From Hyphomicrobiales bacterium (GTDB lineage: Bacteria; Pseudomonadota; Alphaproteobacteria; Rhizobiales; Beijerinckiaceae): a DNA stretch of 64,000 bases. Under the pieces are notes generated by a model, which saw only the letters and a list, made by a program, of their open reading frames with translations, was not told where the DNA came from and searched no databases. The DNA is taken from contig RXIY01000071.1 of assembly GCA_003963405.1 (NCBI GenBank), positions 30,166 to 94,165 of the forward strand. Direction: 5' to 3'. Below are positions 1 through 64,000 of the stretch, one piece after another (position 1 is the first letter of the stretch; each line of letters opens with the position of its first letter). Made by a program: the position numbers and the translations under genes.

Positions 1-129
1 CACACTCGGAGGGGCGCCGGTGCGGCCATCCGGGAGCTGGGCCTAAAAAACCAGGCGCCGAGCGCATCTCGACCCCTGCCGCTTTGGGCGCAGGGCGCTC
101 GAAGGCTCATGCGCCCCCTGTAGACGAAC
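1..129. other. Window-edge segment with no recognised gene
   Basis: A short plus-strand frame is open from the window edge to a TAG near 123, but its translation resembles no family I know. It may be the tail of a gene outside the window or simply noncoding DNA downstream of the pilin gene. Confidence 0.3.
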
Positions 130-288
130 CTAAAGGTTGCCCGTGACCGCCGCGAAGGTCGTCGAAAGCTTCGTTCCTAGCGCCCTGGTCGACGCAATGA
201 TGCCGGTGCAAAGCAGCGCTGTCAGGAGGCCGTATTCGATAGCCGTTGCGCCAGAGTCATCGGCCAAAAACTCCTTGATCTTTCTCAT
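130..288 (-). CDS. Flp/Fap-type (type IVb) pilin
   Basis: A 52-residue protein with the layout of Flp pilins, the major subunit of Tad (tight adherence) pili. It has a short charged leader (MRKIKEFLADDSG), then the conserved ATAIEYGLLTALL core with the Glu-Tyr pair of type IVb pilins, then one hydrophobic helix. The frame is open to 411, but the ATG at 288 is chosen because GGAG lies 8 bases upstream and the family begins at MRKI. No tad/cpa assembly genes are seen here, so it is either an isolated pilin copy or its assembly cluster lies outside the window. A 19-base palindrome sits about 50 bases upstream. Family assignment is secure; whether it is the major subunit is not known. Confidence 0.85.
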   Translation of the reverse strand: MRKIKEFLADDSGATAIEYGLLTALLCTGIIASTRALGTKLSTTFAAVTGNL

Positions 289-338
289 TGCTGGAACTCC
301 GTATCCAAGCCTCCGCCATGCCTTCCACGGCGTCACGC

Positions 339-357
339 GTCGACAATTATTGTCGAC
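339..357. promoter_or_regulatory. 19-bp palindrome upstream of the pilin gene
   Basis: GTCGACAAT and ATTGTCGAC form perfect 9-base arms around a single central base. The site lies 51 bases upstream of the pilin start codon, in the pilin-lipA intergenic gap, where an operator for a dimeric regulator would be expected. The regulator is unknown. Confidence 0.45.
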
Positions 358-453
358 AAGGCTCAGGATCAGGTTAACAGCTCGATCTCGACAGTCGGGC
401 GCTCTTCGCATCCCTAAAAAAGTGACACCACGATACGTCGGAAAGTGTCAGCG

Positions 454-1440
454 TCATTCCGCCGAGCTGTCCATATCGACTCCCGCCGTGCGCGCCTTCC
501 GCAGCCGCTCGAAATCCTCGCCGGCGTGGTGCGACGAGCGCGTGAGCGGCGAGGCGGCGACATGGGCGAAGCCCTTGGCGAAGGCGAGCGCCTTATAGGC
601 GTCGAACTCCTCGGGCGTGACGAAACGGGCTACGGGATGGTGCTTGCGGGTCGGCTGGAGATATTGGCCGAGCGTGATGAAGTCGATGTCGGCCGAGCGC
701 ATGTCGTCCATCACCTGCATCACCTCGTTGCGGGTCTCGCCGAGGCCGAGCATGAGGCCGGATTTGGTGAAGAGCCGAGGGTTCAGCTCCTTGACGCGCT
801 GCAAGAGCCGCAGGGAGTGGAAATAGCGGGCGCCGGGGCGCACTGTCACATAGAGAGACGGCACGGTCTCGAGATTGTGGTTGAAGACATCCGGCGCCGC
901 CTCGACCACCTGCTCGAGGGCGCCCTCCTTGCGCAAAAAGTCGGGCGTCAGCACTTCGATCGTCACGCCGGGACATATCTGCCGGATTGCCCGGATCGTC
1001 CGCGCGAAATGCTCGGCGCCGCCGTCCGGCAGGTCGTCCCGGTCGACCGAAGTGACGACGACATGAGAGAGGCCGAGGGCTTTCGTCGCTTCGGCCACCC
1101 TGCCCGGCTCGTCCGGATCAAGCTGCGCCGGAAGACCGGTGGCGACATTGCAGAAGGCGCAGGCCCGCGTGCAGACCTCCCCCATGATCATGAAGGTGGC
1201 GTGCTTCTTTTCCCAGCACTCGCCGATATTGGGACAGGCGGCCTCCTGGCAGACTGTGGCGAGGCCGGCGCCCTTCAAGAGCGCGCTGGTCTCGGCCCAG
1301 GCTTTGGAGCCCGGCGCCTTCACCCTGATCCACGGCGGCTTTCGCAGCACGGGCTGATCTGGCCGGGCCGCTTTCTCGGGGTGGCGCAGCGCGCCCGTTT
1401 TCGGGCGCGGGTCGTTGTTCAAGAGGTCGATGACGGGCAC
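454..1440 (-). CDS. lipA: Lipoyl synthase (radical SAM)
   Basis: LipA inserts two sulfurs into protein-bound octanoyl groups to make the lipoyl cofactor of 2-oxoacid dehydrogenases and the glycine cleavage system. At 328 residues it has the usual length. The auxiliary cluster ligands Cys64, Cys69 and Cys75 lie in [13 protein letters not shown]. The radical SAM cluster ligands are Cys90, Cys94 and Cys97 in CTRACAFC. The conserved [13 protein letters not shown] segment follows, and the C-terminal [10 protein letters not shown] stretch carries the Arg-Ser-Ser motif whose serine ligates the auxiliary cluster. It is on the minus strand with no lipB beside it; the next gene in the same direction is the pilin, 165 bases on. 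Confidence 0.97.
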
Positions 1441-1465
1441 AGGGAGCCTCCCCCTGCGCCTTTAT

Positions 1466-1804
1466 CTAGGCGCTGAACCGGCCAAGGGCAATGTGGTCGG
1501 GTCGCTCCGATAATGGCGGATGCCGCCGGCGCCACGCATAAGCAAGCGCCGCCGCGCCCAGAAACGCGGCTACGAACTCGGTCGCGCCGCCTCTCGTCGC
1601 CCGCCCAATCAGGCAGGCCAGCTCCGCCCCGAGCCAGGCGCCGCAAACGCCCATGATGGCGAGCGTTGGAGACCAGCCTCCCCATCTGCCCGATTGCTGC
1701 CCGAGGCCCCACCCCACGGCGAGCCCCATGATCACAAAGGCGGCAAACTGTACGTGCAGAGAGGACGCCGAGGCGCCGAGCGCCGCGTCCAGAAAATCGC
1801 CCAT
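1466..1804 (-). CDS. Small integral membrane protein, possibly GlsB/YeaQ/YmgE-like
   Basis: A 112-residue protein with about three hydrophobic segments separated by short glycine-rich turns (QFAAFVIMGLAVGWGLG, LAIMGVCGAWLGAELACLIG, TEFVAAFLGAAALAYAWRR). The glycine-rich hairpin layout recalls the GlsB/YeaQ/YmgE (transglycosylase-associated) membrane family, but it is longer than most members, so that assignment is tentative. The frame is open to 1873; the ATG at 1804 is preferred because GGGGGAG lies six bases upstream. It ends 25 bases before the lipA start and may be cotranscribed with it. The function is unknown. Confidence 0.6.
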   Translation of the reverse strand: MGDFLDAALGASASSLHVQFAAFVIMGLAVGWGLGQQSGRWGGWSPTLAIMGVCGAWLGAELACLIGRATRGGATEFVAAFLGAAALAYAWRRRHPPLSERPDHIALGRFSA

Positions 1805-2171
1805 GACAGACTCCCCCGACGCCCCTCCGCCAATCGAAGGAGCGCACAGGGTTAACGTCAAAGGCGCCGCCATCGTTCCCTTTCCTACGCCGCCATCAAC
1901 AGGAGCATTTTCCTATCAGCGCTTCGGCTTGCCATTCAGGCCATGTCAGGGGAGCTGGCGCGGGGCGTCTCTCCTCTTGCCGCGCGGGCATGGCATTGAA
2001 TGAGGAGCCTCAAGGCCGGCGGCCTCAGTCTGGGACTTCCCAGCATGGGTCGAGAACGGGTTCAGCAGTGCTGAGAAAATGGATTAAAAGTGATACATGA
2101 AAATTGAAGTATTTTAATATCAGTGACTTACAAAATTAAGTTCAACTTGAACTTCAAGTACAAGAACTTCA
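1805..2171. other. Intergenic region with AT-rich tract and inverted repeat
   Basis: No gene is supported here. The part from about 2075 to 2171 is strikingly AT-rich for this genome. It contains a perfect 7-3-7 inverted repeat at 2138-2154 (AAGTTCA-act-TGAACTT), followed on the minus strand by AATTTTG. It lies directly after the dnaE stop and could be a weak dnaE terminator. Confidence 0.5.
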
Positions 2172-5100
2172 TCACAGATATTCGACCTCCAGCACACCGG
2201 GGATTTCCCGCAGCGCGGAGGCGACTTCAGCGTTGACCGGATAGCCGCCCGGCAGGCGTATTTCGATTTCTTCGGGCGCGACATCACGCCGGACGAGGAC
2301 CGAAATCTCACCCTCGCCCTTTCCGGAGATCCTGTCTTTAATCCTATCGATCGGACTTTTGTCCCCGACTACGACTCGCAGGCCGCGATGGGCGCGGGCG
2401 GCGGCGGCGGCCAGCGGCTCGACCGTGACGATGCGGGCGCGCACCTCGTCGCCATCGACGCTGGCCGAGAGCGTGACCAGAACGGCGGCGCCCTTCTCCA
2501 GCGCGTCGCGATACTGGTTGAGCGCCTCCGAGAAAAGAATGGCCTCATATTGGCCAGTCGTATCGGAGAGCTGGACGATGCCCATCTTGGAGCCGGACTT
2601 GGTTCGGCGCTCGGCGCGGTCCAGAACCACCGCCGCGAGGCGGCCGGCGGTGGCGCCGTTCTTCACGTCGGCCACGAATTTGGTCCAGCGCGACACCCTC
2701 AATTTGGGTAGGAGGCCGGCATAGGAATCGAGCGGGTGGCCGGAGAGGAAGAATCCCGCCGCCTCATATTCGCGCCTGAGCCTCTCCCCCGCCGGCCATT
2801 GCTGGACCTTGGGCAGCGCGAGGTCGTCCGCCTCGGCCTCCCCGAAGAGCGCGTTCTGTCCGGCCTTGCGGTCCTCGGCGTGGCGGTTGGCGGCGGCGAG
2901 GATCGGCTCGATGGCGGCGAAGGCGCGGGCGCGATTGGGGTCCAGCTCGTCGAAGGCGCCGCAGGCGGCGAGATTTTCGAGCACCTTCTTGTTCACCTCG
3001 CGCGGGTTGAGGCGCCGGGCGAAGTCGGAAAGGCTCGTGAAGGGGCGGTCGCCGCGCGAGCGGACGATCGACTCCGCCTGCCCCTCGCCCACCCCCTTGA
3101 TGGCCGAAAGCGCATAGCGGATCGTGAGCTTGCCGTCCGCGCCGGGCGCCACGTCGAAATCGACGCCGGAGCGCCGGATCGAGGGCGGCTCCACCGCAAT
3201 GCCCAGCCGGCGCGCCTCGTCGCGGAACTCGGCCAGCTTGTCGGTCTGGCTCTTGTCGAAGGTCATGGAAGCGGCGAGGAACTCGGCCGGGTAATGCGCC
3301 TTGAACCAGGCGGTCTGATAGGCGATCAGCGCATAGGCCGCCGCGTGGGACTTGTTGAAGCCGTAGTCGGCGAATTTCGCCAGCAGGTCGAAGATGAAAT
3401 TGGCGAGATCGGCCTTCACCTCTCGCTCGATGGCGCCTTTGACGAAGCGCTCGCGCTGGGCGTCCATCTCGGCCTTGATCTTTTTGCCCATGGCGCGGCG
3501 GAGCATGTCGGCCTCGCCCAGCGTATAGCCGGAGAGCACCTGGGCGATCTGCATCACCTGTTCCTGATAGATGATGACGCCGAAGGTCTCCCTGAGGATG
3601 GGCTCGATCTTGGGGTGGTAGTAATCCGCCTCCTCGTCGCCGTGCTTCACCGCGCAATAGGTCGGGATGTTGGCCATCGGGCCGGGGCGGTAGAGGGCGA
3701 CGAGGGCGATGATGTCCTCGAAACGGTCGGCGTGCATCTCGACCAGCGCCTTGCGCATGCCGGCGCTTTCGAGCTGGAACACGCCCACGGTCTCGCCGCG
3801 CCCGAGCATGGCGTAAGTGTCCCTGTCGTCGAGCGGAACCTTGGCGAGGTCGAAATCCGGGTCGCGGCGGCGGGCGAGCTTGCCCGCCATGGCGAGCACG
3901 GTCAGCGTCTTGAGCCCGAGAAAGTCGAATTTGATCAGCCCGGCCGGCTCCACCCACTTCATGTTGAACTGGGTCGCCGGCATGTCGGACTTCGGGTCGC
4001 GGTAGAGAGGCGTCACCTGATGCAGCGGCCGGTCGCCGATGACGACGCCCGCGGCGTGGGTCGAGGCGTTGGAATAGAGCCCTTCGAGCGCCCCAGCGAT
4101 CTTGAACAGCCGCGCCACGCGCTCGTCCTGCTCGGCGGCCTCCTTCAACTTCTGCTCGCCGGCGACAGCCTCCGCAAGAGTTACGGGCTTGGCCGGGTTC
4201 TGCGGCACGAGCTTGGCGAGCTTGTCGACCTGGCCGAGCGGCATTTCCAGCACGCGGCCGACGCTGCGCAGCACGCCGCGCGCGAGAAAGGAGCCGAAGG
4301 TGATGATCTGCGCCACGCGGTCCGCGCCGTAGCGGTCGCGAACGTAATCGATCACCTCGCCTCGCCGCGTCTGGCAGAAGTCGATGTCGAAGTCCGGCAT
4401 CGACACGCGCTCGGGATTGAGGAAGCGTTCGAAGAACAGCCCGAAGCGCAGCGGATCGAGGTCGGTGATGGTCAGGGCGTAGGCGACGAGCGACCCCGCG
4501 CCCGAGCCGCGCCCCGGCCCCACCGGAATGCCTTGCGCCTTGGCGTATTTGATGAAGTCCGAGACGATCAGGAAGTAGCCGGGAAAGCCCATCTTCTCGA
4601 TGGTCGAGAGCTCGAAGTCGAGGCGGGCCGAATAGTCTTCGCGGGTAAAGCCCTCCGCCGGACCATGGGCGGAGAGCCGGGCCTCCAGCCCCTCGGTCGC
4701 CTGGCGGCGCAGTTCCTCGGCCTCAACTTCGGTGAGCGGCCGGTCGTCCGGCGCGTCGCGCAGAAAGCGCGGCATGATCGGCTTGCGGGTGCGCGGTCGG
4801 TAGCTAACGCGGCGCGCGATTTCGACCGTATTGGCGGTCGCCTCCTCGAGATCGGCGAAGAGCGCCCGCATCTCCGCGCGGGTCTTGAAATAATGCTCCG
4901 GCGTGACGCGGCGGCGGTCGGCGACGCCTGTCACCGTGCCCTCGGCGATGCAGAGCAGCGCGTCATGGGCCTCGAAATCGCTGCGCGCGGCGAAATAGGG
5001 CTCGTTCGTCGCGACGAGAGGCACGCCCTTTCGATAGGCGAGGTCAAGAAGCTGCGGCTCGACCTCCTGCTCGGAGGGGAGCTTGTGGCGCTGAAGCTCC

Positions 5101-5633
5101 AGATAGAGCCGGTCCCCGAAGAAGCCGAGCAGCGTCTCCAGTCGCGCCCGCGCGGATTCCGGTTGGCCAGCCGCGAACATGCGGTCGAGCGGCCCATCCG
5201 GCCCGCCGGTCAGCGCGATCAGCTCGGCAGCGTCCTCGGCCAGAGCGGCGAGCGTTACATGCGGCTCGTCGCCCTCCTCCGTATCGAGCCAGGCGCGCGA
5301 GGCGATCCGCATGAGGTTGAGATAGCCGGTCTCGGATTTGGCGAGGAGGACGATATTGCCCTTGCCCTCGTCGCGCGCCGAGGCGCCGCTGCTCCTCGCG
5401 TCGCCGAAATCGACGCGCAGTTGCACGCCGGCGATGGGCTGTATGCCAGCCTTGGCCGCTTTTTCGGAAAATTCCAGCGCGGCGAAGAGATTATTGGTGT
5501 CGGTGACGGCGAGCGCCGCCTGTTCGTCGCGCGCGGCGAGGTCGATCAGCTTGCCGATCGTCAGCGCGCCCTCGCGCAGAGAAAAGGCAGTGTGGAGATG
5601 GAGGTGGACGAAACCAGCTTTTCCGGCGCTCAT
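2172..5633 (-). CDS. dnaE: DNA polymerase III subunit alpha, DnaE1 type
   Basis: The catalytic polymerase of the replisome, 1153 residues, the usual length for DnaE1. Domains in order are an N-terminal PHP domain opening with HLHLHTAFSLREGAL, the polymerase palm with the catalytic aspartates in MPDFDIDFCQTRRGEV (about residues 410-425), the FKAHYPAEF region of the fingers, and a C-terminal OB fold (about 970-1060) beginning GRLAAVVLDRAERR. The tail ends in a short hydrophobic sequence, as in clamp- and tau-binding tails. The absence of an embedded exonuclease separates it from PolC. It stands alone on the minus strand between a phasin gene and an AT-rich gap. The long plus-strand frame opposite it is a shadow. 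Confidence 0.97.
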   Translation of the reverse strand: MSAGKAGFVHLHLHTAFSLREGALTIGKLIDLAARDEQAALAVTDTNNLFAALEFSEKAAKAGIQPIAGVQLRVDFGDARSSGASARDEGKGNIVLLAKSETGYLNLMRIASRAWLDTEEGDEPHVTLAALAEDAAELIALTGGPDGPLDRMFAAGQPESARARLETLLGFFGDRLYLELQRHKLPSEQEVEPQLLDLAYRKGVPLVATNEPYFAARSDFEAHDALLCIAEGTVTGVADRRRVTPEHYFKTRAEMRALFADLEEATANTVEIARRVSYRPRTRKPIMPRFLRDAPDDRPLTEVEAEELRRQATEGLEARLSAHGPAEGFTREDYSARLDFELSTIEKMGFPGYFLIVSDFIKYAKAQGIPVGPGRGSGAGSLVAYALTITDLDPLRFGLFFERFLNPERVSMPDFDIDFCQTRRGEVIDYVRDRYGADRVAQIITFGSFLARGVLRSVGRVLEMPLGQVDKLAKLVPQNPAKPVTLAEAVAGEQKLKEAAEQDERVARLFKIAGALEGLYSNASTHAAGVVIGDRPLHQVTPLYRDPKSDMPATQFNMKWVEPAGLIKFDFLGLKTLTVLAMAGKLARRRDPDFDLAKVPLDDRDTYAMLGRGETVGVFQLESAGMRKALVEMHADRFEDIIALVALYRPGPMANIPTYCAVKHGDEEADYYHPKIEPILRETFGVIIYQEQVMQIAQVLSGYTLGEADMLRRAMGKKIKAEMDAQRERFVKGAIEREVKADLANFIFDLLAKFADYGFNKSHAAAYALIAYQTAWFKAHYPAEFLAASMTFDKSQTDKLAEFRDEARRLGIAVEPPSIRRSGVDFDVAPGADGKLTIRYALSAIKGVGEGQAESIVRSRGDRPFTSLSDFARRLNPREVNKKVLENLAACGAFDELDPNRARAFAAIEPILAAANRHAEDRKAGQNALFGEAEADDLALPKVQQWPAGERLRREYEAAGFFLSGHPLDSYAGLLPKLRVSRWTKFVADVKNGATAGRLAAVVLDRAERRTKSGSKMGIVQLSDTTGQYEAILFSEALNQYRDALEKGAAVLVTLSASVDGDEVRARIVTVEPLAAAAARAHRGLRVVVGDKSPIDRIKDRISGKGEGEISVLVRRDVAPEEIEIRLPGGYPVNAEVASALREIPGVLEVEYL

Positions 5634-5698
5634 GGCCGAAGTTTAATGATTTACAGCCCCCGCCGAAACAGCAGATTGCGGGCGTCCACAAAAGCAAA

Positions 5699-5725
5699 GC
5701 CCGGCGAAGCTTGGCCTCGCCGGGC
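5699..5725 (-). terminator. Rho-independent terminator of the phasin gene
   Basis: A perfect 9-base stem (GCCCGGCGA / TCGCCGGGC) with a 9-base loop is followed on the minus strand by TTTGCTTTTG. It lies 45 bases beyond the phasin stop codon and before dnaE, so it separates the two minus-strand genes. Confidence 0.8.
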
Positions 5726-5770
5726 GAAATCCGTCGCGCCGCCCCGGACGAAAGAGGCGCCGATGGAGCC

Positions 5771-6109
5771 TTACTCGGCCGGCGTGAAGGTCTTCGTCAC
5801 CGACTCGAACGGCTTGAAGGCGTCCTTGGCGATCGAGGCGTAAAGCTCGCCGAGCTTGGTCGCCTCGGCGACGAAATCCTCGTAGCTCGTCTTGGCGAAG
5901 TCGGTCTGGAGGGCGAAGGCTTCGTCGATCTTCTTCACCGCAATGAGCTTCTCAGCAAGCAGGCGGCTCTTCTCGAAAGACTTCTTGGAATAATCGGTCG
6001 TCTCGGCCGCAATGCTCTGCCAGCCCTTCGTGACCGCCGCGGCGGCTGCGGAAACAGCTTCGAACTGCTCTTTTCCGATCTGCTGCACGCTGTCGAAATT
6101 GGCGACCAT
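5771..6109 (-). CDS. Phasin family protein
   Basis: A 112-residue, Ala/Lys/Glu/Phe-rich, all-helical protein without signal peptide or membrane segment, typical of alphaproteobacterial phasins that coat polyhydroxyalkanoate granules and control granule number and size. Family signatures include the opening FDSVQQIGKEQFEAVSAAAA, the WQSIAAETTDYSKKSFE stretch and the FALQTDFAKTSYEDFV stretch. AGAGGA lies just upstream of the ATG at 6109. It is monocistronic with its own terminator. No PHA synthase or phaR gene is near, as is common for phasins. An 11-base palindrome in its upstream region is a candidate operator. Confidence 0.9.
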   Translation of the reverse strand: MVANFDSVQQIGKEQFEAVSAAAAAVTKGWQSIAAETTDYSKKSFEKSRLLAEKLIAVKKIDEAFALQTDFAKTSYEDFVAEATKLGELYASIAKDAFKPFESVTKTFTPAE

Positions 6110-6228
6110 GGGGTTCGTCCTCTATATTGGCGCTGCATCCTGAGATACGCCGCCCCCTGGCGGCGCGGCGTACGCGCCGGCTAACATCCAAAATATATGC
6201 GCTGCACAAAAGATCGTCAATAAAAATG

Positions 6229-6239
6229 TTGCGGCGCAA
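6229..6239. promoter_or_regulatory. TTGCGGCGCAA palindrome upstream of the phasin gene
   Basis: A perfect 5-1-5 palindrome within an AT-rich stretch (6190-6250), 120 bases upstream of the phasin start and between divergent genes. Phasin genes are commonly repressed by PhaR, which binds TGC-rich sites, so this is a plausible operator. The link is inference. Confidence 0.3.
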
Positions 6240-6380
6240 AAATGCCTGTCAGTTTTGGAAAAAAGCTTAACCCGCGAGTAACCGCATTCTCTTACCCTGA
6301 GGAACTGTAGCGTTTTTGCGACTCCTACTTCTGGTTGTCGCCTCCCGAAAGTGCCAGTTTCCGTAAGGGCGCGTATACCC

Positions 6381-8141
6381 ATGTCGAAATCGAGTTTGCT
6401 GGACCGCCTGGCTCAGCCCCGCTCCCTCGCCGCGATTTTTGCGGCCATCATGGCTTTCATTGCCATCACGGCGATCCCGGCCGAAGCGCGTCGCCACGGC
6501 CATCGCTCCTATCACGCTTTCCATCACCACTTTGTACATCACCGCGCTTACGCGCAGCATGAGCGCAGCCACCGTTTCACCGCCTCGACTGCTGGCGGCG
6601 GCGACGCGATCATCGGCGAGCACCGGGGCTTTGCGGCCATTGTCGTCGACGGCAACAGCGGCGAGACGCTCTACGCCCGAAATGAGCACGAGCTGCGTCA
6701 CCCGGCCTCGGTCACCAAGGTGATGACGCTCTACCTGCTCTTCGAGCAGCTCGAAAAGGGCCGTCTGCGGCTCGATACGCCGCTGATGATCTCCTCCCAT
6801 GCGGCGGCGCAGGCGCCCTCAAAGCTCGGGCTTCAGCCGGGCGAGACCATCAGCGTCGAGAACGCCATCAAGGCCGTGGTGACCAAATCGGCGAACGACA
6901 TCGCCTGCGCCATCGCCGAGAACATCGGCGGCGACGAGCGGACGTTCGCGCAGATGATGACCCGCAAGGCTCATGCGCTCGGGATGCGGAACACCCATTA
7001 CGCCAACGCCTCGGGCCTGCCCGATCCCGCCCAGATCACGACCGCCTATGACCTTTCGGTCCTCGGGCGCGCGATTCAAGATCGCTTCCCGCGCTACTAT
7101 CGTTATTTCTCCATCCACAGCTTCGCCTACAATGGCGCGCTGCACGGCAATCACAACCATCTCCTCGGCCGCGTCGAGGGCATGGACGGGATCAAAACCG
7201 GCTACACCCGCGCGTCGGGCTTCAACCTGCTGACCTCCGTGCGCCGGGGCAATCATCACATCGTGGCCGTCGTCATGGGCGGAACCACGGCGGCGGGCCG
7301 CGATCGCATCATGGCCAATCTGATCGAGGAGCATATCCGCGGCGGCGCGTCCGTCCGCACGGCGGCCGCAATCACGGACGACGCTTCGGCGCCGGACGAA
7401 GCCGCCGAGGCGCCCGCGGTAGAGCGCGTCGCCGAGTCCCGTGTCGTGGAGCCTCGCGTCGCCGCTCCCGAGCCCGCGATCCAGCCGGCGGTTGCGCGCC
7501 AGCCGGAGCGGCTCGCCTACGCCGAGGAGCCCGCGCTCGCCCCCGATCCGGACGAGGCCGCCGCCGCGCCCGCGCCGCTGGCGCTGCGCCGCGCCGTCAC
7601 CGCTCCGGTTCCTCCCGCCGCGATCCCGGCGCGGGAAAAATCCGAGAAGTCTGTCGAAAAGGCCGCGCAAGTCCGCCCCGCCTTCGTCTCCGGCGTTCAG
7701 AAGCGGGTCGCGGAAGAGCCTGCGCCGGCCAAAAAGGCGCACGGCAAGGATTTGCCCAAGCATGAGCTCGCCTCCGTGATCGACGGCTCCACCTCGAGCC
7801 GCGCCGCCAGGGGCAAGGAAATCACCGTCGCCACGACGACGCCCTCGGCCATCCGCACGACCAATGTCGCGAAGGCCGACGCCGCGCGGCCGACCAAGCC
7901 GGGCTGGATGATTCAGATCGGCGCCGCCGAGGACCCGGAGAAGGCCAATCAGATGCTTTCGCGCGCGCGGAGCCAGCTTCAGGGCTTCCCGCCCACGGCG
8001 CGGGCTTTCACCGAGAAAGTGCAGAAGGGCAATGAGACGCTCTGGCGCGCTCGCTTCGCGGGGCTCGAGGAGCAGAGCGCCCAGTCGGCCTGCAAGGCGC
8101 TCAAGAAGTCCGGCTTCGCCTGCTTCACGACGAAGAACTGA
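6381..8141 (+). CDS. D-alanyl-D-alanine carboxypeptidase (peptidase S11) with C-terminal SPOR domain
   Basis: A class C low-mass penicillin-binding protein that trims the terminal D-Ala from peptidoglycan stem peptides in the periplasm. It has 586 residues. The hydrophobic signal segment (about 15-35) ends in AIPAEA, and a His-rich spacer follows. The three active-site motifs are S110-V-T-K113, S170-A-N172 and K272-T-G274. A long Ala/Pro/Glu-rich linker (about 330-500) leads to a SPOR domain (about 507-585, opening PGWMIQIGAAEDPEKANQML) that binds denuded glycan strands at the division septum. A GTG at 6351 is in frame, but the ATG at 6381 has AAGGG upstream and starts directly at the signal peptide. 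Confidence 0.93.
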   Translation: MSKSSLLDRLAQPRSLAAIFAAIMAFIAITAIPAEARRHGHRSYHAFHHHFVHHRAYAQHERSHRFTASTAGGGDAIIGEHRGFAAIVVDGNSGETLYARNEHELRHPASVTKVMTLYLLFEQLEKGRLRLDTPLMISSHAAAQAPSKLGLQPGETISVENAIKAVVTKSANDIACAIAENIGGDERTFAQMMTRKAHALGMRNTHYANASGLPDPAQITTAYDLSVLGRAIQDRFPRYYRYFSIHSFAYNGALHGNHNHLLGRVEGMDGIKTGYTRASGFNLLTSVRRGNHHIVAVVMGGTTAAGRDRIMANLIEEHIRGGASVRTAAAITDDASAPDEAAEAPAVERVAESRVVEPRVAAPEPAIQPAVARQPERLAYAEEPALAPDPDEAAAAPAPLALRRAVTAPVPPAAIPAREKSEKSVEKAAQVRPAFVSGVQKRVAEEPAPAKKAHGKDLPKHELASVIDGSTSSRAARGKEITVATTTPSAIRTTNVAKADAARPTKPGWMIQIGAAEDPEKANQMLSRARSQLQGFPPTARAFTEKVQKGNETLWRARFAGLEEQSAQSACKALKKSGFACFTTKN

Positions 8142-8197
8142 GAAGGTCGCCCGCCATGTCCGCCACCTGGGATCATGACGAACCCGCGCGGCGCCGC

Positions 8198-8908
8198 CTA
8201 GTGATGGCGCCGCATCAGGACATCCTTGGCTTCATTTACCCGCGCGGCCAGATCCGTCGTCCCGCCAAGATCTGGATGAAGTTTCTTCATCAGATCGCGG
8301 TGGGCCCGGGCAATGTCGGCCGCCGCCGCGCCCTTTTTCAGACCGAGAATTTCGTAAGCTTCATCCTCGGTAATCGTGCCCGAGCGGCGCGCGCCCGTCT
8401 CGCCGCCGCTCCCCGCGTTTCGGTGCGGATCGCCTGCCGCACGCCATCCGGAAAAGCGGCGGTCCATATACGCCTCTAGCAGGCGGGCGCCCTCCGGATC
8501 GTCGCGGAGGCAAATGTTGTAGAGCTGGAGAAGAGCGGGTCTGGTCAGCGCGTCCAGCCGCTTGCCCTCGTCCTTGCCCGCGAGGATCATGCCGCGAATG
8601 GCCCCTGTGGCGTGGTCGAGCTCCATCTCGATCATCGCCGAGCGCACCCGCGAGACGCCTCCCCCGCCCGAACCGGCGTTGCGCATCCCGGTCTGAGAGC
8701 CAAGGCTCATCAGCCAGAGTCCCGTAGCCCCCAGGCCGATACCGAAGTCGAGGCGCCCGCGCGCCAGCAACAATCCGCCGAGCGCCATCAGCAGAAAACC
8801 GCCGCCCCGCCGGAGGAGCCGCGCGAGAAACGCGGGCGACGCCCGAGTATAGGCCTTGAGCGCATAGAGCCCGAGTGCAAGCGCGATTATTCCGACAAGG
8901 ACAGGCAT
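8198..8908 (-). CDS. Membrane-anchored J-domain protein
   Basis: A 236-residue protein. The N-terminus is hydrophobic with about two membrane segments (VGIIALALGLYALKAY and GGFLLMALGGLLLARG). A soluble middle part follows. The C-terminal J domain (about 178-236) opens TEDEAYEILGLKKGAAAADI and carries the HPD tripeptide in KKLHPDLGG that stimulates DnaK ATPase. With the J domain last and the membrane anchor first it resembles DjlA or Tim14-type co-chaperones. It lies three bases after the stop of the VWA gene on the same strand, so the two are almost certainly one transcript. It probably recruits DnaK to the inner membrane; the client is unknown. Confidence 0.85.
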   Translation of the reverse strand: MPVLVGIIALALGLYALKAYTRASPAFLARLLRRGGGFLLMALGGLLLARGRLDFGIGLGATGLWLMSLGSQTGMRNAGSGGGGVSRVRSAMIEMELDHATGAIRGMILAGKDEGKRLDALTRPALLQLYNICLRDDPEGARLLEAYMDRRFSGWRAAGDPHRNAGSGGETGARRSGTITEDEAYEILGLKKGAAAADIARAHRDLMKKLHPDLGGTTDLAARVNEAKDVLMRRHH

Positions 8909-8911
8909 GGC

Positions 8912-9625
8912 TTATCGTGACCCCATCTGCGACAGCAGCAGCCGGGCGGCGCCCTCGCCCTGCTCCGCGCGTCTTTCCAGTTCCGGCAGGCCGCCGGCGG
9001 CGTAAGCGGCGGCGGCGCCCAGCAATTCAGCGAGACGGCGCGGCGCCGAGAGATCGAAGGCGGCGTAAGCCCCACCCGTGAGGCGCGCGATCTCGCGGAA
9101 GGCGGCCCTGGCCGCTGGATCGTCGCCCTCCTGAAACATGAACGCCTTGAGCCCGAGCAGGCCGAGTTCGCCAGCAAGCGACGCCAGATGGTCGGCTTTC
9201 TCCTCCATGGCGTCGCCGATATAGACGAGCGCGCCCACGCGCCGCGCGCGCGCCTCGTCGAGCGCATGGCCGAGCACGCGGCCGATCTGGGTCTTGCCGC
9301 CCTGGCAGGAAATGCGGCCCATCAGCGCGCCGAGACCCTCGCCCTGCGAAACAAAGCGCGAGGCGCGGCACTCGCCGAAGCCGCGGAAATAGACAAGCTG
9401 CACGTCGAGCCCGCCCTGCCGGGCCGTGGCGCGAAACATTTCGCCCTGAATGGACTGCGCCACATCCCAGGTCGGCTGGCGGCTCATGGTCGCGTCGAGG
9501 GCAAAAATCAACCGGCCGCGCCCGCCCGCCTCCGCGACGCCGCGCGCCTTTTCGAGGAAGGCGTCGATGGCGCTGTCTTTGCCTGCGGGGCGCGGCGCCG
9601 GCGCCTTGTTGCGGTCATCGCCCAC
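8912..9625 (-). CDS. VWA domain-containing protein
   Basis: A 237-residue cytoplasmic protein with a von Willebrand factor A fold. The line GRLIFALDATMSRQPTWD carries a degenerate MIDAS DxSxS motif (Asp-Ala-Thr-Met-Ser). Further conserved strands are VQLVYFRGFGECRASRF, GKTQIGRVLGHALDEA and VGALVYIGDAMEE. The start is a GTG at 9625; no better ATG is in frame. It precedes the J-domain gene by three bases. VWA proteins paired with J-domain co-chaperones are not a standard named system, so its role is unknown; a metal-dependent scaffold is the default guess. Confidence 0.8.
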   Translation of the reverse strand: MGDDRNKAPAPRPAGKDSAIDAFLEKARGVAEAGGRGRLIFALDATMSRQPTWDVAQSIQGEMFRATARQGGLDVQLVYFRGFGECRASRFVSQGEGLGALMGRISCQGGKTQIGRVLGHALDEARARRVGALVYIGDAMEEKADHLASLAGELGLLGLKAFMFQEGDDPAARAAFREIARLTGGAYAAFDLSAPRRLAELLGAAAAYAAGGLPELERRAEQGEGAARLLLSQMGSR

Positions 9626-9749
9626 TGAGGTTCACGTCGCTTGTTCGTAACGTTATTATAAAATCGGTTTCCTCCGATACAAAACAAGTGCCGCCGCGGC
9701 TAGCGTCGGCCGCTCCCGGCGCTGAAACGCAAAGAAAAAAGGGGTTCTG

Positions 9750-10280
9750 ATGGAACGCGACGCCCTGCCGCCCACCCCGATCGCGGCCCTCCCCGCGCAG
9801 GAAAGCGAAACGGTGCAGTCGCTGATGCGGCGATTCGCGCTCGAATTGACCGATACGGGCCTGCGCGTCGGCGGCGTCACCCAGATGCGCGGCGCCGACC
9901 CCTCGGGCCGCTCGCGGATCTTCCTGCGCGACGTGGCGTCGGAAGCGGAGTTCCTGATCTCGCAGGATCTCGGCCCCGGTTCGGTCGCCTGCAATCTCGA
10001 CGCCGGAGAGCTGGCGCTGGCCTGCGCGGCGGTCGAACGCGCGGCGCGCGCAGGCGCCGATCTCATCGTCGTGAGCAAATTCGCCAAGCAGGAAGCCGAG
10101 CGCGGCGGGCTCTGCGACGCCTTCCGGGCCGCGATGATGGCGCGCATCCCCGTCGTTGCGGCGGTCTCGCCTTATTTCCGCGAGGAATGGCGGCTCTTTG
10201 CCGGGCCTCTGGCCGAGGATGTGGCGCCCTCGCGCGAGGCCTTGGCCGAGTGGTGGGCGCGGGCGCAACGACTAGGCTGA
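9750..10280 (+). CDS. DUF2478 family protein (P-loop NTPase-like)
   Basis: A 176-residue cytoplasmic protein matching the DUF2478 family. Diagnostic stretches are the central GPGSVACNLDAGELALA, the LIVVSKFAKQEAERGGL segment and the closing VVAAVSPYFREEWRLFAG. Family members often sit near molybdate or molybdopterin genes and are thought to be nucleotide-binding, but no Mo gene is present here and I see no complete Walker A. AAGGGG precedes the ATG. It is divergent from the VWA/J-domain operon and converges with the DUF817 gene with a 9-base overlap at the stops. Confidence 0.8.
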   Translation: MERDALPPTPIAALPAQESETVQSLMRRFALELTDTGLRVGGVTQMRGADPSGRSRIFLRDVASEAEFLISQDLGPGSVACNLDAGELALACAAVERAARAGADLIVVSKFAKQEAERGGLCDAFRAAMMARIPVVAAVSPYFREEWRLFAGPLAEDVAPSREALAEWWARAQRLG

Positions 10281-11228
10281 GAGCCCCGCGCGAAGCCGGT
10301 CGTCATGGCGGGCGCGCGAGCGCGTCAACGGCGCCTCGCTCGGCGGCTGCGGTTTGCAGACGAGCGCGACCATCGCATAGCTGACGATCTGCAACAGGAA
10401 CCAGGAGCCGAGCTTGCCCAAGCCGACGGGCCTCCAGGCGTTCAACTGATTTGGATAGAGCCAGATATGGCTGTAAGTGCTGGCGTTTTCCGCCAGCCAG
10501 ATGAAACACGACGCGAGGAACGCGGCCAGCAACAAAGGCATCGTACGCCAGCAATGATGAATGCGGTAGTAAATGGTCGTGCGCCAGAACAATGCCGCGG
10601 TCGCGACAAAAAGCGCCGCGCGGATGTCGGCCACATAGTGGTGCGCGAAGAAATTGACGTAGATCGCCACGGCGAGCAGCGAGACCTGCCACATCGGAGG
10701 GTGGTTGCGAAACCGAAAGTCGAACAGCTCCCACGCCCGCATCATGTAGCTGCCGACGCAAGCGTACATGAAGCCGGTGAAGAGCGGGACGCCGTCGATG
10801 CGAAAAAAGGCGGTCTCGGGATAAACCCAGGCGCCGTGAGCGGTCTTGAACAGCTCCATCACCACGCCCACCAGGTGGAAGAGGAAGATGACGCCCGCCT
10901 CTGTCACCGACTCGAAGCGAAGAAGCAGCAGCGCCGCCTGAACGCCCAGAGCGGCTAGAAAGAGGAAGTCGTACCGGCTGAGAGCTGCGTCTGGCGGATA
11001 GAAGAGCCGCGTCGCCAGCACCAAGGCGAGCATGACGCCGCCGAACAGGCAGGCCCAAGCCTGCTTCAATCCAAACCTGATGAATTCGTAGAAAAATCGT
11101 CGGAACGGCCCGCCCTCGACCGCCCATCGGCCGATCCGCGCGTCAATCTCGACGAAACGGCGTAGCGGCGGCCAGAGCTCCGCCGCGCTTTCTCCCCTCA
11201 GACCCCTCTCATCTGACCGCTGGCGCAT
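10272..11228 (-). CDS. DUF817 family integral membrane protein
   Basis: A 318-residue polytopic membrane protein with about eight hydrophobic segments. Family-typical features are FIRFGLKQAWACLFGG near the N-terminus, the LVGVVMELFKTAHGAWVYPE stretch and the VGSYMMRAWELFDFRF segment. The repeated acidic, His and Trp residues next to membrane spans suggest an enzyme or transporter, but no activity is established for DUF817. Its start overlaps the stop of the upstream solute-binding protein gene by 20 bases on the same strand, so translation may be coupled. Confidence 0.82.
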   Translation of the reverse strand: MRQRSDERGLRGESAAELWPPLRRFVEIDARIGRWAVEGGPFRRFFYEFIRFGLKQAWACLFGGVMLALVLATRLFYPPDAALSRYDFLFLAALGVQAALLLLRFESVTEAGVIFLFHLVGVVMELFKTAHGAWVYPETAFFRIDGVPLFTGFMYACVGSYMMRAWELFDFRFRNHPPMWQVSLLAVAIYVNFFAHHYVADIRAALFVATAALFWRTTIYYRIHHCWRTMPLLLAAFLASCFIWLAENASTYSHIWLYPNQLNAWRPVGLGKLGSWFLLQIVSYAMVALVCKPQPPSEAPLTRSRARHDDRLRAGLSA

Positions 11229-12243
11229 ACATCAACCCGCCTTTGTTCCATAGCGCGTTGACGCGCCGCTCCATGTCGAGCGGCGAATTATGCCCAAGGT
11301 TGCGCTCGAAGACATCGGCGTAATTTCCGACATGCTTGACAATGCGGTAAGGCCAGTCGCCCGCGAGTGCGAGGCCCGCGCCGCGATCGCCTTCGACGCC
11401 CAGCAGATGGCGGATGCGCGGGTCTTCCGATTTCAGCGCGGCGTCGGCGTTGGCGGCCGAGACTGAAAGCTCCTCGGCGTCGATCATCGCAAACAGCGCC
11501 CAGCGCAGGATCGTGAGCCATTGATCGTCGCCCTGCCTGACGACGGGGCCGCGCGGCGCCTTGGTGAGAAGGTCGGGGAGAACGTCGTGCTCCTGCGGAT
11601 CGGTAAGCTTCGCCCGCGCCGCGTAGAGGGTCGAGGCGTCGGCGCTCAGCGCGTCGCACTGGCTCTTGCCGTAACCGGCGGCGGCCTCCTCGAACGTCGG
11701 AAAGGACTTCGGCGCGTAGGGCGTCCGGCGGGCGTGAAAGAAATCGGTCAGTTCCAGCTCGCTCGACGTGCCCTGCTGCACGCAGACAGAAACGTCGGCA
11801 AGATCGGCGGCGGAGGCAAAGCTGCGCTGGCGGCGCACGAGAAAACTTTGGCCGTCGTGGAAGGAAACGCCGGCATAGACGACGCGCTGCGCGCCATCCC
11901 GCGATTGCGTCCAGGGCGCCGCGCTTGCGAGCAGGTCCACCCAGCCCGATTGCAGGGCCGAGACGCGATCCTTTTGACCGAGGCCGAGAAAGCGCACCTT
12001 GGCGGGATCGTCGAAGATGGCCGCCGCGACGGCGCGGCAGAAATCCACATCGAAGCCGCGCCACGTTCCCGTTTCGTCGGGCTGGGCGAAGCCCGCGGCC
12101 TCGGTGACGCCACAGGACAGATACCCGCGCCGCAGCACTTGCGCGAGGGTCGGACCCGGCTCCGTTTGAGCAAAGGCGCCATGGCTCACGAACGCAAGCA
12201 TGACTGCTGCGGCGACGGCGCGAAAAAAGCGTCGGGCGATCAT
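11209..12243 (-). CDS. Family 3 solute-binding protein (amino-acid ABC transporter type)
   Basis: A 344-residue secreted protein with a signal peptide (MIARRFFRAVAAAVMLAF...GAFA). The fold is that of the AapJ/general L-amino-acid binding proteins. Signatures are VLRRGYLSCGVTEAAGFAQP, GTWRGFDVDFCRAVAAAIF and VCVQQGTSSELELTDFF. The C-terminus has the VGNYADVFERNLG motif seen in AapJ. No permease or ATPase genes are adjacent, so it is an orphan receptor or serves a transporter elsewhere. It is divergent from metC. Confidence 0.88.
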   Translation of the reverse strand: MIARRFFRAVAAAVMLAFVSHGAFAQTEPGPTLAQVLRRGYLSCGVTEAAGFAQPDETGTWRGFDVDFCRAVAAAIFDDPAKVRFLGLGQKDRVSALQSGWVDLLASAAPWTQSRDGAQRVVYAGVSFHDGQSFLVRRQRSFASAADLADVSVCVQQGTSSELELTDFFHARRTPYAPKSFPTFEEAAAGYGKSQCDALSADASTLYAARAKLTDPQEHDVLPDLLTKAPRGPVVRQGDDQWLTILRWALFAMIDAEELSVSAANADAALKSEDPRIRHLLGVEGDRGAGLALAGDWPYRIVKHVGNYADVFERNLGHNSPLDMERRVNALWNKGGLMYAPAVR

Positions 12244-12318
12244 CGTCAGGCTCGGCTTTGCATGGCTGTTATACTAGGTTCGATTCCAGCAAGCGCAAAC
12301 GGCGCGACCGGAACGGCG

Positions 12319-13542
12319 ATGGCGAGCGATAAGGACAAAAAACGGCGAAAAAACAGTATGGCGACGCTGGTGACCCAGGCCGGGCGGGCGCCTTTTGACC
12401 ATTTCGGATTCGTCAATCCGCCGGTGTACCGCGGCTCGACCGTGCTGTTCCCGACCATGGGCGATTTGGAATTACTGCGCCAGCCCTACACTTACGGCAC
12501 CAAAGGCACGCCCACGACGCGCGCGCTCGAGGGGGCTTGGAGCGAGATCGCCGGCGCGGCGGACACGGTGCTCGTCCCCTCGGGGCTCGCGGCCATCGCG
12601 CTCGCCTTGCTCACGGCGACCAAGGCCGGCGCGCATCTACTCGTCACCGACTCGGCCTATTCGCCGACCCGCGCCTTTTGCGACGGTTTTCTCGCGCGCT
12701 TCGGCGTGACGACGGAATATTACGACCCCGCCGTCGGGGCCGGGATCGCTACACTGATCAGGCCCGAAACGACGGCCGTTCTCGTCGAATCGCCCGGCTC
12801 GCAGAGCATGGAGATACAGGACGTTCCGGCCATCTCTGCGGCGGCGCGGGAGAAGGGCGTCTGCGTCGTCATCGACAACACCTGGGCGACGCCCCTGCTC
12901 TTCCCGCCGCACGAGCGCGGCTGCGATCTGGCCATCGAGGCCGGCACCAAATATCTCTCCGGCCACTCGGACATTCTCATCGGGCTCGTCTCGGCCAACG
13001 CCAAATGGGCGAAGCGGCTGCGCCATACCTTCAATCTTTTCGCTATGGGGGCCGGCCCGGACGACGCCGCGCTCGCCTTGCGCGGAATGCGAACCATGGC
13101 GCTGCGGCTGAAGGCGCAAGGCCGCGCCGCTCTGGACATTGCGCACTGGCTGGCCGCGCGCCCGGAGGTCGTGCGCGTGCTGCACCCCGCCCTGCCAAGC
13201 CATCCGGGCCACGATATATGGAAGCGCGACTTTTCCGGTTCGTCGGGCGTGTTCTCGATCATTTTGAAACCAGCCCCCAAGGAGGCCGTCGAGGCTTTCG
13301 TGGACGGGCTGGAGCTCTTCGGCATTGGCTATTCCTGGGGCGGCTATGAAAGCCTTATCCTGCCCTTCGACTGCGCCCCCTACCGGACGGCCACCCGCTG
13401 GGCGCCAGAAGGCCCGGCCCTGCGCTTCTCGATCGGGCTCGAGGATGTCGCCGACCTGAAGGACGATCTTGACGCGGGCTTCGCCAGGCTTGGGGACGCC
13501 CTCTCCCTCAAGGCTTCACTGATTTCCCGAAGGCCAGAATAA
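12319..13542 (+). CDS. metC: Cystathionine beta-lyase (PLP-dependent, Cys/Met metabolism family)
   Basis: This enzyme cleaves cystathionine to homocysteine, pyruvate and ammonia in methionine synthesis. At 407 residues it matches the alphaproteobacterial MetC subgroup. The PLP-binding lysine is Lys211 in AGTKYLSGHSD. Other signatures are FVNPPVYRGSTVLFP, the PYTYGTKGTPTTRALE substrate loop, VLVESPGSQSMEIQD, VIDNTWATPLLFPP and the C-terminal YSWGGYESL. The frame is open upstream to 11521 through the antisense strand of the binding-protein gene, so the start is set at the ATG at 12319; an ATG at 12358 is an alternative. The 3' end overlaps the convergent Nudix gene by 35 bases. Confidence 0.9.
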   Translation: MASDKDKKRRKNSMATLVTQAGRAPFDHFGFVNPPVYRGSTVLFPTMGDLELLRQPYTYGTKGTPTTRALEGAWSEIAGAADTVLVPSGLAAIALALLTATKAGAHLLVTDSAYSPTRAFCDGFLARFGVTTEYYDPAVGAGIATLIRPETTAVLVESPGSQSMEIQDVPAISAAAREKGVCVVIDNTWATPLLFPPHERGCDLAIEAGTKYLSGHSDILIGLVSANAKWAKRLRHTFNLFAMGAGPDDAALALRGMRTMALRLKAQGRAALDIAHWLAARPEVVRVLHPALPSHPGHDIWKRDFSGSSGVFSIILKPAPKEAVEAFVDGLELFGIGYSWGGYESLILPFDCAPYRTATRWAPEGPALRFSIGLEDVADLKDDLDAGFARLGDALSLKASLISRRPE

Positions 13543-13981
13543 TCTCGCGCAGGCCGGGCTCGTCCACCTGTCCCGCCGCGACGGCGAAGGGGAACCAGTA
13601 AGTGACGCGCTGCCCCTTCTCCGGCCATTTCTTACGCTGCCGCTCCACACGCAGCGCGTAAACCTCGACCCGGCACTCCACGAGGCCGCCGCCCTTCATC
13701 CGTTTTTCGTAGTCGAATACGCCAAGACTCGATTTTTCAATCTTGCCGTGAAGCCCCGCCTCCTGCTGCGCCTCTATGGCCGCGACGATGTGGGGCTTGC
13801 GGCCCTTCATCGGCCAGCCCTTGGGAATGACCCACCGCTTGGTGTCGCGCGAGGTCGCAAGGAGGATTTCCAGGCCATGCTCCCCGCTCACGCGCCACGG
13901 CAAGGCCCCATATTGCAGACGTGGCGTGGAGGGCCGCTCGCTCTTCTTTTTGGCCTTCGGCTCCTTCTTCGCCTGCTTCAT
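13508..13981 (-). CDS. Nudix hydrolase with degenerate Nudix box
   Basis: A 157-residue protein with a Lys-rich N-terminus and then a Nudix fold like the diphosphoinositol/diadenosine polyphosphate hydrolases common in Alphaproteobacteria (YGALPWRV and RWVIPKGWPMKGRKPH are typical). The box is abnormal: where the consensus reads REUxEExG, this one has IEAQQEAG, so the arginine and one of the paired glutamates are replaced, and the first conserved glutamate is an arginine. Catalysis may be weak or lost. The ATG at 13981 overlaps the pit stop codon by 4 bases, showing translational coupling to the phosphate transporter. Confidence 0.82.
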   Translation of the reverse strand: MKQAKKEPKAKKKSERPSTPRLQYGALPWRVSGEHGLEILLATSRDTKRWVIPKGWPMKGRKPHIVAAIEAQQEAGLHGKIEKSSLGVFDYEKRMKGGGLVECRVEVYALRVERQRKKWPEKGQRVTYWFPFAVAAGQVDEPGLREIILAFGKSVKP

Positions 13982-14976
13982 CCAAAGAAACTCGCGCCCG
14001 TGTAAAAAGCCGCGGCGATGAAGGCCGACATCGGCATGGTTACGATCCAGGCGATGACGATGTCCTTGGCGACGCTCCACCGCACCGCCGAGACCCGCCG
14101 CGCCGCCCCGACGCCCACAATGGCGCCGGTGATCGTGTGCGTCGTCGACACCGGAATGCCGAGGCCCGTCGCAAGAAATAGGGTGATCGCGCCGCCTGTC
14201 TCGGCGCAAAAGCCCTGCATCGGCGTCAGCCGCGTGATCTTCGAGCCCATGGTGTGAACGATCCGCCAGCCGCCGAAGAGCGTGCCCAGTCCCATCGCCG
14301 CCTGGCAGGTCAGCACCACCCAGAACGGCACCTTGAAGTCGCCACCATAGACGCCATGCGAATAGAGCAGTACGGCGATGACCCCCATAGTCTTCTGCGC
14401 ATCATTGCCGCCGTGTCCGAGCGAGTAAAGCGAGGCGGAAACGAATTGTAGCGACCGAAACAGCGTATCGACCGCGAGCGGCGTGCGGCGCACAAAAATC
14501 CAGGAAACCGCGAGAATCAGCAGCAGCGCCAGAACGAAGCCGAGCGCCGGCGAGAGAACGATCGCCGAGCCGGTCTTGAGGAGGCCGCTCCAGACGATCG
14601 CGCTTGTTCCGGTCTTGGCGACGCCGGCGCCGACAAGGCCGCCGACGAGCGCGTGAGAGCTCGACGAGGGGATGCCGAGCGCCCAGGTGATGACGTTCCA
14701 GGAGATCGCGCCCATCAGCGCGCCAAAGATGACCTTGTCGTCGACGATCTGCGGCGAGATGATGCCCGAGCCCACTGTCTGCGCCACATGGAGGCCGAAG
14801 AACAGAAAGGCCACGAAATTGAAGAAGGCCGCCCAGAAGACGGCGTATTGCGGCCGCAGCACGCGCGTCGAAACGATGGTGGCGATGGAATTGGCGGCGT
14901 CGTGCAGGCCGTTCAGGAAGTCGAAGGCCAGCGCGACCGCGATCAACGCGTAAAGGAGAAGCGGTGCGTCGGCCAT
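13978..14976 (-). CDS. pit: Low-affinity inorganic phosphate transporter, PiT family
   Basis: A 332-residue inner-membrane carrier that takes up metal-phosphate by proton symport. Both PiT signature repeats are present: FDFLNGLHDAANSIATIVSTR near the N-terminus and a second copy with SLGHGGNDAQKTMGV in the middle. It has about ten membrane segments. The gene lies between a DUF47 gene 10 bases upstream and the Nudix gene, which overlaps it by 4 bases, so the three form one operon. DUF47-pit pairs (orfA-pit in Sinorhizobium) are known to be repressed by PhoB, which fits the candidate Pho box upstream. Confidence 0.94.
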   Translation of the reverse strand: MADAPLLLYALIAVALAFDFLNGLHDAANSIATIVSTRVLRPQYAVFWAAFFNFVAFLFFGLHVAQTVGSGIISPQIVDDKVIFGALMGAISWNVITWALGIPSSSSHALVGGLVGAGVAKTGTSAIVWSGLLKTGSAIVLSPALGFVLALLLILAVSWIFVRRTPLAVDTLFRSLQFVSASLYSLGHGGNDAQKTMGVIAVLLYSHGVYGGDFKVPFWVVLTCQAAMGLGTLFGGWRIVHTMGSKITRLTPMQGFCAETGGAITLFLATGLGIPVSTTHTITGAIVGVGAARRVSAVRWSVAKDIVIAWIVTMPMSAFIAAAFYTGASFFG

Positions 14977-14986
14977 GCTGAGCCTT

Positions 14987-15631
14987 TCAGCTATGCTCGA
15001 TGACGATGCCCGTCACCCGGTTGGCGACATCCTCGAAGCCGTCGACCACCTTTTCCAGATGGCCGTAAAGCTCCGACCCCACGACGAAAGCCATCGGGTC
15101 GCTCGTGCGATGCAGGCGGAAGAGCTCTTTGAGGCCCTGATCGTGGATGGCGTCGGCCTCGTCCTCGATGCGGGTGATTTCCTCGCTGAAGGCGTTGAGC
15201 TTGGCGGCGTTCTGGCTCATGGCGCGCAGGAGCGGCAGGGCGTTGCGCGTCAGCTCGGCCGACTGGACGATGATGTCGCCGATGCGGCGCATCGAGGCGT
15301 CGAACTCCCGAACCTCGTAGAGCTGCGTCGCTTTCGCCGTCTGATGCATCTGGTCGATCGTGTCGTCCATCGCCACGATGAGGTCGCGAATGTCGCTGCG
15401 GTCGAAGGGCGTGATGAAGGTGCGGCGAACGGCCAGCAGCGCCTCGCGGGTGATATCGTCGGCGGCGTGTTCCTGCCGGCGGATTTCCTGGCAGCAGCTC
15501 AGATAGCCCTCGCCGCCGTCGAGCATCCGGCGCAGCGCCCCGGCGCCGGCCACGAGCGTCTCGGCATGGCGCTCAAAGAGGTCGAAAAATCCTTCTTCTC
15601 GCGGCATCAGGGCCTGGAACCACGACAGCAT
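14987..15631 (-). CDS. DUF47 family PhoU-like accessory protein of Pit
   Basis: A 214-residue, all-helical soluble protein of the DUF47 (PhoU-like) family. Signatures are FQALMPREEGFFDLFERHA at the N-terminus and HAADDITREALLAVRRTFITP, FDRSDIRDLIVAMDDTIDQM and FEDVANRVTGIVIEHS further on. It forms an operon with pit and is thought to modulate phosphate uptake. The ATG at 15631 is preferred since GTGGGGG lies directly upstream and homologues begin MLSWFQ; a GTG at 15643 would add four residues. Confidence 0.92.
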   Translation of the reverse strand: MLSWFQALMPREEGFFDLFERHAETLVAGAGALRRMLDGGEGYLSCCQEIRRQEHAADDITREALLAVRRTFITPFDRSDIRDLIVAMDDTIDQMHQTAKATQLYEVREFDASMRRIGDIIVQSAELTRNALPLLRAMSQNAAKLNAFSEEITRIEDEADAIHDQGLKELFRLHRTSDPMAFVVGSELYGHLEKVVDGFEDVANRVTGIVIEHS

Positions 15632-15664
15632 TTGCGCCCCCACGTTGAGCCGACGACCCTCGCC

Positions 15665-15682
15665 TTGTCACAAAAACGTCAC
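15665..15682. promoter_or_regulatory. Candidate Pho box upstream of the DUF47-pit operon
   Basis: TTGTCAC-AAAA-ACGTCAC reproduces the Pho-box layout of two 7-base direct repeats 11 bases apart with an A-rich spacer. It ends 34 bases upstream of the DUF47 start and reads on the strand opposite to the operon. PhoB repression of the orthologous rhizobial operon is established; binding here is inference. Confidence 0.5.
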
Positions 15683-15732
15683 GAAAGGCCCCGGCGGGAT
15701 AGCCGCGCCCCGGCTTTCTGTAAAGCAGGAAA

Positions 15733-16476
15733 TCAAGGCGCCGCCTGTCGCGCGGCCGCAACGCCGGCCTGATCGTCCTTGCTGATCTCGAGAGCCGGCG
15801 GCGCCGGCGCGATGGTTCCTGTGAGGACGGGCGGCGTCATCGGGCTGCGGCGCAGCATGGCGCGCAGGCGGTTGCGGAGATTGGACGAGACGGCGGCCTC
15901 GCCGAGCGGCACGAGTTTCGAGCCGCTATAGACGAAGGCGCCGTCCGTCTCGACGAGGATGTCGCCGTTTTGCAGCGTGGGATCGTCTTTCGAGGCGCGT
16001 TCGGAATAGGCTTCGGCGCTTCCCGGATCATTGCAGACGCAGTCGCCGGACGCCTTGTCGCGGAAGGCGAAGGCGCGAGGCAAGGCGGAATAGCGCTGGC
16101 CCTTGCGGTTCCGGGCGCTCTCGATCGTCGAACCGTCATAGACGTCCATGGCCGCCGAGGGACAGGCAAGCTGACAGGACTGCTGGCGCGTGGCGCGGGT
16201 CGATTTGATGAGCGGGAAGAAATAGCCGTCGCAGGTGCGCACGCAAAAGCCGCCGGCGCCGGGATCGGAGGCGAAGCCCGCGCCCGGTCTGGCGCCTCCG
16301 GACCCTGGCGCCCCGGCGCGGCGGCTGGGAGCCGATTCGCGCGGACGGGGCGCCGCCTGCTGCGGCGTCGGATCGGGGCCGAAGAGGAATTCGAGCAGGC
16401 CCTGCGCCGCGCCCGGCGCGGGTGCAAAAGACAGCGCGAGCCCCAGCGCCAGGAAGACCGCAAGACGGTCCCGCAT
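15733..16476 (-). CDS. DUF2865 domain-containing exported protein
   Basis: A 247-residue protein with a signal peptide ending near GAAQG, a Pro/Arg/Ala-rich low-complexity segment (about 36-70) and the DUF2865 core. The core is recognised by FCVRTCDGYFFPLI followed by SCQLACPSAAMDVYDG and later DCVCNDPG. The cysteine spacing suggests disulfides in the periplasm. The function of the family is unknown; it is largely confined to Hyphomicrobiales. It lies about 90 bases upstream of the DUF47-pit operon on the same strand. Confidence 0.8.
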   Translation of the reverse strand: MRDRLAVFLALGLALSFAPAPGAAQGLLEFLFGPDPTPQQAAPRPRESAPSRRAGAPGSGGARPGAGFASDPGAGGFCVRTCDGYFFPLIKSTRATRQQSCQLACPSAAMDVYDGSTIESARNRKGQRYSALPRAFAFRDKASGDCVCNDPGSAEAYSERASKDDPTLQNGDILVETDGAFVYSGSKLVPLGEAAVSSNLRNRLRAMLRRSPMTPPVLTGTIAPAPPALEISKDDQAGVAAARQAAP

Positions 16477-16582
16477 CCTCGCCCTTCCCTTTCAGCAGCC
16501 CGCCCGGCTTTGCCCGAGTTGAGCGCGCGAATATGTCATTTGTGGAGAAGCGCGCGTCGCGAGACGCCCACTCGAATCGCGC

Positions 16583-16659
<77 letters not shown>

Positions 16660-16671
16660 GGACGCCGTCTC

Positions 16672-16983
16672 TCAGTGCGTCCACAAGCCTATGCGATTCG
16701 TGCGGAAATTGTCGGAGTAGGACGCCGTGCGGCGCGAGGCGTTGTCCGCCTTGGGCTCCTCGACCCGGTAGGGAATGCCAGTCCGCTCGGCATAGGCCAC
16801 CGCCTCTTCCTTGGTGACGAAGCGCAGGCGAATCTGCTGCTTCATGTCCGCTGAGCTGGTCCAGCCCATCAGCGGCTCGATGGAGCGCGGCGATTCGAGA
16901 TCGAAATCGAGCCGCCAGGGCTTGTCCGATCCCGGTCCCGACTGGGTCACGCTCGGAGACTGGCGATAGATACGAGCCGTCAT
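16672..16983 (-). CDS. NADH dehydrogenase accessory subunit, NDUFS4-like (ETC complex I subunit)
   Basis: A 103-residue protein of the ETC_C1_NDUFS4 family, the bacterial counterpart of the mitochondrial 18-kDa complex I subunit. Signatures are ARIYRQSPSVTQSG, WRLDFDLESPRSIEPLMGW and FVTKEEAVAYAERTGIPYRV. It would sit on the peripheral arm of complex I. The start at 16983 has AGAGG five bases upstream; the longer open frame to 17298 is not needed. It is a single gene, far from any nuo cluster, which is usual for this family. Confidence 0.9.
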   Translation of the reverse strand: MTARIYRQSPSVTQSGPGSDKPWRLDFDLESPRSIEPLMGWTSSADMKQQIRLRFVTKEEAVAYAERTGIPYRVEEPKADNASRRTASYSDNFRTNRIGLWTH

Positions 16984-17168
16984 TTCAACCTCTTGCTTTG
17001 TTCGAAAGCGGCGGGCGCCGCCCGGTCTTGCCCCGCCGAGGCGAAAACCCCTCGCCCCCTTCGTAATCGGCCGAGGAGATTTTTCAACCCGATTTTCGCC
17101 GCCCAGCCCTGCGCCCGCCTTGCGGCGCGAGGGCCTTGCGCTGGCCGCGAGCCTCCATTGGCCGCGGA

Positions 17169-17897
17169 TCAAGCTTTGGCGATGATGTAAATCTCCGCCC
17201 CGATATCGGGATAGCGTTCGCCGAGTTTCATGAAGCTCGACAGCATGGCCTCGCTCCAGCTTGCCTCGATCTGCGCATTCGAGACCGGCTTGATCCAATA
17301 GCCGCCGAACACTTCGATCTCCAGGCCGGCCTCATTGAAATCCCGCCTGAAAGTTTCGGGATTGTAAACGCGGCGGTGGCCCTGGCGCGTATCCGATTCA
17401 TTGAGCGCCTCCTCGAAAGGAAGAAGCCCCATCAAAACAGCCGCCTGCCGATGGAGGGAGCGGCTGTTCGGAACGGCCGCGAGGATCCTGCCGCCGGGCG
17501 CAAGCCAGGACCGCGCCTTTTTCAGAATGTCAACCGGATTTTCGACGTGCTCGAGAACATGGCCCATCACAATGTTGTCGAACTTGCTCTCCGGCGTGAA
17601 ACCCTCGAACAGCGAATGAACGACCGTCAGGCCAGGATGCCGCGCCCTGATCTGATTGCAGAAAGCCTCCGACCCTTCGACGAGCGTGAGCGGCTGATTC
17701 AGCGTGACGAGCAGATCGGTCATTATGCCTTCCGCCGGCCCCAGCTCCAGTATGGAGCCCGGTTTGAAATACCGGCGGACGACGGAGAAGGTGTATTCCA
17801 CCAAGGCGCGGTTGGCGTTGGCGTCCGGCCGCCCAGCGAGAGCGATGTTGTTGAGAGTCCGCAGCTCTGTCTCATGCGCCGATTGTTGCGTGCTCAT
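17169..17897 (-). CDS. SAM-dependent methyltransferase of a glycan cluster
   Basis: A 242-residue class I methyltransferase. The SAM-binding motif is SILELGPAEGIMTDLLVTL, followed by LTLVEGSEAFC and the post-motif FDNIVMGHVLEHVENPVDIL. It ends in a Methyltransf_23-like region with HRRVYNPETFRRDFNEAG. AGAGGA lies four bases before the ATG. It is the last gene of the minus-strand run that begins with the acyltransferase at 24519. The likely substrate is a sugar or a sugar-linked group of a surface polysaccharide, judged only from context. Confidence 0.8.
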   Translation of the reverse strand: MSTQQSAHETELRTLNNIALAGRPDANANRALVEYTFSVVRRYFKPGSILELGPAEGIMTDLLVTLNQPLTLVEGSEAFCNQIRARHPGLTVVHSLFEGFTPESKFDNIVMGHVLEHVENPVDILKKARSWLAPGGRILAAVPNSRSLHRQAAVLMGLLPFEEALNESDTRQGHRRVYNPETFRRDFNEAGLEIEVFGGYWIKPVSNAQIEASWSEAMLSSFMKLGERYPDIGAEIYIIAKA

Positions 17898-17908
17898 GGT
17901 TCCTCTTC

Positions 17909-18535
17909 TTACCTGCGATCGTCGATTGCCCAGGGGACAAAGTCGGTAAACTTATCCAGCAACACGTCGGGATCATAGGGCGCCAGGCTCTCGCGACTGA
18001 GAAAACCGTTGCTGACGGCGGCCGTTCTCACACCCAGTTTTTTTCCGACCTTCACGTCGTATCCCGTATCGCCGATCAGCCAATCGGCTGGCTCCAGCGC
18101 TGCTCCCTCGAGAAGCTCATCCTTGCTTCGCTTGCCGCCCGTGATCAGCAGGCTCTTGAACAAGGACGACCACCCCATCTTTTCCAGCTGGCGCCGGACC
18201 ATCTCGGGCCTTTGCCTCGCGGTCAAGAGATGAAGGTCGGCGTTTTGCGCCAATGTTTCCAGATGAGCGCCGACTCCCTCAAACGGCGTGTCCCGTTCAA
18301 GCCAGTGCTCATCCTCGATGCGATCGAGCCACCGTCGCTCGAAATCCCTGATTTCTTCGTCGCTGTAGCCAAAGCGCTCTTTCAGAATGACGGCGTGGCT
18401 TTGCTTTGCTCTCTTCAGGTCCCAGTATTGCCGCAGGCTGAGACTGGCGTCGTCACCGATCATCTCGCAGAACAAGCCGTACAGACGACCGCTCGCATCC
18501 AGCAGCGTTCCATCGAGATCAATCAGGCAATTCAT
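17909..18535 (-). CDS. HAD-family hydrolase (phosphoglycolate phosphatase-like)
   Basis: A 208-residue haloacid-dehalogenase phosphatase. Motif I is LIDLDGTLLD with the nucleophile Asp6 and acid Asp8. A helical cap follows (about 20-85). Motif II is LHLLTARQ, the motif III lysine lies in GGKRSKDELL, and motif IV is DWLIGDTGYDVKVGKKLG. The ATG at 18535 directly precedes motif I; the longer frame to 18709 adds no family sequence. It lies 11 bases upstream of the methyltransferase gene. In this setting it may dephosphorylate a sugar phosphate, which is inference. Confidence 0.85.
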   Translation of the reverse strand: MNCLIDLDGTLLDASGRLYGLFCEMIGDDASLSLRQYWDLKRAKQSHAVILKERFGYSDEEIRDFERRWLDRIEDEHWLERDTPFEGVGAHLETLAQNADLHLLTARQRPEMVRRQLEKMGWSSLFKSLLITGGKRSKDELLEGAALEPADWLIGDTGYDVKVGKKLGVRTAAVSNGFLSRESLAPYDPDVLLDKFTDFVPWAIDDRR

Positions 18536-18766
18536 TCGATAACAGACACCGTTCGCATCTTTGCGACATTGAACACCATGTCGTGGACCGGCGCGTGTTC
18601 CACGGCGACCATTGCGCCGTTGATGTGCACAATCATTCTCACGAGCTACGGCGATGCCGGCGCGCCGCCTTTCGGCGGTATTTATCGGGCCAACGCCACC
18701 CGGTGTCAACGCCGTAGGAGAGGCGGCAGATGGCCTCCTACAAGCCCCAATGCGCCCCTGACGGGA

Positions 18767-19846
18767 TCATGAATGCCGCCCATAGTCGATCTGGCTATTC
18801 AAATCGGCTTCCGTGCAAAGCATTGGCGCGCGGTCCATGCCTCGAAGCCACATGAGCCCGTCCTTCAGGGGAGACCTCACCTTCTCGAGCCGGGGCCTTT
18901 CACCAAAGAGCGCCAGATTCGCGAAGATCTCGGGCATATTGAGGCCCGCTTCGGTGAAGAACAGAATCGTCGTGAAGAAACGCGAAATGTTGATCTCGGT
19001 CGGATTGGGGACGCCCTCCGCGTCATAGGCGAGATCGACGCCATATATTCCATGCGGCTTCGGATCAACGGCGCGGATTGTGCTCTCGGCGATACGGTCC
19101 AGCTCGGGGCTCGAGAATGTTACGCCCACCTTGGTCACGCCGGTAATCCCGGAGACCGCGCGACTGCCGTGAGTCCATCCCTGCCGCGCCCTGCCCTGCG
19201 CCACAATGAGTTCGCCTTCGCGCCAAATGGAGAGCCAGGTGACTGTATCCTTGGTGAGCATCTCGGCCGCGACAAAATCGCCCCACCCCTTGTAGTGGTC
19301 GATCCAGGCCTTGGCGAATTCGAAGCTCGATGTCGGCAATGCGCCTTTTCCGCCCCCTCCGATTGATGAGGCGCGCAACCATATGTTCCCTTGTTGCTTG
19401 CCAAGCGTATCAAACGCCCTTCGCAAATCTTCTTCGTTATGGATGAGAATATTCTCGGGCACTTTTATTCCGGCAGCTTTGAATTTCTGCCAGGATTTGT
19501 ATTTGTGAACGCAGGCGTCGATCGTTTCGTGGCTTGGCATGAATATTTTCACGCCGGTTTCGACGATCTCATCGCGCAGCAAGGACGCGTGATAAATCTC
19601 GAGATCATTCTGGAAATGAACGAGATCGGGCTTCTCGAACCGCAGTATCTCAAGCAAGCGCCCTTTGTACTCAGGGGCGTTCGCGTAAGGAACCCAATAT
19701 TTGCGCGAGGCGGCCGACAATATCAGGTCGGTGGGCTCGCTACCCATCCCGACAGTCTCGAAGCCGGCTCTGTTCAATGAATGGATCACGCCTTCCGAGG
19801 GCGCTCCACCTGCGCCGGCAACCAGTATCTTAGCCGTCCGTCCCAT
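18767..19846 (-). CDS. ATP-grasp domain protein
   Basis: A 359-residue protein of the ATP-grasp superfamily, whose members join a carboxylate to an amine or thiol through an acyl phosphate. The pre-ATP-grasp fold opens with AKILVAGAGGAPSEGVIHSL. The ATP-binding part has NIWLRASSIGGGGKGA and WGDFVAAEMLTKDTV, and the metal-binding end has GIYGVDLAYDAEGVPNPTEIN. It resembles the carbamoyl-phosphate-synthase-like group found in polysaccharide loci. The start at 19846 begins directly at the Rossmann strand. The substrate is unknown; joining an amino acid to an amino sugar is a reasonable guess given the aminotransferase in the cluster. Confidence 0.8.
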   Translation of the reverse strand: MGRTAKILVAGAGGAPSEGVIHSLNRAGFETVGMGSEPTDLILSAASRKYWVPYANAPEYKGRLLEILRFEKPDLVHFQNDLEIYHASLLRDEIVETGVKIFMPSHETIDACVHKYKSWQKFKAAGIKVPENILIHNEEDLRRAFDTLGKQQGNIWLRASSIGGGGKGALPTSSFEFAKAWIDHYKGWGDFVAAEMLTKDTVTWLSIWREGELIVAQGRARQGWTHGSRAVSGITGVTKVGVTFSSPELDRIAESTIRAVDPKPHGIYGVDLAYDAEGVPNPTEINISRFFTTILFFTEAGLNMPEIFANLALFGERPRLEKVRSPLKDGLMWLRGMDRAPMLCTEADLNSQIDYGRHS

Positions 19847-19948
19847 CCTGCACTCTTTCCCTCGCGCCGGGCGCCGCCAGACTGCTTGCGGGCGAGGTCG
19901 ATCCCGCCCTTTGTTCACCGCTATATTCCAGCGCCGCCCCTGCCCTAC

Positions 19949-20944
19949 TCAGAAAGCGACAGCGCGCAGTTTTGCAAGAAGCCCCTTCTTGTGCGGGATA
20001 AATGAACGAGCCAGGGCGGCAAGAGCTTTTTGTTCTTGATCGCCGAGCGGCAGCCTCCGCGCTGAGACGGCAATGTCTTCGAGTTCTCCGGCGAATGTCT
20101 CGGCGAAGTCGGGATAGGCATGAAGCCAGGCCCGAATGTTTTCGGTAAGGTAGACATAAGCCGAATAAAGTTCCGACCCTTCGACAATCCCCTCGTCAGC
20201 CGCGAGGTCGATAACCTTGCGCCAGTCCATGATCAGATGCGGCCAGTTTCCATTCTTGCCGTGACTGCTGAGGGATCCGGTGTGGATTCGAAAATAAGAG
20301 AGCGTGTCCGGCGCCGCGACCGCATTCCCTTTGGCCAAGAGATGCGTGAAAACCGAGACATCGCCAAGCCCGTTGCATGGCTTTCCCCGTATCTTCATGA
20401 ACTCGATGCTTCCGTCGGGTTCGACAAGATCCTGCTTCCTAAACAAGACTGTCGTCAATTCTCCGATCGGATTGAGCAAGGTCTTGGCCATTCGCCGGAT
20501 GATTTCGCGCCCCTCGACCACGGTCGTCGATGTGACGCCGAAGGGGTTGATCAGCTCGATCGGATGGTTGTGCTCGTCGATCGTCCGCCGGGGCGAGAAG
20601 GCGAGCTTCACATTTCGGTCCGCGGTCGCCTCCAGAGCCTCGACGAGATATTGCGTGCAAAAGGGATGCAATATGTCGTCGTCGAAGAGGAACTTGATGT
20701 AATCGCCCTTCGCCGCCGCCATGACGTGATTGACGTTGTTGACCCCCCAGCCGCCCGGATTGGGGTTGCGCAGATAGGTGACCTGCGCGCCGAACTCCGC
20801 AACGATGTCCCGGATTGCGTCGGTCGGACAGTCGTCCGAAACGATGATCTCGCGGTTTTCCCACGTCTGCGCGACCGCGCTCGCCAGGCACATCCGGAAA
20901 TGCGACGGCTTGTAGGCCGGAATGAGAATCGAAACCAGCTTCAT
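19949..20944 (-). CDS. Glycosyltransferase family 2
   Basis: A 331-residue cytoplasmic GT-A enzyme. The N-terminus VSILIPAYKPSHFRMCLASA is the nucleotide-binding start of GT2. The IIVSDDCPTDAIRDIV stretch and the FLFDDDILHPF segment carry the Asp residues that bind UDP and metal. There are no membrane spans, so it probably transfers one sugar to a lipid-linked acceptor at the inner membrane face. It follows the aminotransferase gene by 18 bases on the same strand. Confidence 0.88.
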   Translation of the reverse strand: MKLVSILIPAYKPSHFRMCLASAVAQTWENREIIVSDDCPTDAIRDIVAEFGAQVTYLRNPNPGGWGVNNVNHVMAAAKGDYIKFLFDDDILHPFCTQYLVEALEATADRNVKLAFSPRRTIDEHNHPIELINPFGVTSTTVVEGREIIRRMAKTLLNPIGELTTVLFRKQDLVEPDGSIEFMKIRGKPCNGLGDVSVFTHLLAKGNAVAAPDTLSYFRIHTGSLSSHGKNGNWPHLIMDWRKVIDLAADEGIVEGSELYSAYVYLTENIRAWLHAYPDFAETFAGELEDIAVSARRLPLGDQEQKALAALARSFIPHKKGLLAKLRAVAF

Positions 20945-20962
20945 CGGCTTTGGCGCCCTTCT

Positions 20963-22084
20963 TCAGCTTTCCGCAAGCGCCGCACGCACGGCGAAAATAA
21001 CCCGATCGACATCGGACAGGCTCAGATGCGGGCCCATGGGCAGGCTGAGAACTTCATTCGCAAGCCGATCCGCAATAGGCCATTGCGGCGCAAATTGCGC
21101 CATCTCGCCATAAGCCTGCTGCCGAAACGGCGGAATGGGATAATGGACGAGCGTGCCGACGCCGCTCTTCGTGAGACGCTCCTGCAAGGCGTCGCGTTTG
21201 GGCGTCGTGACGACATAAAGATGCCAGGCATGGGTCAGGCCCGGCGAGACCGACGGCAGGCCGATCGGCAGGCCGGCGAGGCCCTCCGCATAACGCCGGG
21301 CAATCGCCTGGCGCCGGCCATTCCATTCGTCGATGGAGCGCAGCTTGACCCGAAGGATCGCCGCCTGAAGCGGATCGAGACGGCTGTTCATGCCTTTCTC
21401 GACGTTTACATATTTAATCGACGATCCGTAGTTGCGCAGCATGGAGATGCGTTTCGCAAGGCCGGAGTCGTTGGTCGTCACCGCGCCGCCGTCGCCCATC
21501 GCGCCGAGGTTCTTGCCAGGGTAGAAGCTCCAGGCGATCACATCGCCGTCGGCGCCGATCCGGCGCTCGCCGATCCGCGCGCCATGCGCCTGTGCGGCGT
21601 CCTCGACCATTCGCAGCCGATAGTGCGCGCAAATCTCCTTCAGCCGGGCGAGGTCCGCGGGATGCCCGTAAAGGTGCACGGGACAAAGCGCGCGTGTTCT
21701 ATCGGTGACGGCGGCGGCGACGCGATCGGGATCGAGGCAGTGCGTGGCAGGATCAGGCTCCACCGGCACTGGCCTGGCGCCACATGCCGAGACCGCTAGC
21801 CAGGTCGCTATATAGGTATTGGAGGGGACGATGACTTCGTCGCCCGGACCGATATCCAGCGCCTTGAAGGCAAGCGTCAGCGCATCGAGCCCGTTGCCGA
21901 CGCCAACGCAATGCGCGGCGCCCGCATAGGCCGCGAATTCCGTCTCAAAGGCTGCGACCTCCTCGCCCAGAATATAATGACCGGAATTGAGGACACGCGC
22001 GACGGCGCCGTCGATCTCGTCCTTGAGTTCCGTGTAGGGCGCCTTCACGTCGAGAAACGGTATCACCTGCTCGCGCTCCGCCAT
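20963..22084 (-). CDS. DegT/DnrJ/EryC1/StrS sugar aminotransferase
   Basis: A 373-residue PLP-dependent aminotransferase acting on 3- or 4-keto nucleotide sugars. Signatures are IPFLDVKAPYTELKDEID, SGHYILGEEVAAFE, GVGNGLDALTLAFKALDIG, VPVHLYG-type strand PVHLYGHPADL and the PLP lysine Lys191 in SFYPGKNLGAMGDGG. The RNYGSSIKYVNVEKGMNSRL stretch is close to that of dTDP-3-amino-3,6-dideoxyhexose enzymes such as FdtB/QdtB. The start is uncertain: the ATG at 22084 lacks a clear ribosome site, and a GTG seven codons in has GGAG at good spacing. The frame extends upstream to 22342 but without family sequence. Confidence 0.88.
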   Translation of the reverse strand: MAEREQVIPFLDVKAPYTELKDEIDGAVARVLNSGHYILGEEVAAFETEFAAYAGAAHCVGVGNGLDALTLAFKALDIGPGDEVIVPSNTYIATWLAVSACGARPVPVEPDPATHCLDPDRVAAAVTDRTRALCPVHLYGHPADLARLKEICAHYRLRMVEDAAQAHGARIGERRIGADGDVIAWSFYPGKNLGAMGDGGAVTTNDSGLAKRISMLRNYGSSIKYVNVEKGMNSRLDPLQAAILRVKLRSIDEWNGRRQAIARRYAEGLAGLPIGLPSVSPGLTHAWHLYVVTTPKRDALQERLTKSGVGTLVHYPIPPFRQQAYGEMAQFAPQWPIADRLANEVLSLPMGPHLSLSDVDRVIFAVRAALAES

Positions 22085-22434
22085 TCGGGGAATATCACAG
22101 TGTTCCGGATCGTGCTGGCGCCGGAGCCAGGGGCGGAAATTCGACGAGCTGCCGTTCTTGGGGAACCCATTATGCCTCACAGTCTGATGAAGGGCGCCCA
22201 GGGTCGGAAGCGGACCCCGGACCACGCAGGCGGCGTCGCCTCCCCCATTCCATTCAAAGGTCGCTCCTATCCCGTCGCAGGGTGGAGGGCGAGCTCCATG
22301 AAGCCTAACGTTAGGAGCGAGGTCAAAGTCAAGCTGACCCATCTCGGGCGAAGACCGACCGCGACAATAAGCTCTGTCGGAACATGATCAAGATGGATCG
22401 CCGCCCGCGCTTCCGGCGTGTCCCCGCAAGCATG
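22085..22434. other. 350-base gap inside the glycan cluster
   Basis: No supportable gene. The minus strand stays open in the aminotransferase frame for most of the gap, but the translation matches nothing I recognise. The gap is unusual in an otherwise tight operon and may hold a promoter or the remains of a lost sugar-modifying gene. Confidence 0.4.
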
Positions 22435-24519
22435 TCATTTTCTTACCTCCCGCATCGGCTCGTCGGCGACCACGGCGGCGGCGAGAACTTGCCTGGCGAG
22501 ATATTCGGACGCGGCTATTGTCATATGGGCGTCGTCCACCGCGGTGAGACCGGTATTGCGGTCGTCTCCGACGTAAATCTTGCACCCGCTTTCACGGCAG
22601 AACTGGTCAATGGCGCTGATGTAGATGAAGCCAGCCTTGTTTCGAAACTTTTCCTTTAGATATCCGTCGTAGAGAATGAATTTGTCTTCCAAATGGGCAA
22701 AGCTGTATCTTGGCGTGTCCGGCCAGAGCTTTACTGCGACAATAGCATGCAGATTATGCCGCCAATGCGGGACCGATCCCAAGAAGATCACCTTTTTTGC
22801 GCCGAGCTGCTTTAGATGGTCGCCGAGCGCGGTCATCACTTCAGGGCTGTGAACGCTGTCGTGCGCGACGACAACCACTTCCGGCTTCGTTACCGCGATC
22901 TGCTCGAGGGCAAACCAGTTGGACTGCTCGCAGTAATTGGTTGCGCTGCCGGCTGACACAATTACGGGGGCGCAGCCTGAACTTGCGACCTGCAGGATCT
23001 GCCAGTCTTCGGGAAGAGTCCGTTTAAGACCCGGATGGAGCTGCTGTGCATGGCTGTCCCCCCAAAGGAAGACGGCCATCCTGAATTTTGGGTCGCGCTC
23101 GTAGCATTCCTTTGCGATCCCGGCCTTGGGCACTGTGCTGATGAGCCCCGCACGGTGGGAGTCGAAATTGTAGAAGTCGCACTGGAGCCGGAATTCGGAC
23201 GAAACGTGCTGAGTCGTAAAATAACGCCACTCTGGGGGGTTATTATCGAAACGCGCCAGAAAGTCCCGGCGGGCTTCGTCATATCTCCCATCGAAGCCAT
23301 TGTTCATCACCGCCGACACGCCGAAAAAAAGCAGAAGAAGGCCGGCCGCAAAGCTGGAAGCAAAGATTTGGGGGCGGGTCAGAAAACGACCCGTTCGGAA
23401 CGGGCGCTCCACGAAACGCCAGGAAAAATAGGCGATGGGAAAAGTGGCCAGAACGACGACGCTGGCGGAACGCGTTGTGAGGCCTCCAAAATGAACGTTT
23501 CGGGCGAATGCCAGCAGGGGCTGGTGCCAGAGATAAGCGCTATAGCTGAGCAGGCCCACGGCGACGAGGGCTCTCGCCCCCAGAAGCTTGCCGACGATCG
23601 TGTGGCTTCTCGCGAAGAGGATGATCAGAACCGCGCCAATTGTCGGGGCGAGCGCGTAAAAGCCCGGAAATGGGGTTTGCCTGTCATAAGACATGATGGC
23701 GTAAAGGATCAAAAGCAGACCGATCCCGCCGGGAATTTCCCGCCAGCCCTTTCCAGCCAATCGCGGGCCATTTGGATAAAAGGCCGCGAAGGAGCCGAGA
23801 AAGAGTTCCCATGCTCTCGTCGGAAGCAGATAAAACGCCGCCGAGGGGTATCGGGGCAACGCCCATTGCGCCAGCAAAAAGCTGAGAACAGCGAGAGCGA
23901 TCAGCGCCTGGAGCGCGCGTCTCTCGCTTTTTCTCAGCAACAGGACGAGGAGAAAAGGGAAAAACAGGTAAAACTGTTCTTCGACCGCCAGACTCCACGT
24001 ATGGAGCAATGGCTTCAGCTCGGAGGCCGAGTCGAAATAGCCGCTGGTCGCGCTGAAAAATATGTTCGAAGTGAAAAGACAGACGGAAACCAGACTTTCG
24101 GAGAAGGTTGTCATTTCCTGCGGCGTCAGCAGGGCCCACGCAGCCGGCAGGCAGGCCGCCAGCATGAGAAGCAAAGCCGGAACAATGCGCCGGACCCGCC
24201 TCTCGTAGAAATTCACGATAGAGAACGAGCCGGCTCGAGCCTCGCTCATGATGATCGAGGCGATAAGATAGCCGCTGATCACAAAGAATATGTCCACGCC
24301 GACGAAGCCGCCCCTGGCGATATCGAAGCCCGCATGGAACAAGATGACGGGAACGACGGCCAGCGCACGGAGCCCGTCGATTTCAGGGCGATATACCAGG
24401 GCGTCATGCCGCTTCGGTCCCGATCCTGCCTCAGCGGAAGCAAACCCCCATGCGATCGATCCCATAATCCGGCGAGAGATCAGACGAGCCTGAGTCGGGA
24501 GCGTGGTAATTTTATCCAA
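22435..24519 (-). CDS. Acyltransferase 3 (OafA/YrhL type) with C-terminal SGNH domain
   Basis: A 694-residue membrane O-acyltransferase that moves acetyl groups onto surface polysaccharide. The N-terminal half is the acyltransferase_3 domain with about ten membrane segments. It opens with YRPEIDGLRALAVVPVILFH, followed by GGFVGVDIFFVISGYLIASI and the RRVRRIVPALLLML arginine motif. The C-terminal half (about 430-690) is a periplasmic SGNH domain with FLWGDSHAQQLHPGLKR (Ser nucleophile) and a final DDAHMT Asp-His pair. It is the first gene of the minus-strand glycan cluster. The ATG at 24519 is used; another at codon 19 would skip part of the cytoplasmic leader. Confidence 0.9.
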   Translation of the reverse strand: MDKITTLPTQARLISRRIMGSIAWGFASAEAGSGPKRHDALVYRPEIDGLRALAVVPVILFHAGFDIARGGFVGVDIFFVISGYLIASIIMSEARAGSFSIVNFYERRVRRIVPALLLMLAACLPAAWALLTPQEMTTFSESLVSVCLFTSNIFFSATSGYFDSASELKPLLHTWSLAVEEQFYLFFPFLLVLLLRKSERRALQALIALAVLSFLLAQWALPRYPSAAFYLLPTRAWELFLGSFAAFYPNGPRLAGKGWREIPGGIGLLLILYAIMSYDRQTPFPGFYALAPTIGAVLIILFARSHTIVGKLLGARALVAVGLLSYSAYLWHQPLLAFARNVHFGGLTTRSASVVVLATFPIAYFSWRFVERPFRTGRFLTRPQIFASSFAAGLLLLFFGVSAVMNNGFDGRYDEARRDFLARFDNNPPEWRYFTTQHVSSEFRLQCDFYNFDSHRAGLISTVPKAGIAKECYERDPKFRMAVFLWGDSHAQQLHPGLKRTLPEDWQILQVASSGCAPVIVSAGSATNYCEQSNWFALEQIAVTKPEVVVVAHDSVHSPEVMTALGDHLKQLGAKKVIFLGSVPHWRHNLHAIVAVKLWPDTPRYSFAHLEDKFILYDGYLKEKFRNKAGFIYISAIDQFCRESGCKIYVGDDRNTGLTAVDDAHMTIAASEYLARQVLAAAVVADEPMREVRK

Positions 24520-24831
24520 ATAATGGTCGCCCTGTTACGCAGCACAACCGTAACCGTTCTGCTGGATGTTGTTTGACGGACCCGGCCAAAAGCCCGGCTG
24601 GATATGGCTAAGCTATAGCTGGGTAATCAAAATTTCCGTAACAATAGAATGAAGCAAAACCCGAGTCAAAAAGGGTCGCGCCTTCAGTATAGCTCTGGCG
24701 GTTTGCTTCAGAGCTGGCCAAAGGCCGTCACTGCCGGACGTCCGAAATCGGGACGAGCGAGAATCCGGCGCACGGCAAAGCGGCCGCACGCCGAAACAGA
24801 AGGCTAACTCTTTGAAATATCTCTATGGAGC
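24520..24831. other. Intergenic region between glycan cluster and tRNA-Pro
   Basis: A roughly 310-base gap of mixed composition, AT-richer around 24620-24660. No gene, repeat or clear terminator is seen. It should contain the promoter of the acyltransferase gene. Confidence 0.4.
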
Positions 24832-24908
24832 TGGTCGGGGCAGCAGGATTCGAACCTGCGACCTGAAGTACCCAAAACTTCCGCGCTACCAGGCTGCGCT
24901 ATACCCCG
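24832..24908 (-). tRNA. tRNA-Pro (anticodon TGG)
   Basis: A complete 77-base cloverleaf with encoded CCA. The acceptor arms are CGGGGTA and TGCCCCG, the discriminator is A, and the anticodon loop TTTTGGG contains TGG. The T arm is GCAGG-TTCGAAT-CCTGC. The leading C and the GCGCAG D-arm start are typical of tRNA-Pro. Confidence 0.97.
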
Positions 24909-24974
24909 CCGGACCGGGAATTGCTATCCGGCCCCTTGTCGCTATCACGCGACGCATACTCCCACAAGGCGGCC

Positions 24975-25460
24975 TCAATTCCTGAAAGCCGGATGCCTGA
25001 CCGCATCGCCGGGTTTGAGCCCGATCTTCTTCGTGGCGCCGGCGTTGAGTTCGATCACGGCGTAAGCCTGGCCGCCAGGGATGACCTCTTCCGACATTGG
25101 CGTCGTGTCCGCTGCGATACTGGTCACGACCCCCTTCTTCGAAACGAACACCATATCGAGCGGGATATAGGTGTTCTTCATCCACATCATAATGGGAGTT
25201 TCCGTGTGGAAATCGAAAAGCATCCCCTGATCCGCCGGCAGTGCGCGGCGGAACATCAACCCCTTGGCCCGCTCCTCGGGCGTATCCGCCAATTCAACCT
25301 TGAAGACATGCGGTCCGCTGTCCGTCATGAACTCCAGGCGCTGGAGCGCCGTCTCCGCCCTGGTCCCCGTCGCGGCGACGAAGAACAAGAGCGATACAAC
25401 AAGTCCAGCGAAAGCGGACGCCCCGTCGGCGCGTCCCGTGGCGAAACGCCAAAGTCTCAT
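24975..25460 (-). CDS. DUF192 family exported protein
   Basis: A 161-residue protein with an N-terminal hydrophobic export signal (about 16-33) and a DUF192 beta-barrel domain. Diagnostic segments are [38 protein letters not shown] and [17 protein letters not shown]. The closing [19 protein letters not shown] is also typical. GGAGAG lies six bases before the ATG. The biochemical role of DUF192 proteins is not established. The gene follows a cold-shock-domain gene on the same strand with 62 bases between. Confidence 0.87.
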
Positions 25461-25522
25461 CAGCGGCTCTCCGGCTGTTTGTCACCATCGCCTATCATAA
25501 AAGCCGCCGAAAAACCGCCAGG

Positions 25523-26134
25523 TCAATGAGAGGGGCTCTTCGCTTCGAGCGGACGCACCTCCGCGGCCATGAGTCCCTTGGGTCCGTCGCCATAGCGAAC
25601 GAGAACGCTGTCGCCCGGCTTGAGCTCCGTCATGCCGAAGCGGCGGACTGTCTCCATATGCAGAAAGATGTCTTCCGTGCCCTCCCCGCGGGTGAGGAAG
25701 CCGAAGCCTTTCACGCGGTTGAACCACTTCACGATGGCGATCTCATAGCCGCTCGTCGCCTTGATCTGCACATGGGTCCGGCCGGCGGCAGACTGCGCCG
25801 GATGCACGGCCGTGCTTTCATCCATGGCCAGCACGCGGAACACCTGCATGCCCTTGGAGCGCTTCTGCGCCTCGCAGACCACACGCGCGCCTTCGAAGGC
25901 GGTTTGCAAACCGCTCCGGCGAAGAATGGTCACGTGCAAGAGCACGTCCGGAGACCCGTCGTCCGGAACGACGAAGCCGTAACCTTTTGCGACGTCGAAC
26001 CACTTGATGCGGCCCGCAATCTCGACAAGCTCTATAGCCTCATCGCCTTCGGCCGAGGACTCGGCGCCAAACTCATCCTGAAAAGTAACCTTCGCTCCCA
26101 ACCGACCAACTCCCCCAGTGCTGATCCAGAGCAT
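25523..26134 (-). CDS. Protein with two cold-shock domains
   Basis: A roughly 203-residue nucleic-acid-binding protein with two CSD folds. The first has GRIKWFDVAKGYGFVVPDD with the DVLLHV strand; the second has AIVKWFNRVKGFGFLTRGEG with DIFLHM. In both, the RNP1-like KGYGF/KGFGF and the second aromatic motif are intact. A linker of about 40 residues joins them. Double-CSD proteins of this length are common in Hyphomicrobiales and differ from the single-domain CspA at 41004. The start is uncertain: the ATG at 26134 lacks a good ribosome site and a TTG at 26158 is in frame. Confidence 0.87.
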   Translation of the reverse strand: MLWISTGGVGRLGAKVTFQDEFGAESSAEGDEAIELVEIAGRIKWFDVAKGYGFVVPDDGSPDVLLHVTILRRSGLQTAFEGARVVCEAQKRSKGMQVFRVLAMDESTAVHPAQSAAGRTHVQIKATSGYEIAIVKWFNRVKGFGFLTRGEGTEDIFLHMETVRRFGMTELKPGDSVLVRYGDGPKGLMAAEVRPLEAKSPSH

Positions 26135-26539
26135 TCGACCGGCGCAGACAGCGAGCAATCAGAATCTCGAATCGCTGCGTGGCAAATGAATCGCTAAAAA
26201 GAAGATAACATCGACGGCGGACCATCCAACCAGAGAATTTTCTCCCAGACGCGAAACGCTGTGGATACACGGGGAGCGAGCAAAGCTCTCCAAGGCTCAG
26301 TTTTTCCCCGGGATATGCGCAAGAGATTCAAACCAAAACGCTTTTCGGTCAGTTCCGGATTCGGGCGCCCGTCGGCGCGCCTGCGACGGCCACGGTACGC
26401 CGCCAAAGCCCGGAAACCCGATGTGAATTCCCGCCCCGCCACATTTGACAAATCGGCCGGGGCGCGCAATCGAAACGAAGGCGAACCGGGCCGTTCTCGC
26501 GCCCGCGCCCGTTTTTCTCGTCCCACGTGGAGCCGCCGC
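26135..26539. other. Divergent intergenic region
   Basis: A 405-base gap between the double cold-shock gene and the aminotransferase, which are divergent. Small frames exist on both strands but none has family sequence or a convincing start. It should carry the promoters of both genes. Confidence 0.4.
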
Positions 26540-27988
26540 ATGACCGATCTGTCGACCGCGCCGTCGAGCGCTTCCGCCGTGAAAAGCGTCGCCCACGCCG
26601 ATCCTTATGATCTTGCGGCGCTCGTCGCGGCTCGCGAGGACGAACGTTTCGCGCTGCACTCCAAATATCTCAACGAAATGTGGGTGCGGGTTCTCAAGAC
26701 GATCGGCTACGACGTCGGTTTCACGCGCGGTCTCGGTCCCTATCTGTGGGATCGCAAGGGCGACCGCTACCTCGATCTGCTCAGCGGCTGGGGCGTCTTC
26801 GCGGTCGGGCGCAACCATCCTGCCGTCCGCGAGGCGCTCGTCAGCGTGCTCGACGGAGAATTCGCCAATCTGGTGCAGCTCGACGTCTCGACGCTCGCCG
26901 GCATCCTCGCCGAGAAGCTCATCGCGCGCGCCCCCTATCTCGAGAAGGTGTTTTTCGCCAATTCCGGCGCGGAGTCGGTAGAGGCCGCCATCAAATTCGC
27001 CCGCGCGGCGACGGGGCGTCCCGGCATTCTCCACTGCGCCCATTCCTTCCACGGCCTCACCTATGGCTCGCTGTCGATGAACGGCGACGAGATCTTCAAG
27101 AAGGGCTTCGGGCCGCTGCTGCCTCACACGCAGGAGATTCCCTTCGACGACCTTCCGGCCCTCGAACGGGCGCTCGCGGGGCGCGATGTCGCCGCCTTCT
27201 TCGTCGAACCCATTCAGGGCAAGGGCGTCAACATTCCCGCCGACGATTATCTCGCCGGCGCACAGGCGCTCTGCCGCAAATACGGGACGCTATTCGTCGC
27301 GGACGAAATCCAGACGGGCCTCGGCCGCACCGGCAAATTCTTCGCGATCGACTATTGCCCCGGCGTGGAGCCGGACATGATCGTGGTGGCCAAGGCGCTC
27401 TCGGGCGGCCATGTGCCGGTCGGCGCGGTTCTCACGCGCAAGTGGGTCTTCGACAAGGTCTTCGACCGCATGGACCGGGCCGTCGTGCACGGGTCGACCT
27501 TCAGCAAGAACGACCTCGCCATGGCGGCGGGCGTCGCCACTCTCGAGGTCATCGAGAACGAACGCGTCATGGAGAACGCCGCCGAGAAGGGCGCGCGCCT
27601 GCTCGCCGCTTTCCAGAGAATGGCGGATGGCTATGAGCTCATCTCCGACGTGCGCGGCCGCGGCCTGATGATCGGCGTCGAATTCGGCCCGCCGAAGTCT
27701 CTCATGCTGAAAGCGACCTGGAACCTGCTGGAGACGGCGAGCTCCGGCCTCTTCGGACAGCTCATCTGCATTCCGCTCTTCAAGGACCACAAGGTTCTCA
27801 CCCAGGTCGCCGGCCACGCCAATCCGACGATCAAGCTGCTGCCGCCGCTCAACATCAGCGACTCGGATTGCGACTGGATCGAAAGCGCGTTCGACGCCGT
27901 CATCGCCGACGCGCACAAGTCCTCGGCGGTGTGGTCGCTCGGCAAGACGCTTGCGGAACATGCGATCAAGGCGCGCGTCGGCAAATGA
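26540..27988 (+). CDS. hpnO: Class III aminotransferase, probable aminobacteriohopanetriol synthase HpnO
   Basis: A 482-residue PLP-dependent class III (ornithine/acetylornithine-like) aminotransferase. The fold markers are FFANSGAESVEAAIKFARA, the LFVADEIQTGLGRTGKFF motif with Asp255-Glu256, and the PLP lysine Lys285 in VVAKALSGGHVPVGAV. The extended N-terminus (ERFALHSKYLNEMWVRVLKT) and LLSGWGVFAVGRNHPAVREA match what I recall of HpnO, which aminates a bacteriohopanetetrol precursor to aminobacteriohopanetriol. No other hpn gene is adjacent, so the specificity is inferred. GTGGAG precedes the ATG at 26540; the frame is open further upstream to 26261 without family sequence. Confidence 0.7.
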   Translation: MTDLSTAPSSASAVKSVAHADPYDLAALVAAREDERFALHSKYLNEMWVRVLKTIGYDVGFTRGLGPYLWDRKGDRYLDLLSGWGVFAVGRNHPAVREALVSVLDGEFANLVQLDVSTLAGILAEKLIARAPYLEKVFFANSGAESVEAAIKFARAATGRPGILHCAHSFHGLTYGSLSMNGDEIFKKGFGPLLPHTQEIPFDDLPALERALAGRDVAAFFVEPIQGKGVNIPADDYLAGAQALCRKYGTLFVADEIQTGLGRTGKFFAIDYCPGVEPDMIVVAKALSGGHVPVGAVLTRKWVFDKVFDRMDRAVVHGSTFSKNDLAMAAGVATLEVIENERVMENAAEKGARLLAAFQRMADGYELISDVRGRGLMIGVEFGPPKSLMLKATWNLLETASSGLFGQLICIPLFKDHKVLTQVAGHANPTIKLLPPLNISDSDCDWIESAFDAVIADAHKSSAVWSLGKTLAEHAIKARVGK

Positions 27989-28023
27989 CCAGGAATAGCG
28001 AAGCAGCCGCCATGCGCGCGATC

Positions 28024-28042
28024 CTCTGACCCAGAGTCAGAG
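28024..28042. other. Inverted repeat between convergent genes
   Basis: CTCTGAC and GTCAGAG form a 7-base stem around a 5-base loop, between the convergent aminotransferase and SCO-cytochrome genes. No T-run follows on either strand, so it is only a possible bidirectional stop signal. Confidence 0.3.
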
Positions 28043-28062
28043 ATTCATCACGGAAGTTGCGA

Positions 28063-28962
28063 TCAACCTTTGTTGCGCGACTTCAGGAACTCGATGATGT
28101 CCGACGTATCCTGCGGCGTGAGCCCGAGCGCGGGCATCAGGGCCTTGGGGTATCTGGCCAGCAACGCCATGGTTTCCGGGTCTTTTCGCTGACGCATGCG
28201 GTCGGGGAACATGATGAATTCCTCGAGCCACTCGCGGGGTCGTCTTTCGACGACGCCCGCCAGATCGGGCCCGACACGGTCGCCCCCGCCGATGGAATGG
28301 CAAGGCGTGCAGAGCTTCGTGAACATCGCCTGCCCTGGAGCCGCGCCGATATCGTAGACCTTGTCGACCATGCCCGGATTCGTCGCTGAATCGGCTTTTT
28401 GCCGCCAGCTCGGATCCATTTGCCGGATATCCAGTTCGACGCTCGCCAGATCGCCCATCAAGGAATTGCGGGACCACTGTCCGGTCACGTCATTGCCGAT
28501 GACGATCTCGTTGCGATGCTCGCTCAAGGTCCGGCTGCGGTCGCCAAGAGCATGGCTGGTCTTCTTTACGGCGTCCGGGTCGCCGGTCAGAAAGCCCCAG
28601 CCAGGTTTCGCGTCGAAGGCTTCCGCGAACTTCTTGAGTTCCGCCGGCGTGTCCCGAAGCGGGTCGACCGTGATGGAGTAGAAGAAGACGTCGCGGCCCA
28701 GCCTGTCCCCGAGCTTTTCCTGCAACTGCGACAGGCGGGCTGTCGTCAGGGGGCAGAGATCCGGGCAATGGGTGTAGATGAAACTCACCACCACCATCTT
28801 GCCCTTGATCAGGTCGTCGTAGAACGCAAACTTCCGGCCATCCTGATCGACCACCGGGAGGTTCGGAAAATAGCTGGCGCCGTGGCTATTTTCCGAGACG
28901 GCCGCGGAAGCGGACGCCAGCAGGAACAGGGGCGCCAGCATGGCGAGGAGATGTCTTCTCAT
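28063..28962 (-). CDS. SCO1/SenC-cytochrome c fusion protein
   Basis: A 299-residue exported protein. A signal peptide (about 1-21) is followed by a thioredoxin-like SCO domain (about 30-185). Its copper ligands are Cys66 and Cys70 in THCPDLCP, with His149 as the probable third. A C-terminal class I cytochrome c domain (about 205-298) has the heme motif C218-T-P-C221-H222, and Met276 in ALMPAL is a likely axial ligand. SCO proteins deliver copper to cytochrome oxidase CuA; the fused heme suggests redox control. The start is set at 28962; the same frame runs back to 29802 through multicopper oxidase remains. It lies 20 bases downstream of that broken gene. Confidence 0.88.
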   Translation of the reverse strand: MRRHLLAMLAPLFLLASASAAVSENSHGASYFPNLPVVDQDGRKFAFYDDLIKGKMVVVSFIYTHCPDLCPLTTARLSQLQEKLGDRLGRDVFFYSITVDPLRDTPAELKKFAEAFDAKPGWGFLTGDPDAVKKTSHALGDRSRTLSEHRNEIVIGNDVTGQWSRNSLMGDLASVELDIRQMDPSWRQKADSATNPGMVDKVYDIGAAPGQAMFTKLCTPCHSIGGGDRVGPDLAGVVERRPREWLEEFIMFPDRMRQRKDPETMALLARYPKALMPALGLTPQDTSDIIEFLKSRNKG

Positions 28963-28982
28963 GGCGTTGCGTTTCTCTGTCC

Positions 28983-30363
28983 TCACAGGGCGCCGGCAAG
29001 AACCTCTGGCGTCGTGAACACGACGCCGTCCGGAGTCGGATTGGGCGTGGGCGTCACCGCCGCTTGCGGCGATCCCGCGATGCCGCTGATGAGTTGCACC
29101 CTGGCCGCCATGGCGAAATCTTCGTGGACCGTATTCCTTGCGGGCCATGTTTTCGGTGCTGCTCAGAGCTGCGCCGGTCCGCTTAAACGTGAGCCCCTCC
29201 TCGAAGTGCAGATGCATGGGGTGCTGCCAGCCGCTGCTTTCGTTCACGATCGTCCAGTGCTCGACCTCGCCCGGCTTTGGCACGACGAGCGAGACACGGT
29301 TCGCATTCAGAGAGTTGTTCGGCTGACCGTTCACGGAAATGACCCAGGGGAACGGATTGGCGTCGGGGCAATCCGGCGTGCATTGGCCGTTTGCGCCGCA
29401 GGAGGTTCCGGTTCCCCGCCCGACGTTGATGACGCGGATCTGCTGGGTCAGCGTCAGCGGCACGACGCTAGGGTCCGGCGTCGCGGCAGTGTGCACCACG
29501 CCGGGAACGTCCACGCTCGCCACCTGGCTGACGACGCGGAATTCGAGGATCGGCCTGACCATCGGGTCGGGATCCAGGGGAAGCCCGGCCAGCGCCTGCG
29601 CCAGGCTGACCGCCTGTTTGGGCTGGCGGCCATCGGAATGCCAGTTGAGATTGACGACGCGCAGCTTCTGGCCGACCGCGAATTTGGAGAAATCGACGAC
29701 AATATCGTTCGCCCGTGGCCTGATCCCCGAGAGCCGTAACTGAGACGGGTTTGGGAAGCAGATTGCCGTCGACCGCGATGACCTGCACCGGGACCGCCAC
29801 ACCCTGCGCGTTCGAGAGAACCAGATTGAGAAAGCGCGCCTGGCCGCAGTTCAGGATGCGGAAGCGATATTTTCTCGGCAAAACCTCGAAGAAGGGCGCG
29901 AACGCCATATTGACCATCGGGACGACGCCGAGGAATCCGTCCGTGTCGAATATGTCGAAATACAGCTGGCCGTCCGCTTTATAAGCTTGGTCGGAGACCA
30001 TGAGGTTCACGTCGAAATCGACATTTCCCCAATCGAGCAGCCTGCCACTGGGGAGGCGCAGATTGACGCCGTCGGCGAGCTTCTCGTTCCCGCGATCCGG
30101 ACCGCTGTAAATGTTTATGGAGCCGACATTGCCCTTGTAAACATTTTCCGCGGGTAGAAGAAACGGTGATCATGCGCCCACAGGGAACTCTGGATTTCCC
30201 TGAAATCGCCCGGCACGTTGGTCAGTCCTCCCGCGCCGTTCGGCGCCGAAGCCTTTTTGTCGGTTGCAAGCCGTTCTTGAAGGCGAGCGCTCCTGCGACC
30301 GTGAATATGCCCCACTTGTAGAGGTCCCCGCCGCGACACTTCGCCCGTGGAAAGCGCCTTCAT
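28983..30363 (-). pseudogene. Multicopper oxidase pseudogene (several frameshifts and a deletion)
   Basis: Read on the minus strand, the pieces of one multicopper oxidase lie in order but in different frames. KWGIFTVAGALAFKNGLQP shifts near 30255 into REIQSSLWAHDHRFF (a copper-binding His-x-His). Near 30155 the frame changes to ENVYKGNVGSINIYSGPDRG, then PRKYRFRILNCGQARFLNLV. Near 29704 it shifts again to DIVVDFSKFAVGQKLRVVNL, then HWTIVNESSGWQHPMHLHFE (T1/T3 ligands). Near 29135 a deletion joins ENMARK to NTVHEDFAM, removing the expected segment with the C-terminal HCH copper ligands. The tail ends at 28983. With three shifts and a lost copper site it cannot make active enzyme. Confidence 0.85.
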
Positions 30364-30520
30364 TCAGTTAATTTATATTTAATTAGTCTTGTAGAATTGT
30401 TCGCAAATCGCAGGATTGCTCCTTTCGCGCCGCCGCCTCCACCGTGAGGAATGTGAGCAGTTACGTCGCGACCTGCCGAACGACGCCGACCGCTCTGCCG
30501 CAAGCGGCGGAAAGCGTATG
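30364..30520. other. AT-rich upstream region of the broken oxidase
   Basis: The first 50 bases are AT-rich (TTAATTTATATTTAATTA) and probably held the promoter of the multicopper oxidase. Nothing else is recognised before the duplicated segment begins at about 30521. Confidence 0.35.
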
Positions 30521-30835
30521 TATGAGCGACTGATCCCATCGGCGCGGCGCCGTCGCGTCGGAACGAAGATTGCCCTTCCTCTCGGTGCGAGGCTGTCGCG
30601 CGGAATCCGAACTGTTCCGACGCAACGCGTCCCGAACTGCTTCGAAAAACAGGAGGGCGTCAGCCATGTATTTCAAATCGAGGACTGCGCGCGGCAGCCC
30701 TGACGGGCTCGCTCATGCAGTCGGGCCTTGCCCTCGCGCAGGCGGCCGGCGGCTTTGGCGGAGGGCATCCTGGCAGGGCTATACGAACGCCTTCGGCCCC
30801 TTTCATGGGGCGGCTGCGAATATCTCGCCCGGTAT
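30521..30835 (+). pseudogene. Decayed copy of the Gly-rich exported protein gene at 31774
   Basis: This segment is closely similar to 31650-32027, including the upstream 100 bases, the AGGAGGGCGTCAG ribosome site, the start (ATGTATTTC, against ATGTGTTTC at 31774) and the LALAQAAGGFGGG signal region. Small indels shift the frame within the signal peptide. A 106-base stretch present in the other copy is missing; its ends carry the direct repeat TCCTGGCG, which suggests slippage. The reading frame is destroyed and similarity stops at about 30835. It is a dead tandem paralogue. Confidence 0.8.
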
Positions 30836-31088
30836 CTCGCAATAGAAAATTTTTTTCGCTCAAGTTCCTGCAGGAATGCTTTGACTTCATGGAGCGATTA
30901 GCGATTTTGAGCCTTGCGCTCAGCATGGGATTAATCGACCTTTTTAAGGATCGAAGCCAAAACGCAAAGGACGAAACCATGCAGAATAACAGCCTGGAAA
31001 TTATCTATAGGAAGGGTTGCGACTGATGGACGCGGCAGAGTGTTGCATTGGTTTGTCTACATTTTTCGAATTTAACCTTTTGGTCAAG
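30836..31088. other. Low-GC spacer
   Basis: The region is clearly lower in GC than its surroundings and has no supportable gene. A frame running through it to 31026 has no family features and an implausible start. Confidence 0.4.
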
Positions 31089-31117
31089 TTGACATAGCTT
31101 TCTGACTTCAAATTAAT
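31089..31117 (+). promoter_or_regulatory. Sigma-70-like promoter of the 31171 gene
   Basis: A perfect TTGACA at 31089-31094, then 17 bases, then ATTAAT at 31112-31117 as a -10-like element. The coding start lies about 54 bases downstream. Confidence 0.5.
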
Positions 31118-31170
31118 CGAGTTGTTGCTGGCATTACAGCGCCTCTCTTCAGAAAGTGGAGGATAAAGTC

Positions 31171-31521
31171 ATGAAAAGGATGCCCGGAATAATATTGATT
31201 ACGCTGGGACTGGTTTTGTCGTCTCGCGCGGCATTGGCTCTCCCGCCGCCGCCGCCGCCACCGCCGCAATGGACGGGTTTTTACGAAGGTCTCAACGCTG
31301 GCGTGGGGTGGAGCAATTCAAACCAACAAGCCATCAACGTCGGCGGATATGTCGGCTACAACGGCCAGGGCCAAGGCCAGTCTTCAGATCTTTTGGGCGG
31401 CCGATTGACTGGTCAAGTGTATGTTCAGCCGAATGGAAGCTATGGCGCTCGGGTTTCTGGGAGCGGTCATGTTCTTCAGAATACAGGACAATTCAGTCAG
31501 GGTTTAAACGGGGGCTGGTGA
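31171..31521 (+). CDS. Small exported protein with an outer-membrane-protein-like start
   Basis: A 116-residue protein with a signal peptide ending near ALA and a run of eight prolines. The WTGFYEGLNAGVGWSN stretch resembles the first strand of Omp25/31-type eight-stranded porins. The rest is Gly/Asn/Gln-rich (GGYVGYNGQGQGQSSDLLGG) with alternating polar and apolar residues, but it is far too short for a full barrel. GGAGG lies 9 bases before the ATG. It has its own promoter and terminator, so it looks expressed. It could be a truncated porin or an independent secreted protein. Confidence 0.65.
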   Translation: MKRMPGIILITLGLVLSSRAALALPPPPPPPPQWTGFYEGLNAGVGWSNSNQQAINVGGYVGYNGQGQGQSSDLLGGRLTGQVYVQPNGSYGARVSGSGHVLQNTGQFSQGLNGGW

Positions 31522-31566
31522 TCCTATATGCCGCCTGAGCATTAAACGAGGCCGCCGTCAATGACG

Positions 31567-31596
31567 GTCCCCCGCGAGTTTTCACTTGCGGGGGAC
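31567..31596 (+). terminator. Terminator after the 31171 gene
   Basis: A 9-base perfect stem, GTCCCCCGC and GCGGGGGAC, with a 12-base loop that can pair further. It begins 45 bases after the stop codon and is followed by TAATTTGTG. The T-run is weak but the stem is very stable. Confidence 0.65.
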
Positions 31597-31773
31597 TAAT
31601 TTGTGAGGTTTTCGCGCGCCTCCTGCTTCGCGTCACGCGACCAAGGCGCATGAGCGGCTGATCCCGGAACGAAGATTGCCCTTCCTCTCCCGGTGCGACG
31701 CTGTCGCGCGGAATTCGAACTGTTCCGACGCAACGCGTCCCGAACTGGTTCGATAAACAGGAGGGCGTCAGTC

Positions 31774-32340
31774 ATGTGTTTCAAATCGGGACTGCGCGCG
31801 GCCGCCCTGGCGGGCGCGCTCATGCAGTCGGGCCTTGCCCTCGCGCAGGCTGCCGGCGGCTTTGGCGGAGGGCATCCTGGCGGTGGCGGTCCGCCGCCGC
31901 CTTCTGCGCTGCCCGGCGTCGGCGCCGGCGCCTATGCGCCGGGTCAGGGTCCGACCGGCGCGGCCGGCTGGAACGGCGGCTCCTGGCGGGGCTATACGAA
32001 CGCCTTCGGCCCGTTTTGGGGCGGCGGCTACTCCGGCTACGGCGGCGGCGACAGCGGCGGTTCCGCGGGGGCCGGCGTGTCCGCCAATATCCTTACCTAC
32101 AACCACTTCGACAATCGTCGTCGCGATGGCGGCTTCTATGGCGGCGGCGGCGTTTTCTACGGCGACGACGGCTACAGCCGCCTGACGCCCGCGCGCGCGC
32201 CCGAAGGCGAGGAGTCCCAGCCGCACAAGGCCGCCGATGAGGCGGCCGGAGTCGAGCGGCCTTCGGCGAACATCATCTATTTGCCGGTCGAAAACCAACG
32301 GCCAGCGCGCGGCGGCGCGCGGCGCGAGGTCCGCCACTGA
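31774..32340 (+). CDS. Gly-rich exported protein, function unknown
   Basis: A 188-residue protein. A signal peptide ends near LALAQAA, then comes a Gly/Pro-rich low-complexity part (FGGGHPGGGGPPPPSALPG) and WRGYTNAFGPFWGGGYSGYG. The C-terminal region is more ordered (VSANILTYNHFDNRRRDGGF, later PSANIIYLPVENQRP). GGAGG lies 10 bases before the ATG at 31774; the longer frame to 31693 lacks a signal. A decayed tandem copy lies 1.2 kb upstream. The Tyr/Gly-rich gene at 32367 follows by 26 bases and is probably cotranscribed. It is likely a surface or periplasmic structural protein. Confidence 0.7.
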   Translation: MCFKSGLRAAALAGALMQSGLALAQAAGGFGGGHPGGGGPPPPSALPGVGAGAYAPGQGPTGAAGWNGGSWRGYTNAFGPFWGGGYSGYGGGDSGGSAGAGVSANILTYNHFDNRRRDGGFYGGGGVFYGDDGYSRLTPARAPEGEESQPHKAADEAAGVERPSANIIYLPVENQRPARGGARREVRH

Positions 32341-32366
32341 CCGAAATGCGTAAGAGGAGAAGTAAC

Positions 32367-32819
32367 GTGCGTATCGTCCCTGTTTTTAAATCTTTGCTCC
32401 TGATCGCAGCCGGCCTTTCCGCGGCGAGCGCGGCTCGGGCGTCCGATCTCGACGAGCCATTTTTCGGCGGCGGTTATGCGCCCCCGCCCGGTTATGTCTA
32501 CAGCCATGGCTATGGCGCTCGGGCGCCGAATGTCGTGGTTGGCCCCGTCGGTTATGATCAGGCCTATTACTATGGCGGCTACCAGTATCCCGCAGGCGGT
32601 TATGGCGGCGGGCCTTACCGCCGCGCAGCCTACAGCGCCGCCGATATCTACGTCAGCCGCGACTATGCGGCGCCGCTTTATTATCCGCAGCCCTACTATG
32701 CTTATCGAACCTATGCGCGCGGATATTATGCGCCAGCCTGGCGATCCGGCGGCTACTATAATGCTGCCTATCGGCCCTATCGCGGCCTGCGGCAGCGATG
32801 CCAATGCATCCTCTACTGA
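32367..32819 (+). CDS. Tyr/Gly-rich exported protein, function unknown
   Basis: A 150-residue protein with an export signal (VFKSLLLIAAGLSAASAARA) and a mature part rich in Tyr, Gly, Pro and Ala (for example YYYGGYQYPAGGYGGGPYRR). It ends with a Cys pair in RQRCQCILY. The GTG at 32367 is chosen because AGGAG lies 7 bases upstream; an ATG at 32346 would overlap that site. Repetitive aromatic-Gly composition suggests a secreted structural role, but no family is recognised. Confidence 0.65.
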   Translation: MRIVPVFKSLLLIAAGLSAASAARASDLDEPFFGGGYAPPPGYVYSHGYGARAPNVVVGPVGYDQAYYYGGYQYPAGGYGGGPYRRAAYSAADIYVSRDYAAPLYYPQPYYAYRTYARGYYAPAWRSGGYYNAAYRPYRGLRQRCQCILY

Positions 32820-32844
32820 AATGTGTCCTCTACTGAAAAGGAAA

Positions 32845-32866
32845 CGGCGGTCCTGTTGGGCCGCCG
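32845..32866 (-). terminator. Probable terminator of ilvE
   Basis: A 6-base GC stem (CGGCGG / CCGCCG) with a 10-base loop. On the minus strand it is followed by TTTCCTTTTC, and it lies 30 bases beyond the ilvE stop. It could also stop transcription from the convergent Tyr-rich gene. Confidence 0.5.
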
Positions 32867-32896
32867 CTCAAAACGTTTACCTTAGTTCAAAGGATT

Positions 32897-33769
32897 TCAG
32901 GCGTTGACGGCCTTGTCGTAATCCTCGACCAGGGCGCGCGACAGGGCGCCGGGGACGAAATGATAAGGCCCGATCTCGGCGACCGGCGTGACTTCCGCCC
33001 CGGTGCCGCAGATGAAGCATTCCTCGAAGCTCGCCAGTTCGTCGGGTATGATGCGCCGCTCGATCACCTCGATGCCTCGCTTCTTGGCGAGATCGATCAC
33101 GGTGCGGCGCGTGATGCCGTCGAGGAAGCAGTCGGCGATCGGCGTGTGCAGCGCGCCGTCCTTCACGAAGAAGACATTGGCGCCGGTGCATTCGGCCACC
33201 CTGCCCTGCCAGTCCAGCATCAGCGCGTCCGCATAGCCGCGGCGCTCGGCGCGGTGCTTGGAGATGGTGCAGATCATGTAAAGACCCGCCGCCTTGGCCA
33301 TGGACGGCGCGGTCTGCGGGTCGGGCCGGCGATATTCGGCGATGTCGAGCTTGATGCCCTTCATCTTCGTCGCGATGTCGAACATGCTCGGCCAGTCCCA
33401 CACCGCGATGGCGACGTTGATGGTGGAATTCTGCGCCGCGACCGCCATCATCTCGCTGCCGCGCCAGGCTACCGGACGAACATAGGAATTGACGAGATTA
33501 TTGGCCTTGAGCGTCGCGTCCTTGGCGGCGTCCAGCTCGTCGAGCGAGTAGGGAATCTCGAAGTCGAGAATCTGAGCCGAACGCTTGAACCGCTCGGAAT
33601 GCTCGCGCGACTTGAAGATCTTGCCCCCATAGGCGCGTTCGCCCTCGAAGACGCAAGAGCCATAATGCAGGCCGTGCGAGAGAACATGCAGCTTTGCGTC
33701 GCGCCATGGAACGAGCGCGCCGTTGTACCAAATGAATCCGTCGCGCTGATCGAAGGGCGGGACACTCAT
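32897..33769 (-). CDS. ilvE: Branched-chain amino acid aminotransferase
   Basis: A 290-residue fold-type IV PLP enzyme that transfers amino groups between glutamate and the 2-oxo acids of Leu, Ile and Val. Signatures are FIWYNGALVPWRDAKLHVLS, HGLHYGSCVFEGERAY and the YADALMLDWQGRVAECTGAN substrate/PLP loop. FLDGITRRTVIDLAKKRGIE follows. The probable PLP lysine lies in SMAKAAGLYM. The length and sequence fit the shorter alphaproteobacterial BCAT group. It is divergent from a MarR-RR-kinase operon, an arrangement often conserved in this order. Confidence 0.93.
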   Translation of the reverse strand: MSVPPFDQRDGFIWYNGALVPWRDAKLHVLSHGLHYGSCVFEGERAYGGKIFKSREHSERFKRSAQILDFEIPYSLDELDAAKDATLKANNLVNSYVRPVAWRGSEMMAVAAQNSTINVAIAVWDWPSMFDIATKMKGIKLDIAEYRRPDPQTAPSMAKAAGLYMICTISKHRAERRGYADALMLDWQGRVAECTGANVFFVKDGALHTPIADCFLDGITRRTVIDLAKKRGIEVIERRIIPDELASFEECFICGTGAEVTPVAEIGPYHFVPGALSRALVEDYDKAVNA

Positions 33770-33909
33770 GGCAGGCTCCGGGAAAGCGGCGCCCTGGGGA
33801 GGGCCGAACGGCCGCTTGGACGCTACGCGCCAGCACTAGCCATCGGCCGGAAATATGTCAATATAGCTGACGTAAAAGCGTCTCACGAGGATCGGGCCGG
33901 AGTCGGCGT

Positions 33910-34497
33910 TTGAGCGAGCTTCTCCAGCGAAAGACAACCGCGCGGGCGCAGGAGGCGCTGACAGATATGGCGCCCGCCGAGCCGATGCGCGGCGCCCGCC
34001 CGGCCTTGGGCGCCGAGGACGACGCGGAGGCGCTCGACCTAGTGGAGCTGTTTTTCTTCGCCTATCGGGACTTCGTCGGCGACGCCGACCGGCTGCTGGA
34101 GAATTACGGCTTCGGCCGCGCCCATCACCGCGTGCTGCATTTTGTCAGCCGACGGCCAGGACTGACCATCGCGTCGCTGCTCGAGATTCTCAAGATCACC
34201 AAGCAGAGCCTCAACCGTGTGCTCAAGCAACTCCTTGACGCGGGCTTCGTCGAGGCGCGCGCGGGGGCGGCCGACCGCCGTCAGCGCCTGCTCTATCCGA
34301 CGCCGCGCGGGGGCCAGCTGGCGCGCGAGCTCGCGGCGCTGCAATCGGCGCGTTTCCGCCGGGTGCTGGAGTCGCTGCCCGGCGAGACGCGCGGCGCGGC
34401 GGCCGAATTCCTCTTCGCCATGCTGGACCCCGAGGAGCGCGAGCGCGTGCGCGCGCATCTCGGCCGGCTCGACATCGGCCGGGGCGTGCGATCATGA
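33910..34497 (+). CDS. MarR-family transcriptional regulator (PetP-like)
   Basis: A 195-residue regulator with a winged helix-turn-helix. An acidic helix (ALDLVELFFFAYRDFVGDAD) leads to YGFGRAHHRVLHFVSRRPGL, the recognition region LLEILKITKQSLNRVLKQLL and the wing AGAADRRQRLLYPTPRG. It overlaps the response regulator start by 4 bases. The MarR/response regulator pair recalls petP-petR of Rhodobacter. The start is a TTG at 33910 with GGAG seven bases upstream; an ATG at 33967 would trim 19 unstructured residues. It lies divergent to ilvE. Confidence 0.85.
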   Translation: MSELLQRKTTARAQEALTDMAPAEPMRGARPALGAEDDAEALDLVELFFFAYRDFVGDADRLLENYGFGRAHHRVLHFVSRRPGLTIASLLEILKITKQSLNRVLKQLLDAGFVEARAGAADRRQRLLYPTPRGGQLARELAALQSARFRRVLESLPGETRGAAAEFLFAMLDPEERERVRAHLGRLDIGRGVRS

Positions 34498-35234
34498 GCG
34501 TCGCCGCCGCTGCCGCTCTGTCCAAAAACGCGCATATCCTCGTCGTTGACGACGACAAGCGCATCCGCATGCTGCTCGCGCGCTATCTCGCGGCGGAAGG
34601 CTATCTCGTCAGCTCCGCGGCCAGCGCCGAAGAAGCGACGCAGCGGCTGCGCGATTTCGCCTTCGACCTCATCGTGCTCGATGTGATGATGCCGGGCGAG
34701 CGCGGCACCGCCTTCGCCGCGCGGCTGCGCGAGGGCCCGGAGCCCCTGCGCTCGGCGCCGATCCTGATGCTCACCGCATTGGCCGAGACCGCGAATCGCG
34801 TCGAGGGACTCGAGGCCGGCGTCGACGATTATCTCGCCAAGCCCTTCGATCCGCGTGAATTGTCGCTGCGCATCGCCAGCATTCTGCGCCGCGTGCGGCG
34901 CTCCGGGCCGCCGGATCCCTTGGTGCGCTTTGGCCCCTTCGCCTATGATCCCTCGCGGGGCGAACTCACGCGCGCGGGCGAACCCGTGCGGCTCACGACC
35001 CGCGAGCGGAACCTGTTGCAGACACTCGTTCATCACGCGGGCGCCATTGTCTCCCGTCAGACTCTGGCCAGTCGGACGTGCGAACACAGAGCGTCCGAGC
35101 GGACGGTCGATGTGGAAATCGCCCGCCTGCGCCGCAAGATCGAGACCGATCCCAATGCGCCGCGCCACTTGCAGACGGTGCGCGGCCAAGGCTACCGGCT
35201 GCTCGTCGAGTCGCCGTTCAAAATGCAAGGCTAG
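34494..35234 (+). CDS. OmpR-family response regulator (PetR-like)
   Basis: A 246-residue two-component regulator. The receiver domain has the acidic pocket in ILVVDDDKRIR and the phosphorylated Asp63 in LIVLDVMMPGERG, with the conserved Lys in DDYLAKPFDP. The C-terminal winged-helix DNA-binding domain (about 140-240) includes LTTRERNLLQTLVHHAG and ERTVDVEIARLRRKIETDP. It overlaps the MarR gene by 4 bases and is followed 9 bases later by the kinase, forming one operon. Confidence 0.93.
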   Translation: MSVAAAAALSKNAHILVVDDDKRIRMLLARYLAAEGYLVSSAASAEEATQRLRDFAFDLIVLDVMMPGERGTAFAARLREGPEPLRSAPILMLTALAETANRVEGLEAGVDDYLAKPFDPRELSLRIASILRRVRRSGPPDPLVRFGPFAYDPSRGELTRAGEPVRLTTRERNLLQTLVHHAGAIVSRQTLASRTCEHRASERTVDVEIARLRRKIETDPNAPRHLQTVRGQGYRLLVESPFKMQG

Positions 35235-35243
35235 AGGCGTCAG

Positions 35244-36614
35244 ATGTCGCTTGTGATCAACGAGGTCCTGTCCGCGCCGCGTCAGCTGTGGCGCAATTTT
35301 GCCGACTGGCTGCATGCGCGCATGCCCAAGGGTCTCTACGCGCGCGCTTTGCTCATCGTCATCCTGCCTGTCGTGCTGCTGCAATCGGCAGTCGCTTATG
35401 TCTTCATGGAACGCCACTGGGAGGTCGTGACCTATCGCCTCTCGGCGGGCGTCGCGCGTCAGGCCGCAGCGGTCGTGGACATTTACCGGACCTTCCCGGA
35501 CGACGCCGAGCATAGCCAGCTGCGTCGCATCGCAGCGCTGGATCTCAACATGGAGCTGTCGATTCTCCCCAGGGAGCCGCTGCCGCCGCCGTTGACGAAG
35601 CCGTCGCTTTTCGCCCTGCTCGACAAGGCGCTGAGCAAGGAATTGTCGCGAAAGCTCATGCAGCCCTATTGGATCAACACCAATGTGCCCGGCAATCTGA
35701 TCGAGATCCGCGTCGCCCTCGACGACGCGACGCTGCGGATGCTGGTCACGCGCACCCATGCCTACGCCTCGAACTCGTATATTTTCTTCATGTGGATGGC
35801 GATTGCCTCGGTCATCATCCTCGCCATCGCCACCTCCTTCCTGCGCAACCAGATCCGCCCCATTCTCAGACTCGCGCAGGCGGCGGAGGAGTTCGGCAAG
35901 GGCCGCGACGCGAAATTCAGCCCGCGCGGCGCGCGCGAAGTGCGCCAGGCCGGCGCGGCTTTTCTGGAGATGAAGCGCCGCGTGGAGCGCGCCATCGAGC
36001 AGCGCACCACCATGCTCAACGGCGTCTCGCACGATCTGCGCACGATTATCACGCGCTTCAAGCTTTCTCTGGCTCTGATGGGCGACGGCGCCGAGGCGCG
36101 CGAGATGCGCAAGGACGTGGATGAGATGGAGCGGATGGTCGAGGCCTATCTCGCCTTCGCGCGCGGAGACGGCGGCGAAGCGTCGGCGCCGACGGACATG
36201 CGAATGATTCTGGAGGAGCTGAAGGCCGACACGGAAAGACGCGGCATCGCCGTGGCGCTGAAGGTAGAGGGCGATCCGACGCTCGACGCCCGGCCCGCCG
36301 CGATCAAGCGTCTGCTCGCCAATCTCGTGGGCAACGCCCAGCGCTACGGCGCTAAGCTCGAATTCTCGCTGGAGAATGACGGCGAGATGATGATGATCCA
36401 TATCGACGACGATGGGCCGGGCATTCCGGTCGAACGGCGCGAAGACGCCTTCCGGCCCTTCTACCGCCTGGACGAGGCGCGCAATCAGGATAATGGAAAT
36501 TCCGGATTGGGCCTCGCCATCGCGCGAGATATCGCACGCTCTCACGGCGGGGACATCAATCTGGACCGCAGCCCCCTTGGCGGCTTGCGGGCGACGGTGA
36601 CGCTGCCGATCTAA
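35244..36614 (+). CDS. Sensor histidine kinase (EnvZ-like)
   Basis: A 456-residue inner-membrane kinase. The first membrane segment is ALLIVILPVVLLQSAVAYVF (about 35-54), then a periplasmic sensor of about 125 residues, then a second segment near FFMWMAIASVIILAIATSF (about 181-199). A HAMP domain follows. The phospho-acceptor is His263 in NGVSHDLRT. The ATPase domain has the N box LLANLVGNAQRYG, the G1 box DDDGPGIP and the G2 box GNSGLGLAIA. It pairs with the response regulator directly upstream. The signal is unknown. Confidence 0.93.
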   Translation: MSLVINEVLSAPRQLWRNFADWLHARMPKGLYARALLIVILPVVLLQSAVAYVFMERHWEVVTYRLSAGVARQAAAVVDIYRTFPDDAEHSQLRRIAALDLNMELSILPREPLPPPLTKPSLFALLDKALSKELSRKLMQPYWINTNVPGNLIEIRVALDDATLRMLVTRTHAYASNSYIFFMWMAIASVIILAIATSFLRNQIRPILRLAQAAEEFGKGRDAKFSPRGAREVRQAGAAFLEMKRRVERAIEQRTTMLNGVSHDLRTIITRFKLSLALMGDGAEAREMRKDVDEMERMVEAYLAFARGDGGEASAPTDMRMILEELKADTERRGIAVALKVEGDPTLDARPAAIKRLLANLVGNAQRYGAKLEFSLENDGEMMMIHIDDDGPGIPVERREDAFRPFYRLDEARNQDNGNSGLGLAIARDIARSHGGDINLDRSPLGGLRATVTLPI

Positions 36615-36676
36615 CATTCCTGTCTCCTCTCCCGCTGGGCGGGAGAGGGTGTCGGCAGGTGGCGCGTTACGCCGCC

Positions 36677-37342
36677 TCAGGCGTGCGAATGCGGATGGTC
36701 GTCGTCCGCCGCATGGGCGTGGCGGCGGCGCATGCCGCCGAATTCGAACAGCCGGTTCGCCATATCCGTGAAGGGCCGAGTGATGCGGGCGAAGTCCTCG
36801 ACATGCTCGACGTAGCGTTCGCCGCGCGCGATCTCACGGTCGAGCGTCTCGAGCGCAAAAGAGAAGCCGTTCTCGAACCAGGCGTCCAGCACGCGGCCCC
36901 AGGCCATTGCGAGGCCCTGGAGCTTCAGCGAGCCGACTGGGCCGTCGCAGTCGATGTCCGCCGCCTCCAGCATGAAGCGCATGGAATTTACCGTCTCACG
37001 GTTGAGCGCCGTCGAGGTGATCGGGTCGCGCGCCGCCCAGCGGGCGATGCTCGACAAGGCTTCGTGGTAGGGCTCCAGCGCCTCGAGCCGCTTGCGCAAA
37101 ACGTCATAGAGACGGTCGCGCGCAGGATCGTGAGAGTTCAGCCCCGAGAATTCATCCAGCACTTGCCGGTCGATGCGCCGGGAAAAGCCGCCGACGATCG
37201 CGCCCTTCGAGGGGAACAGGTCGCGCAGATCCGCCAGTGAAAGGTCGGACTCCTTGGCGATGTCGGTCAGGCTGACGTCCCCGAAATCTCGGCGGCCCGC
37301 GAGCTTCATCGCGGCGTCGATCACCCTGTTTCGAGTGCTCAT
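36677..37342 (-). CDS. TetR-family transcriptional regulator
   Basis: A 221-residue protein with the N-terminal TetR helix-turn-helix: RVIDAAMKLAGRRDFGDVSL, then TDIAKESDLSLADLRDLFPS, then KGAIVGGFSRRID. The rest is an all-helical ligand-binding region with no recognised subgroup signature. The C-terminus is His-rich (RRRHAHAADDDHPHSHA), which could bind metal. It stands alone between the kinase (convergent) and proC; its target is unknown. Confidence 0.85.
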   Translation of the reverse strand: MSTRNRVIDAAMKLAGRRDFGDVSLTDIAKESDLSLADLRDLFPSKGAIVGGFSRRIDRQVLDEFSGLNSHDPARDRLYDVLRKRLEALEPYHEALSSIARWAARDPITSTALNRETVNSMRFMLEAADIDCDGPVGSLKLQGLAMAWGRVLDAWFENGFSFALETLDREIARGERYVEHVEDFARITRPFTDMANRLFEFGGMRRRHAHAADDDHPHSHA

Positions 37343-37472
37343 AATGATCTCCGATGTCGGTTTTCGTCTTCTTTCGCTAATCTATTGCCGGGCCGCAACC
37401 GGGCAAGGCGAAAAAGCGCCGCTTCGACGCCGTTTTCGGCTCACGGCGCATATGTTGAACGAAAAAAGCACG

Positions 37473-38291
37473 CTAGCCGGACAGCTCCGCAGCGCGTTTC
37501 CTGGCGGCGCCCACGGCGCGGGCCATGAGCGGCGCGAGCCCGTCATCCGCCATCAGCACGCCGAGCGCCGCGGCTGTCGTGCCGCCGGGCGAAGTCACGC
37601 GCTGGCGCAGCGTTTCGGCGCTGGTCTCAGGCTGACGATGAAGGAGCTCCCCCGCCCCCTCCACAGTGGCGCGCGCCAGCCGCTCGGCCAGCTCCTTCGG
37701 CAGGCCAGCCTCCACTCCCGCCGCAGCCAGACATTCGACCAGCAGAAAAACATAGGCGGGGCCGGAGCCGGACACCGCCGTCACGGCGTCGATCAGCGCC
37801 TCGCTGTCGACCCACTCCACCTGCCCCGCCGCGCGGAGCAGCGCATCGGCCAGAAGCCGCTGGGAATCCTTGGTCCCAGGGCTTGCGAAGGCGCCGGTCA
37901 TGCCGCGCCCAATAGCGGCGGGCGTGTTCGGCATGGCGCGCACAACGGCCCCAGCCGCGGGCAAACGCGCCGCAATATCCTCGACGCGCTTTCCGGCGAG
38001 GATGGACACGACGACAGACCTCTCTCCAACGAAGGGCGCGGCCGCCTCCGCCCCGGCCTCAAGCATTTGCGGCTTGACGGCAAGGATCACGGCGTCGCGC
38101 GCCCCGGCCCCGCCGGTCAGAGCAAATCCGTGCACGGCGCAGAGGTCGCGAAGGCGCTGTGAAGGATTGGGCTCGACGACGGCCACCCCTGTGCCGCGGG
38201 CGCCTTGGCTGGCCCAGCCCTCCAACATGGCGAGCCCCATGTTTCCGGCCCCGATCAGAGCAATCGAGGCGTTCTTCAACGCGTCGCTCAC
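37473..38291 (-). CDS. proC: Pyrroline-5-carboxylate reductase
   Basis: The last step of proline synthesis, reducing pyrroline-5-carboxylate with NAD(P)H. It has 272 residues, the normal length. The Rossmann motif is IALIGAGNMGLAMLEGW. Other signatures are AVILAVKPQML, RAMPNTPAAIGRGMTGAF and the C-terminal TAVSGSGPAYVFLLVECLA dimer helix and substrate loop. Near the end comes RVTSPGGTTAAALGVL. Its start overlaps the stop of the YbjN gene by 4 bases on the same strand. Confidence 0.95.
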   Translation of the reverse strand: MSDALKNASIALIGAGNMGLAMLEGWASQGARGTGVAVVEPNPSQRLRDLCAVHGFALTGGAGARDAVILAVKPQMLEAGAEAAAPFVGERSVVVSILAGKRVEDIAARLPAAGAVVRAMPNTPAAIGRGMTGAFASPGTKDSQRLLADALLRAAGQVEWVDSEALIDAVTAVSGSGPAYVFLLVECLAAAGVEAGLPKELAERLARATVEGAGELLHRQPETSAETLRQRVTSPGGTTAAALGVLMADDGLAPLMARAVGAARKRAAELSG

Positions 38292-38791
38292 GCCTCGCCT
38301 TTCGTTTCGAAATTTGCGGCGTCCAGCGCCTCGCGCGCGGATTTGCCGGCCCAGAGCACGAACTGAAATGCCTGATAATAACGTTCGCAGGAGGCGAGCG
38401 CGTTATCGAGCAGGGCCGCGCACTGGGACGCGGAAGGCTGCGCGCCGCCGGAGAGGATCAGCCCATGTCGGTGCATCGCGACGCCTTCCTGCGGCCAGAA
38501 GTCGAAATGGCCGATCCACATTTGTTCGTTGATCGCATTGACGAGCGACAGGACTTCGGGACGGCGGCGCGCGGGCGCCTTGAGATCGAAGGCGCAGCTG
38601 ACGTGAAGCGTCTCGAGTTGGGGAAGCCAGGTGAAGGCGACCTGATACTCGGTCCAGGCGCCGGTGACGGCGATCGAAATTTCGTCTTCGTCCTCGCGGT
38701 CGAAGCTCCAGTCGTTGGTGGCGGCCAGTTGCTCCACAACATCCACCGGATGCTCGGCGCGTTCCGTTTCTTTTTCTCTAGCGATCAGCAT
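38288..38791 (-). CDS. YbjN domain-containing protein
   Basis: A 167-residue cytoplasmic protein of the YbjN family, structurally like type III secretion chaperones. Signatures are WSFDREDEDEISIAVTGAWT, YQVAFTWLPQLETLHVSCAF and VNAINEQMWIGHFDFWPQEG. YbjN-proC pairs with overlapping ends are frequent in Alphaproteobacteria. The molecular role is not known. Confidence 0.88.
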   Translation of the reverse strand: MLIAREKETERAEHPVDVVEQLAATNDWSFDREDEDEISIAVTGAWTEYQVAFTWLPQLETLHVSCAFDLKAPARRRPEVLSLVNAINEQMWIGHFDFWPQEGVAMHRHGLILSGGAQPSASQCAALLDNALASCERYYQAFQFVLWAGKSAREALDAANFETKGEA

Positions 38792-39139
38792 GAGCCAACC
38801 TTCATCGGGGTGTCGGCAGGACGCGGCGACTGACGAACTGAGGGACGACGCTACAACGCGATCAACCGGTAACAGGCGCCTCCTTTCACGAAGATTCGCG
38901 CCAACGAATCAATCACTCCCGCCAATATACTCCACCTGTTTCAGAAACGCGTGACGGCTCTTGGTGCGAAACACGCGTCGATCGGGCGCAGACTGGGGGA
39001 TTCGCCCTGCCCCGTCCATGGGCCGGAAGCTTCATTCCACAGATAGACGCAGGCGCGGAGACAAAAACCTTTGGAGAAGTCGCCCTTTACTTCCATCCGG
39101 CGCCAGTTGGCTTCCCGGCGCCGGGCCATGACGCTGTGA
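38792..39139. other. Intergenic region with one doubtful short ORF
   Basis: Between the YbjN and L,D-transpeptidase genes. A minus-strand frame of 62 codons (38941-39129) ends just before the transpeptidase stop region and has a mixed, plausible composition including WNEASGPWTGQGE, but no family, signal or clear ribosome site supports it. The rest holds nothing recognised. Confidence 0.3.
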
Positions 39140-39670
39140 TCAGGGCCGCATCAGCACGGGCGAACCGACGCTCACGCGCTCATAAAGGTCGGCCACGTCC
39201 TCGTTCAGCATGCGGATGCAGCCATAGGACGCGGCCGTGCCGATCGAGGCGCGCATCCTGGAGGTGGTGCCATGGATCGCCACGTCGCCCCGATCGAGCG
39301 TCAAGGCCGCGACGCCCATCGGATTGCGCGGGGAGCCGCCGGGGATGAAATTCGGAAGCTCCGGGTGATCCGCCTTGACGACCGCAGGCGGAACCCAGTC
39401 GGGTTGAACATATTTGCCATCGACGGAAGTGTAGCCCGACCACTCCTTCCCACGCTTGGGCACGGCGACCGGATAGCTGATGGCGACGCCGGGGCTCACG
39501 ACATAAAAGAGACGGCGCTGGCTGGCGCTGATGACGATCGTGCCGGGCTCGACCTCGGACGAGAAGGCGATCGTGTCGCGAGCCGAAGCGGATTGCGGGA
39601 GAGCCGCGAGGCCAAGCGTCGCCGCGGCGGCGAAAAGCGGGACCATGGCCCGGAAAAACGATTTACGCAT
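39140..39670 (-). CDS. L,D-transpeptidase (YkuD/ErfK family)
   Basis: A 176-residue exported enzyme that forms 3-3 cross-links in peptidoglycan or anchors proteins to it. The signal peptide ends at ASA (about residue 30). The YkuD domain has PGTIVISASQRRLFYV, NPMGVAALTL, the catalytic His133 in AIHGTTS and the nucleophile Cys151 in AASYGCIRM. The residue before Gly-Cys is Tyr149 rather than the more usual His, a variant common in alphaproteobacterial members. It is transcribed alone. Confidence 0.92.
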   Translation of the reverse strand: MRKSFFRAMVPLFAAAATLGLAALPQSASARDTIAFSSEVEPGTIVISASQRRLFYVVSPGVAISYPVAVPKRGKEWSGYTSVDGKYVQPDWVPPAVVKADHPELPNFIPGGSPRNPMGVAALTLDRGDVAIHGTTSRMRASIGTAASYGCIRMLNEDVADLYERVSVGSPVLMRP

Positions 39671-39901
39671 GGATACACACCTTGGGCTGAACGCAGGTAC
39701 GGAAAGCTATTGGCGCATTTTAACCTTGGCCCTCAGACTGTCTAAGAGTTCCGCAACTTGCGGTTAGGGTTTAACCTTAAGACTTTCTGACCTGCGCGGA
39801 GGGGCGTCCTCCGTGAGTCCGTTATCTGAGTAGATGAAGCGCGCCGATCCGCGACGCCAAGGCGCTTGCCCGTTCGATCCTCGCGCGCAATAGACAAGGC
39901 C

Positions 39902-40771
39902 ATGACGAACAAGCTTTCCGCTCCGCGCATCTTCGACCGAGACCTGCTGCACAGACGGCTACGTCGGGCGATTGCGCGCGGCGCCCCGGATTTCCTTCTG
40001 GCGCGTGCAGCCGACGACCTGCTCGACAGGCTTCTGACTGTCAAACGCGACTTCCCGCGTTCGCTCGACCTCGGCGCGCCGGGGGAACATTTCTCGGCGG
40101 CGATCGTCGCGAGCGGGCGCGCGGCTCCGCTTCGCGCGAGCCGTTATGGCGGGGCGGCGGTCGTTGACGAGGAGACCCTGCCCTTCGCGCCGGCCTCCTT
40201 CGACCTTGTCGTCTGCGGCATGGCGCTGCAATGGGTAAACGACCTGCCGGGCGTCCTCGCTCAGGTGCGCCGCGTCCTCGCGCCCGACGGACTGTTTCTG
40301 GCCTGCCTCCCCGGCGGGACGAGCTTGGTGGAGCTGCGCGTCGCGCTGGCGCAGGCCGAGGAAGAGATAACGGGCGGCGCCAGTCCACGCGTCTCACCCT
40401 TTGTCGACGTGCGGGACATGGGCGGGCTCCTGCAACGGGCGGGCTTCGCTCTGCCCGTCGCGGATGTGGACAGCTTCACTCTCCGCTACGACTCGGCGCT
40501 CGCGCTGATGGCCGATCTGCGCGCCATGGGCGCGGCCAATGTTCTCGTGAAGCGCGCATCTCGGCCGCTCCGCCGGGACGTGCTGGCGCGCGCCGCGCAG
40601 ATTTACGCCGAGCGTTTTTCCGACGCCGACGGGCGCGTGCGGGCCAGCTTCGAGATCGTCTGGATTTCCGGCTGGGCGCCGCATGAAAGCCAGCAGAAAC
40701 CCGCCAGACCCGGCTCGGCGACCGTGCGGCTGGAGGATGCAATGAAGTCGGCGCGCCGCACGTCGGATTGA
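39902..40771 (+). CDS. NDUFAF5/BioC-like methyltransferase-fold protein
   Basis: A 289-residue protein with a class I methyltransferase fold. It opens APRIFDRDLLHRRLRRAIAR, the signature of the NDUFAF5 group, which acts in complex I assembly in mitochondria and is conserved in Alphaproteobacteria. Further features are RSLDLGAPGEHFSAAI in place of a classic glycine-rich SAM loop, PFAPASFDLVVCGMALQWVN, the LAPDGLFLACLPGGTSLVEL motif and RYDSALALMADLRAMGAANV. The ATG at 39902 is preferred to an earlier one at 39866. Confidence 0.85.
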   Translation: MTNKLSAPRIFDRDLLHRRLRRAIARGAPDFLLARAADDLLDRLLTVKRDFPRSLDLGAPGEHFSAAIVASGRAAPLRASRYGGAAVVDEETLPFAPASFDLVVCGMALQWVNDLPGVLAQVRRVLAPDGLFLACLPGGTSLVELRVALAQAEEEITGGASPRVSPFVDVRDMGGLLQRAGFALPVADVDSFTLRYDSALALMADLRAMGAANVLVKRASRPLRRDVLARAAQIYAERFSDADGRVRASFEIVWISGWAPHESQQKPARPGSATVRLEDAMKSARRTSD

Positions 40772-41003
40772 AGCTACGTATTTCTCCCAAGGCATCTATT
40801 GAAAAAATAATAAAAAATAAGTTTTCATCATCATTGTTTTTAATCTCCGCCCAGCTATATTAAAGAAATCGGGTTTCGGCCGGACGATCTTACTTTCTCT
40901 CACGCCCTTGGCGCGTCGGCTTGTGTCTTCCTCTCCAGAACTTCGATCTATCGCGCGGCGACGATCTCGCAGCCGCACAACCGTTCCTGGAAAGGACACC
41001 CCA
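40772..41003 (+). promoter_or_regulatory. Long AT-rich leader of cspA
   Basis: The 230 bases before cspA start with a strongly AT-rich stretch (about 40796-40865, including TATATTAAAG), then become GC-rich up to GGAAAGGACACC just before the ATG. Long structured leaders that control translation with temperature are known for csp mRNAs. A structured leader here is inference. Confidence 0.45.
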
Positions 41004-41216
41004 ATGCAAACAGGCACCGTAAAGTGGTTCAACGCCAACAAGGGCTTCGGATTCATTCAGCCGGAAGCCGGCGGTCCCGACGTCTTCGTTCATGTCAGCG
41101 CGATCGAGCGCGCCGGCATTCCTTCCCTCATCGAGGGCCAGAAGGTCGGCTACGAGCTCTTCGTCGACAAGCGCAGCGGCAAGTTTTCCGCCGACATGTT
41201 GCAACTGCAAGGTTAG
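41004..41216 (+). CDS. cspA: Cold-shock protein
   Basis: A 70-residue single cold-shock domain that binds single-stranded RNA and DNA. The RNA-binding motifs are intact: [18 protein letters not shown] (RNP1 as KGFGF) and [13 protein letters not shown] (RNP2). It ends [11 protein letters not shown] ribosome site GGAAAGG lies upstream of the ATG at 41004, and the frame opening at 40908 is discarded because the family starts at MQTGTVKWF. It probably acts as an RNA chaperone. Confidence 0.95.
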
Positions 41217-41310
41217 GCCGTCGCGTCTGAAGGCTGTCCCTGAAAAGGGAAAGGGAGCGGCGGCGATACTGCCGCTTCCGGACGTCTCCGACAGAAATGG
41301 GACGACGGAT

Positions 41311-41451
41311 ATGGCCAAAGGTCAGCGCCGCAGCAACCGCGAAGCGAAGAAACCAAAAAAAGAGAAGCCGGCGGTCGCCCCCGCGTCCGGCGCGGCGGCC
41401 CCTTGGTCGACGATCGAAAGAATCAAGTCCCAGGACCGCGCCAAGAAGTGA
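41311..41451 (+). CDS. Small basic Lys-rich protein, conserved type
   Basis: A 46-residue protein, MAKGQRRSNREAKKPKKEK followed by an Ala/Pro linker and the ending STIERIKSQDRAKK. Short proteins with this MAKGQxRSNREAKKPKK start recur in Alphaproteobacteria, from memory; their role is unknown, and nucleic-acid binding is suggested only by charge. It lies 94 bases after cspA on the same strand and two more small genes follow it, so it may belong to a stress-related transcript. Confidence 0.7.
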   Translation: MAKGQRRSNREAKKPKKEKPAVAPASGAAAPWSTIERIKSQDRAKK

Positions 41452-41485
41452 CGATCGGGGCTTACAGTCTGAAAAGAGGCGGCCA

Positions 41486-41731
41486 ATGACGACGGACAGC
41501 ATCAACGCGCGGGAGCGGCATCGGCGGGCGAGACCCGTCGCGACGCCCACGCATAAATTCCAGGTTGGCGTCATCGTCGCCTATCGCCCCAACCCCTCGG
41601 GGGAGCGTGGCCACTTTCGGGTGACGCGCCAGCTGCCGGACGGCGGACAGGGCCTTCAGTACCGCATCCGCTCGGAACGTGACGGTCAGGAGCGTGTCGT
41701 CGTGGAAGCCGCCCTGGAACGGGCTGGCTGA
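41486..41731 (+). CDS. Small hypothetical protein
   Basis: An 81-residue soluble protein. An Arg-rich N-terminus is followed by THKFQVGVIVAYRPNPSGE, FRVTRQLPDGGQGLQYRIR and VVEAALERAG. The beta-rich pattern (VGVIVAY, FRVTRQL, YRIRSERDGQERVV) looks like a small barrel. An AGAGG ribosome site is near the ATG. It lies 34 bases after the small Lys-rich gene and 18 before the next. Function unknown. Confidence 0.65.
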   Translation: MTTDSINARERHRRARPVATPTHKFQVGVIVAYRPNPSGERGHFRVTRQLPDGGQGLQYRIRSERDGQERVVVEAALERAG

Positions 41732-41749
41732 TTTACCCGGGAGGCCGTG

Positions 41750-41998
41750 ATGGAGATGAGCGCTTATTTCGAGCAGGCCTCGCTCTATTACGCCAAGAGC
41801 CCCCATAGGCGGCGGAAGGCCCTCGTCTTCCGGCGATTCGAACAGGCCGCGGAGGCCATACGTTTCGCCGTCGAAGAGCTGGCGCCGGAAATTCTGAAGG
41901 GCTCGACGCTCGAAATCAACGACACGCATTACTTCGGGGATCAGATCCGCCCGCTTTACGACGACGGCGCGTTCCCCCTGCGCCGGCGGGGCAAATAA
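41750..41998 (+). CDS. Small hypothetical protein
   Basis: An 82-residue protein, mostly helical, with YFEQASLYYAKSPHRRRKAL, FRRFEQAAEAIRFAVEEL and ILKGSTLEINDTHYFGDQIR. GGGAGG lies directly upstream of the ATG. No family is recognised. It follows the previous small gene by 18 bases, and its stop is 3 bases from the stop of the convergent chagasin gene. Confidence 0.65.
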   Translation: MEMSAYFEQASLYYAKSPHRRRKALVFRRFEQAAEAIRFAVEELAPEILKGSTLEINDTHYFGDQIRPLYDDGAFPLRRRGK

Positions 41999-42001
41999 AC
42001 T

Positions 42002-42358
42002 CTATCTGAAGATTTCGATCCGGATCTCTCGCGTCTCCGCTGATGCTGGCTCCCAGGGGCGTTGATAGACGAAACGAATCGACGCCTGTCCCAACTTCTG
42101 GGCGCGGATAGACCAGACATGAACGCCCGGCGCGCCGGGGAGTGGTTTGCCCGGCGTGTGCCCGCGGTCCGCGATGCCGATGAGATCGAGCCCCTTGCTT
42201 GCGCCCTCGTCGATGCGCCATGAGTATCCGGTCGACGGAGTCTCCGGGAGCCGAACGGACGCGCTGGCGCCGAGTTTCAGTCGCAGCGCATCTTGCGCTG
42301 TCGCGTGCGAGCCGAGCAGAACGGCCAGAACGATAGCCCCCCTCAGCATGAAGCCCAT
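42002..42358 (-). CDS. Chagasin-type (I42) cysteine protease inhibitor
   Basis: A 118-residue exported protein. The signal peptide ends near ATA-QD. The three inhibitory loops of the chagasin family are present: TPSTGYSW (the NPTTG loop), a middle loop around HVWSIRAQKLGQ, and the C-terminal RPWEP. These loops block papain-type proteases. GGGAGAGA lies directly before the ATG at 42358. The start overlaps the 3' end of the glycosyltransferase gene by 16 bases on the same strand. Confidence 0.87.
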   Translation of the reverse strand: MGFMLRGAIVLAVLLGSHATAQDALRLKLGASASVRLPETPSTGYSWRIDEGASKGLDLIGIADRGHTPGKPLPGAPGVHVWSIRAQKLGQASIRFVYQRPWEPASAETREIRIEIFR

Positions 42359-43698
42359 TCTCTCCCGGCGCCTTGACCGACCAGCGCCGCGATCCGCACC
42401 GCCGCTACGCCAGCGCCGTCCTCTCTCCTGACGAGGCCCGCCACTTTCTCCGCCTGCGCCGCGCAATCTTGGTCGAGGCGGGAGAGCGCCCGCCACAGCG
42501 CGTCAGCGGTCGCGGTCTTGCCGTCGACCACCTGCGCCACGCCGAGCCGCGCGAGCCGCTCCGCGTTGTCGAACTGATCGCCAAGGAAGGGCGTGACGAC
42601 CTGCGGCCGGCCGGCGCGAAGCGCCTGCCCGACTGTGCCAATCCCCCCGTGGTGCACAATCGCCGCCGCGCGCGGGAAGATTTGCGAATGCGGTATGTAG
42701 GCGGCGGCGAAAACCCCGTCCGGCAGGTCGTCGCCGATCTCGTCGACCTCGTCCGCATGGGCGAGCAGGACGGCGCGCCGACCAAGCCGCTCGGCGACGC
42801 GGGCGCAGTCGCGATAGTAATCCTTCCGGGCCAAAGTGACGAAGCTGCCGAGCGTAAAAACGACAGGCGCCTCTCCGCCGTCCAGGAACGCCTCAAGCTC
42901 CGCGGCGAGCGCGCCGCCGTCGAGATAGCGGTCGTGGAACGTATGCCCGGCGATGAGCGTCCGGGAGCCGTGATCGGGCTGCGACGGGGCCAGCGCCGGG
43001 CTGAACAGGCCGATGACGGCGGTCGAGGATTTAGAGCCCAGCAGCAGGTCCAGCCCGTAACGCGGCCGCAGTCCCAGCTCGCGGCGCAGCCGACGCAGCG
43101 GCTCGGCCCAAAGGCCCACGGCCTGCGCCAGCGACCACAAGAGAAGCCGGTTGTAGGCGATCTCGATCGGCCAGACCGGCGCGCGGCGCAGCGGAACTCG
43201 TGAAGCGAGCGGCGGATCGAAGGCCGAATAGAGCATTAACGGCGAGAGCAGCACGGTCACGAGCGGCAGGCCCTTCGTCTCGGCCACGAGGCGCGCCGCG
43301 AAGGCGAGGCTGTGCGAAACCACGACTTCCGCCCCCTCGGCGGCGGCCAGAAGGTCGTCGTAGCTCTCGCGAAGATGCGGAAAGATGAGCGTATCAAAGA
43401 GAAACTTGTCATCTTCCGCCATCTTGCGGGCGATTTCGCCGAGGTCCATGCCGAGCCGCGCCATGAGATCCTCGGCATCCGGCCGGATGGGCGCGAAGCC
43501 GAGCCCCTCGCCGCGAATATGGTCCGCATAGACGGCGCTCGTCGCGATCACGGGCGCGAAGCCTTCCCGCGCCAGCGCCTGGCCCAGCGCAACGAAAGGA
43601 TGGATGTCGCCAAGCGACCCGAAGGTCGCTATGAGGATTTTGCGCGCGGACAGTTTCGCCTGGTCCTTGCTCTGGATAAAATGGGCGGAAATGCGCAT
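42343..43698 (-). CDS. UGT/MurG-like glycosyltransferase (GT1)
   Basis: A roughly 451-residue GT-B enzyme. The N-terminal acceptor domain opens ARKILIATFGSLGDIHPFVA, the typical start of the macrolide/sterol/flavonoid glycosyltransferase group. The C-terminal donor domain carries VVFTLGSFVTLARKDYYRDC and the sugar-nucleotide motif IVHHGGIGTVGQALRAGRPQ followed by PFLGDQFDNAERLARLG. The acceptor is unknown; lipids or hopanoids are possible. The ATG at 43698 is used; a TTG at 43740 is also in frame. Confidence 0.88.
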   Translation of the reverse strand: MRISAHFIQSKDQAKLSARKILIATFGSLGDIHPFVALGQALAREGFAPVIATSAVYADHIRGEGLGFAPIRPDAEDLMARLGMDLGEIARKMAEDDKFLFDTLIFPHLRESYDDLLAAAEGAEVVVSHSLAFAARLVAETKGLPLVTVLLSPLMLYSAFDPPLASRVPLRRAPVWPIEIAYNRLLLWSLAQAVGLWAEPLRRLRRELGLRPRYGLDLLLGSKSSTAVIGLFSPALAPSQPDHGSRTLIAGHTFHDRYLDGGALAAELEAFLDGGEAPVVFTLGSFVTLARKDYYRDCARVAERLGRRAVLLAHADEVDEIGDDLPDGVFAAAYIPHSQIFPRAAAIVHHGGIGTVGQALRAGRPQVVTPFLGDQFDNAERLARLGVAQVVDGKTATADALWRALSRLDQDCAAQAEKVAGLVRREDGAGVAAVRIAALVGQGAGREWASC

Positions 43699-43768
43699 CT
43701 CTTGGGCGCGGGCTCGCCCGGCCGCCAGCGCCAGACCCAATTAGAGCGCCAAGCTCCAGGGATCGAAT

Positions 43769-44944
43769 ATGACTTTGTCACACACCGCCGCCGCCGACAA
43801 ACCATCGCTCGCCGGCATGACGCGCTCCGGCATGGCGGACTCCTTGCGCGCGCTCGGCCTGCCGGAACGCGAGATCCGAATGCGCGCGGCGCAGCTTTGG
43901 CACTGGGTCTATTTCCGCGGTGCGCGCGGATTCGAGGAAATGCTCAATATTTCCAAGGCGTTGCGCGCGACGCTCGACGACGCCTTCGAACTTCGCCTGC
44001 CGGAGATCGTCGAGGAGCAGATTTCCGTCGACGGCACCCGCAAATGGCTCTTGCGCCTCGCCCCCGTCGACGCCCTCGACAAGGGCGCGGAAGTCGAGTG
44101 CGTCTACATTCCCGAAAGCGACCGCGGCACGCTCTGCGTCTCCTCACAGGTCGGCTGCACGCTCAACTGCAGCTTCTGCCACACCGGGACGCAGAAGCTC
44201 GTGCGCAATCTGACGACGGCGGAAATCGTCGGCCAGCTTCTCGTGGCGCGGCAGCGGCTCGGCGACTTTCCCGACCGCGAGCGGCCAACCGACGGCCTCG
44301 TCCCCTCGGGGGAAGGCGTGCGCGCCGTCTCCAACATCGTCTTCATGGGCATGGGCGAACCGCTCTACAATATCGAGAACGTCATGGCGGCCGTCGATAT
44401 CATGGCCGATGGCGACGGGCTCTCCCTCTCCAAGCGGCGCATCACGGTCTCGACATCGGGCGTCGTGCCGCAGATCGAGCGGCTCGGCGCGGATTGCGGG
44501 CCGGCGCTGGCCATCTCGCTCCACGCCGTGCGCGACGATCTGCGCGACGTGCTCGTGCCGTTGAACAAGAAATATCCAATCAAGGAACTGTTGCAGGCCT
44601 GCCGCGACTATCCCGGCGCCAGCAACGCCCGCCGCATCACCTTCGAATATGTGATGCTCAAGGGCGTCAACGACAGCCCGGCCGAGGCGCGCGAACTGGT
44701 GCGGCTGCTCAAGGGCGTGCCGGCGAAGATCAATCTCATTCCCTTCAACCCTTGGCCCGGCGCGCCTTACGAGTGCTCGGACTGGGAGACGATCGAACGC
44801 TTCTCCGATATCGTCTTCAACGCGGGCTACGCGAGCCCCGTGCGCACGCCGCGCGGCCGCGACATTCTCGCCGCCTGCGGCCAGCTGAAAAGCGAGACGG
44901 AGAAACTGCGGGCTCGGGCGCGCCTCGCCGCGGAAAGCGCGTAA
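43769..44944 (+). CDS. rlmN: Dual-specificity rRNA/tRNA adenine-C2 methyltransferase RlmN
   Basis: A radical SAM enzyme that methylates A2503 of 23S rRNA and A37 of some tRNAs. It has 391 residues. The cluster ligands are Cys130, Cys134 and Cys137 in [16 protein letters not shown]. Other signatures are [43 protein letters not shown] and [19 protein letters not shown] lies just before the ATG. It is divergent from the glycosyltransferase gene. Confidence 0.96.
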
Positions 44945-45059
44945 CGCCTACGGCTCGGCGCAGGGCGTGCGGACCGCCTTGCGCATGGGGTCTTTGCGGC
45001 GGCTTCGGCCCGCGCCCTATATTCCTCGCAGGACAACAGGGACGCAGGGCGGCACCTCA

Positions 45060-45692
45060 ATGGCGCATCTCGCGCTCGTCGGCGACTCCATCTTCGACAA
45101 CGCGGCCTATACGGTAGGCGGACCGGCTATCATCAAGCAGGTGAGGAAGCATATTCCGATTGGCTGGCGGGCCACGCTCGGGGCTGTCGATGGCGCCCGG
45201 ATCGACGAGGTCGCCCCGCAACTCGCGAAACTCCCGGCCGATGTGGACAAGCTTGTCGTCAGCGTGGGCGGCAATGACGTGCTCGAGCTTGCTCCGCTGC
45301 TCGACGCGCCGGTGACCAAGAGTGCGCAGGCCGTCGCGATGATCGGCGACGCCGCGCGCGCGTTCGAGGCGGCCTATCGCGCCATGCTCGAGGGCTGTCT
45401 GCACATCGACAGGCACTCGGCAATCTGCACGATCTATTGGGGGAATTTCCCTGACCAGACATTCCAGCATATCGCCAGAACGGCGCTCGCGCCTTTCAAC
45501 GACGCCATTATCCGAATCGGCGTCGAGCATGGCCTCACCATCATCGATCTGCGCCTTGTCGTGAACGCGCCCGCGGATTACGCCAATCCTATCGAGCCCT
45601 CGTCGGCCGGGGGCGAGAAGATCGCAAAGGCCATCATCCGTGCGGCCACGGGCGATGGCGGTTGGGAGCGCAGCGCGCGGATCATCGGCTAG
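45060..45692 (+). CDS. SGNH/GDSL hydrolase family protein
   Basis: A 210-residue esterase-like protein. The nucleophile motif is LALVGDSIFDNAAY, the oxyanion Gly/Asn block is VVSVGGNDVLELAPL, and the ending has YANPIEPSSAGGEKIAKAI, where the usual catalytic His near the end is not obvious. There is no signal peptide, so it is probably cytoplasmic. The ATG at 45060 directly precedes the first strand. It overlaps the convergent dsbB stop by 4 bases. Confidence 0.82.
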   Translation: MAHLALVGDSIFDNAAYTVGGPAIIKQVRKHIPIGWRATLGAVDGARIDEVAPQLAKLPADVDKLVVSVGGNDVLELAPLLDAPVTKSAQAVAMIGDAARAFEAAYRAMLEGCLHIDRHSAICTIYWGNFPDQTFQHIARTALAPFNDAIIRIGVEHGLTIIDLRLVVNAPADYANPIEPSSAGGEKIAKAIIRAATGDGGWERSARIIG

Positions 45693-46186
45693 CGGGATCG
45701 GGCGCCCATGGCGGCGAGCGCCCCGAGCGCCCCCGTGATCAGCACGTTCCAGTTCGCAAGCGTGAGGCCCAGCACGAAAAGCGTGGGTTCGTCGCAACGC
45801 ACGACCTTGACGGTCTTGAGCTGCTTCATGAAGTCGTCCATCGAGCCGGCCGCGCTCAGCGCGCCGGAGCAATCCGAAGGACCGGCAAAGATCTTCCACT
45901 CGACGCCCGAATGATAGATCGAGAGGCCGGCGTCCGCGACAAATAGCGCCGCCATCAGCAGAAATGCCCCGCGGGCGAGGCCCGCCCTGCCCGTCTGCGC
46001 GGCGAAGGCGGCGAGCGGCGCCAGCGCGAAGGCGACGTAATAGGGAATGCGCTCCTTGTAGCAGAGCTCGCAGGGCAGATAGCCGAGCGCCTCATAGGCC
46101 CAGGCGCCGCCGATCGTCGCGGCGGACAGGGCGAAGATGAACGTCGCGATAAGGCGCGGGCTCATGTCCGCAAGGAGAGCCTTCAC
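45689..46186 (-). CDS. dsbB: Disulfide bond formation protein B
   Basis: A 165-residue inner-membrane protein with four membrane segments that passes electrons from DsbA to quinone. The first periplasmic pair is Cys39-x-x-Cys42 in LPCELCYKERIPYY, and the second pair is Cys106 in AGPSDCSGAL and Cys131 in VVRCDEPTLF. Both pairs and the quinone-site arginine region are intact. The DedA-like gene ends 2 bases upstream on the same strand. Confidence 0.92.
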   Translation of the reverse strand: MKALLADMSPRLIATFIFALSAATIGGAWAYEALGYLPCELCYKERIPYYVAFALAPLAAFAAQTGRAGLARGAFLLMAALFVADAGLSIYHSGVEWKIFAGPSDCSGALSAAGSMDDFMKQLKTVKVVRCDEPTLFVLGLTLANWNVLITGALGALAAMGARSR

Positions 46187-46188
46187 GA

Positions 46189-46767
46189 TCAGAACATCTT
46201 GGCCGCAAGGGCGAAGCCCGCGACCACGACCACGGCCAGAGACCCTACGAAGAGGCCGAAATGGCTTTCGAGCTTGTCGCGGATCGGCTCGCCGAAGCGG
46301 TTGATCGCGGCCGCCAGCACGAAGAAGCGCGCGCCCCGCGTGATGAAGGAGAGCGCGATGAACAGCGGGAAATTATAGCCCAGCAGGCCGGACACGATGG
46401 TCACGAGCTTGTAGGGGATCGGCGTGAAGCCCTTCACCAAAATGAAGATCGCGCCCCATTGGGCATAGAAGGCGCGCAGCGCCTCCATCTTCGAGCCATA
46501 GCCGTAGAAATTGATCAGCCACTGCCCGATCGTATCGTAGAAGAGCGACCCAAAGGCATAGCCCAGCGCCCCGCCCGCGACGGACGCGATGGTGCACAGC
46601 GCCGCGTAATACCAGGCCTTCCTGGGCTCGGCGAGGGTCATCGGCACCAGGATCACGTCCGGCGGCACGGGGAAGAACGAGCTTTCCGCGAAAGCGATGG
46701 CCCCGAGCGCGAAGGGCGCGTGCTTGCTGGCCGCAAGCGACATGGTCCAGTCGTAAAGCTTTTTCAT
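46189..46767 (-). CDS. DedA/YqaA-family membrane protein
   Basis: A 192-residue polytopic membrane protein of the YqaA branch of the DedA (SNARE-associated) superfamily. Key stretches are AIAFAESSFFPVPPDVILVP, SVAGGALGYAFGSLFYDTIG, WGAIFILVKGFTPIPYKLVT and SFITRGARFFVLAAAINRFG. DedA members act in lipid-carrier recycling and membrane homeostasis. GAGGGAAG precedes the ATG at 46767. It ends 2 bases before the dsbB start, so the pair is one transcript. Confidence 0.9.
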   Translation of the reverse strand: MKKLYDWTMSLAASKHAPFALGAIAFAESSFFPVPPDVILVPMTLAEPRKAWYYAALCTIASVAGGALGYAFGSLFYDTIGQWLINFYGYGSKMEALRAFYAQWGAIFILVKGFTPIPYKLVTIVSGLLGYNFPLFIALSFITRGARFFVLAAAINRFGEPIRDKLESHFGLFVGSLAVVVVAGFALAAKMF

Positions 46768-46845
46768 CTTCCCTCGTCGAGGCCGTCTGGCGGGATGGCA
46801 GGCCATAGCACGAAAAGTTTAACCTAAAGAAGGCGGCCACGCGGC

Positions 46846-46873
46846 TTGACGCGCCCTGCCGCCTCGCTAATAT
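46846..46873 (+). promoter_or_regulatory. Promoter of tRNA-Leu
   Basis: TTGACG (46846-46851), a 16-base spacer and TAATAT (46868-46873). The tRNA gene starts 42 bases beyond the -10 element. Confidence 0.6.
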
Positions 46874-46914
46874 CCGCCCCGCTGACGGACGGTTTCGATG
46901 AAGCCGACGCTCGG

Positions 46915-46999
46915 GCCCCTGTGGCGGAATTGGTAGACGCGCTCGACTCAAAATCGAGTTCCGCAAGGAGTGCTGGTTCGACTCCGGCCAGGGGCACCA
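46915..46999 (+). tRNA. tRNA-Leu (anticodon CAA)
   Basis: An 85-base class II tRNA with encoded CCA. The acceptor arms are GCCCCTG and CAGGGGC, the discriminator is A, the anticodon loop is CTCAAAA with CAA, and a long variable arm precedes the T arm. Its 3' end is the likely attachment site of the island to the right, since integrase remains follow directly. Confidence 0.97.
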
Positions 47000-47029
47000 C
47001 CCCAAAAATAAGTATATGGTTTTACAAGG

Positions 47030-47388
47030 TCTTCTTGTCTCGTCCCCCGCACCTTATGCGCGGGTGCGGGAATAGCCGTTCTTGTTTCGGGCTGCCCTAG
47101 CCTCAAGAGCGCGCCGCGCGAGGCGAGCGCGGTCGTATAGACTTCCGCCAGCGCCCACTCTCCCACCGCCTGAAGGTCATGGACACTGGCGCCAGCATTG
47201 GCCGGGCGCGTTGCACCGAACTTGCGGCGGTCATGGACCGAGCCGGGAACGCCCGCGGCCTTGCACGCATCCTTAAACCAGTTGCCGAAGCGGCCCGACC
47301 CCGTCGCGATTAACGCTAGACCGGTTGAAGGCGTCGCTTCAATCAGAGAGGCCAGCTCGGGCGAACGGAATATAATCGTCACGACCAT
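47030..47388 (-). pseudogene. Tyrosine integrase remnant (C-terminal part)
   Basis: Only the C-terminal catalytic part of a phage-type tyrosine recombinase is readable. It includes VTIIFRSPELASLIEATPST, GRFGNWFKDACKAAGVPG and VHDRRKFGATR (the His-x-x-Arg box). The next segment, VHDLQAVGEWALAEVYTTAL, corresponds to the helix with the tyrosine nucleophile. The N-terminal SAM-like domain and first catalytic arginine are missing. Lying next to the 3' end of tRNA-Leu and pointing at it, this is the usual position of an island integrase. It is almost certainly inactive. Confidence 0.75.
47046..47070. other. GC hairpin near the island junction
   Basis: CCCGCACC and GGTGCGGG form an 8-base stem with a 9-base loop, 47 bases after tRNA-Leu. 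It may terminate tRNA transcription, though a T-run is absent. Confidence 0.35.
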
Positions 47389-47592
47389 GGTCTCGACGCG
47401 GGGGAGATGTGCGGGCTCTGGCCGCCTTCTTACGTTCAGGGGCAGCGCCGGCTTCTACTTCCGAGGCTGCGGCGGCTTCCGTTTGCTCAACGTCTTCGAG
47501 CAGCATCTCCCGCACGATGGATGCGTAGACGACGCAAGTTGTAACCTTTAACAACAAATACCAGTCATCGCCCAATTGAAGATGGTTGCCCC
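47389..47592. other. Region between integrase remnant and zorA
   Basis: No gene is supported. It should contain the promoter of the Zorya operon; the stretch from 47535 to 47580 is AT-richer, but I see no confident -35/-10 pair. Confidence 0.4.
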
Positions 47593-49632
47593 ATGTCTGG
47601 TTTTTTGTCGTTCCTCGGACGCATTGTTCGAGATTTCGTGCTTTCGCTCGCGTCTGGCCTGAAAGACCCATCCGCGCCGGGCCTTGTAACTCTTCTTCTC
47701 ATCATCGCCCTCGTCGTCGGCATCATCATCTATTTCCGAACGGCGGTCGCGAGACGCAATGCCATACTTTGGCTGCGTCGCCTGATCCTGAAGACCGATC
47801 AGACCAACTTCGCCGAAGAGATCAATGGGCTCGACTACACAGTCCACGCGGAAGCGAAAAGCGAAGCACGCAAGCAGGTGGCGACCGCGTGGCGTGAGTA
47901 TCGGGAAACGCTCGTCGCTCACGACGAAGGGGGCGCGGTCACCTATCGAAACTCGGTCCGCCCTTCGGTGTTTTTCAATCCGGAGGATCTGCATTTCGGG
48001 CCTGGCGGCTGGCGGACAATCCCGGGCCTTTTCGTCAGCGTCGGACTCTTTTTGACGTTCCTCGGTCTCATCGCCGCCCTGAGCTCGATGAATTTCTCCA
48101 CGCCAGAGACAGTCCAAACCTCGCTTCGCGAGCTCCTCACGATTGCCTCCGCGAAATTCATTATGTCTCTCACGGGATTGTTTTGCTCGATTATTTTCAC
48201 AGTTGTGCTTAGAGTTGGCATGTCCCGCGTTGAGCGCGCGGCCCATTTTCTCTGCGCGGACATCGAGACGCGGCTCACCTTCATCAGCCTCGAGGATCTT
48301 GCCGTCGAGCAACTGAGAGCGACACGTGAACAGCGCGACCACTTCCGGCAGATCGGCCTCGAACTCGTCGCGGAACTGAGCCGCCCCTTGCGGGAGGAAT
48401 TGCCGGCGGCGATTTCTAATTCCATGACATCGGCAATGGCGCCGCTCATGCAGCAGGTCGGCCAGGCCGGCGTCGAGGGAATGGACGAGATGGTCAAGGG
48501 CCTCTCGGCGCGCTTCTCCGACGACGTCGGCCGCGCGCTCGCCACCGCCGGCGAGAGTCTCGTCCAGGCAGGAGACCGGATCGCGGCGCTATCCGACCGG
48601 ATGGATCACAGCTCGGGCCGTGTCGCCATGGAGATGGACACGGCCGTCAACCGTCTGACGCAGGCCGTGGAGGAGTTGCGCGGCGCGATGGGCGCCACCG
48701 CCGAGACGACCTCGGGCGCCTTCGCACAAGGCGCGGAAAAGCTGTTCGCCGTCATGAACCAGACGCTGGAGGGCATCCGCGACAACACCGGCGAAGGCGC
48801 TCGCGCCCTATCCGCCGCCGCCGCCGACATGAAACAGGCCGCGCAGGGGTTCCGCTCCGAAATGGAAGCGGCTTCGCAGGAAGGCCGCGCCGCCGTGCGC
48901 GACCAGATCACGGCCGAGGGCGCCGCCGCCGCCGCCGCGATCGGATCGGCGGGCGTCGCCGTGCTCGACGCCATGGGCCGCACGACGCAGGAGATTTCCG
49001 ACCGGACGGAGCAGCTCGCCCAAAAGGCGGGACAGGAGCTGATCGCGCCGCTCGACGAGATCGCCGCGCGCCTTGCCGCCCTTGTCGCCGCCCTTACCGA
49101 AGGCGCGACCGGCATGCGCCGGCTTTCCGATGGCGTCCGCGGCGGAGCGGAGGCCACCGAACAGGCCGCGAGCAGCTTCCGCTCAGCATCGCAGGAACTG
49201 GTCGCCGCCGTCGCGCCGATCCGCTCGGCAAATGAGAGAATCGAGGTCGCGGTTACACAGCTCAAGGACAGCACGGCGCACGCCGCCGACACAGTCGCCC
49301 GCTCCTCCGAGGCGACCGCCCGCAGCGCTGCGCAGACCCTCGCCGCAGCCGAGCAGGCGCTTGGCGGCCAAGCCAGGGCGATCGAGACCTCGCTCACCGG
49401 TCTCGGCGCCCTGCTTGATCGCATGAAGGGCCAGGGCGACCGGCTCGACGACATTGACGACAAGCTCGGCAGGGCATTCGACGATTATACGCACCGCGTC
49501 GGCGCGGCCGTCGAGAGCCTCTTTGGTCATGTGCGCCGGATGCAGGATGAACTGGCGCCGGCGCTCGATACGCTGCGGGCCATCGTCGAGCAGGCCGAAC
49601 AGTTCGAACCTCAGAGCGCGAGGCGGTCGTGA
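47593..49632 (+). CDS. zorA: Zorya anti-phage defence protein ZorA (MotA/ExbB-like)
   Basis: A 679-residue inner-membrane protein. The MotA/TolQ/ExbB-like part has membrane segments near LVTLLLIIALVVGIIIYF (about 30-47), IPGLFVSVGLFLTFLGLIAA (about 140-160) and FIMSLTGLFCSIIFTVVLRV (about 193-212). From about 270 to the end it is a long Ala-rich coiled coil, the tail characteristic of ZorA. ZorA and ZorB form a proton-driven rotary complex in the envelope that senses phage infection and signals through the cytoplasmic tail. The last codons overlap the zorB GTG start by 4 bases. It opens a four-gene operon just inside the tRNA-Leu island. Confidence 0.93.
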   Translation: MSGFLSFLGRIVRDFVLSLASGLKDPSAPGLVTLLLIIALVVGIIIYFRTAVARRNAILWLRRLILKTDQTNFAEEINGLDYTVHAEAKSEARKQVATAWREYRETLVAHDEGGAVTYRNSVRPSVFFNPEDLHFGPGGWRTIPGLFVSVGLFLTFLGLIAALSSMNFSTPETVQTSLRELLTIASAKFIMSLTGLFCSIIFTVVLRVGMSRVERAAHFLCADIETRLTFISLEDLAVEQLRATREQRDHFRQIGLELVAELSRPLREELPAAISNSMTSAMAPLMQQVGQAGVEGMDEMVKGLSARFSDDVGRALATAGESLVQAGDRIAALSDRMDHSSGRVAMEMDTAVNRLTQAVEELRGAMGATAETTSGAFAQGAEKLFAVMNQTLEGIRDNTGEGARALSAAAADMKQAAQGFRSEMEAASQEGRAAVRDQITAEGAAAAAAIGSAGVAVLDAMGRTTQEISDRTEQLAQKAGQELIAPLDEIAARLAALVAALTEGATGMRRLSDGVRGGAEATEQAASSFRSASQELVAAVAPIRSANERIEVAVTQLKDSTAHAADTVARSSEATARSAAQTLAAAEQALGGQARAIETSLTGLGALLDRMKGQGDRLDDIDDKLGRAFDDYTHRVGAAVESLFGHVRRMQDELAPALDTLRAIVEQAEQFEPQSARRS

Positions 49633-50516
49633 GGGCCGTTCGGCGACGCCACCATGAGGACGAGGAGGAGTCCGCCTTCGTGTCGATGACCGACATGACG
49701 GTGAGCTTTCTCTTCATTGTGATGATCCTGCTCGCGTTCTTCGCATCGCAGCTGCGCGACCCCGACCGGGTGCCGCGCCGGCTCTATGACAGCGTCGTTA
49801 AGGAACGGGACAAGCTGCAGAGCGAAGTGCGTGAGCTTCAGAGGCAGTTGGAGCAGCTCAAAAATCGCACGATCGAGAATTATCTCGCCGCCGTGGCCCG
49901 GCAGCGACAAAAAATTCTTGAAGATCTCCAGACCAAATTGAGAACCGACTTTCCGGACCTGCAGGTCGAGATCAGCAACGAGAACGACGCGCTGCGCTTC
50001 AAAGGCGACGGTCTGTTCAAGACCGGATCGAGCGAACTTCGGCCCGACAAGCGCCGCATCGTGGAGACCATTGCCGCGCGCCTCGGCGAAGTGCTGCCCT
50101 GCTACACATTGGGACCGAGATCTTCCTGGAGCGACCGCTGCAACGCGGACGGCGTCGCCATCGAAGCCGTGCAGATAGAGGGACACACGGATTCGGACGG
50201 GCAGGACAACAATAACATGACGCTTTCCACCAACCGCGCCAACGAAACTTTCTTCGCCATGACGAAGCACGAGCCGACGCTCGTCGAGCATCTCAACGAC
50301 CGTGCGCAGCCCGTCCTGTCGGTGGCGGGTTACGGCAGAATGCGCCCAGTCGTCGACAATGCGACGCCGGAAGGAAAAGCGACCAACCGGCGCATCGACT
50401 TGAGGATAATCATGTCTACGCCCCGATCCCCAAGAGATATACTGAAGCTCAAGGACGATCTGCGCAGGGGCGTCGCGGTCGGCTCGGAGAGCGTTCCGCG
50501 GAGCGGCGCGCCATGA
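49629..50516 (+). CDS. zorB: Zorya protein ZorB (MotB-like, OmpA peptidoglycan-binding)
   Basis: A 295-residue partner of ZorA. A basic cytoplasmic start is followed by one membrane helix (about 21-40). The likely proton-carrying Asp22 lies in SMTDMTVSFLF, as in MotB-type stators. A coiled-coil linker (about 50-85) leads to an OmpA-like peptidoglycan-binding domain with QIEGHTDSDGQDNNNMTLST and YGRMRPVVDNATPEGKATNR. This anchors the complex to the cell wall. Start is GTG, with GTGA shared with zorA; the stop shares ATGA with zorC. Confidence 0.93.
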   Translation: MRAVRRRHHEDEEESAFVSMTDMTVSFLFIVMILLAFFASQLRDPDRVPRRLYDSVVKERDKLQSEVRELQRQLEQLKNRTIENYLAAVARQRQKILEDLQTKLRTDFPDLQVEISNENDALRFKGDGLFKTGSSELRPDKRRIVETIAARLGEVLPCYTLGPRSSWSDRCNADGVAIEAVQIEGHTDSDGQDNNNMTLSTNRANETFFAMTKHEPTLVEHLNDRAQPVLSVAGYGRMRPVVDNATPEGKATNRRIDLRIIMSTPRSPRDILKLKDDLRRGVAVGSESVPRSGAP

Positions 50517-51832
50517 GTCTCAGCGCGATCCTCTCGAAACCCGCCGTCTTTGACGCGCCAGGCCTCCCCGACCTGCAGATGCTGGAAGCGCGAAAGAACC
50601 GTATCCTCGACCGATGGCCCGACGTCGTCGTCACCCCGCCGGAGAAGGACCGCGAGCGCCTTGTCCAGGAGATGCGCCGTCGTCTGGAGTCGGATGACTG
50701 GCGCGAAACGCGCATGTCCTTCGTGACCTCCGCCGCACGGGCGCTGTTCGACGCGGACCGCCGGGCGCGGCCCGACCTCGCGGGGCTGCGCGACTTCTAC
50801 TATGACGAAATAAGGGCCACGACGCGCCGGTCTTTTCTCGACGCCATGCTCTCAGTCTATCTCGTATCCTACGAACCTGGCGCGCCCCACACACAGCGCT
50901 TCGCATCGGCTCTCGGTAGCGCCTGGCCACGCATTGGCGCGAGGTGGCGGCGGCTTCGTGAGAACATTCCCGAGCTTCTCGACCCCGATCGCGCGCCGAC
51001 GGCGATCGCCCTGAAAATGACCGCGATGGACGACTGCTGGCGCGGCCTGCAGGCGCTCGGCCTGCGCACCCCCCACGCGCCCGGCCTGATGGACCACGCA
51101 CACCTGGCATTCGTAGAACTGATGCGGCCACACCTGAAAGGCAGGGCGGCGCTAGAGCGGCTGTTTCGCTGGCTCAAACCGGATGGGCAAAAGGCGAGAA
51201 TATCGGGCGCGGCGGAAGCAATCACGGCGGCGCTCGAACCGTGGTTGAAGCAGGAGCCGCCGCAGGACGTGCTGACCTTCATCACCGAGGCATTAATGGG
51301 CATGTATGGCGATCCGCGCGTCATGGGCGGCGGCGCCTGGGCGGGCGTCCCGCCCGATTGCCTCGCGGTGATCATGCGCTGGCTGACGGGAGAAAACATC
51401 CGCTTCTTCTTGGATGTAATATCAGCGGTGGAGAAGAGCCACATGTTCCCTCCTCGCAGAAAATTCTGGCTCTCCCTTCACGAGGAAAAGCGCATCGATG
51501 CCGCGTGGGTCGCGTTCAGTGACAGCGGAGCTAGGTTCGCGGCTAACCAGACTAACTCGGCGAGCGGGAGGAGCTCATTGAGCTTTGGGCGCCAAATAGC
51601 GCGAGGAGTTCGTAAAGATACGTCCCTTCTTATCCTGAAAATCGGGAGCAAGATCGTTGTGGAAGGCTCCCATAGTTACAAGGTCCACATTTTTAAGGAG
51701 AGTAATCCGAACGCTCCGGCGCTCTATCTGCAGGAATATGACTGTGAGGCGATCAGACGAATAAGCGGTTCCGAAAAGAAAACTCACGACGAATACGGGT
51801 ATTGGCAGGGCTGGGTGCTAGAACGGATTTGA
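50513..51832 (+). CDS. zorC: Zorya protein ZorC (EH-signature domain)
   Basis: A 439-residue soluble protein matching ZorC by position, length and the EH-signature part. The C-terminal half includes WAGVPPDCLAVIMRWLTGEN and FLDVISAVEKSHMFPPRRKF followed by WLSLHEEKRIDAAWVAFSDS. ZorC is a cytoplasmic effector needed by type I Zorya and is thought to bind DNA with ZorD. The ATG overlaps the zorB stop by 4 bases. From about 51490 to 51780 the base composition is visibly less GC-rich than in zorA and zorD, consistent with foreign origin. Confidence 0.88.
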   Translation: MSLSAILSKPAVFDAPGLPDLQMLEARKNRILDRWPDVVVTPPEKDRERLVQEMRRRLESDDWRETRMSFVTSAARALFDADRRARPDLAGLRDFYYDEIRATTRRSFLDAMLSVYLVSYEPGAPHTQRFASALGSAWPRIGARWRRLRENIPELLDPDRAPTAIALKMTAMDDCWRGLQALGLRTPHAPGLMDHAHLAFVELMRPHLKGRAALERLFRWLKPDGQKARISGAAEAITAALEPWLKQEPPQDVLTFITEALMGMYGDPRVMGGGAWAGVPPDCLAVIMRWLTGENIRFFLDVISAVEKSHMFPPRRKFWLSLHEEKRIDAAWVAFSDSGARFAANQTNSASGRSSLSFGRQIARGVRKDTSLLILKIGSKIVVEGSHSYKVHIFKESNPNAPALYLQEYDCEAIRRISGSEKKTHDEYGYWQGWVLERI

Positions 51833-51841
51833 GGGCCAGAG

Positions 51842-54800
51842 ATGTTCGATCTCCACTTCGATGCGGGCGACCTTCGCCTCACCTTGAAGGCAACGCGCGA
51901 GGGTCTCCTGCAACGCCTTGTGACGCGCGCCCGCAAGCGCGACCTCGAACATCTGCCGCCGAGCGACCGCGACCTCATCCTCGCGCTCGCCGATCTGCGC
52001 GCGCTGGCGGAGGATACGAAGGAGGCGCTGGAGATCGGCGCGGATCAGATCCGCCTCTCGCACCGCCTCGCGGCGGCGCTGCCGGGTGAGACGGCGCGGA
52101 TTCTCGGCCTGCCGTCGCTCGTCGATCTCACCTTGCGGACCGACGCCGAGGGGCTCGTCGGCTCTCCGAATTTCCGTCTCAAGGCCGAATGGTTTCGCAA
52201 CGGCCAGCGTCAGGCGCCGCGCAGGACGGGCGCGATCCTCGAGACATCAAGCGGCCCGCGGCGATTGCCGCTCTGGCTCATGGAAGCCGTCGAGGTCGCC
52301 GAAGGATTCCGGCCGGGCGGCGGCGACATCGACCATTGGGGCGCGCTGGCGCGATTCAGGCAGGCGCTCGATCCCGGCGTGCGCATCGCCGACAGCGCCG
52401 CCGCCGCCAGGGTCTCGATGACCGATTTCCTCTCCGGCCTGCAGGTGCGCGTGGCCGACCGGCTGTCGATCGCCGCGAACGCGGCCGGCGATGACTTCGA
52501 GGTCGTGCCCTTCTCGGGCCGGCGGATCGGCGAGAAAAACGAAGACGGCGCCGTCTCGGAAAGCGACAGTGAATTGAGCGGCCACGACCTCGGCCTGTTC
52601 CAGAGACGGGTCCGCGAGCGCGGCGCGACGCCGGCCTATCGTCTGGGGCCTGGCAGCTTTCTCGTCATCGACCGAGCGGCGCTGCCGGCGCTCGACGTTA
52701 TGGCTGGGATGCAGCACGCGCCGCGGGCCGAGCGCGCCGCGTTCATCCGCAACCCCCGCCCCCGCATCACTGAAGCGGTCGAGGCGGCATTGCGCAGGGA
52801 GGGCCGCCTCGACGACCTCGGCCCCGAAGCGGAAGAAGAGGCGATCGAAAATGTCGCGGGACCGGTCTTTGTCGAGACGCGGGAGTTCTCGGAACGCGTG
52901 ACGGGCGTCAAGGTCTTCGAAAAACCCGACCTCGGCGATTTTACCGGCAGCGGGACGACCTGGCTCGAGGAGGAATTCGCGCGCCGGGTCGCGGAGATCC
53001 TCGGCGACCTGCCGGCGGCGGCAATCGGAGAATTGCGCGAGCAGGTGACGCAGGCCATCGAGCAGGGACGGAAGGCGGTCCCTCTGGCCGACATTCATCT
53101 GCCGGCGCGTCCCGAGATGATCGCGACCCTCGACGTCCATCTCGAACGGGCGCGGCGGAAGGACGCCGACGACCGGACGGAAGACCCGGCGGATGAATCC
53201 GCCGGACCGACCGGCCCCCATGTTCTCGACGGCAAGAAGAATTTCCACGACATCGAATGGTTGGCGAAATTCCAACGCCGCGCGCCGCGCGTGGCGGCGG
53301 TCGTTCCCGAGGCGATCCGAACGCCGCTGAAGCCGCATCAGGTCGAGAGCTTCGACTGGCAGGTCGCGGCGTGGCGGGCCGGTCTTCCCGGCGTCCTGAA
53401 CGCCGATGAGCAGGGTCTCGGCAAGACGCTGCAAACGATCGCGTTTCTAGTCTGGCTGAAATCTCACATGGCGGAGGCAGACGCGGCGCAGCGCGGACCC
53501 GTGCTGATCGTGGCGCCGACGTCGCTGCTCGAAAACTGGGAGCAGGAGGTGGCGCGGCACGTCTGCGAGCCGGGCCTCGGCCATCTCATCCGCCTCTACG
53601 GCTCCGCCATTTCAAGCCGGAAGCTGACGGGGAAAGCTGGTCGCGATATCGACAGCGGCGAGATCAAGCTCGACTTCGGGTTTCTGACAGAGGCGATGGA
53701 AGAAGGCCGAGCCCACCGCTTCTGGCTGCTGACGACTTATACAACCCTGACCAATTACCAGCATTCGCTCGGCCGCATCCCCTTCAGCGCCCTCGTTTTC
53801 GACGAGATCCAGACGCTCAAGAACCCAGCGGCCCTGCGCACGCAGGCCGGATTGTTCATGAATGCCGATTTCCGCATCGGCTTGACCGGCACGCCGATCG
53901 AAAACAGCACCATCGATCTTTGGGCCATAATGGAACAACTTGCCCCCGGATCGCTCGGAAGCTTCAAGGATTTCAGAACCCGTTACGAGTCGCCGGACGG
54001 CGACAACATGGCGGAATTGCACGGACGCGTCTTCAAGCCGCTGGACGGACGGCCTGCCCTCGCCCTTCGCCGCACGAAAGATCAGGTCGCACGCGACCTG
54101 CCCGAAAAAACCCGGCGCCTCCACCCCCGGCTGATGCCGCATGGCCAGGCCTCGGTCTACGATGACGCAAGACTGAAGCTCGCTCAGGGAGGGATGGGCG
54201 CAGCCCTGAAGATGCTGCATCATATCCGCTCGGTCTCCGTTCATCCGAGCCTGGACGAGACGACCGCCGACTCGGATTTCATCGAGGCTTCGGCGCGCCT
54301 GTCGGCGACTTTCGATATCCTCCGGCGCATTGCGGCGCGCCGCGAGCGCGCCCTCGTCTTCATCGAACATCGCCTGATGCAGCATCGCTTCATAGAGCTG
54401 GCGCGCGCGGAATTCGGCTTGAGCCGCATCGACCTCATCAACGGCGAAACGCCCATCCCGAAACGCCAGGCCATCGTCAACCGCTTCCAGCGTCATCTGG
54501 ACGATGATCACGGTTTCGATATTCTCGTCCTTGGTCCAAAGGCTGCCGGCGTCGGCCTGACGCTCACGGCCGCCACGCACGTCATTCATCTCTCGCGATG
54601 GTGGAATCCTGCGGTCGAGGAGCAATGCAACGACCGCGTCCATCGTCTCGGGCAGACGCGCCCCGTCACCATCCACTTACCGATGGCCATACATCCGGCC
54701 TATCGAGAAAACTCCTTCGACTGTCTTCTTCAAAGCCTCATGCAGCGAAAGCGCAAACTGGCAAGTTCCGCCCTTTGGCCGATGGGCGATACGGAGGCGG

Positions 54801-54946
54801 ATGTCGCTGAACTCCAGAAAATGCTGAACGCAGAGAAAACCGCATGCGCGGGAGACCCGGTCATGGCCGCACTCTCGGCTCTCTTTCAGCGCGATGGCAT
54901 GCCGTGTCCCATCATTGATCCCGATGGGTCGGCGCCAATCGGGTAG
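51842..54946 (+). CDS. zorD: Zorya protein ZorD (SNF2-type helicase/translocase)
   Basis: A 1034-residue SF2/SNF2 ATPase, the DNA-degrading effector of type I Zorya. The N-terminal half has no motif I recognise. The motor begins near residue 490 (LKPHQVESFDWQVAAWRAGL). Walker A is DEQGLGKTLQTIAFL (about 521), the Walker B box is DEIQTLKN (about 654), and motif III is LTGTPIENS (about 681). The second RecA domain has VLGPKAAGVGLTLTAATHV and HLSRWWNPAVEEQCNDRVHR. It follows zorC by 9 bases and ends 12 bases from the convergent hsdR. All motor motifs look intact. Confidence 0.93.
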   Translation: MFDLHFDAGDLRLTLKATREGLLQRLVTRARKRDLEHLPPSDRDLILALADLRALAEDTKEALEIGADQIRLSHRLAAALPGETARILGLPSLVDLTLRTDAEGLVGSPNFRLKAEWFRNGQRQAPRRTGAILETSSGPRRLPLWLMEAVEVAEGFRPGGGDIDHWGALARFRQALDPGVRIADSAAAARVSMTDFLSGLQVRVADRLSIAANAAGDDFEVVPFSGRRIGEKNEDGAVSESDSELSGHDLGLFQRRVRERGATPAYRLGPGSFLVIDRAALPALDVMAGMQHAPRAERAAFIRNPRPRITEAVEAALRREGRLDDLGPEAEEEAIENVAGPVFVETREFSERVTGVKVFEKPDLGDFTGSGTTWLEEEFARRVAEILGDLPAAAIGELREQVTQAIEQGRKAVPLADIHLPARPEMIATLDVHLERARRKDADDRTEDPADESAGPTGPHVLDGKKNFHDIEWLAKFQRRAPRVAAVVPEAIRTPLKPHQVESFDWQVAAWRAGLPGVLNADEQGLGKTLQTIAFLVWLKSHMAEADAAQRGPVLIVAPTSLLENWEQEVARHVCEPGLGHLIRLYGSAISSRKLTGKAGRDIDSGEIKLDFGFLTEAMEEGRAHRFWLLTTYTTLTNYQHSLGRIPFSALVFDEIQTLKNPAALRTQAGLFMNADFRIGLTGTPIENSTIDLWAIMEQLAPGSLGSFKDFRTRYESPDGDNMAELHGRVFKPLDGRPALALRRTKDQVARDLPEKTRRLHPRLMPHGQASVYDDARLKLAQGGMGAALKMLHHIRSVSVHPSLDETTADSDFIEASARLSATFDILRRIAARRERALVFIEHRLMQHRFIELARAEFGLSRIDLINGETPIPKRQAIVNRFQRHLDDDHGFDILVLGPKAAGVGLTLTAATHVIHLSRWWNPAVEEQCNDRVHRLGQTRPVTIHLPMAIHPAYRENSFDCLLQSLMQRKRKLASSALWPMGDTEADVAELQKMLNAEKTACAGDPVMAALSALFQRDGMPCPIIDPDGSAPIG

Positions 54947-54958
54947 CGAGGCGCCTGG

Positions 54959-57900
54959 CTAGGCTGCGGCCCTGTCCCTGATTTGCTGAAGAATTTCCAC
55001 AAGCGACGTCACTTCGCTCTTTGCGAACATGCCGCTGACGCCGTGGGCGTGCATCCCGTCGAAGGGAGCCTCGTAGAGGCGGCCGGGGTCGAGCACGCCG
55101 TTCTCCGTCAGTTCGGCGAGCATCATGTCGATGAATTCGATCTGATTGGCCGTGAGCGCCCGTCCGATCACGAAACCATCGAGCGCCTGCTTCGCCGCCT
55201 CGCGTTCGAGACCGACGAGTGAGCGCACGAAGAGACCGAGCCCGCCATATTCCTCTCGGGCGCGCGCGAGGTCCTGCTCCTCGCCCACGGCCTCCTCCAG
55301 GAACATGCGTTCAAGCTCGGAGAGGTCCTGGCGGGTGAGTTGTTCGTTGCGCCGCAACTTCGAAATGGCGATATGATTTTCGTGCCTGGACAGGAAATGC
55401 CGGGCCTTCATCTTGAAGCGCGCCTTGTCCGCCCCGGTGGCGACCGGAATGGCGACGTCCTCCGCTGGCCCGATGTCGTCCACGAAATTCGTATAGATCA
55501 CCTTGCGGTCCCTGGGCTCGATCAGCTTCACCAGCTTCCTCAGCTTCCGGCGAACCTCTTCGAGCATGGGCAGCGTAATGTCGCGCCAGTATTCTTCAGT
55601 TTGCACCTCGAGGATCAACGCCATCTCGGCGGCGACCATCGGGACGTTCTTCATCTCTTCGAGTTGCGCCGCAATATCCTGTATCTTCTTGCGGCAAGCC
55701 GCCAGCGCCGGCTCGGCGCGCAGGAGCGCGATCTCGGCGCGCAGCACGAGCAGGTCGAACTGCTTCGCGCCAAGATCGTCGTCTTTGTAGGCGCTGGGCA
55801 GGCCGGCAAGATGATCGCAAAGTTCGGCGCGGTCCTCGGCGCCGAGCCGCTCCCAGGCCTCCTTCTTCTGGAATTTCTCGACATAGCGGCGTTTCGGCCG
55901 AACGATGAAATTGTCGAGGCTCATGCTGCCGACTTCGTCCAAGAGGCGCTCCTTCAAGCCATTGGCGACCTTCACGAGCGGCTCGTCGTCCTTATCCACA
56001 TCCTTGAGTTCGCCCAGCAGTTCGACCCGCGCCTTGAACAGCTTCGCGCCGAGCGGCTCGCCGAGCGCGCCCTCGGAGAGTTTGGGATTCTGATTGAAGA
56101 ACTCGAAATTCTGGCAGAAATCGAAAATCCGAAAGTGATCCTTGTGCTGGTCAGGGCCGAAGAGATTGGGGCGCAGGCGCGTGCCGCGTCCGATCATCTG
56201 CCAGAACTTGGTCTTGGAGCGGACGATCTTGAAGAAGACGAGATTGACCACGTCCGGCACGTCTATGCCCGTGTCGAGCATATCGACGGAGATCGCGATC
56301 TGCGGCTCTCGCGCGGGATCGGAGAACTCGTCGATCAGCGTCTGCGCGTAAGCGGTGTGATAGTCGATCACCCGCGCGAAATTGCCCTTGAAATGCGGGT
56401 AGTTCGCGTCGAACCGGCGGGCGATGAATTTGGCATGGTCGCTGTTCTTGGCGAAGATGATCGTCTTGCCGAGCCTGTCCCCCTCCTCCACCTTCAGGCC
56501 GTGAGTCATCAGATGTTCGAGCACCTTGTCGACCGTATCCTCGTTGAACAGCCACTTGTTGAGCGCCGCGGCGTCGACGCTGTCGGGAATGGCGCCGTCC
56601 TCGCTCCATTCGATCGCGTCCCACCGGGTCTTTTCCTCTTCCGACAATTCATCGTAGCGGATGCCTTCGCGCTGGAAGCGCAGCGGCACGGAGATCGCCC
56701 TCGGGGGCGCGAGATAGCCGTCGGACACCGCCTGATCGAGATCGTAGGCGTCGGTCGGCACCCCGCGCTCCAGCTCGAAAAGCGCATAGGTGTCGCGGTC
56801 GATCTCGTCGCGCGGCGTCGCGGTCAGGCCGACGAGGAGACAGTCGAAATAGTCGAAAATCGCCTTGTATTTGCGATAAACCGAACGATGCGCCTCATCG
56901 ATGACGATGAGGTCGAAATGGCCGGGTCCGAAGCGACGCACGCCGTTTTCCACGTCGTCGATCAGCCCCATCATGGTCGGATAGGTCGAGACGTAGATGC
57001 GGCCGTCGGTTTGCTTGTCGGTCACGAGATTGACCGGCGCAGCGTGGGGCATTGTCTCCTTGAAGGCGCGGACGGCCTGGTTCACCAGCGCCACGCGATC
57101 GGCGAGAAAGAGCGCGCGCTTCACCCAATTGGCGCGCATCAGCAGATCGACGAGGGCGATCACCGTGCGCGTCTTGCCGGTGCCGGTGGCCATCACGAGC
57201 AGGGCCTTGCGCAAATGGTCCCGCTCGAATCCTTCCGTCACGCGGCGGATGGCCCTGGTCTGGTAGCGGCGGTCGATGATGGCGGGATCGGGCGCGAGGC
57301 TCGCCAGCGGGCGGCGCGTCGTGCGGCGCTGATGCAGGAGCAGCAGCTCGTCTTTTTTCAAAAACCCCTGCACCGGACGCGGCGGATAGCTGGCGTCGTC
57401 CCAGAGCCAGTGCTCATAGCCATTGGTGTAGAAGATGGCCGGCCGCTGGCCGAACATTCTTTCGAGACAATCGGCGTAGAGCTTCGCCTGCTGCTGGCCA
57501 ACGCGCGGGTCTTTTCGCGTGCGCTTCGCTTCGACGAGGGCGAGCGGCTTGCCGTCGTCGCCCCAGAGCACATAATCGACGAAGCCCTGTCCGCTCTGGG
57601 TCGGCATGCCGGAGACCTCGAATTCGCGGTCTCTCGGCTTGTCGAGCCGCCAGCCGGTTTCGTGCAGCAGATTGTCGATGAAGGCGTCGCGGGTCTCCTC
57701 CTCGCGGTAATCGTGGGCGTCGGGCGTCGCCGCATTGGCCTTCTTGATGGCGGCGATCTCGGCGCGCAGGCGGGCGAGTTCGGCGTCGAGCGCCTCGCGC
57801 TCGGCCTGCGTCTTCGCCCGCGTCGCCTCGCGCGTTTTCGCCTCGTCGGCATAGCGGCGGGCGATCTCCTTCAGCCGCCCGAGGGTGGTGACGTCGACCT

Positions 57901-58333
57901 GGGCGACGCGGGGCAGCGCGTCGGCGGAGAATTGCTCGGCGGCCGCGGGCTTGGCGCCCTTGGCGTAGGTGCGGGCGAGCCAATAGCTGAAATGGAAGAA
58001 TTCGCGCAGCGCCGTGACGGCCGCCTGCGGAGCGACGGGGCGCGGATCATGCACGGCGCGATTGCCGAAATCCTTGACGATCTGTGCCTTGGCGACGAGG
58101 CCGGGGCCGACGAGCCGGCGCAGACTCGGCTCGTGGATCAGCGCCGCGAGCGCCTTGTCGTAAGGCCAGCGCAGCGCGCCGTCGCGCTCGTACATCCACA
58201 AAAGCGCGGTCTCCAGCGCGAGCCGCGCATAGAAACAGGCGGCGCGCGGATCGGCGAGCGCAAGCGTCTCGGCCTTGCGCGCATGGTCGTGGACGGAAGC
58301 GAATTCGGCTTGGAGGAAGGCGAATTGCGACAT
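54959..58333 (-). CDS. hsdR: Type I restriction endonuclease subunit R (HsdR, EcoEI-like)
   Basis: A 1124-residue motor-nuclease subunit. It starts with a DUF4145-type helical domain (about 5-110) and a coiled coil (about 150-200). A PD-(D/E)xK nuclease follows, with Asp at about 252 in FVDYVLWGDDGK and Glu-Ala-Lys in PLALVEAKRTRKD. The SF2 motor has Walker A in VMATGTGKTRTVIAL (about 380), the DEAH box in VIDEAHRSVYRKYK (about 475), GLTATPRDEIDRD (about 500) and MIGRGTRLRPNLFG. The C-terminus is EcoEI-R-like. A truncated hsdS lies 11 bases upstream on the same strand and no hsdM is present, so the restriction system looks broken or dependent on subunits elsewhere. Confidence 0.92.
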   Translation of the reverse strand: MSQFAFLQAEFASVHDHARKAETLALADPRAACFYARLALETALLWMYERDGALRWPYDKALAALIHEPSLRRLVGPGLVAKAQIVKDFGNRAVHDPRPVAPQAAVTALREFFHFSYWLARTYAKGAKPAAAEQFSADALPRVAQVDVTTLGRLKEIARRYADEAKTREATRAKTQAEREALDAELARLRAEIAAIKKANAATPDAHDYREEETRDAFIDNLLHETGWRLDKPRDREFEVSGMPTQSGQGFVDYVLWGDDGKPLALVEAKRTRKDPRVGQQQAKLYADCLERMFGQRPAIFYTNGYEHWLWDDASYPPRPVQGFLKKDELLLLHQRRTTRRPLASLAPDPAIIDRRYQTRAIRRVTEGFERDHLRKALLVMATGTGKTRTVIALVDLLMRANWVKRALFLADRVALVNQAVRAFKETMPHAAPVNLVTDKQTDGRIYVSTYPTMMGLIDDVENGVRRFGPGHFDLIVIDEAHRSVYRKYKAIFDYFDCLLVGLTATPRDEIDRDTYALFELERGVPTDAYDLDQAVSDGYLAPPRAISVPLRFQREGIRYDELSEEEKTRWDAIEWSEDGAIPDSVDAAALNKWLFNEDTVDKVLEHLMTHGLKVEEGDRLGKTIIFAKNSDHAKFIARRFDANYPHFKGNFARVIDYHTAYAQTLIDEFSDPAREPQIAISVDMLDTGIDVPDVVNLVFFKIVRSKTKFWQMIGRGTRLRPNLFGPDQHKDHFRIFDFCQNFEFFNQNPKLSEGALGEPLGAKLFKARVELLGELKDVDKDDEPLVKVANGLKERLLDEVGSMSLDNFIVRPKRRYVEKFQKKEAWERLGAEDRAELCDHLAGLPSAYKDDDLGAKQFDLLVLRAEIALLRAEPALAACRKKIQDIAAQLEEMKNVPMVAAEMALILEVQTEEYWRDITLPMLEEVRRKLRKLVKLIEPRDRKVIYTNFVDDIGPAEDVAIPVATGADKARFKMKARHFLSRHENHIAISKLRRNEQLTRQDLSELERMFLEEAVGEEQDLARAREEYGGLGLFVRSLVGLEREAAKQALDGFVIGRALTANQIEFIDMMLAELTENGVLDPGRLYEAPFDGMHAHGVSGMFAKSEVTSLVEILQQIRDRAAA

Positions 58334-58344
58334 GCGGGCGCCCG

Positions 58345-58785
58345 CTAGAGTTGGCCGGTGAAGGCGCGATGTTGGAGGGAGGAGAACAAAGTGTTCATCG
58401 AATTTATATGCTCGTATTCCTGCTTAATCAGCGCCCTAGAGAGACTAATTCTTTCGCAGAAGGATTGCTGTAGAGGGAGCGGGGGACGGGGTATCTCGAA
58501 AGCGCGGATTTGCTCGAAATTCAAGCCCGGCTTTGTCTGCCCGTATTGACATTTCTCGATTTGGCGCTGTCCACCATCTCGCAGGCTGAGGTAGAATGAA
58601 AGGAAATCAGGAAGCAGCTTCTGTCGATCCACCCGGATGATCGCGACGTGCTGGCTGATATACGCGCCGCCATGCTCGCTAGAGGTAGCTGAAACGCGCC
58701 CGATTTTGGAGCCCGTGATTGTAAGAAGAACATCGCCGCTCCGACAGCCATGATGATTGTCTCCGACCGCGTCGGGATCGTCCTG
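58345..58785 (-). pseudogene. hsdS: Truncated type I specificity subunit (hsdS, C-terminal part)
   Basis: An open frame of about 146 codons holding the end of an HsdS protein. Recognisable parts are RSGDVLLTITGSKIGRVSA, YISQHVAIIRVDRQKLLPDF and TKPGLNFEQIRAFEIPRPPL, then LPLQQSFCERISLSRALIKQ and the ending LQHRAFTGQL. This is one target-recognition domain's C-terminal half plus the distal conserved helix. Upstream at 58786-58788 is an in-frame TAG, and the expected first recognition domain is absent. A shorter ORF begins at an ATG at 58632. It cannot specify a two-part recognition site by itself. Confidence 0.8.
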
Positions 58786-58894
58786 CTACATGGGCGACCG
58801 ATTGGGGAAGGGCCGATCATGATCTCGGCGAGGGGTCCGATCGAACTGCATTTTCCGGGAGCCGCGCAGGATTTTCAAAAGCGAAAACTGCCCC

Positions 58895-59179
58895 ATGAGC
58901 AACACACTCATTGAGGCTATCGCGGATCACATGCTCGCGGTTCGGGCCTTCCGCTACGCATGTAGGGAGAATCCCGGCACGACAAAAGAGGACGATGCTT
59001 TCGAGGCCGAGCGCCTCGCCATGATGGCGCTTCTCTCATTTCCGCCCGAAACAATAGAGCAAGCGCGCGTCCGCGCCGCCTATCTGATGACGACGCGATT
59101 TCCGCACGGTCTCAACGCGGGGGGCTTCGCCTTTTTGCAATCATTCACAACCAAAACGGAGTCTCCGGATGCAGACTGA
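58895..59179 (+). CDS. Hypothetical protein
   Basis: A 94-residue, mostly helical soluble protein with IEAIADHMLAVRAFRYACRE, FEAERLAMMALLSFPPETIE and RVRAAYLMTTRFPHGLNAGG. Short proteins of this kind are frequent in alphaproteobacterial accessory regions and sometimes near plasmid or phage genes. No function can be given. No good ribosome site is visible before the ATG. Confidence 0.55.
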   Translation: MSNTLIEAIADHMLAVRAFRYACRENPGTTKEDDAFEAERLAMMALLSFPPETIEQARVRAAYLMTTRFPHGLNAGGFAFLQSFTTKTESPDAD

Positions 59180-59320
59180 CTTACTCACGGCCGAACCCAT
59201 TTATGCGACGTTGGACGCCGCTGTTGGCCGCCGCGAGACGCTTGTCGACCAGTCGGCAATTTGACCTTTTCCAGCGGCCCAGCGCGTTCGTGCGAGCAGC
59301 CCGCTTCGGTGGATTTGTCG

Positions 59321-59333
59321 AGTCAAATTGACT
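59321..59333. promoter_or_regulatory. Short palindrome before the lipoprotein gene
   Basis: AGTCAA-A-TTGACT is a perfect 6-1-6 palindrome 20 bases before the lipoprotein start, overlapping where a promoter or operator would lie. Confidence 0.3.
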
Positions 59334-59353
59334 TACGTAAAAAGGAATTAGAC

Positions 59354-59785
59354 ATGAATAAGCTTGCGCTCTGCTTTGGCCTCGTCACTTCAATGGCAAT
59401 GGCGGGCTGCGCGACCATGACGCGCGGAACAACTCAAACAGTGGCCATCAACACCGGCGCATCCGGCGCCGTATGCACGCTTATTTCCCCATCTATCGGC
59501 ACGCAGACGGTGACGACGCCCGGCGTCGTCACCCTCGCCAAGGGCTCAAGCGCTGTCTCCATCCGATGCAGCAAGGAATGCTACAGCGATGGAACCGGCG
59601 TCCTTGCATCGAACATGGACGGGATGACGGCGGGAAATGTGGTCGTCGGCGGAGTCATTGGACTCGGGGTGGACGCCGCCACTGGCGCAATGAACCAGTA
59701 TGCTCCGCAAGCAGACATCGTGATGGCTCCAGACGGTTCCTGCACAGCGCCGGCAGCGCCTTTTTTACGCCGAAGCCGGCGGTGA
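59354..59785 (+). CDS. Small lipoprotein
   Basis: A 143-residue lipoprotein. The signal peptide ends in a lipobox (AMAGC, cysteine at residue 19). The mature part begins ATMTRGTTQTVAINTGASGA and continues CTLISPSIGTQTVTTPGVVT and IRCSKECYSDGTGVLASNMD. A Gly/Val-rich hydrophobic hairpin (GNVVVGGVIGLGVDAATGAM) follows. Similar proteins are common in Proteobacteria and of unknown role. AAAGGAA precedes the ATG. The C-terminus PFLRRSRR comes just after a run of six T, where a frameshift would extend the protein. Confidence 0.8.
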   Translation: MNKLALCFGLVTSMAMAGCATMTRGTTQTVAINTGASGAVCTLISPSIGTQTVTTPGVVTLAKGSSAVSIRCSKECYSDGTGVLASNMDGMTAGNVVVGGVIGLGVDAATGAMNQYAPQADIVMAPDGSCTAPAAPFLRRSRR

Positions 59786-59966
59786 TCACTACCACTCGCC
59801 TTGTGATCCTGCGCAGCGACTCACGCCTGTAGAATTTCCCCGCCTGCCTTTCGCGAACGCGATCCGCCTCGATCCGGAACGCCGCGAGGCTATGCAAAAC
59901 TGGTGCGTGGGGTCGCGAGAACTCGGCGAACTGCGCCCGCTCGGCCTATGGACCGCTCTGCAATAA
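59786..59966 (+). other. Coding-like stretch without a start, third frame
   Basis: A frame that begins inside the end of the lipoprotein gene, after its run of six T, reads through to a TAA at 59966. It contains EAGGDHYHSPCDPAQRLTPV, LPFANAIRLDPERREAMQN and ELGELRPLGLWTALQ. Composition looks protein-like, but no start codon or family is recognised. It may be a displaced gene end or the lipoprotein's original C-terminus. Confidence 0.3.
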
Positions 59967-59972
59967 GCGTTA

Positions 59973-60158
59973 ATGGATTACTTCTGCACAATAAGTGGTT
60001 GCAGGGTGTATTTTAACGGAGATAAAAAATCGGGTATCACAAGCTGGGATTACGGCCATTTAACGCCGATAGCCTCCACGCATTTTGCGAAGGACGTGCT
60101 CACGCCGCTGCTTATTGGCGAAGTGGACAGCCCACGCAATTTCTCCCGCTTTCCTTGA
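59973..60158 (+). pseudogene. Fragment of an SGNH-type acyltransferase C-terminus
   Basis: A short frame with MDYFCTISGCRVYFNGDKKS, then SWDYGHLTPIASTHFAKDVL. It lines up with the end of the acyltransferase at 22435 (AIDQFCRESGCKIYVGDDRN, then DDAHMTIAASEYLARQVL). That includes the Asp-x-x-His position, here Asp-Tyr-Gly-His. Nothing upstream resembles the rest of such an enzyme, so this is a stranded gene end, probably left by a rearrangement at the island's right side. Confidence 0.6.
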
Positions 60159-60257
60159 GAACGCAAGCTTCGTCCAAAAGATGAGCGAGCATCTTGGCGG
60201 CAAAAGGATCCTTGCCGCCAAGGGCTCGCTCGCGCGAGACGCTTCATCTTCAGGCGA

Positions 60258-60692
60258 TTACCAGCCGTAGCCGTAGCCCCAGCCAGGGTAGGCGCAGACG
60301 TTTACCCATCTTTGCGCCCAGCCCCAGCCTGTCCAGACAGGGCGCAGGCGGTAGCAGCCGTTGTAGCCTCCCCAGTAGTAGCCGACAGGTCTGTAAAAGT
60401 TGCGCCGGTAACCCCAGCCGTAGCCGACGTAACGAGGGCCGCCCCAATAGCGCGGGCGTCCGAAGCCGCCGCCCCAGCCGTGGCCGCGCCATCCCGCGAA
60501 GCCGCCGCCCCAGCCGCCGCGACCGCCCCAGCCGCCGCCGTGACCGAAACCGCCGCCCCATCCGCCGTGACCGGCAAAACCGCCGCCATGGCCAAAGCCT
60601 CCGCCCCAACCACCGCGCCCCCAGGCAAGGGTTTCCGATGGAAGGACCGTGGCGATTGCCAAAGCGCCTAACAGAGCGATCTTGTGACGCAT
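60258..60692 (-). CDS. Gly/Trp-rich exported protein
   Basis: A 144-residue protein with a signal peptide (LLGALAIATVLPSETLA) and a mature part dominated by GGFGHGG and GGWGG repeats. The C-terminus is Tyr/Trp-rich with two cysteines (YNGCYRLRPVWTG and VNVCAYPGWG). This layout recurs in small exported proteins of Hyphomicrobiales. AAGGAG lies about 10 bases before the ATG. Function unknown; it may be a cell-surface or metal-binding structural protein. Confidence 0.75.
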   Translation of the reverse strand: MRHKIALLGALAIATVLPSETLAWGRGGWGGGFGHGGGFAGHGGWGGGFGHGGGWGGRGGWGGGFAGWRGHGWGGGFGRPRYWGGPRYVGYGWGYRRNFYRPVGYYWGGYNGCYRLRPVWTGWGWAQRWVNVCAYPGWGYGYGW

Positions 60693-60820
60693 TTCAACGC
60701 GCTCCTTTTCGAAAGACGCCCCTCCCTCTCGAAATTAGGCGTTGGCTTTGGCGCGCGTGTGTCGGGATTGTTGCCGGGCTGTGGCGCGACTGAATGGATT
60801 CTGCGCCCGCCGCTTTTTAC

Positions 60821-61120
60821 TCAGGCGACGAGATTCTCATAGTCGAAAAGCCGCTCCGGGTCGGCGGCGGGCGCGGGCAACCGGTCTGCTTCCGCGACGA
60901 ACGCCTCTATGGCGGCCTCGAGGATATCCGGGAAGGCGCCGTGCTCGGACGCGATCATGCCTGCGAGCGTGTCCTCCAGGGCGACGATGAAACAGCCGAG
61001 AAACTCTTCCTGACGTTCGGGCGCGACCTCGCGGCGCCTTTCGACATAATCTCGAGCGGTCCCGCGCCCAAGGCGCATGGCCATGTCGTAAGCAGCGTTC
61101 AGATTGCGCAGGCCCGGCAT
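60821..61120 (-). CDS. Hypothetical protein
   Basis: A 99-residue, Glu/Ala/Arg-rich helical protein with NAAYDMAMRLGRGTARDYVE, RREVAPERQEEFLGCFIVAL and FPDILEAAIEAFVAEADRLP. It has no signal peptide or membrane segment. The start may be the ATG at 61120 or a TTG at 61129. No family is recognised, though the sequence looks coding and nothing opposes it on the other strand. Confidence 0.55.
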   Translation of the reverse strand: MPGLRNLNAAYDMAMRLGRGTARDYVERRREVAPERQEEFLGCFIVALEDTLAGMIASEHGAFPDILEAAIEAFVAEADRLPAPAADPERLFDYENLVA

Positions 61121-61295
61121 GTCGGTCAACTTCAGCTAAATGCCCGCCCCTCTTTGCAGGATTGGCTTTGCGAGCCGCGCTGCGCGTTCAGGGGATCGAT
61201 TACATGGTTAATCCCCTCAGAGTTAAGGAAGGGTTGAGGACCGCGGACCTGGCGCGAGGAGGGACAGGCCGCCCCTCCCGCCCCCGGCCCTTCCC

Positions 61296-62015
61296 TTATT
61301 TCGCCGGCCCGACCTTGCCCGGCAGGCTCAAATTACCCGAGGTCACCTTGAACACATTCGCGACGCAGAGCAGCGGCGATACGAGATCGGCGTTGACCCG
61401 CAGGCCCGCGGTGACGCCATCGAAGGACGCGGACGGCAGCGCCCCGATCTTGTCCAGCGGGACTTTCACCTCGACCGTGTCGCCGGATACCTCTGTCTGA
61501 TAATCCGGGCTGTCGATCAGGATCGGCGCGCCGGGCCAGCTTTCCGGCGTCTTCGGATGCGCGTCTTTTGGAATGTCGCGCACTTTCAGTCCGCCGCCGC
61601 AAGATTTATCGTCGGCCAGCACGACCCAGTGCGGATGCCAATGATCGCGATTTTTGCCGCCCTTGGCCGCGTCGTCGAAATCCGGATGGAAGGTGACGGC
61701 AAGCGCGACAATGCCCTGGTCCTTGTCGAAACCCACGTCGGCGCTATTGAGCGACGTCGGCCAGACATAGGCGTAAACGCCCGAGCCCTGGAATTTGCCC
61801 GTCGCGTCGGGCCGCGCCTTGCCGGCGTCGCCGCGCACCCTCGTCTCGAAGACAGCATAGCCATTCTTTGTCGAGACTTTCGTTTCGACAATGTCGAATG
61901 GCGCGAGGACCTTGGCGTCGCTCGGGGCCTTGATCTCATTGCCCCAGGCGCCGCCAGCAAGGCACGAGAAAAGCCCGGCAAGGAAGCCGAGGCCACTCAA
62001 TTTTTTGCTATTCAT
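61296..62015 (-). CDS. Exported protein with His-rich motif, function unknown
   Basis: A 239-residue periplasmic protein with a signal peptide ending near GGAWG. The mature part is beta-rich: VLAPFDIVETKVSTKNGYAV, FETRVRGDAGKARPD and VYAYVWPTSLNSADVGF. A distinctive NRDHWHPHWVVLADDKSCGG stretch groups three histidines, two tryptophans and a cysteine, which could bind metal. The end has VKVPLDKIGALPSASFDG. GGAG lies 10 bases before the ATG. It is transcribed in the same direction as the gene at 62185 with 170 bases between. Confidence 0.7.
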   Translation of the reverse strand: MNSKKLSGLGFLAGLFSCLAGGAWGNEIKAPSDAKVLAPFDIVETKVSTKNGYAVFETRVRGDAGKARPDATGKFQGSGVYAYVWPTSLNSADVGFDKDQGIVALAVTFHPDFDDAAKGGKNRDHWHPHWVVLADDKSCGGGLKVRDIPKDAHPKTPESWPGAPILIDSPDYQTEVSGDTVEVKVPLDKIGALPSASFDGVTAGLRVNADLVSPLLCVANVFKVTSGNLSLPGKVGPAK

Positions 62016-62184
62016 AGCTCGAAGCTCCTCGATGTGATGGTCTTTTGCGTTTTCCGGAGAGCGGAAGAAGAAGACCCCAGGAAACCTGAAAGCTTGGATT
62101 GGCTTCGTTCAAGCGCCACACCACCCCGCCTCGGTGGGGCCAGCGGCCCCTCCCCGAGGGACGACGCTTCCATTGAAGGAACTT

Positions 62185-63369
62185 TTACGCCGGGCCGCCG
62201 TCTTGTCGCGAGACGGCGCAAAAACCATTGAGGACCAGCGTCCTGACGAGATCCAATTTACCCGCCGCCTCCGGGGGGCCGGGCAATTCCTGAATCTGAA
62301 ACCTTGCGGTTTGCAGCGCAAAAATCAGGCCGGAACGAACGGAAGGATCGAAGGAGACCGCAACGCCCTGCCCCATCAGCCTTATAGCGTCCGGGCCCGT
62401 CTCGATCGAATAGAGCAGGTCCTTTCGGACCTCGATCCAGCTGTTTTGGGAAAGCGCATGAGCCTGTCCGACGCTTTCTCTCGGATTTTCGATCCACGGA
62501 GATCGGCTCGAGAGCAGCTCATTCCAGATCGAGCGCAGGCCGAGCTCGAGGCGCGCCGATTCCGCAAGCCTGTTGATCAGACGCGAGAACGCTTCTTCCA
62601 GGTCCGCACGATCGGCGCCCAGAAAACCCATGGGGAGACTCGCACGGAAAGCTGCATCCTTTCTCAGGGCATCCGCTACCGAGCGTTGGAGAACATCGAC
62701 CCAAGTGTAGGGGAAACTGTAAAGGGAGATATGTAAGGAGGGCTGATCCGCCGCGCAGACAAGGTGCGGGAAGCCTCGGGGAACGTAAAGCATGTCGCCG
62801 GCGTTGAGCGTATATTGCGCCAGCGGATTTTCGTCGGCTAAAGCATCATAGCAATGCTCATCTCGCAGCGGCAACGTCTGCGAAGGATAGACGCGCCATT
62901 GCTTCGAGCCGGAGATTTGCAGCGCGAAGACATTATTGGCGTCGTAGTGAACAGGAAAAGCCCGCCCCCCCGCCGGAGCCCAGTACGCATTGGCGGAAAA
63001 CGGCGAGTTGAAATATTTCTCCATTGAACGGCAGAGCGTCGCAACGGAGACGCAATAGGCGTCGACGTTTCTGTGAACGATCGTTGCGCCCTCTTCAAAA
63101 AGCTCGAACAGACGCACCGCATCGACCTCGCCGCGCGCGTCTGCATATTCGTCGGTCGCGATCTTCCTTCGGCTGTCGATGGCAAAAACTTGCGTGTACT
63201 GTGGACGCGACAGGAGATGGAGCCTGTCCATGTCCTCCAGACGAAAGAGCGACGCGTGATAACTGGCGGATGACCTCTGCAGAAAAAGCGGTTTCTTTTC
63301 GAAATGCTCCAGCGCAAATGCGCGCGCGCCGACCGGGCGCAGCAATTCTTCGAGACCGAAATCCGGCAT
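62185..63369 (-). CDS. JmjC/cupin-8 type Fe(II)/2-oxoglutarate oxygenase
   Basis: A 394-residue protein of the ROXY/MINA-like JmjC group (cupin_8). The iron triad is His141-x-Asp143 in FPVHYDANNVFALQISGSK and His202 in GDMLYVPRGFPHLV. Lys156 in GSKQW is a possible 2-oxoglutarate ligand. The N-terminal EHFEKKPLFLQRSSASYHAS is the family's opening. The C-terminal winged-helix-like part (about 250-390) resembles the dimerisation region of ribosomal oxygenases. Members hydroxylate protein side chains, such as Arg of ribosomal protein uL16. The gene lies 64 bases downstream of a repeat-protein gene, with a terminator between. Confidence 0.85.
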   Translation of the reverse strand: MPDFGLEELLRPVGARAFALEHFEKKPLFLQRSSASYHASLFRLEDMDRLHLLSRPQYTQVFAIDSRRKIATDEYADARGEVDAVRLFELFEEGATIVHRNVDAYCVSVATLCRSMEKYFNSPFSANAYWAPAGGRAFPVHYDANNVFALQISGSKQWRVYPSQTLPLRDEHCYDALADENPLAQYTLNAGDMLYVPRGFPHLVCAADQPSLHISLYSFPYTWVDVLQRSVADALRKDAAFRASLPMGFLGADRADLEEAFSRLINRLAESARLELGLRSIWNELLSSRSPWIENPRESVGQAHALSQNSWIEVRKDLLYSIETGPDAIRLMGQGVAVSFDPSVRSGLIFALQTARFQIQELPGPPEAAGKLDLVRTLVLNGFCAVSRQDGGPA

Positions 63370-63390
63370 CGATCAATCCGCTCGAGTGCG

Positions 63391-63427
63391 AAAAAAGGCG
63401 GGCTCGCTCGGCTAAGCCCGCGAGCCC
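63391..63427 (-). terminator. Terminator between repeat-protein gene and JmjC gene
   Basis: An 8-base perfect stem, GGGCTCGC (63400-63407) and GCGAGCCC (63420-63427), followed on the minus strand by GCC and six T. It begins 6 bases after the repeat-gene stop codon. Read-through would be needed for cotranscription with the oxygenase gene. Confidence 0.8.
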
Positions 63428-63433
63428 TCTTTA

Positions 63434-63736
63434 CTAGAAAACCCACCACGGCGCCGAAGAAATCGGATTTTGCGGCCCGGGTATAACGGCGACGCCGTGG
63501 AATCCCTTCAATCCCGGATCGCCCTTGGGCGGCCCCGGCAGAACGGATACGCCGTGAAACCCATGCACGCCAGGGTCTCCAGTCGGCGGGCCAGGCTGAA
63601 CGGCCACGCCGTGGAATCCGACTCCGGGCGGCGCAAGGACTGGCGGCCCGAGAAACGCCGGCGGCGCTGCGTTTACCGGATGCGCCATGGCGCTCGCCGC
63701 GAGCGTCACGACAGATAAAGTTACACGTCTGTTCAT
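63434..63736 (-). CDS. Small secreted protein with 19-residue tandem repeats
   Basis: A 100-residue protein. The signal peptide ends near VNAA (about residue 24). A Pro-rich start is followed by two full repeats of 19 residues, GFHGVAVQPGPPTGDPGVH (40-58) and GFHGVSVLPGPPKGDPGLK (59-77). A partial third, GFHGVAVIPGPQ, and an aromatic tail APWWVF complete it. The repeats are also near-identical at DNA level with a 57-base period. The PGPPxGDPG stretches look collagen-like. A GAGAGG ribosome site precedes the ATG at 63736. The function is unknown; the JmjC oxygenase gene lies directly downstream. Confidence 0.75.
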   Translation of the reverse strand: MNRRVTLSVVTLAASAMAHPVNAAPPAFLGPPVLAPPGVGFHGVAVQPGPPTGDPGVHGFHGVSVLPGPPKGDPGLKGFHGVAVIPGPQNPISSAPWWVF

Positions 63737-63879
63737 GATGCCTCTCCCTCTTGGCATGAGAGTTCAGCGAAACATGTTTTGGCGGTCGCGCCTAGTTGTA
63801 CTTTCGGATACAAAGCTGACCCTTGAGCACATGCCGCTTCAAGGGCGCGCGCTCTTCGTTCGGCTCGCTGGGAGAGACG

Positions 63880-64000
63880 ATGATAACAAATCATTCGATC
63901 ATGCGCCTTGTGGCGCTGGCGCTGTTGGCATGGTCCGCGCCGGCGTGCGCTGCGGGCTGTGGGCGTACAGCGGAAGGATTTCCTGCGTGGGTGCAGGAGT
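63880..64000 (+). CDS. Lytic murein transglycosylase, probable (partial)
   Basis: The first 40 codons of a gene that runs off the window. They contain a signal peptide (MRLVALALLAWSAPACA) and then CGRTAEGFPAWVQE, which resembles the Cys-Gly...Gly-Phe-x-x-Trp start of mature MltB-type lytic transglycosylases. GGGAGAG precedes the ATG at 63880; an ATG at 63901 is also possible. It is divergent from the repeat-protein gene. The identification rests on a short match. Confidence 0.55.
   Translation, partial: MITNHSIMRLVALALLAWSAPACAAGCGRTAEGFPAWVQE

Follow-up and report, generated by a model that had tools for sequence, protein, structure and literature searches.

A type I zorABCD operon beside tRNA-Leu on an alphaproteobacterial chromosome

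Do the four closely packed forward-strand genes at 47593-54946 of the window (the whole 64,000-nucleotide stretch of DNA that was analyzed) form a complete Zorya system, and if so, of which type? Type I Zorya is already known as a bacterial antiphage defense motor, and the operon here is another copy of it. The first gene, zorA (47593..49632, +), encodes a MotA-like membrane motor subunit of 679 residues with a long coiled cytoplasmic tail. It is followed by zorB (49629..50516, +), which has a GTG start and encodes a MotB-like protein of 295 residues that combines a single transmembrane-like stretch with a peptidoglycan-binding domain of the OmpA type; by zorC (50513..51832, +), for an EH_Signature protein of 439 residues; and by zorD (51842..54946, +), for an SNF2-type ATPase/helicase effector of 1034 residues. 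The sequence-only reading had described these genes as overlapping or nearly touching, and indeed they overlap by 4 bases at zorA/zorB and zorB/zorC, with a 9-base gap between zorC and zorD. It had also named the operon a type I zorABCD and suggested a profile search as a check. In PADLOC, the best models were those of type I for all four proteins, covered at near full length with E from 6e-121 to 0: ZorA1 (PDLC00600, E = 4.4e-291, 965 bits, residues 5-677), ZorB1 (PDLC00612, E = 6.2e-121, 401 bits), ZorC1 (PDLC00619, E = 6.6e-184, residues 1-439), and ZorD1 (PDLC00629, E = 0, 1348 bits, residues 2-1030). The gene order is likewise that of type I. The genes, their order, their family membership, and the conserved residues described below are direct observations, and the locus is almost certainly a complete type I Zorya antiphage system within a tRNA-Leu-edged variable region of an alphaproteobacterial chromosome.

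The motor subunits keep the residues that matter in characterized relatives. ZorB carries Pfam OmpA (PF00691, E = 1e-10), and its matches to solved structures include type I ZorB (8vvn) along with many chains of the OmpA type; Asp22 occupies a column that is Asp in 13/13 aligned rows, and H186, L199, R203, R254, and R259 are all present. According to PMC11890865, which deals with type I Zorya systems from Serratia marcescens ATCC 274 and Shewanella ANA-3, mutants of S. marcescens ZorB show that the motor Asp and these five residues, which bear identical numbers in that account, are required for defense. The defense-required residues are retained in 10/10 named relatives as well, and the peptidoglycan-binding residues of the predicted binding domain are present in the window protein. 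A greater length of ZorB than in E. coli was considered as a novelty and dropped because S. marcescens H186 to R259 are numbered alike. ZorA possesses the polar-ring residues T155 and S192 and matches the solved type I ZorA chains 8vvn (phmmer E = 1.3e-12) and 8qyd.

The effector genes give a similar picture. ZorD contains the Pfam domains SNF2-rel_dom and Helicase_C, matches the solved chain 8qy7 (phmmer E = 8e-70), and holds the motifs GLGKT (525-529), FDEIQ (653-657), GTPIEN (683-688), and DRVHRLGQT (931-939). It deviates at two of 153 near-invariant columns, neither of which lies within the located motifs. No nuclease domain is called by Pfam in the window ZorD or in the E. coli and Zymomonas proteins. 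ZorC carries the EH signature (PF15611, E = 2.7e-62) and matched no solved structure by sequence at E up to 0.1. Residues E400 and H443 of E. coli ZorC are reportedly the ones tested by Hu et al. The window residue E384 aligns with E400 in a column of Glu (9/13 rows) and Asp (4/13), and the H425 column is His in 12/13 rows; the exception is E. coli, which has Arg there and whose own H443 lies outside this column. The sequence-only reading had held Asp22 and the helicase motifs to be intact and had named loss of catalytic residues in an alignment as what would speak against it; both the Asp and the motifs were located, and the residues checked are all kept. Judged from sequence alone, zorABCD is probably functional.

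The operon lies next to a tRNA-Leu(CAA) gene (46915..46999, +; ARAGORN) at the edge of the variable region. In five relatives' loci around tRNA-Leu, DNA similarity to the window stops at 46999-47088, which bears out the proposed tRNA link. On the opposite strand, a 146-residue open frame (46948..47388, -), the final portion of which crosses the tRNA gene, is a C-terminal remnant of a tyrosine integrase. The remnant itself has no Pfam match; the earlier identification is sustained by a 372-residue protein at the same tRNA-Leu in genome G031, a Phage_integrase (PF00589, E = 1.3e-13), to whose C-terminal third residues 9-125 are 56% identical. A Phage_integrase search of the window's own genome gave 29 places, none on the present contig. 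Elsewhere in the window, we found no match of at least 13 bases to the 3' part of tRNA-Leu and no match to its last 25 bases with up to three mismatches that might mark a second attachment site.

On the other side, convergent with zorD, lies hsdR for a type I restriction subunit R (54959..58333, -), a full open frame of 1124 residues (PADLOC REase_I PDLC03047, E = 1.2e-169; Pfam ResIII, EcoEI_R_C, and HSDR_N), followed by a C-terminal remnant of hsdS (58348..58785, -; Methylase_S PF01420, E = 1.3e-6, profile positions 61-165 of 168). The intact hsdR frame has no adjacent partners, and the genome's two matches to PF02384 (hsdM-type methylase) are both on other contigs. Thus, the "restriction remains" of the sequence-only reading apply to the hsdS fragment but not to hsdR. 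PADLOC detected no further defense proteins in 20 other ORFs scanned, a subset of those in the window; the term "defense island" rests on Zorya and the type I restriction gene beside it. HsdR was also tried as a fifth Zorya component and discarded, since searches at E up to 1e-8 gave no hsdR match in the 10 named loci, which extend up to about 6 kb per side of the operon (L058 has less than 1 kb on each side, L057 on one of them), nor was there one in L007, L008, or L009. In this respect L051-L060 and L007 differ from the window, and hsdR is a neighbor outside Zorya. A distant HsdR-like match (37%) lies about 10 kb from Zorya in the same-genus genome G010, outside L007, and counts against this rejection.

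Because the integrase and hsdS beside the operon are remnants, the region has decayed, and the Zorya could be silent or have lost its function, carried along by an old integrative element. Against this stand the four full-length open frames with the checked residues kept, as well as the copy in G010, whose four frames are also long and which sits elsewhere in its chromosome, with 67-80% protein identity; we consider a dead passenger improbable. It is very hard to credit that zorA and zorB encode an unrelated MotAB-type motor beside a housekeeping SNF2 helicase. ZorB does match OmpA and MotB families, and Pfam does not call MotA_ExbB in ZorA, but the E. coli ZorA control also falls below that cut-off. 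Profile searches and gene order already contradict such a motor: the type I models score best (965 bits for ZorA and 401 for ZorB), and in 20 of the 21 other loci read, zorAB is accompanied by an EH_Signature gene and zorD in the order A-B-C-D, the contig of the remaining one stopping after zorC. Outside these 21 loci, ZorC matches occur in G061, G192, G153, G292, G196, G138, G117, G211, and G132 and on a second Zymomonas plasmid. Assignment to type II or III, with an unusual effector, can be practically dismissed, since the weak matches of ZorA and ZorB to those models score far lower (ZorA2, 43 versus 965 bits; ZorB2, 75 versus 401) and the type I markers zorC and zorD are present.

Returning to the complete type I system, one of its closest counterparts is L007 in G010, with the same four genes in order and a ZorD 80% identical, sited away from the tRNA-Leu match, unlike the window. 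The named alphaproteobacterial loci (L051-L060; Bosea, Devosia, Gluconobacter, and others) also have the four genes in this order, with ZorD 56-63% identical in the nine loci where it is unsplit. The Camelimonas ZorD (L059 and L008 are the same stretch) is split across two reading-frame pieces; alignments took the longer piece alone, and L059 was excluded from the ZorD tree. Zymomonas mobilis pZA1001 (L039) shares the A-B-C-D order, with ZorD 51% identical, but is plasmid-borne and adjoins a RelB/YafQ toxin-antitoxin pair, unlike the window; its record labels the genes MotA/TolQ/ExbB, OmpA, EH signature, and DEAD/DEAH helicase, and the name Zorya is absent. ZorC alone as a query found nothing in genome contigs, whereas a four-row ZorC alignment gave 10 matches; no ZorC relatives were confirmed in viral contigs.

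The E. coli/Klebsiella plasmid type I Zorya (NZ_LT985249.1; ZorD 8qy7) is alike in gene order, domains, motor Asp, and Walker motifs, yet its ZorD is 32% identical to the window ZorD over residues 348-952, and its ZorB has Phe at the position of His186. Although type I by PADLOC, ZorA and ZorD miss the NCBIfam equivalog cut-offs (ZorA1 NF041794, 48.8 of 750 bits; ZorD NF041790, 280 of 1500), ZorA reaches 189 of 190 bits in a subfamily model, and ZorC has no NCBIfam match. The operon therefore stands well apart from the E. coli type, and the ZorD sequence in particular is far from it. The find yields no new principle and is correct but ordinary; it is an intact-looking type I Zorya that NCBI equivalog models would leave unnamed, and it supplies diverged natural versions of ZorC and ZorD for studies of structure and function.

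ZorD falls in a 13-row alphaproteobacterial group, with three further alphaproteobacterial rows outside. Walker A reads DE[QP]GLGKT in 14/14 loci scanned within a candidate sublineage, including the window, the named alphaproteobacterial loci, and G010, versus DDMGLGKT in 7/7 loci outside it, the E. coli type included. Possibly, though we think it rather unlikely, these operons may form a distinct type I sublineage, alphaproteobacterial so far, with a changed ZorD Walker A, a slightly shorter ZorC, and a different coupling of motor to effector. The E. coli-type ZorC (560 residues) runs 94 residues past the window protein's end, but of the 13 rows just the E. coli one has this tail, and the seven other rows outside the sublineage (L009, L040, and L042-L046) extend only 8-23 residues past the same point. 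A short ZorC is thus weakened as a sublineage mark, which lowers the odds of such a sublineage.

Motor assembly, ion flow, signaling, DNA attack, and host protection are drawn from work in other species. By analogy, five ZorA and two ZorB would assemble in the inner membrane as a rotary motor powered by ions. Upon disturbance of the envelope by a phage, the periplasmic domain of ZorB would bind peptidoglycan, and ion flow past Asp22 would rotate ZorA, whose long cytoplasmic tail would recruit and activate ZorC and the ATPase/nuclease ZorD; these two would then attack DNA.

A lipoprotein-like gene at 59354-59785 was tried as a partner and rejected: it has a second copy in G010 and occurs also in G002 and G018, which have no ZorC match. 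A relative of this gene lies just 5' of zorA in G010.

The four zor genes proposed by the sequence-only reading are real open reading frames on the forward strand, encoding ZorA (47593-49632, 679 aa), ZorB (49629-50516, 295 aa, with a GTG start), ZorC (50513-51832, 439 aa), and ZorD (51842-54946, 1034 aa). As zorA/zorB and zorB/zorC overlap by 4 bases each and only 9 bases separate zorC from zorD, the spacing suggests one translationally coupled operon. In the PADLOC profile search, the best model of each of the four proteins was a type I Zorya model matched over nearly its full length (ZorA1, 965 bits; ZorB1, 401 bits; ZorC1, 610 bits; ZorD1, 1348 bits), which upholds the proposed type I assignment; the top type II scores were 43 for ZorA2 and 75 for ZorB2. 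Pfam identified EH_Signature in ZorC (E=2.7e-62), SNF2-rel_dom and Helicase_C in ZorD, and OmpA in ZorB. MotA_ExbB was not called by Pfam in the window ZorA, and the E. coli ZorA control likewise fell below the cut-off. Among solved structures, ZorA matches 8vvn, 8qyk, and 8qyd, ZorB matches 8vvn along with many OmpA-type chains, and the best match for ZorD is 8qy7 (E=8e-70); ZorC had no match up to E=0.1. The window proteins scored far below the cut-offs of the NCBIfam type I equivalogs. The operon is a correct but ordinary find, one more instance of the known type I Zorya.

According to Mariano et al. 2025 (PMC11890865), the motor aspartate, H186, L199, R203, R254, and R259 of ZorB are needed for type I defence. 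The window ZorB has D22 and carries the other five residues at numbers identical to those given in that study. In our alignments, ZorB D22, D188, L199, R203, R254, and R259 are identical in all 13 rows, as are T155 and S192 of ZorA, while His186 is identical in 12 of 13, the exception being Phe in E. coli. Each of the ten named relatives retains the seven ZorB residues and the two ZorA residues (10/10). At the position of ZorC E384, 9 of 13 rows have Glu and the other 4 have Asp. ZorD K528, D654, and E655 are identical in 12/12 rows. Asp22 of ZorB and the helicase motifs are present, as first read. Of 153 near-invariant ZorD columns, the window differs at two, Gly670 and Glu698. The residues reportedly tested by Hu et al. 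2025 are E. coli ZorA T147 and S184, ZorB D26, ZorC E400 and H443, and ZorD D730/E731. The E. coli plasmid copy has matching letters at all of these positions.

By analogy, the published Zorya mechanism is the best-supported account for the window operon. ZorA5B2 would form an ion-driven motor, ZorB would sense peptidoglycan, the signal would travel along the ZorA tail, and ZorC and ZorD would be recruited, after which DNA would be attacked. Accounts of the outcome disagree: the work of Hu et al., as summarised in PMC12904381, has entering phage DNA degraded, whereas PMC11890865 describes host DNA damage with population-wide immunity.

In the ZorD tree (20 rows), the window groups with 12 alphaproteobacterial rows at 100/100 support, although the program warns of long branches meeting at that group and the join may be false. 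Three alphaproteobacterial rows fall outside it, from the window's own family (L009), its class (L044), and Azospirillum (L040). The ZorD Walker A motif reads DE[QP]GLGKT in 14 loci of the group kind (13 tree rows and the named relative L059) and DDMGLGKT in seven others. Aligned ZorC proteins measure 433-443 aa in the group, 460-473 aa in the others, and 560 aa in E. coli, which has a 94-residue tail absent from every other aligned row. The window operon represents a divergence within type I and not a new type.

Among 101 genomes, made up of the window's own and its relatives, 5 gave a ZorC match (the one in G061 weak and with an internal stop); among 299 sampled from the phylum, 16 did, a count that includes the own genome. 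ZorC is therefore patchily distributed, as a defence system would be expected to be. The order A, B, C, D is found in 20 of the 21 distinct non-window loci read (L007, L009, L038-L046, L051-L060), the sole exception being L046, where the contig ends after zorC. The ten named loci come from genome contigs of Bosea, Devosia (2), Cypionkella, Sinirhodobacter, Rhodovulum, Ruegeria, Gluconobacter, Camelimonas, and a Rhodobacterales bin; all of these are alphaproteobacteria. The Camelimonas genome (G060) is of the window's own family, from which the window is taken to be alphaproteobacterial too. In Camelimonas lactis, zorD (L008 5968-9037, the same stretch as L059) falls into two pieces in different reading frames; either this copy is broken or the assembly contains an error. 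The Zorya proteins of G010, a genome of the same genus, are 67-80% identical to the window's. Because that operon lies near C6:1.03-1.04 Mb, away from the tRNA-Leu piece match at C6:0.878 Mb, its two locations in two species fit horizontal movement. An E. coli plasmid (NZ_LT985249.1), typed conjugative, carries type I Zorya near aminoglycoside-resistance genes and IS26. On Zymomonas plasmid pZA1001, a Zorya-like zorABCD labelled by domain names only adjoins a RelB/YafQ toxin-antitoxin pair.

The claimed tRNA link is borne out at tRNA-Leu(CAA) (46915-46999, +). The DNA to its left is conserved, and similarity reaches the tRNA and stops at 46999-47088 in 5/5 loci (L018, L020-L023), picked out of 35 matching genomes for holding this tRNA. 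The supposed integrase remnant (46948-47388, −; 146 aa) is supported by comparison with the relative G031, in which a 372-aa Phage_integrase protein adjoins and faces the tRNA; the remnant aligns with the C-terminal third of that protein. Against it, the frame has no Pfam match of its own, and when the entire genome was searched with an integrase profile, none of the 29 places listed was on the window's contig. No repeat of the tRNA end marking a right edge was found in the window. Since a cupin-type gene (62185-63369) is present in just 1 of 36 other searched genomes of the genus (G036), the variable stretch may extend beyond 63 kb.

Beyond zorD lie hsdR (54959-58333, −), convergent with zorD across 12 bases, and upstream of it an hsdS C-terminal piece (58348-58785, −). 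The description as restriction remains suits the hsdS fragment but not hsdR, a full open frame. This intact hsdR stands without an adjacent hsdM, next to the hsdS piece; the genome's two PF02384 matches are on contigs C10 and C118. Near full-length hsdR relatives occur in other families (G083, 56%; G075, 50%). PADLOC found no other defence proteins in 20 other window ORFs, part of the window's total, so the proposed defence island comprises, as far as tested, two systems: Zorya, which is complete, and hsdR, which is without adjacent partners. Between tRNA-Arg and tRNA-Pro, window 17001-25000 has mostly lower G+C (0.57-0.64 per kb vs 0.635 for the window), and the four ORFs scanned within it gave no PADLOC hit. 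A small lipoprotein-like gene (59354-59785, +; phrog_6823) has a relative directly 5' of zorA in G010, but further relatives are found in genomes in which ZorC had no match.
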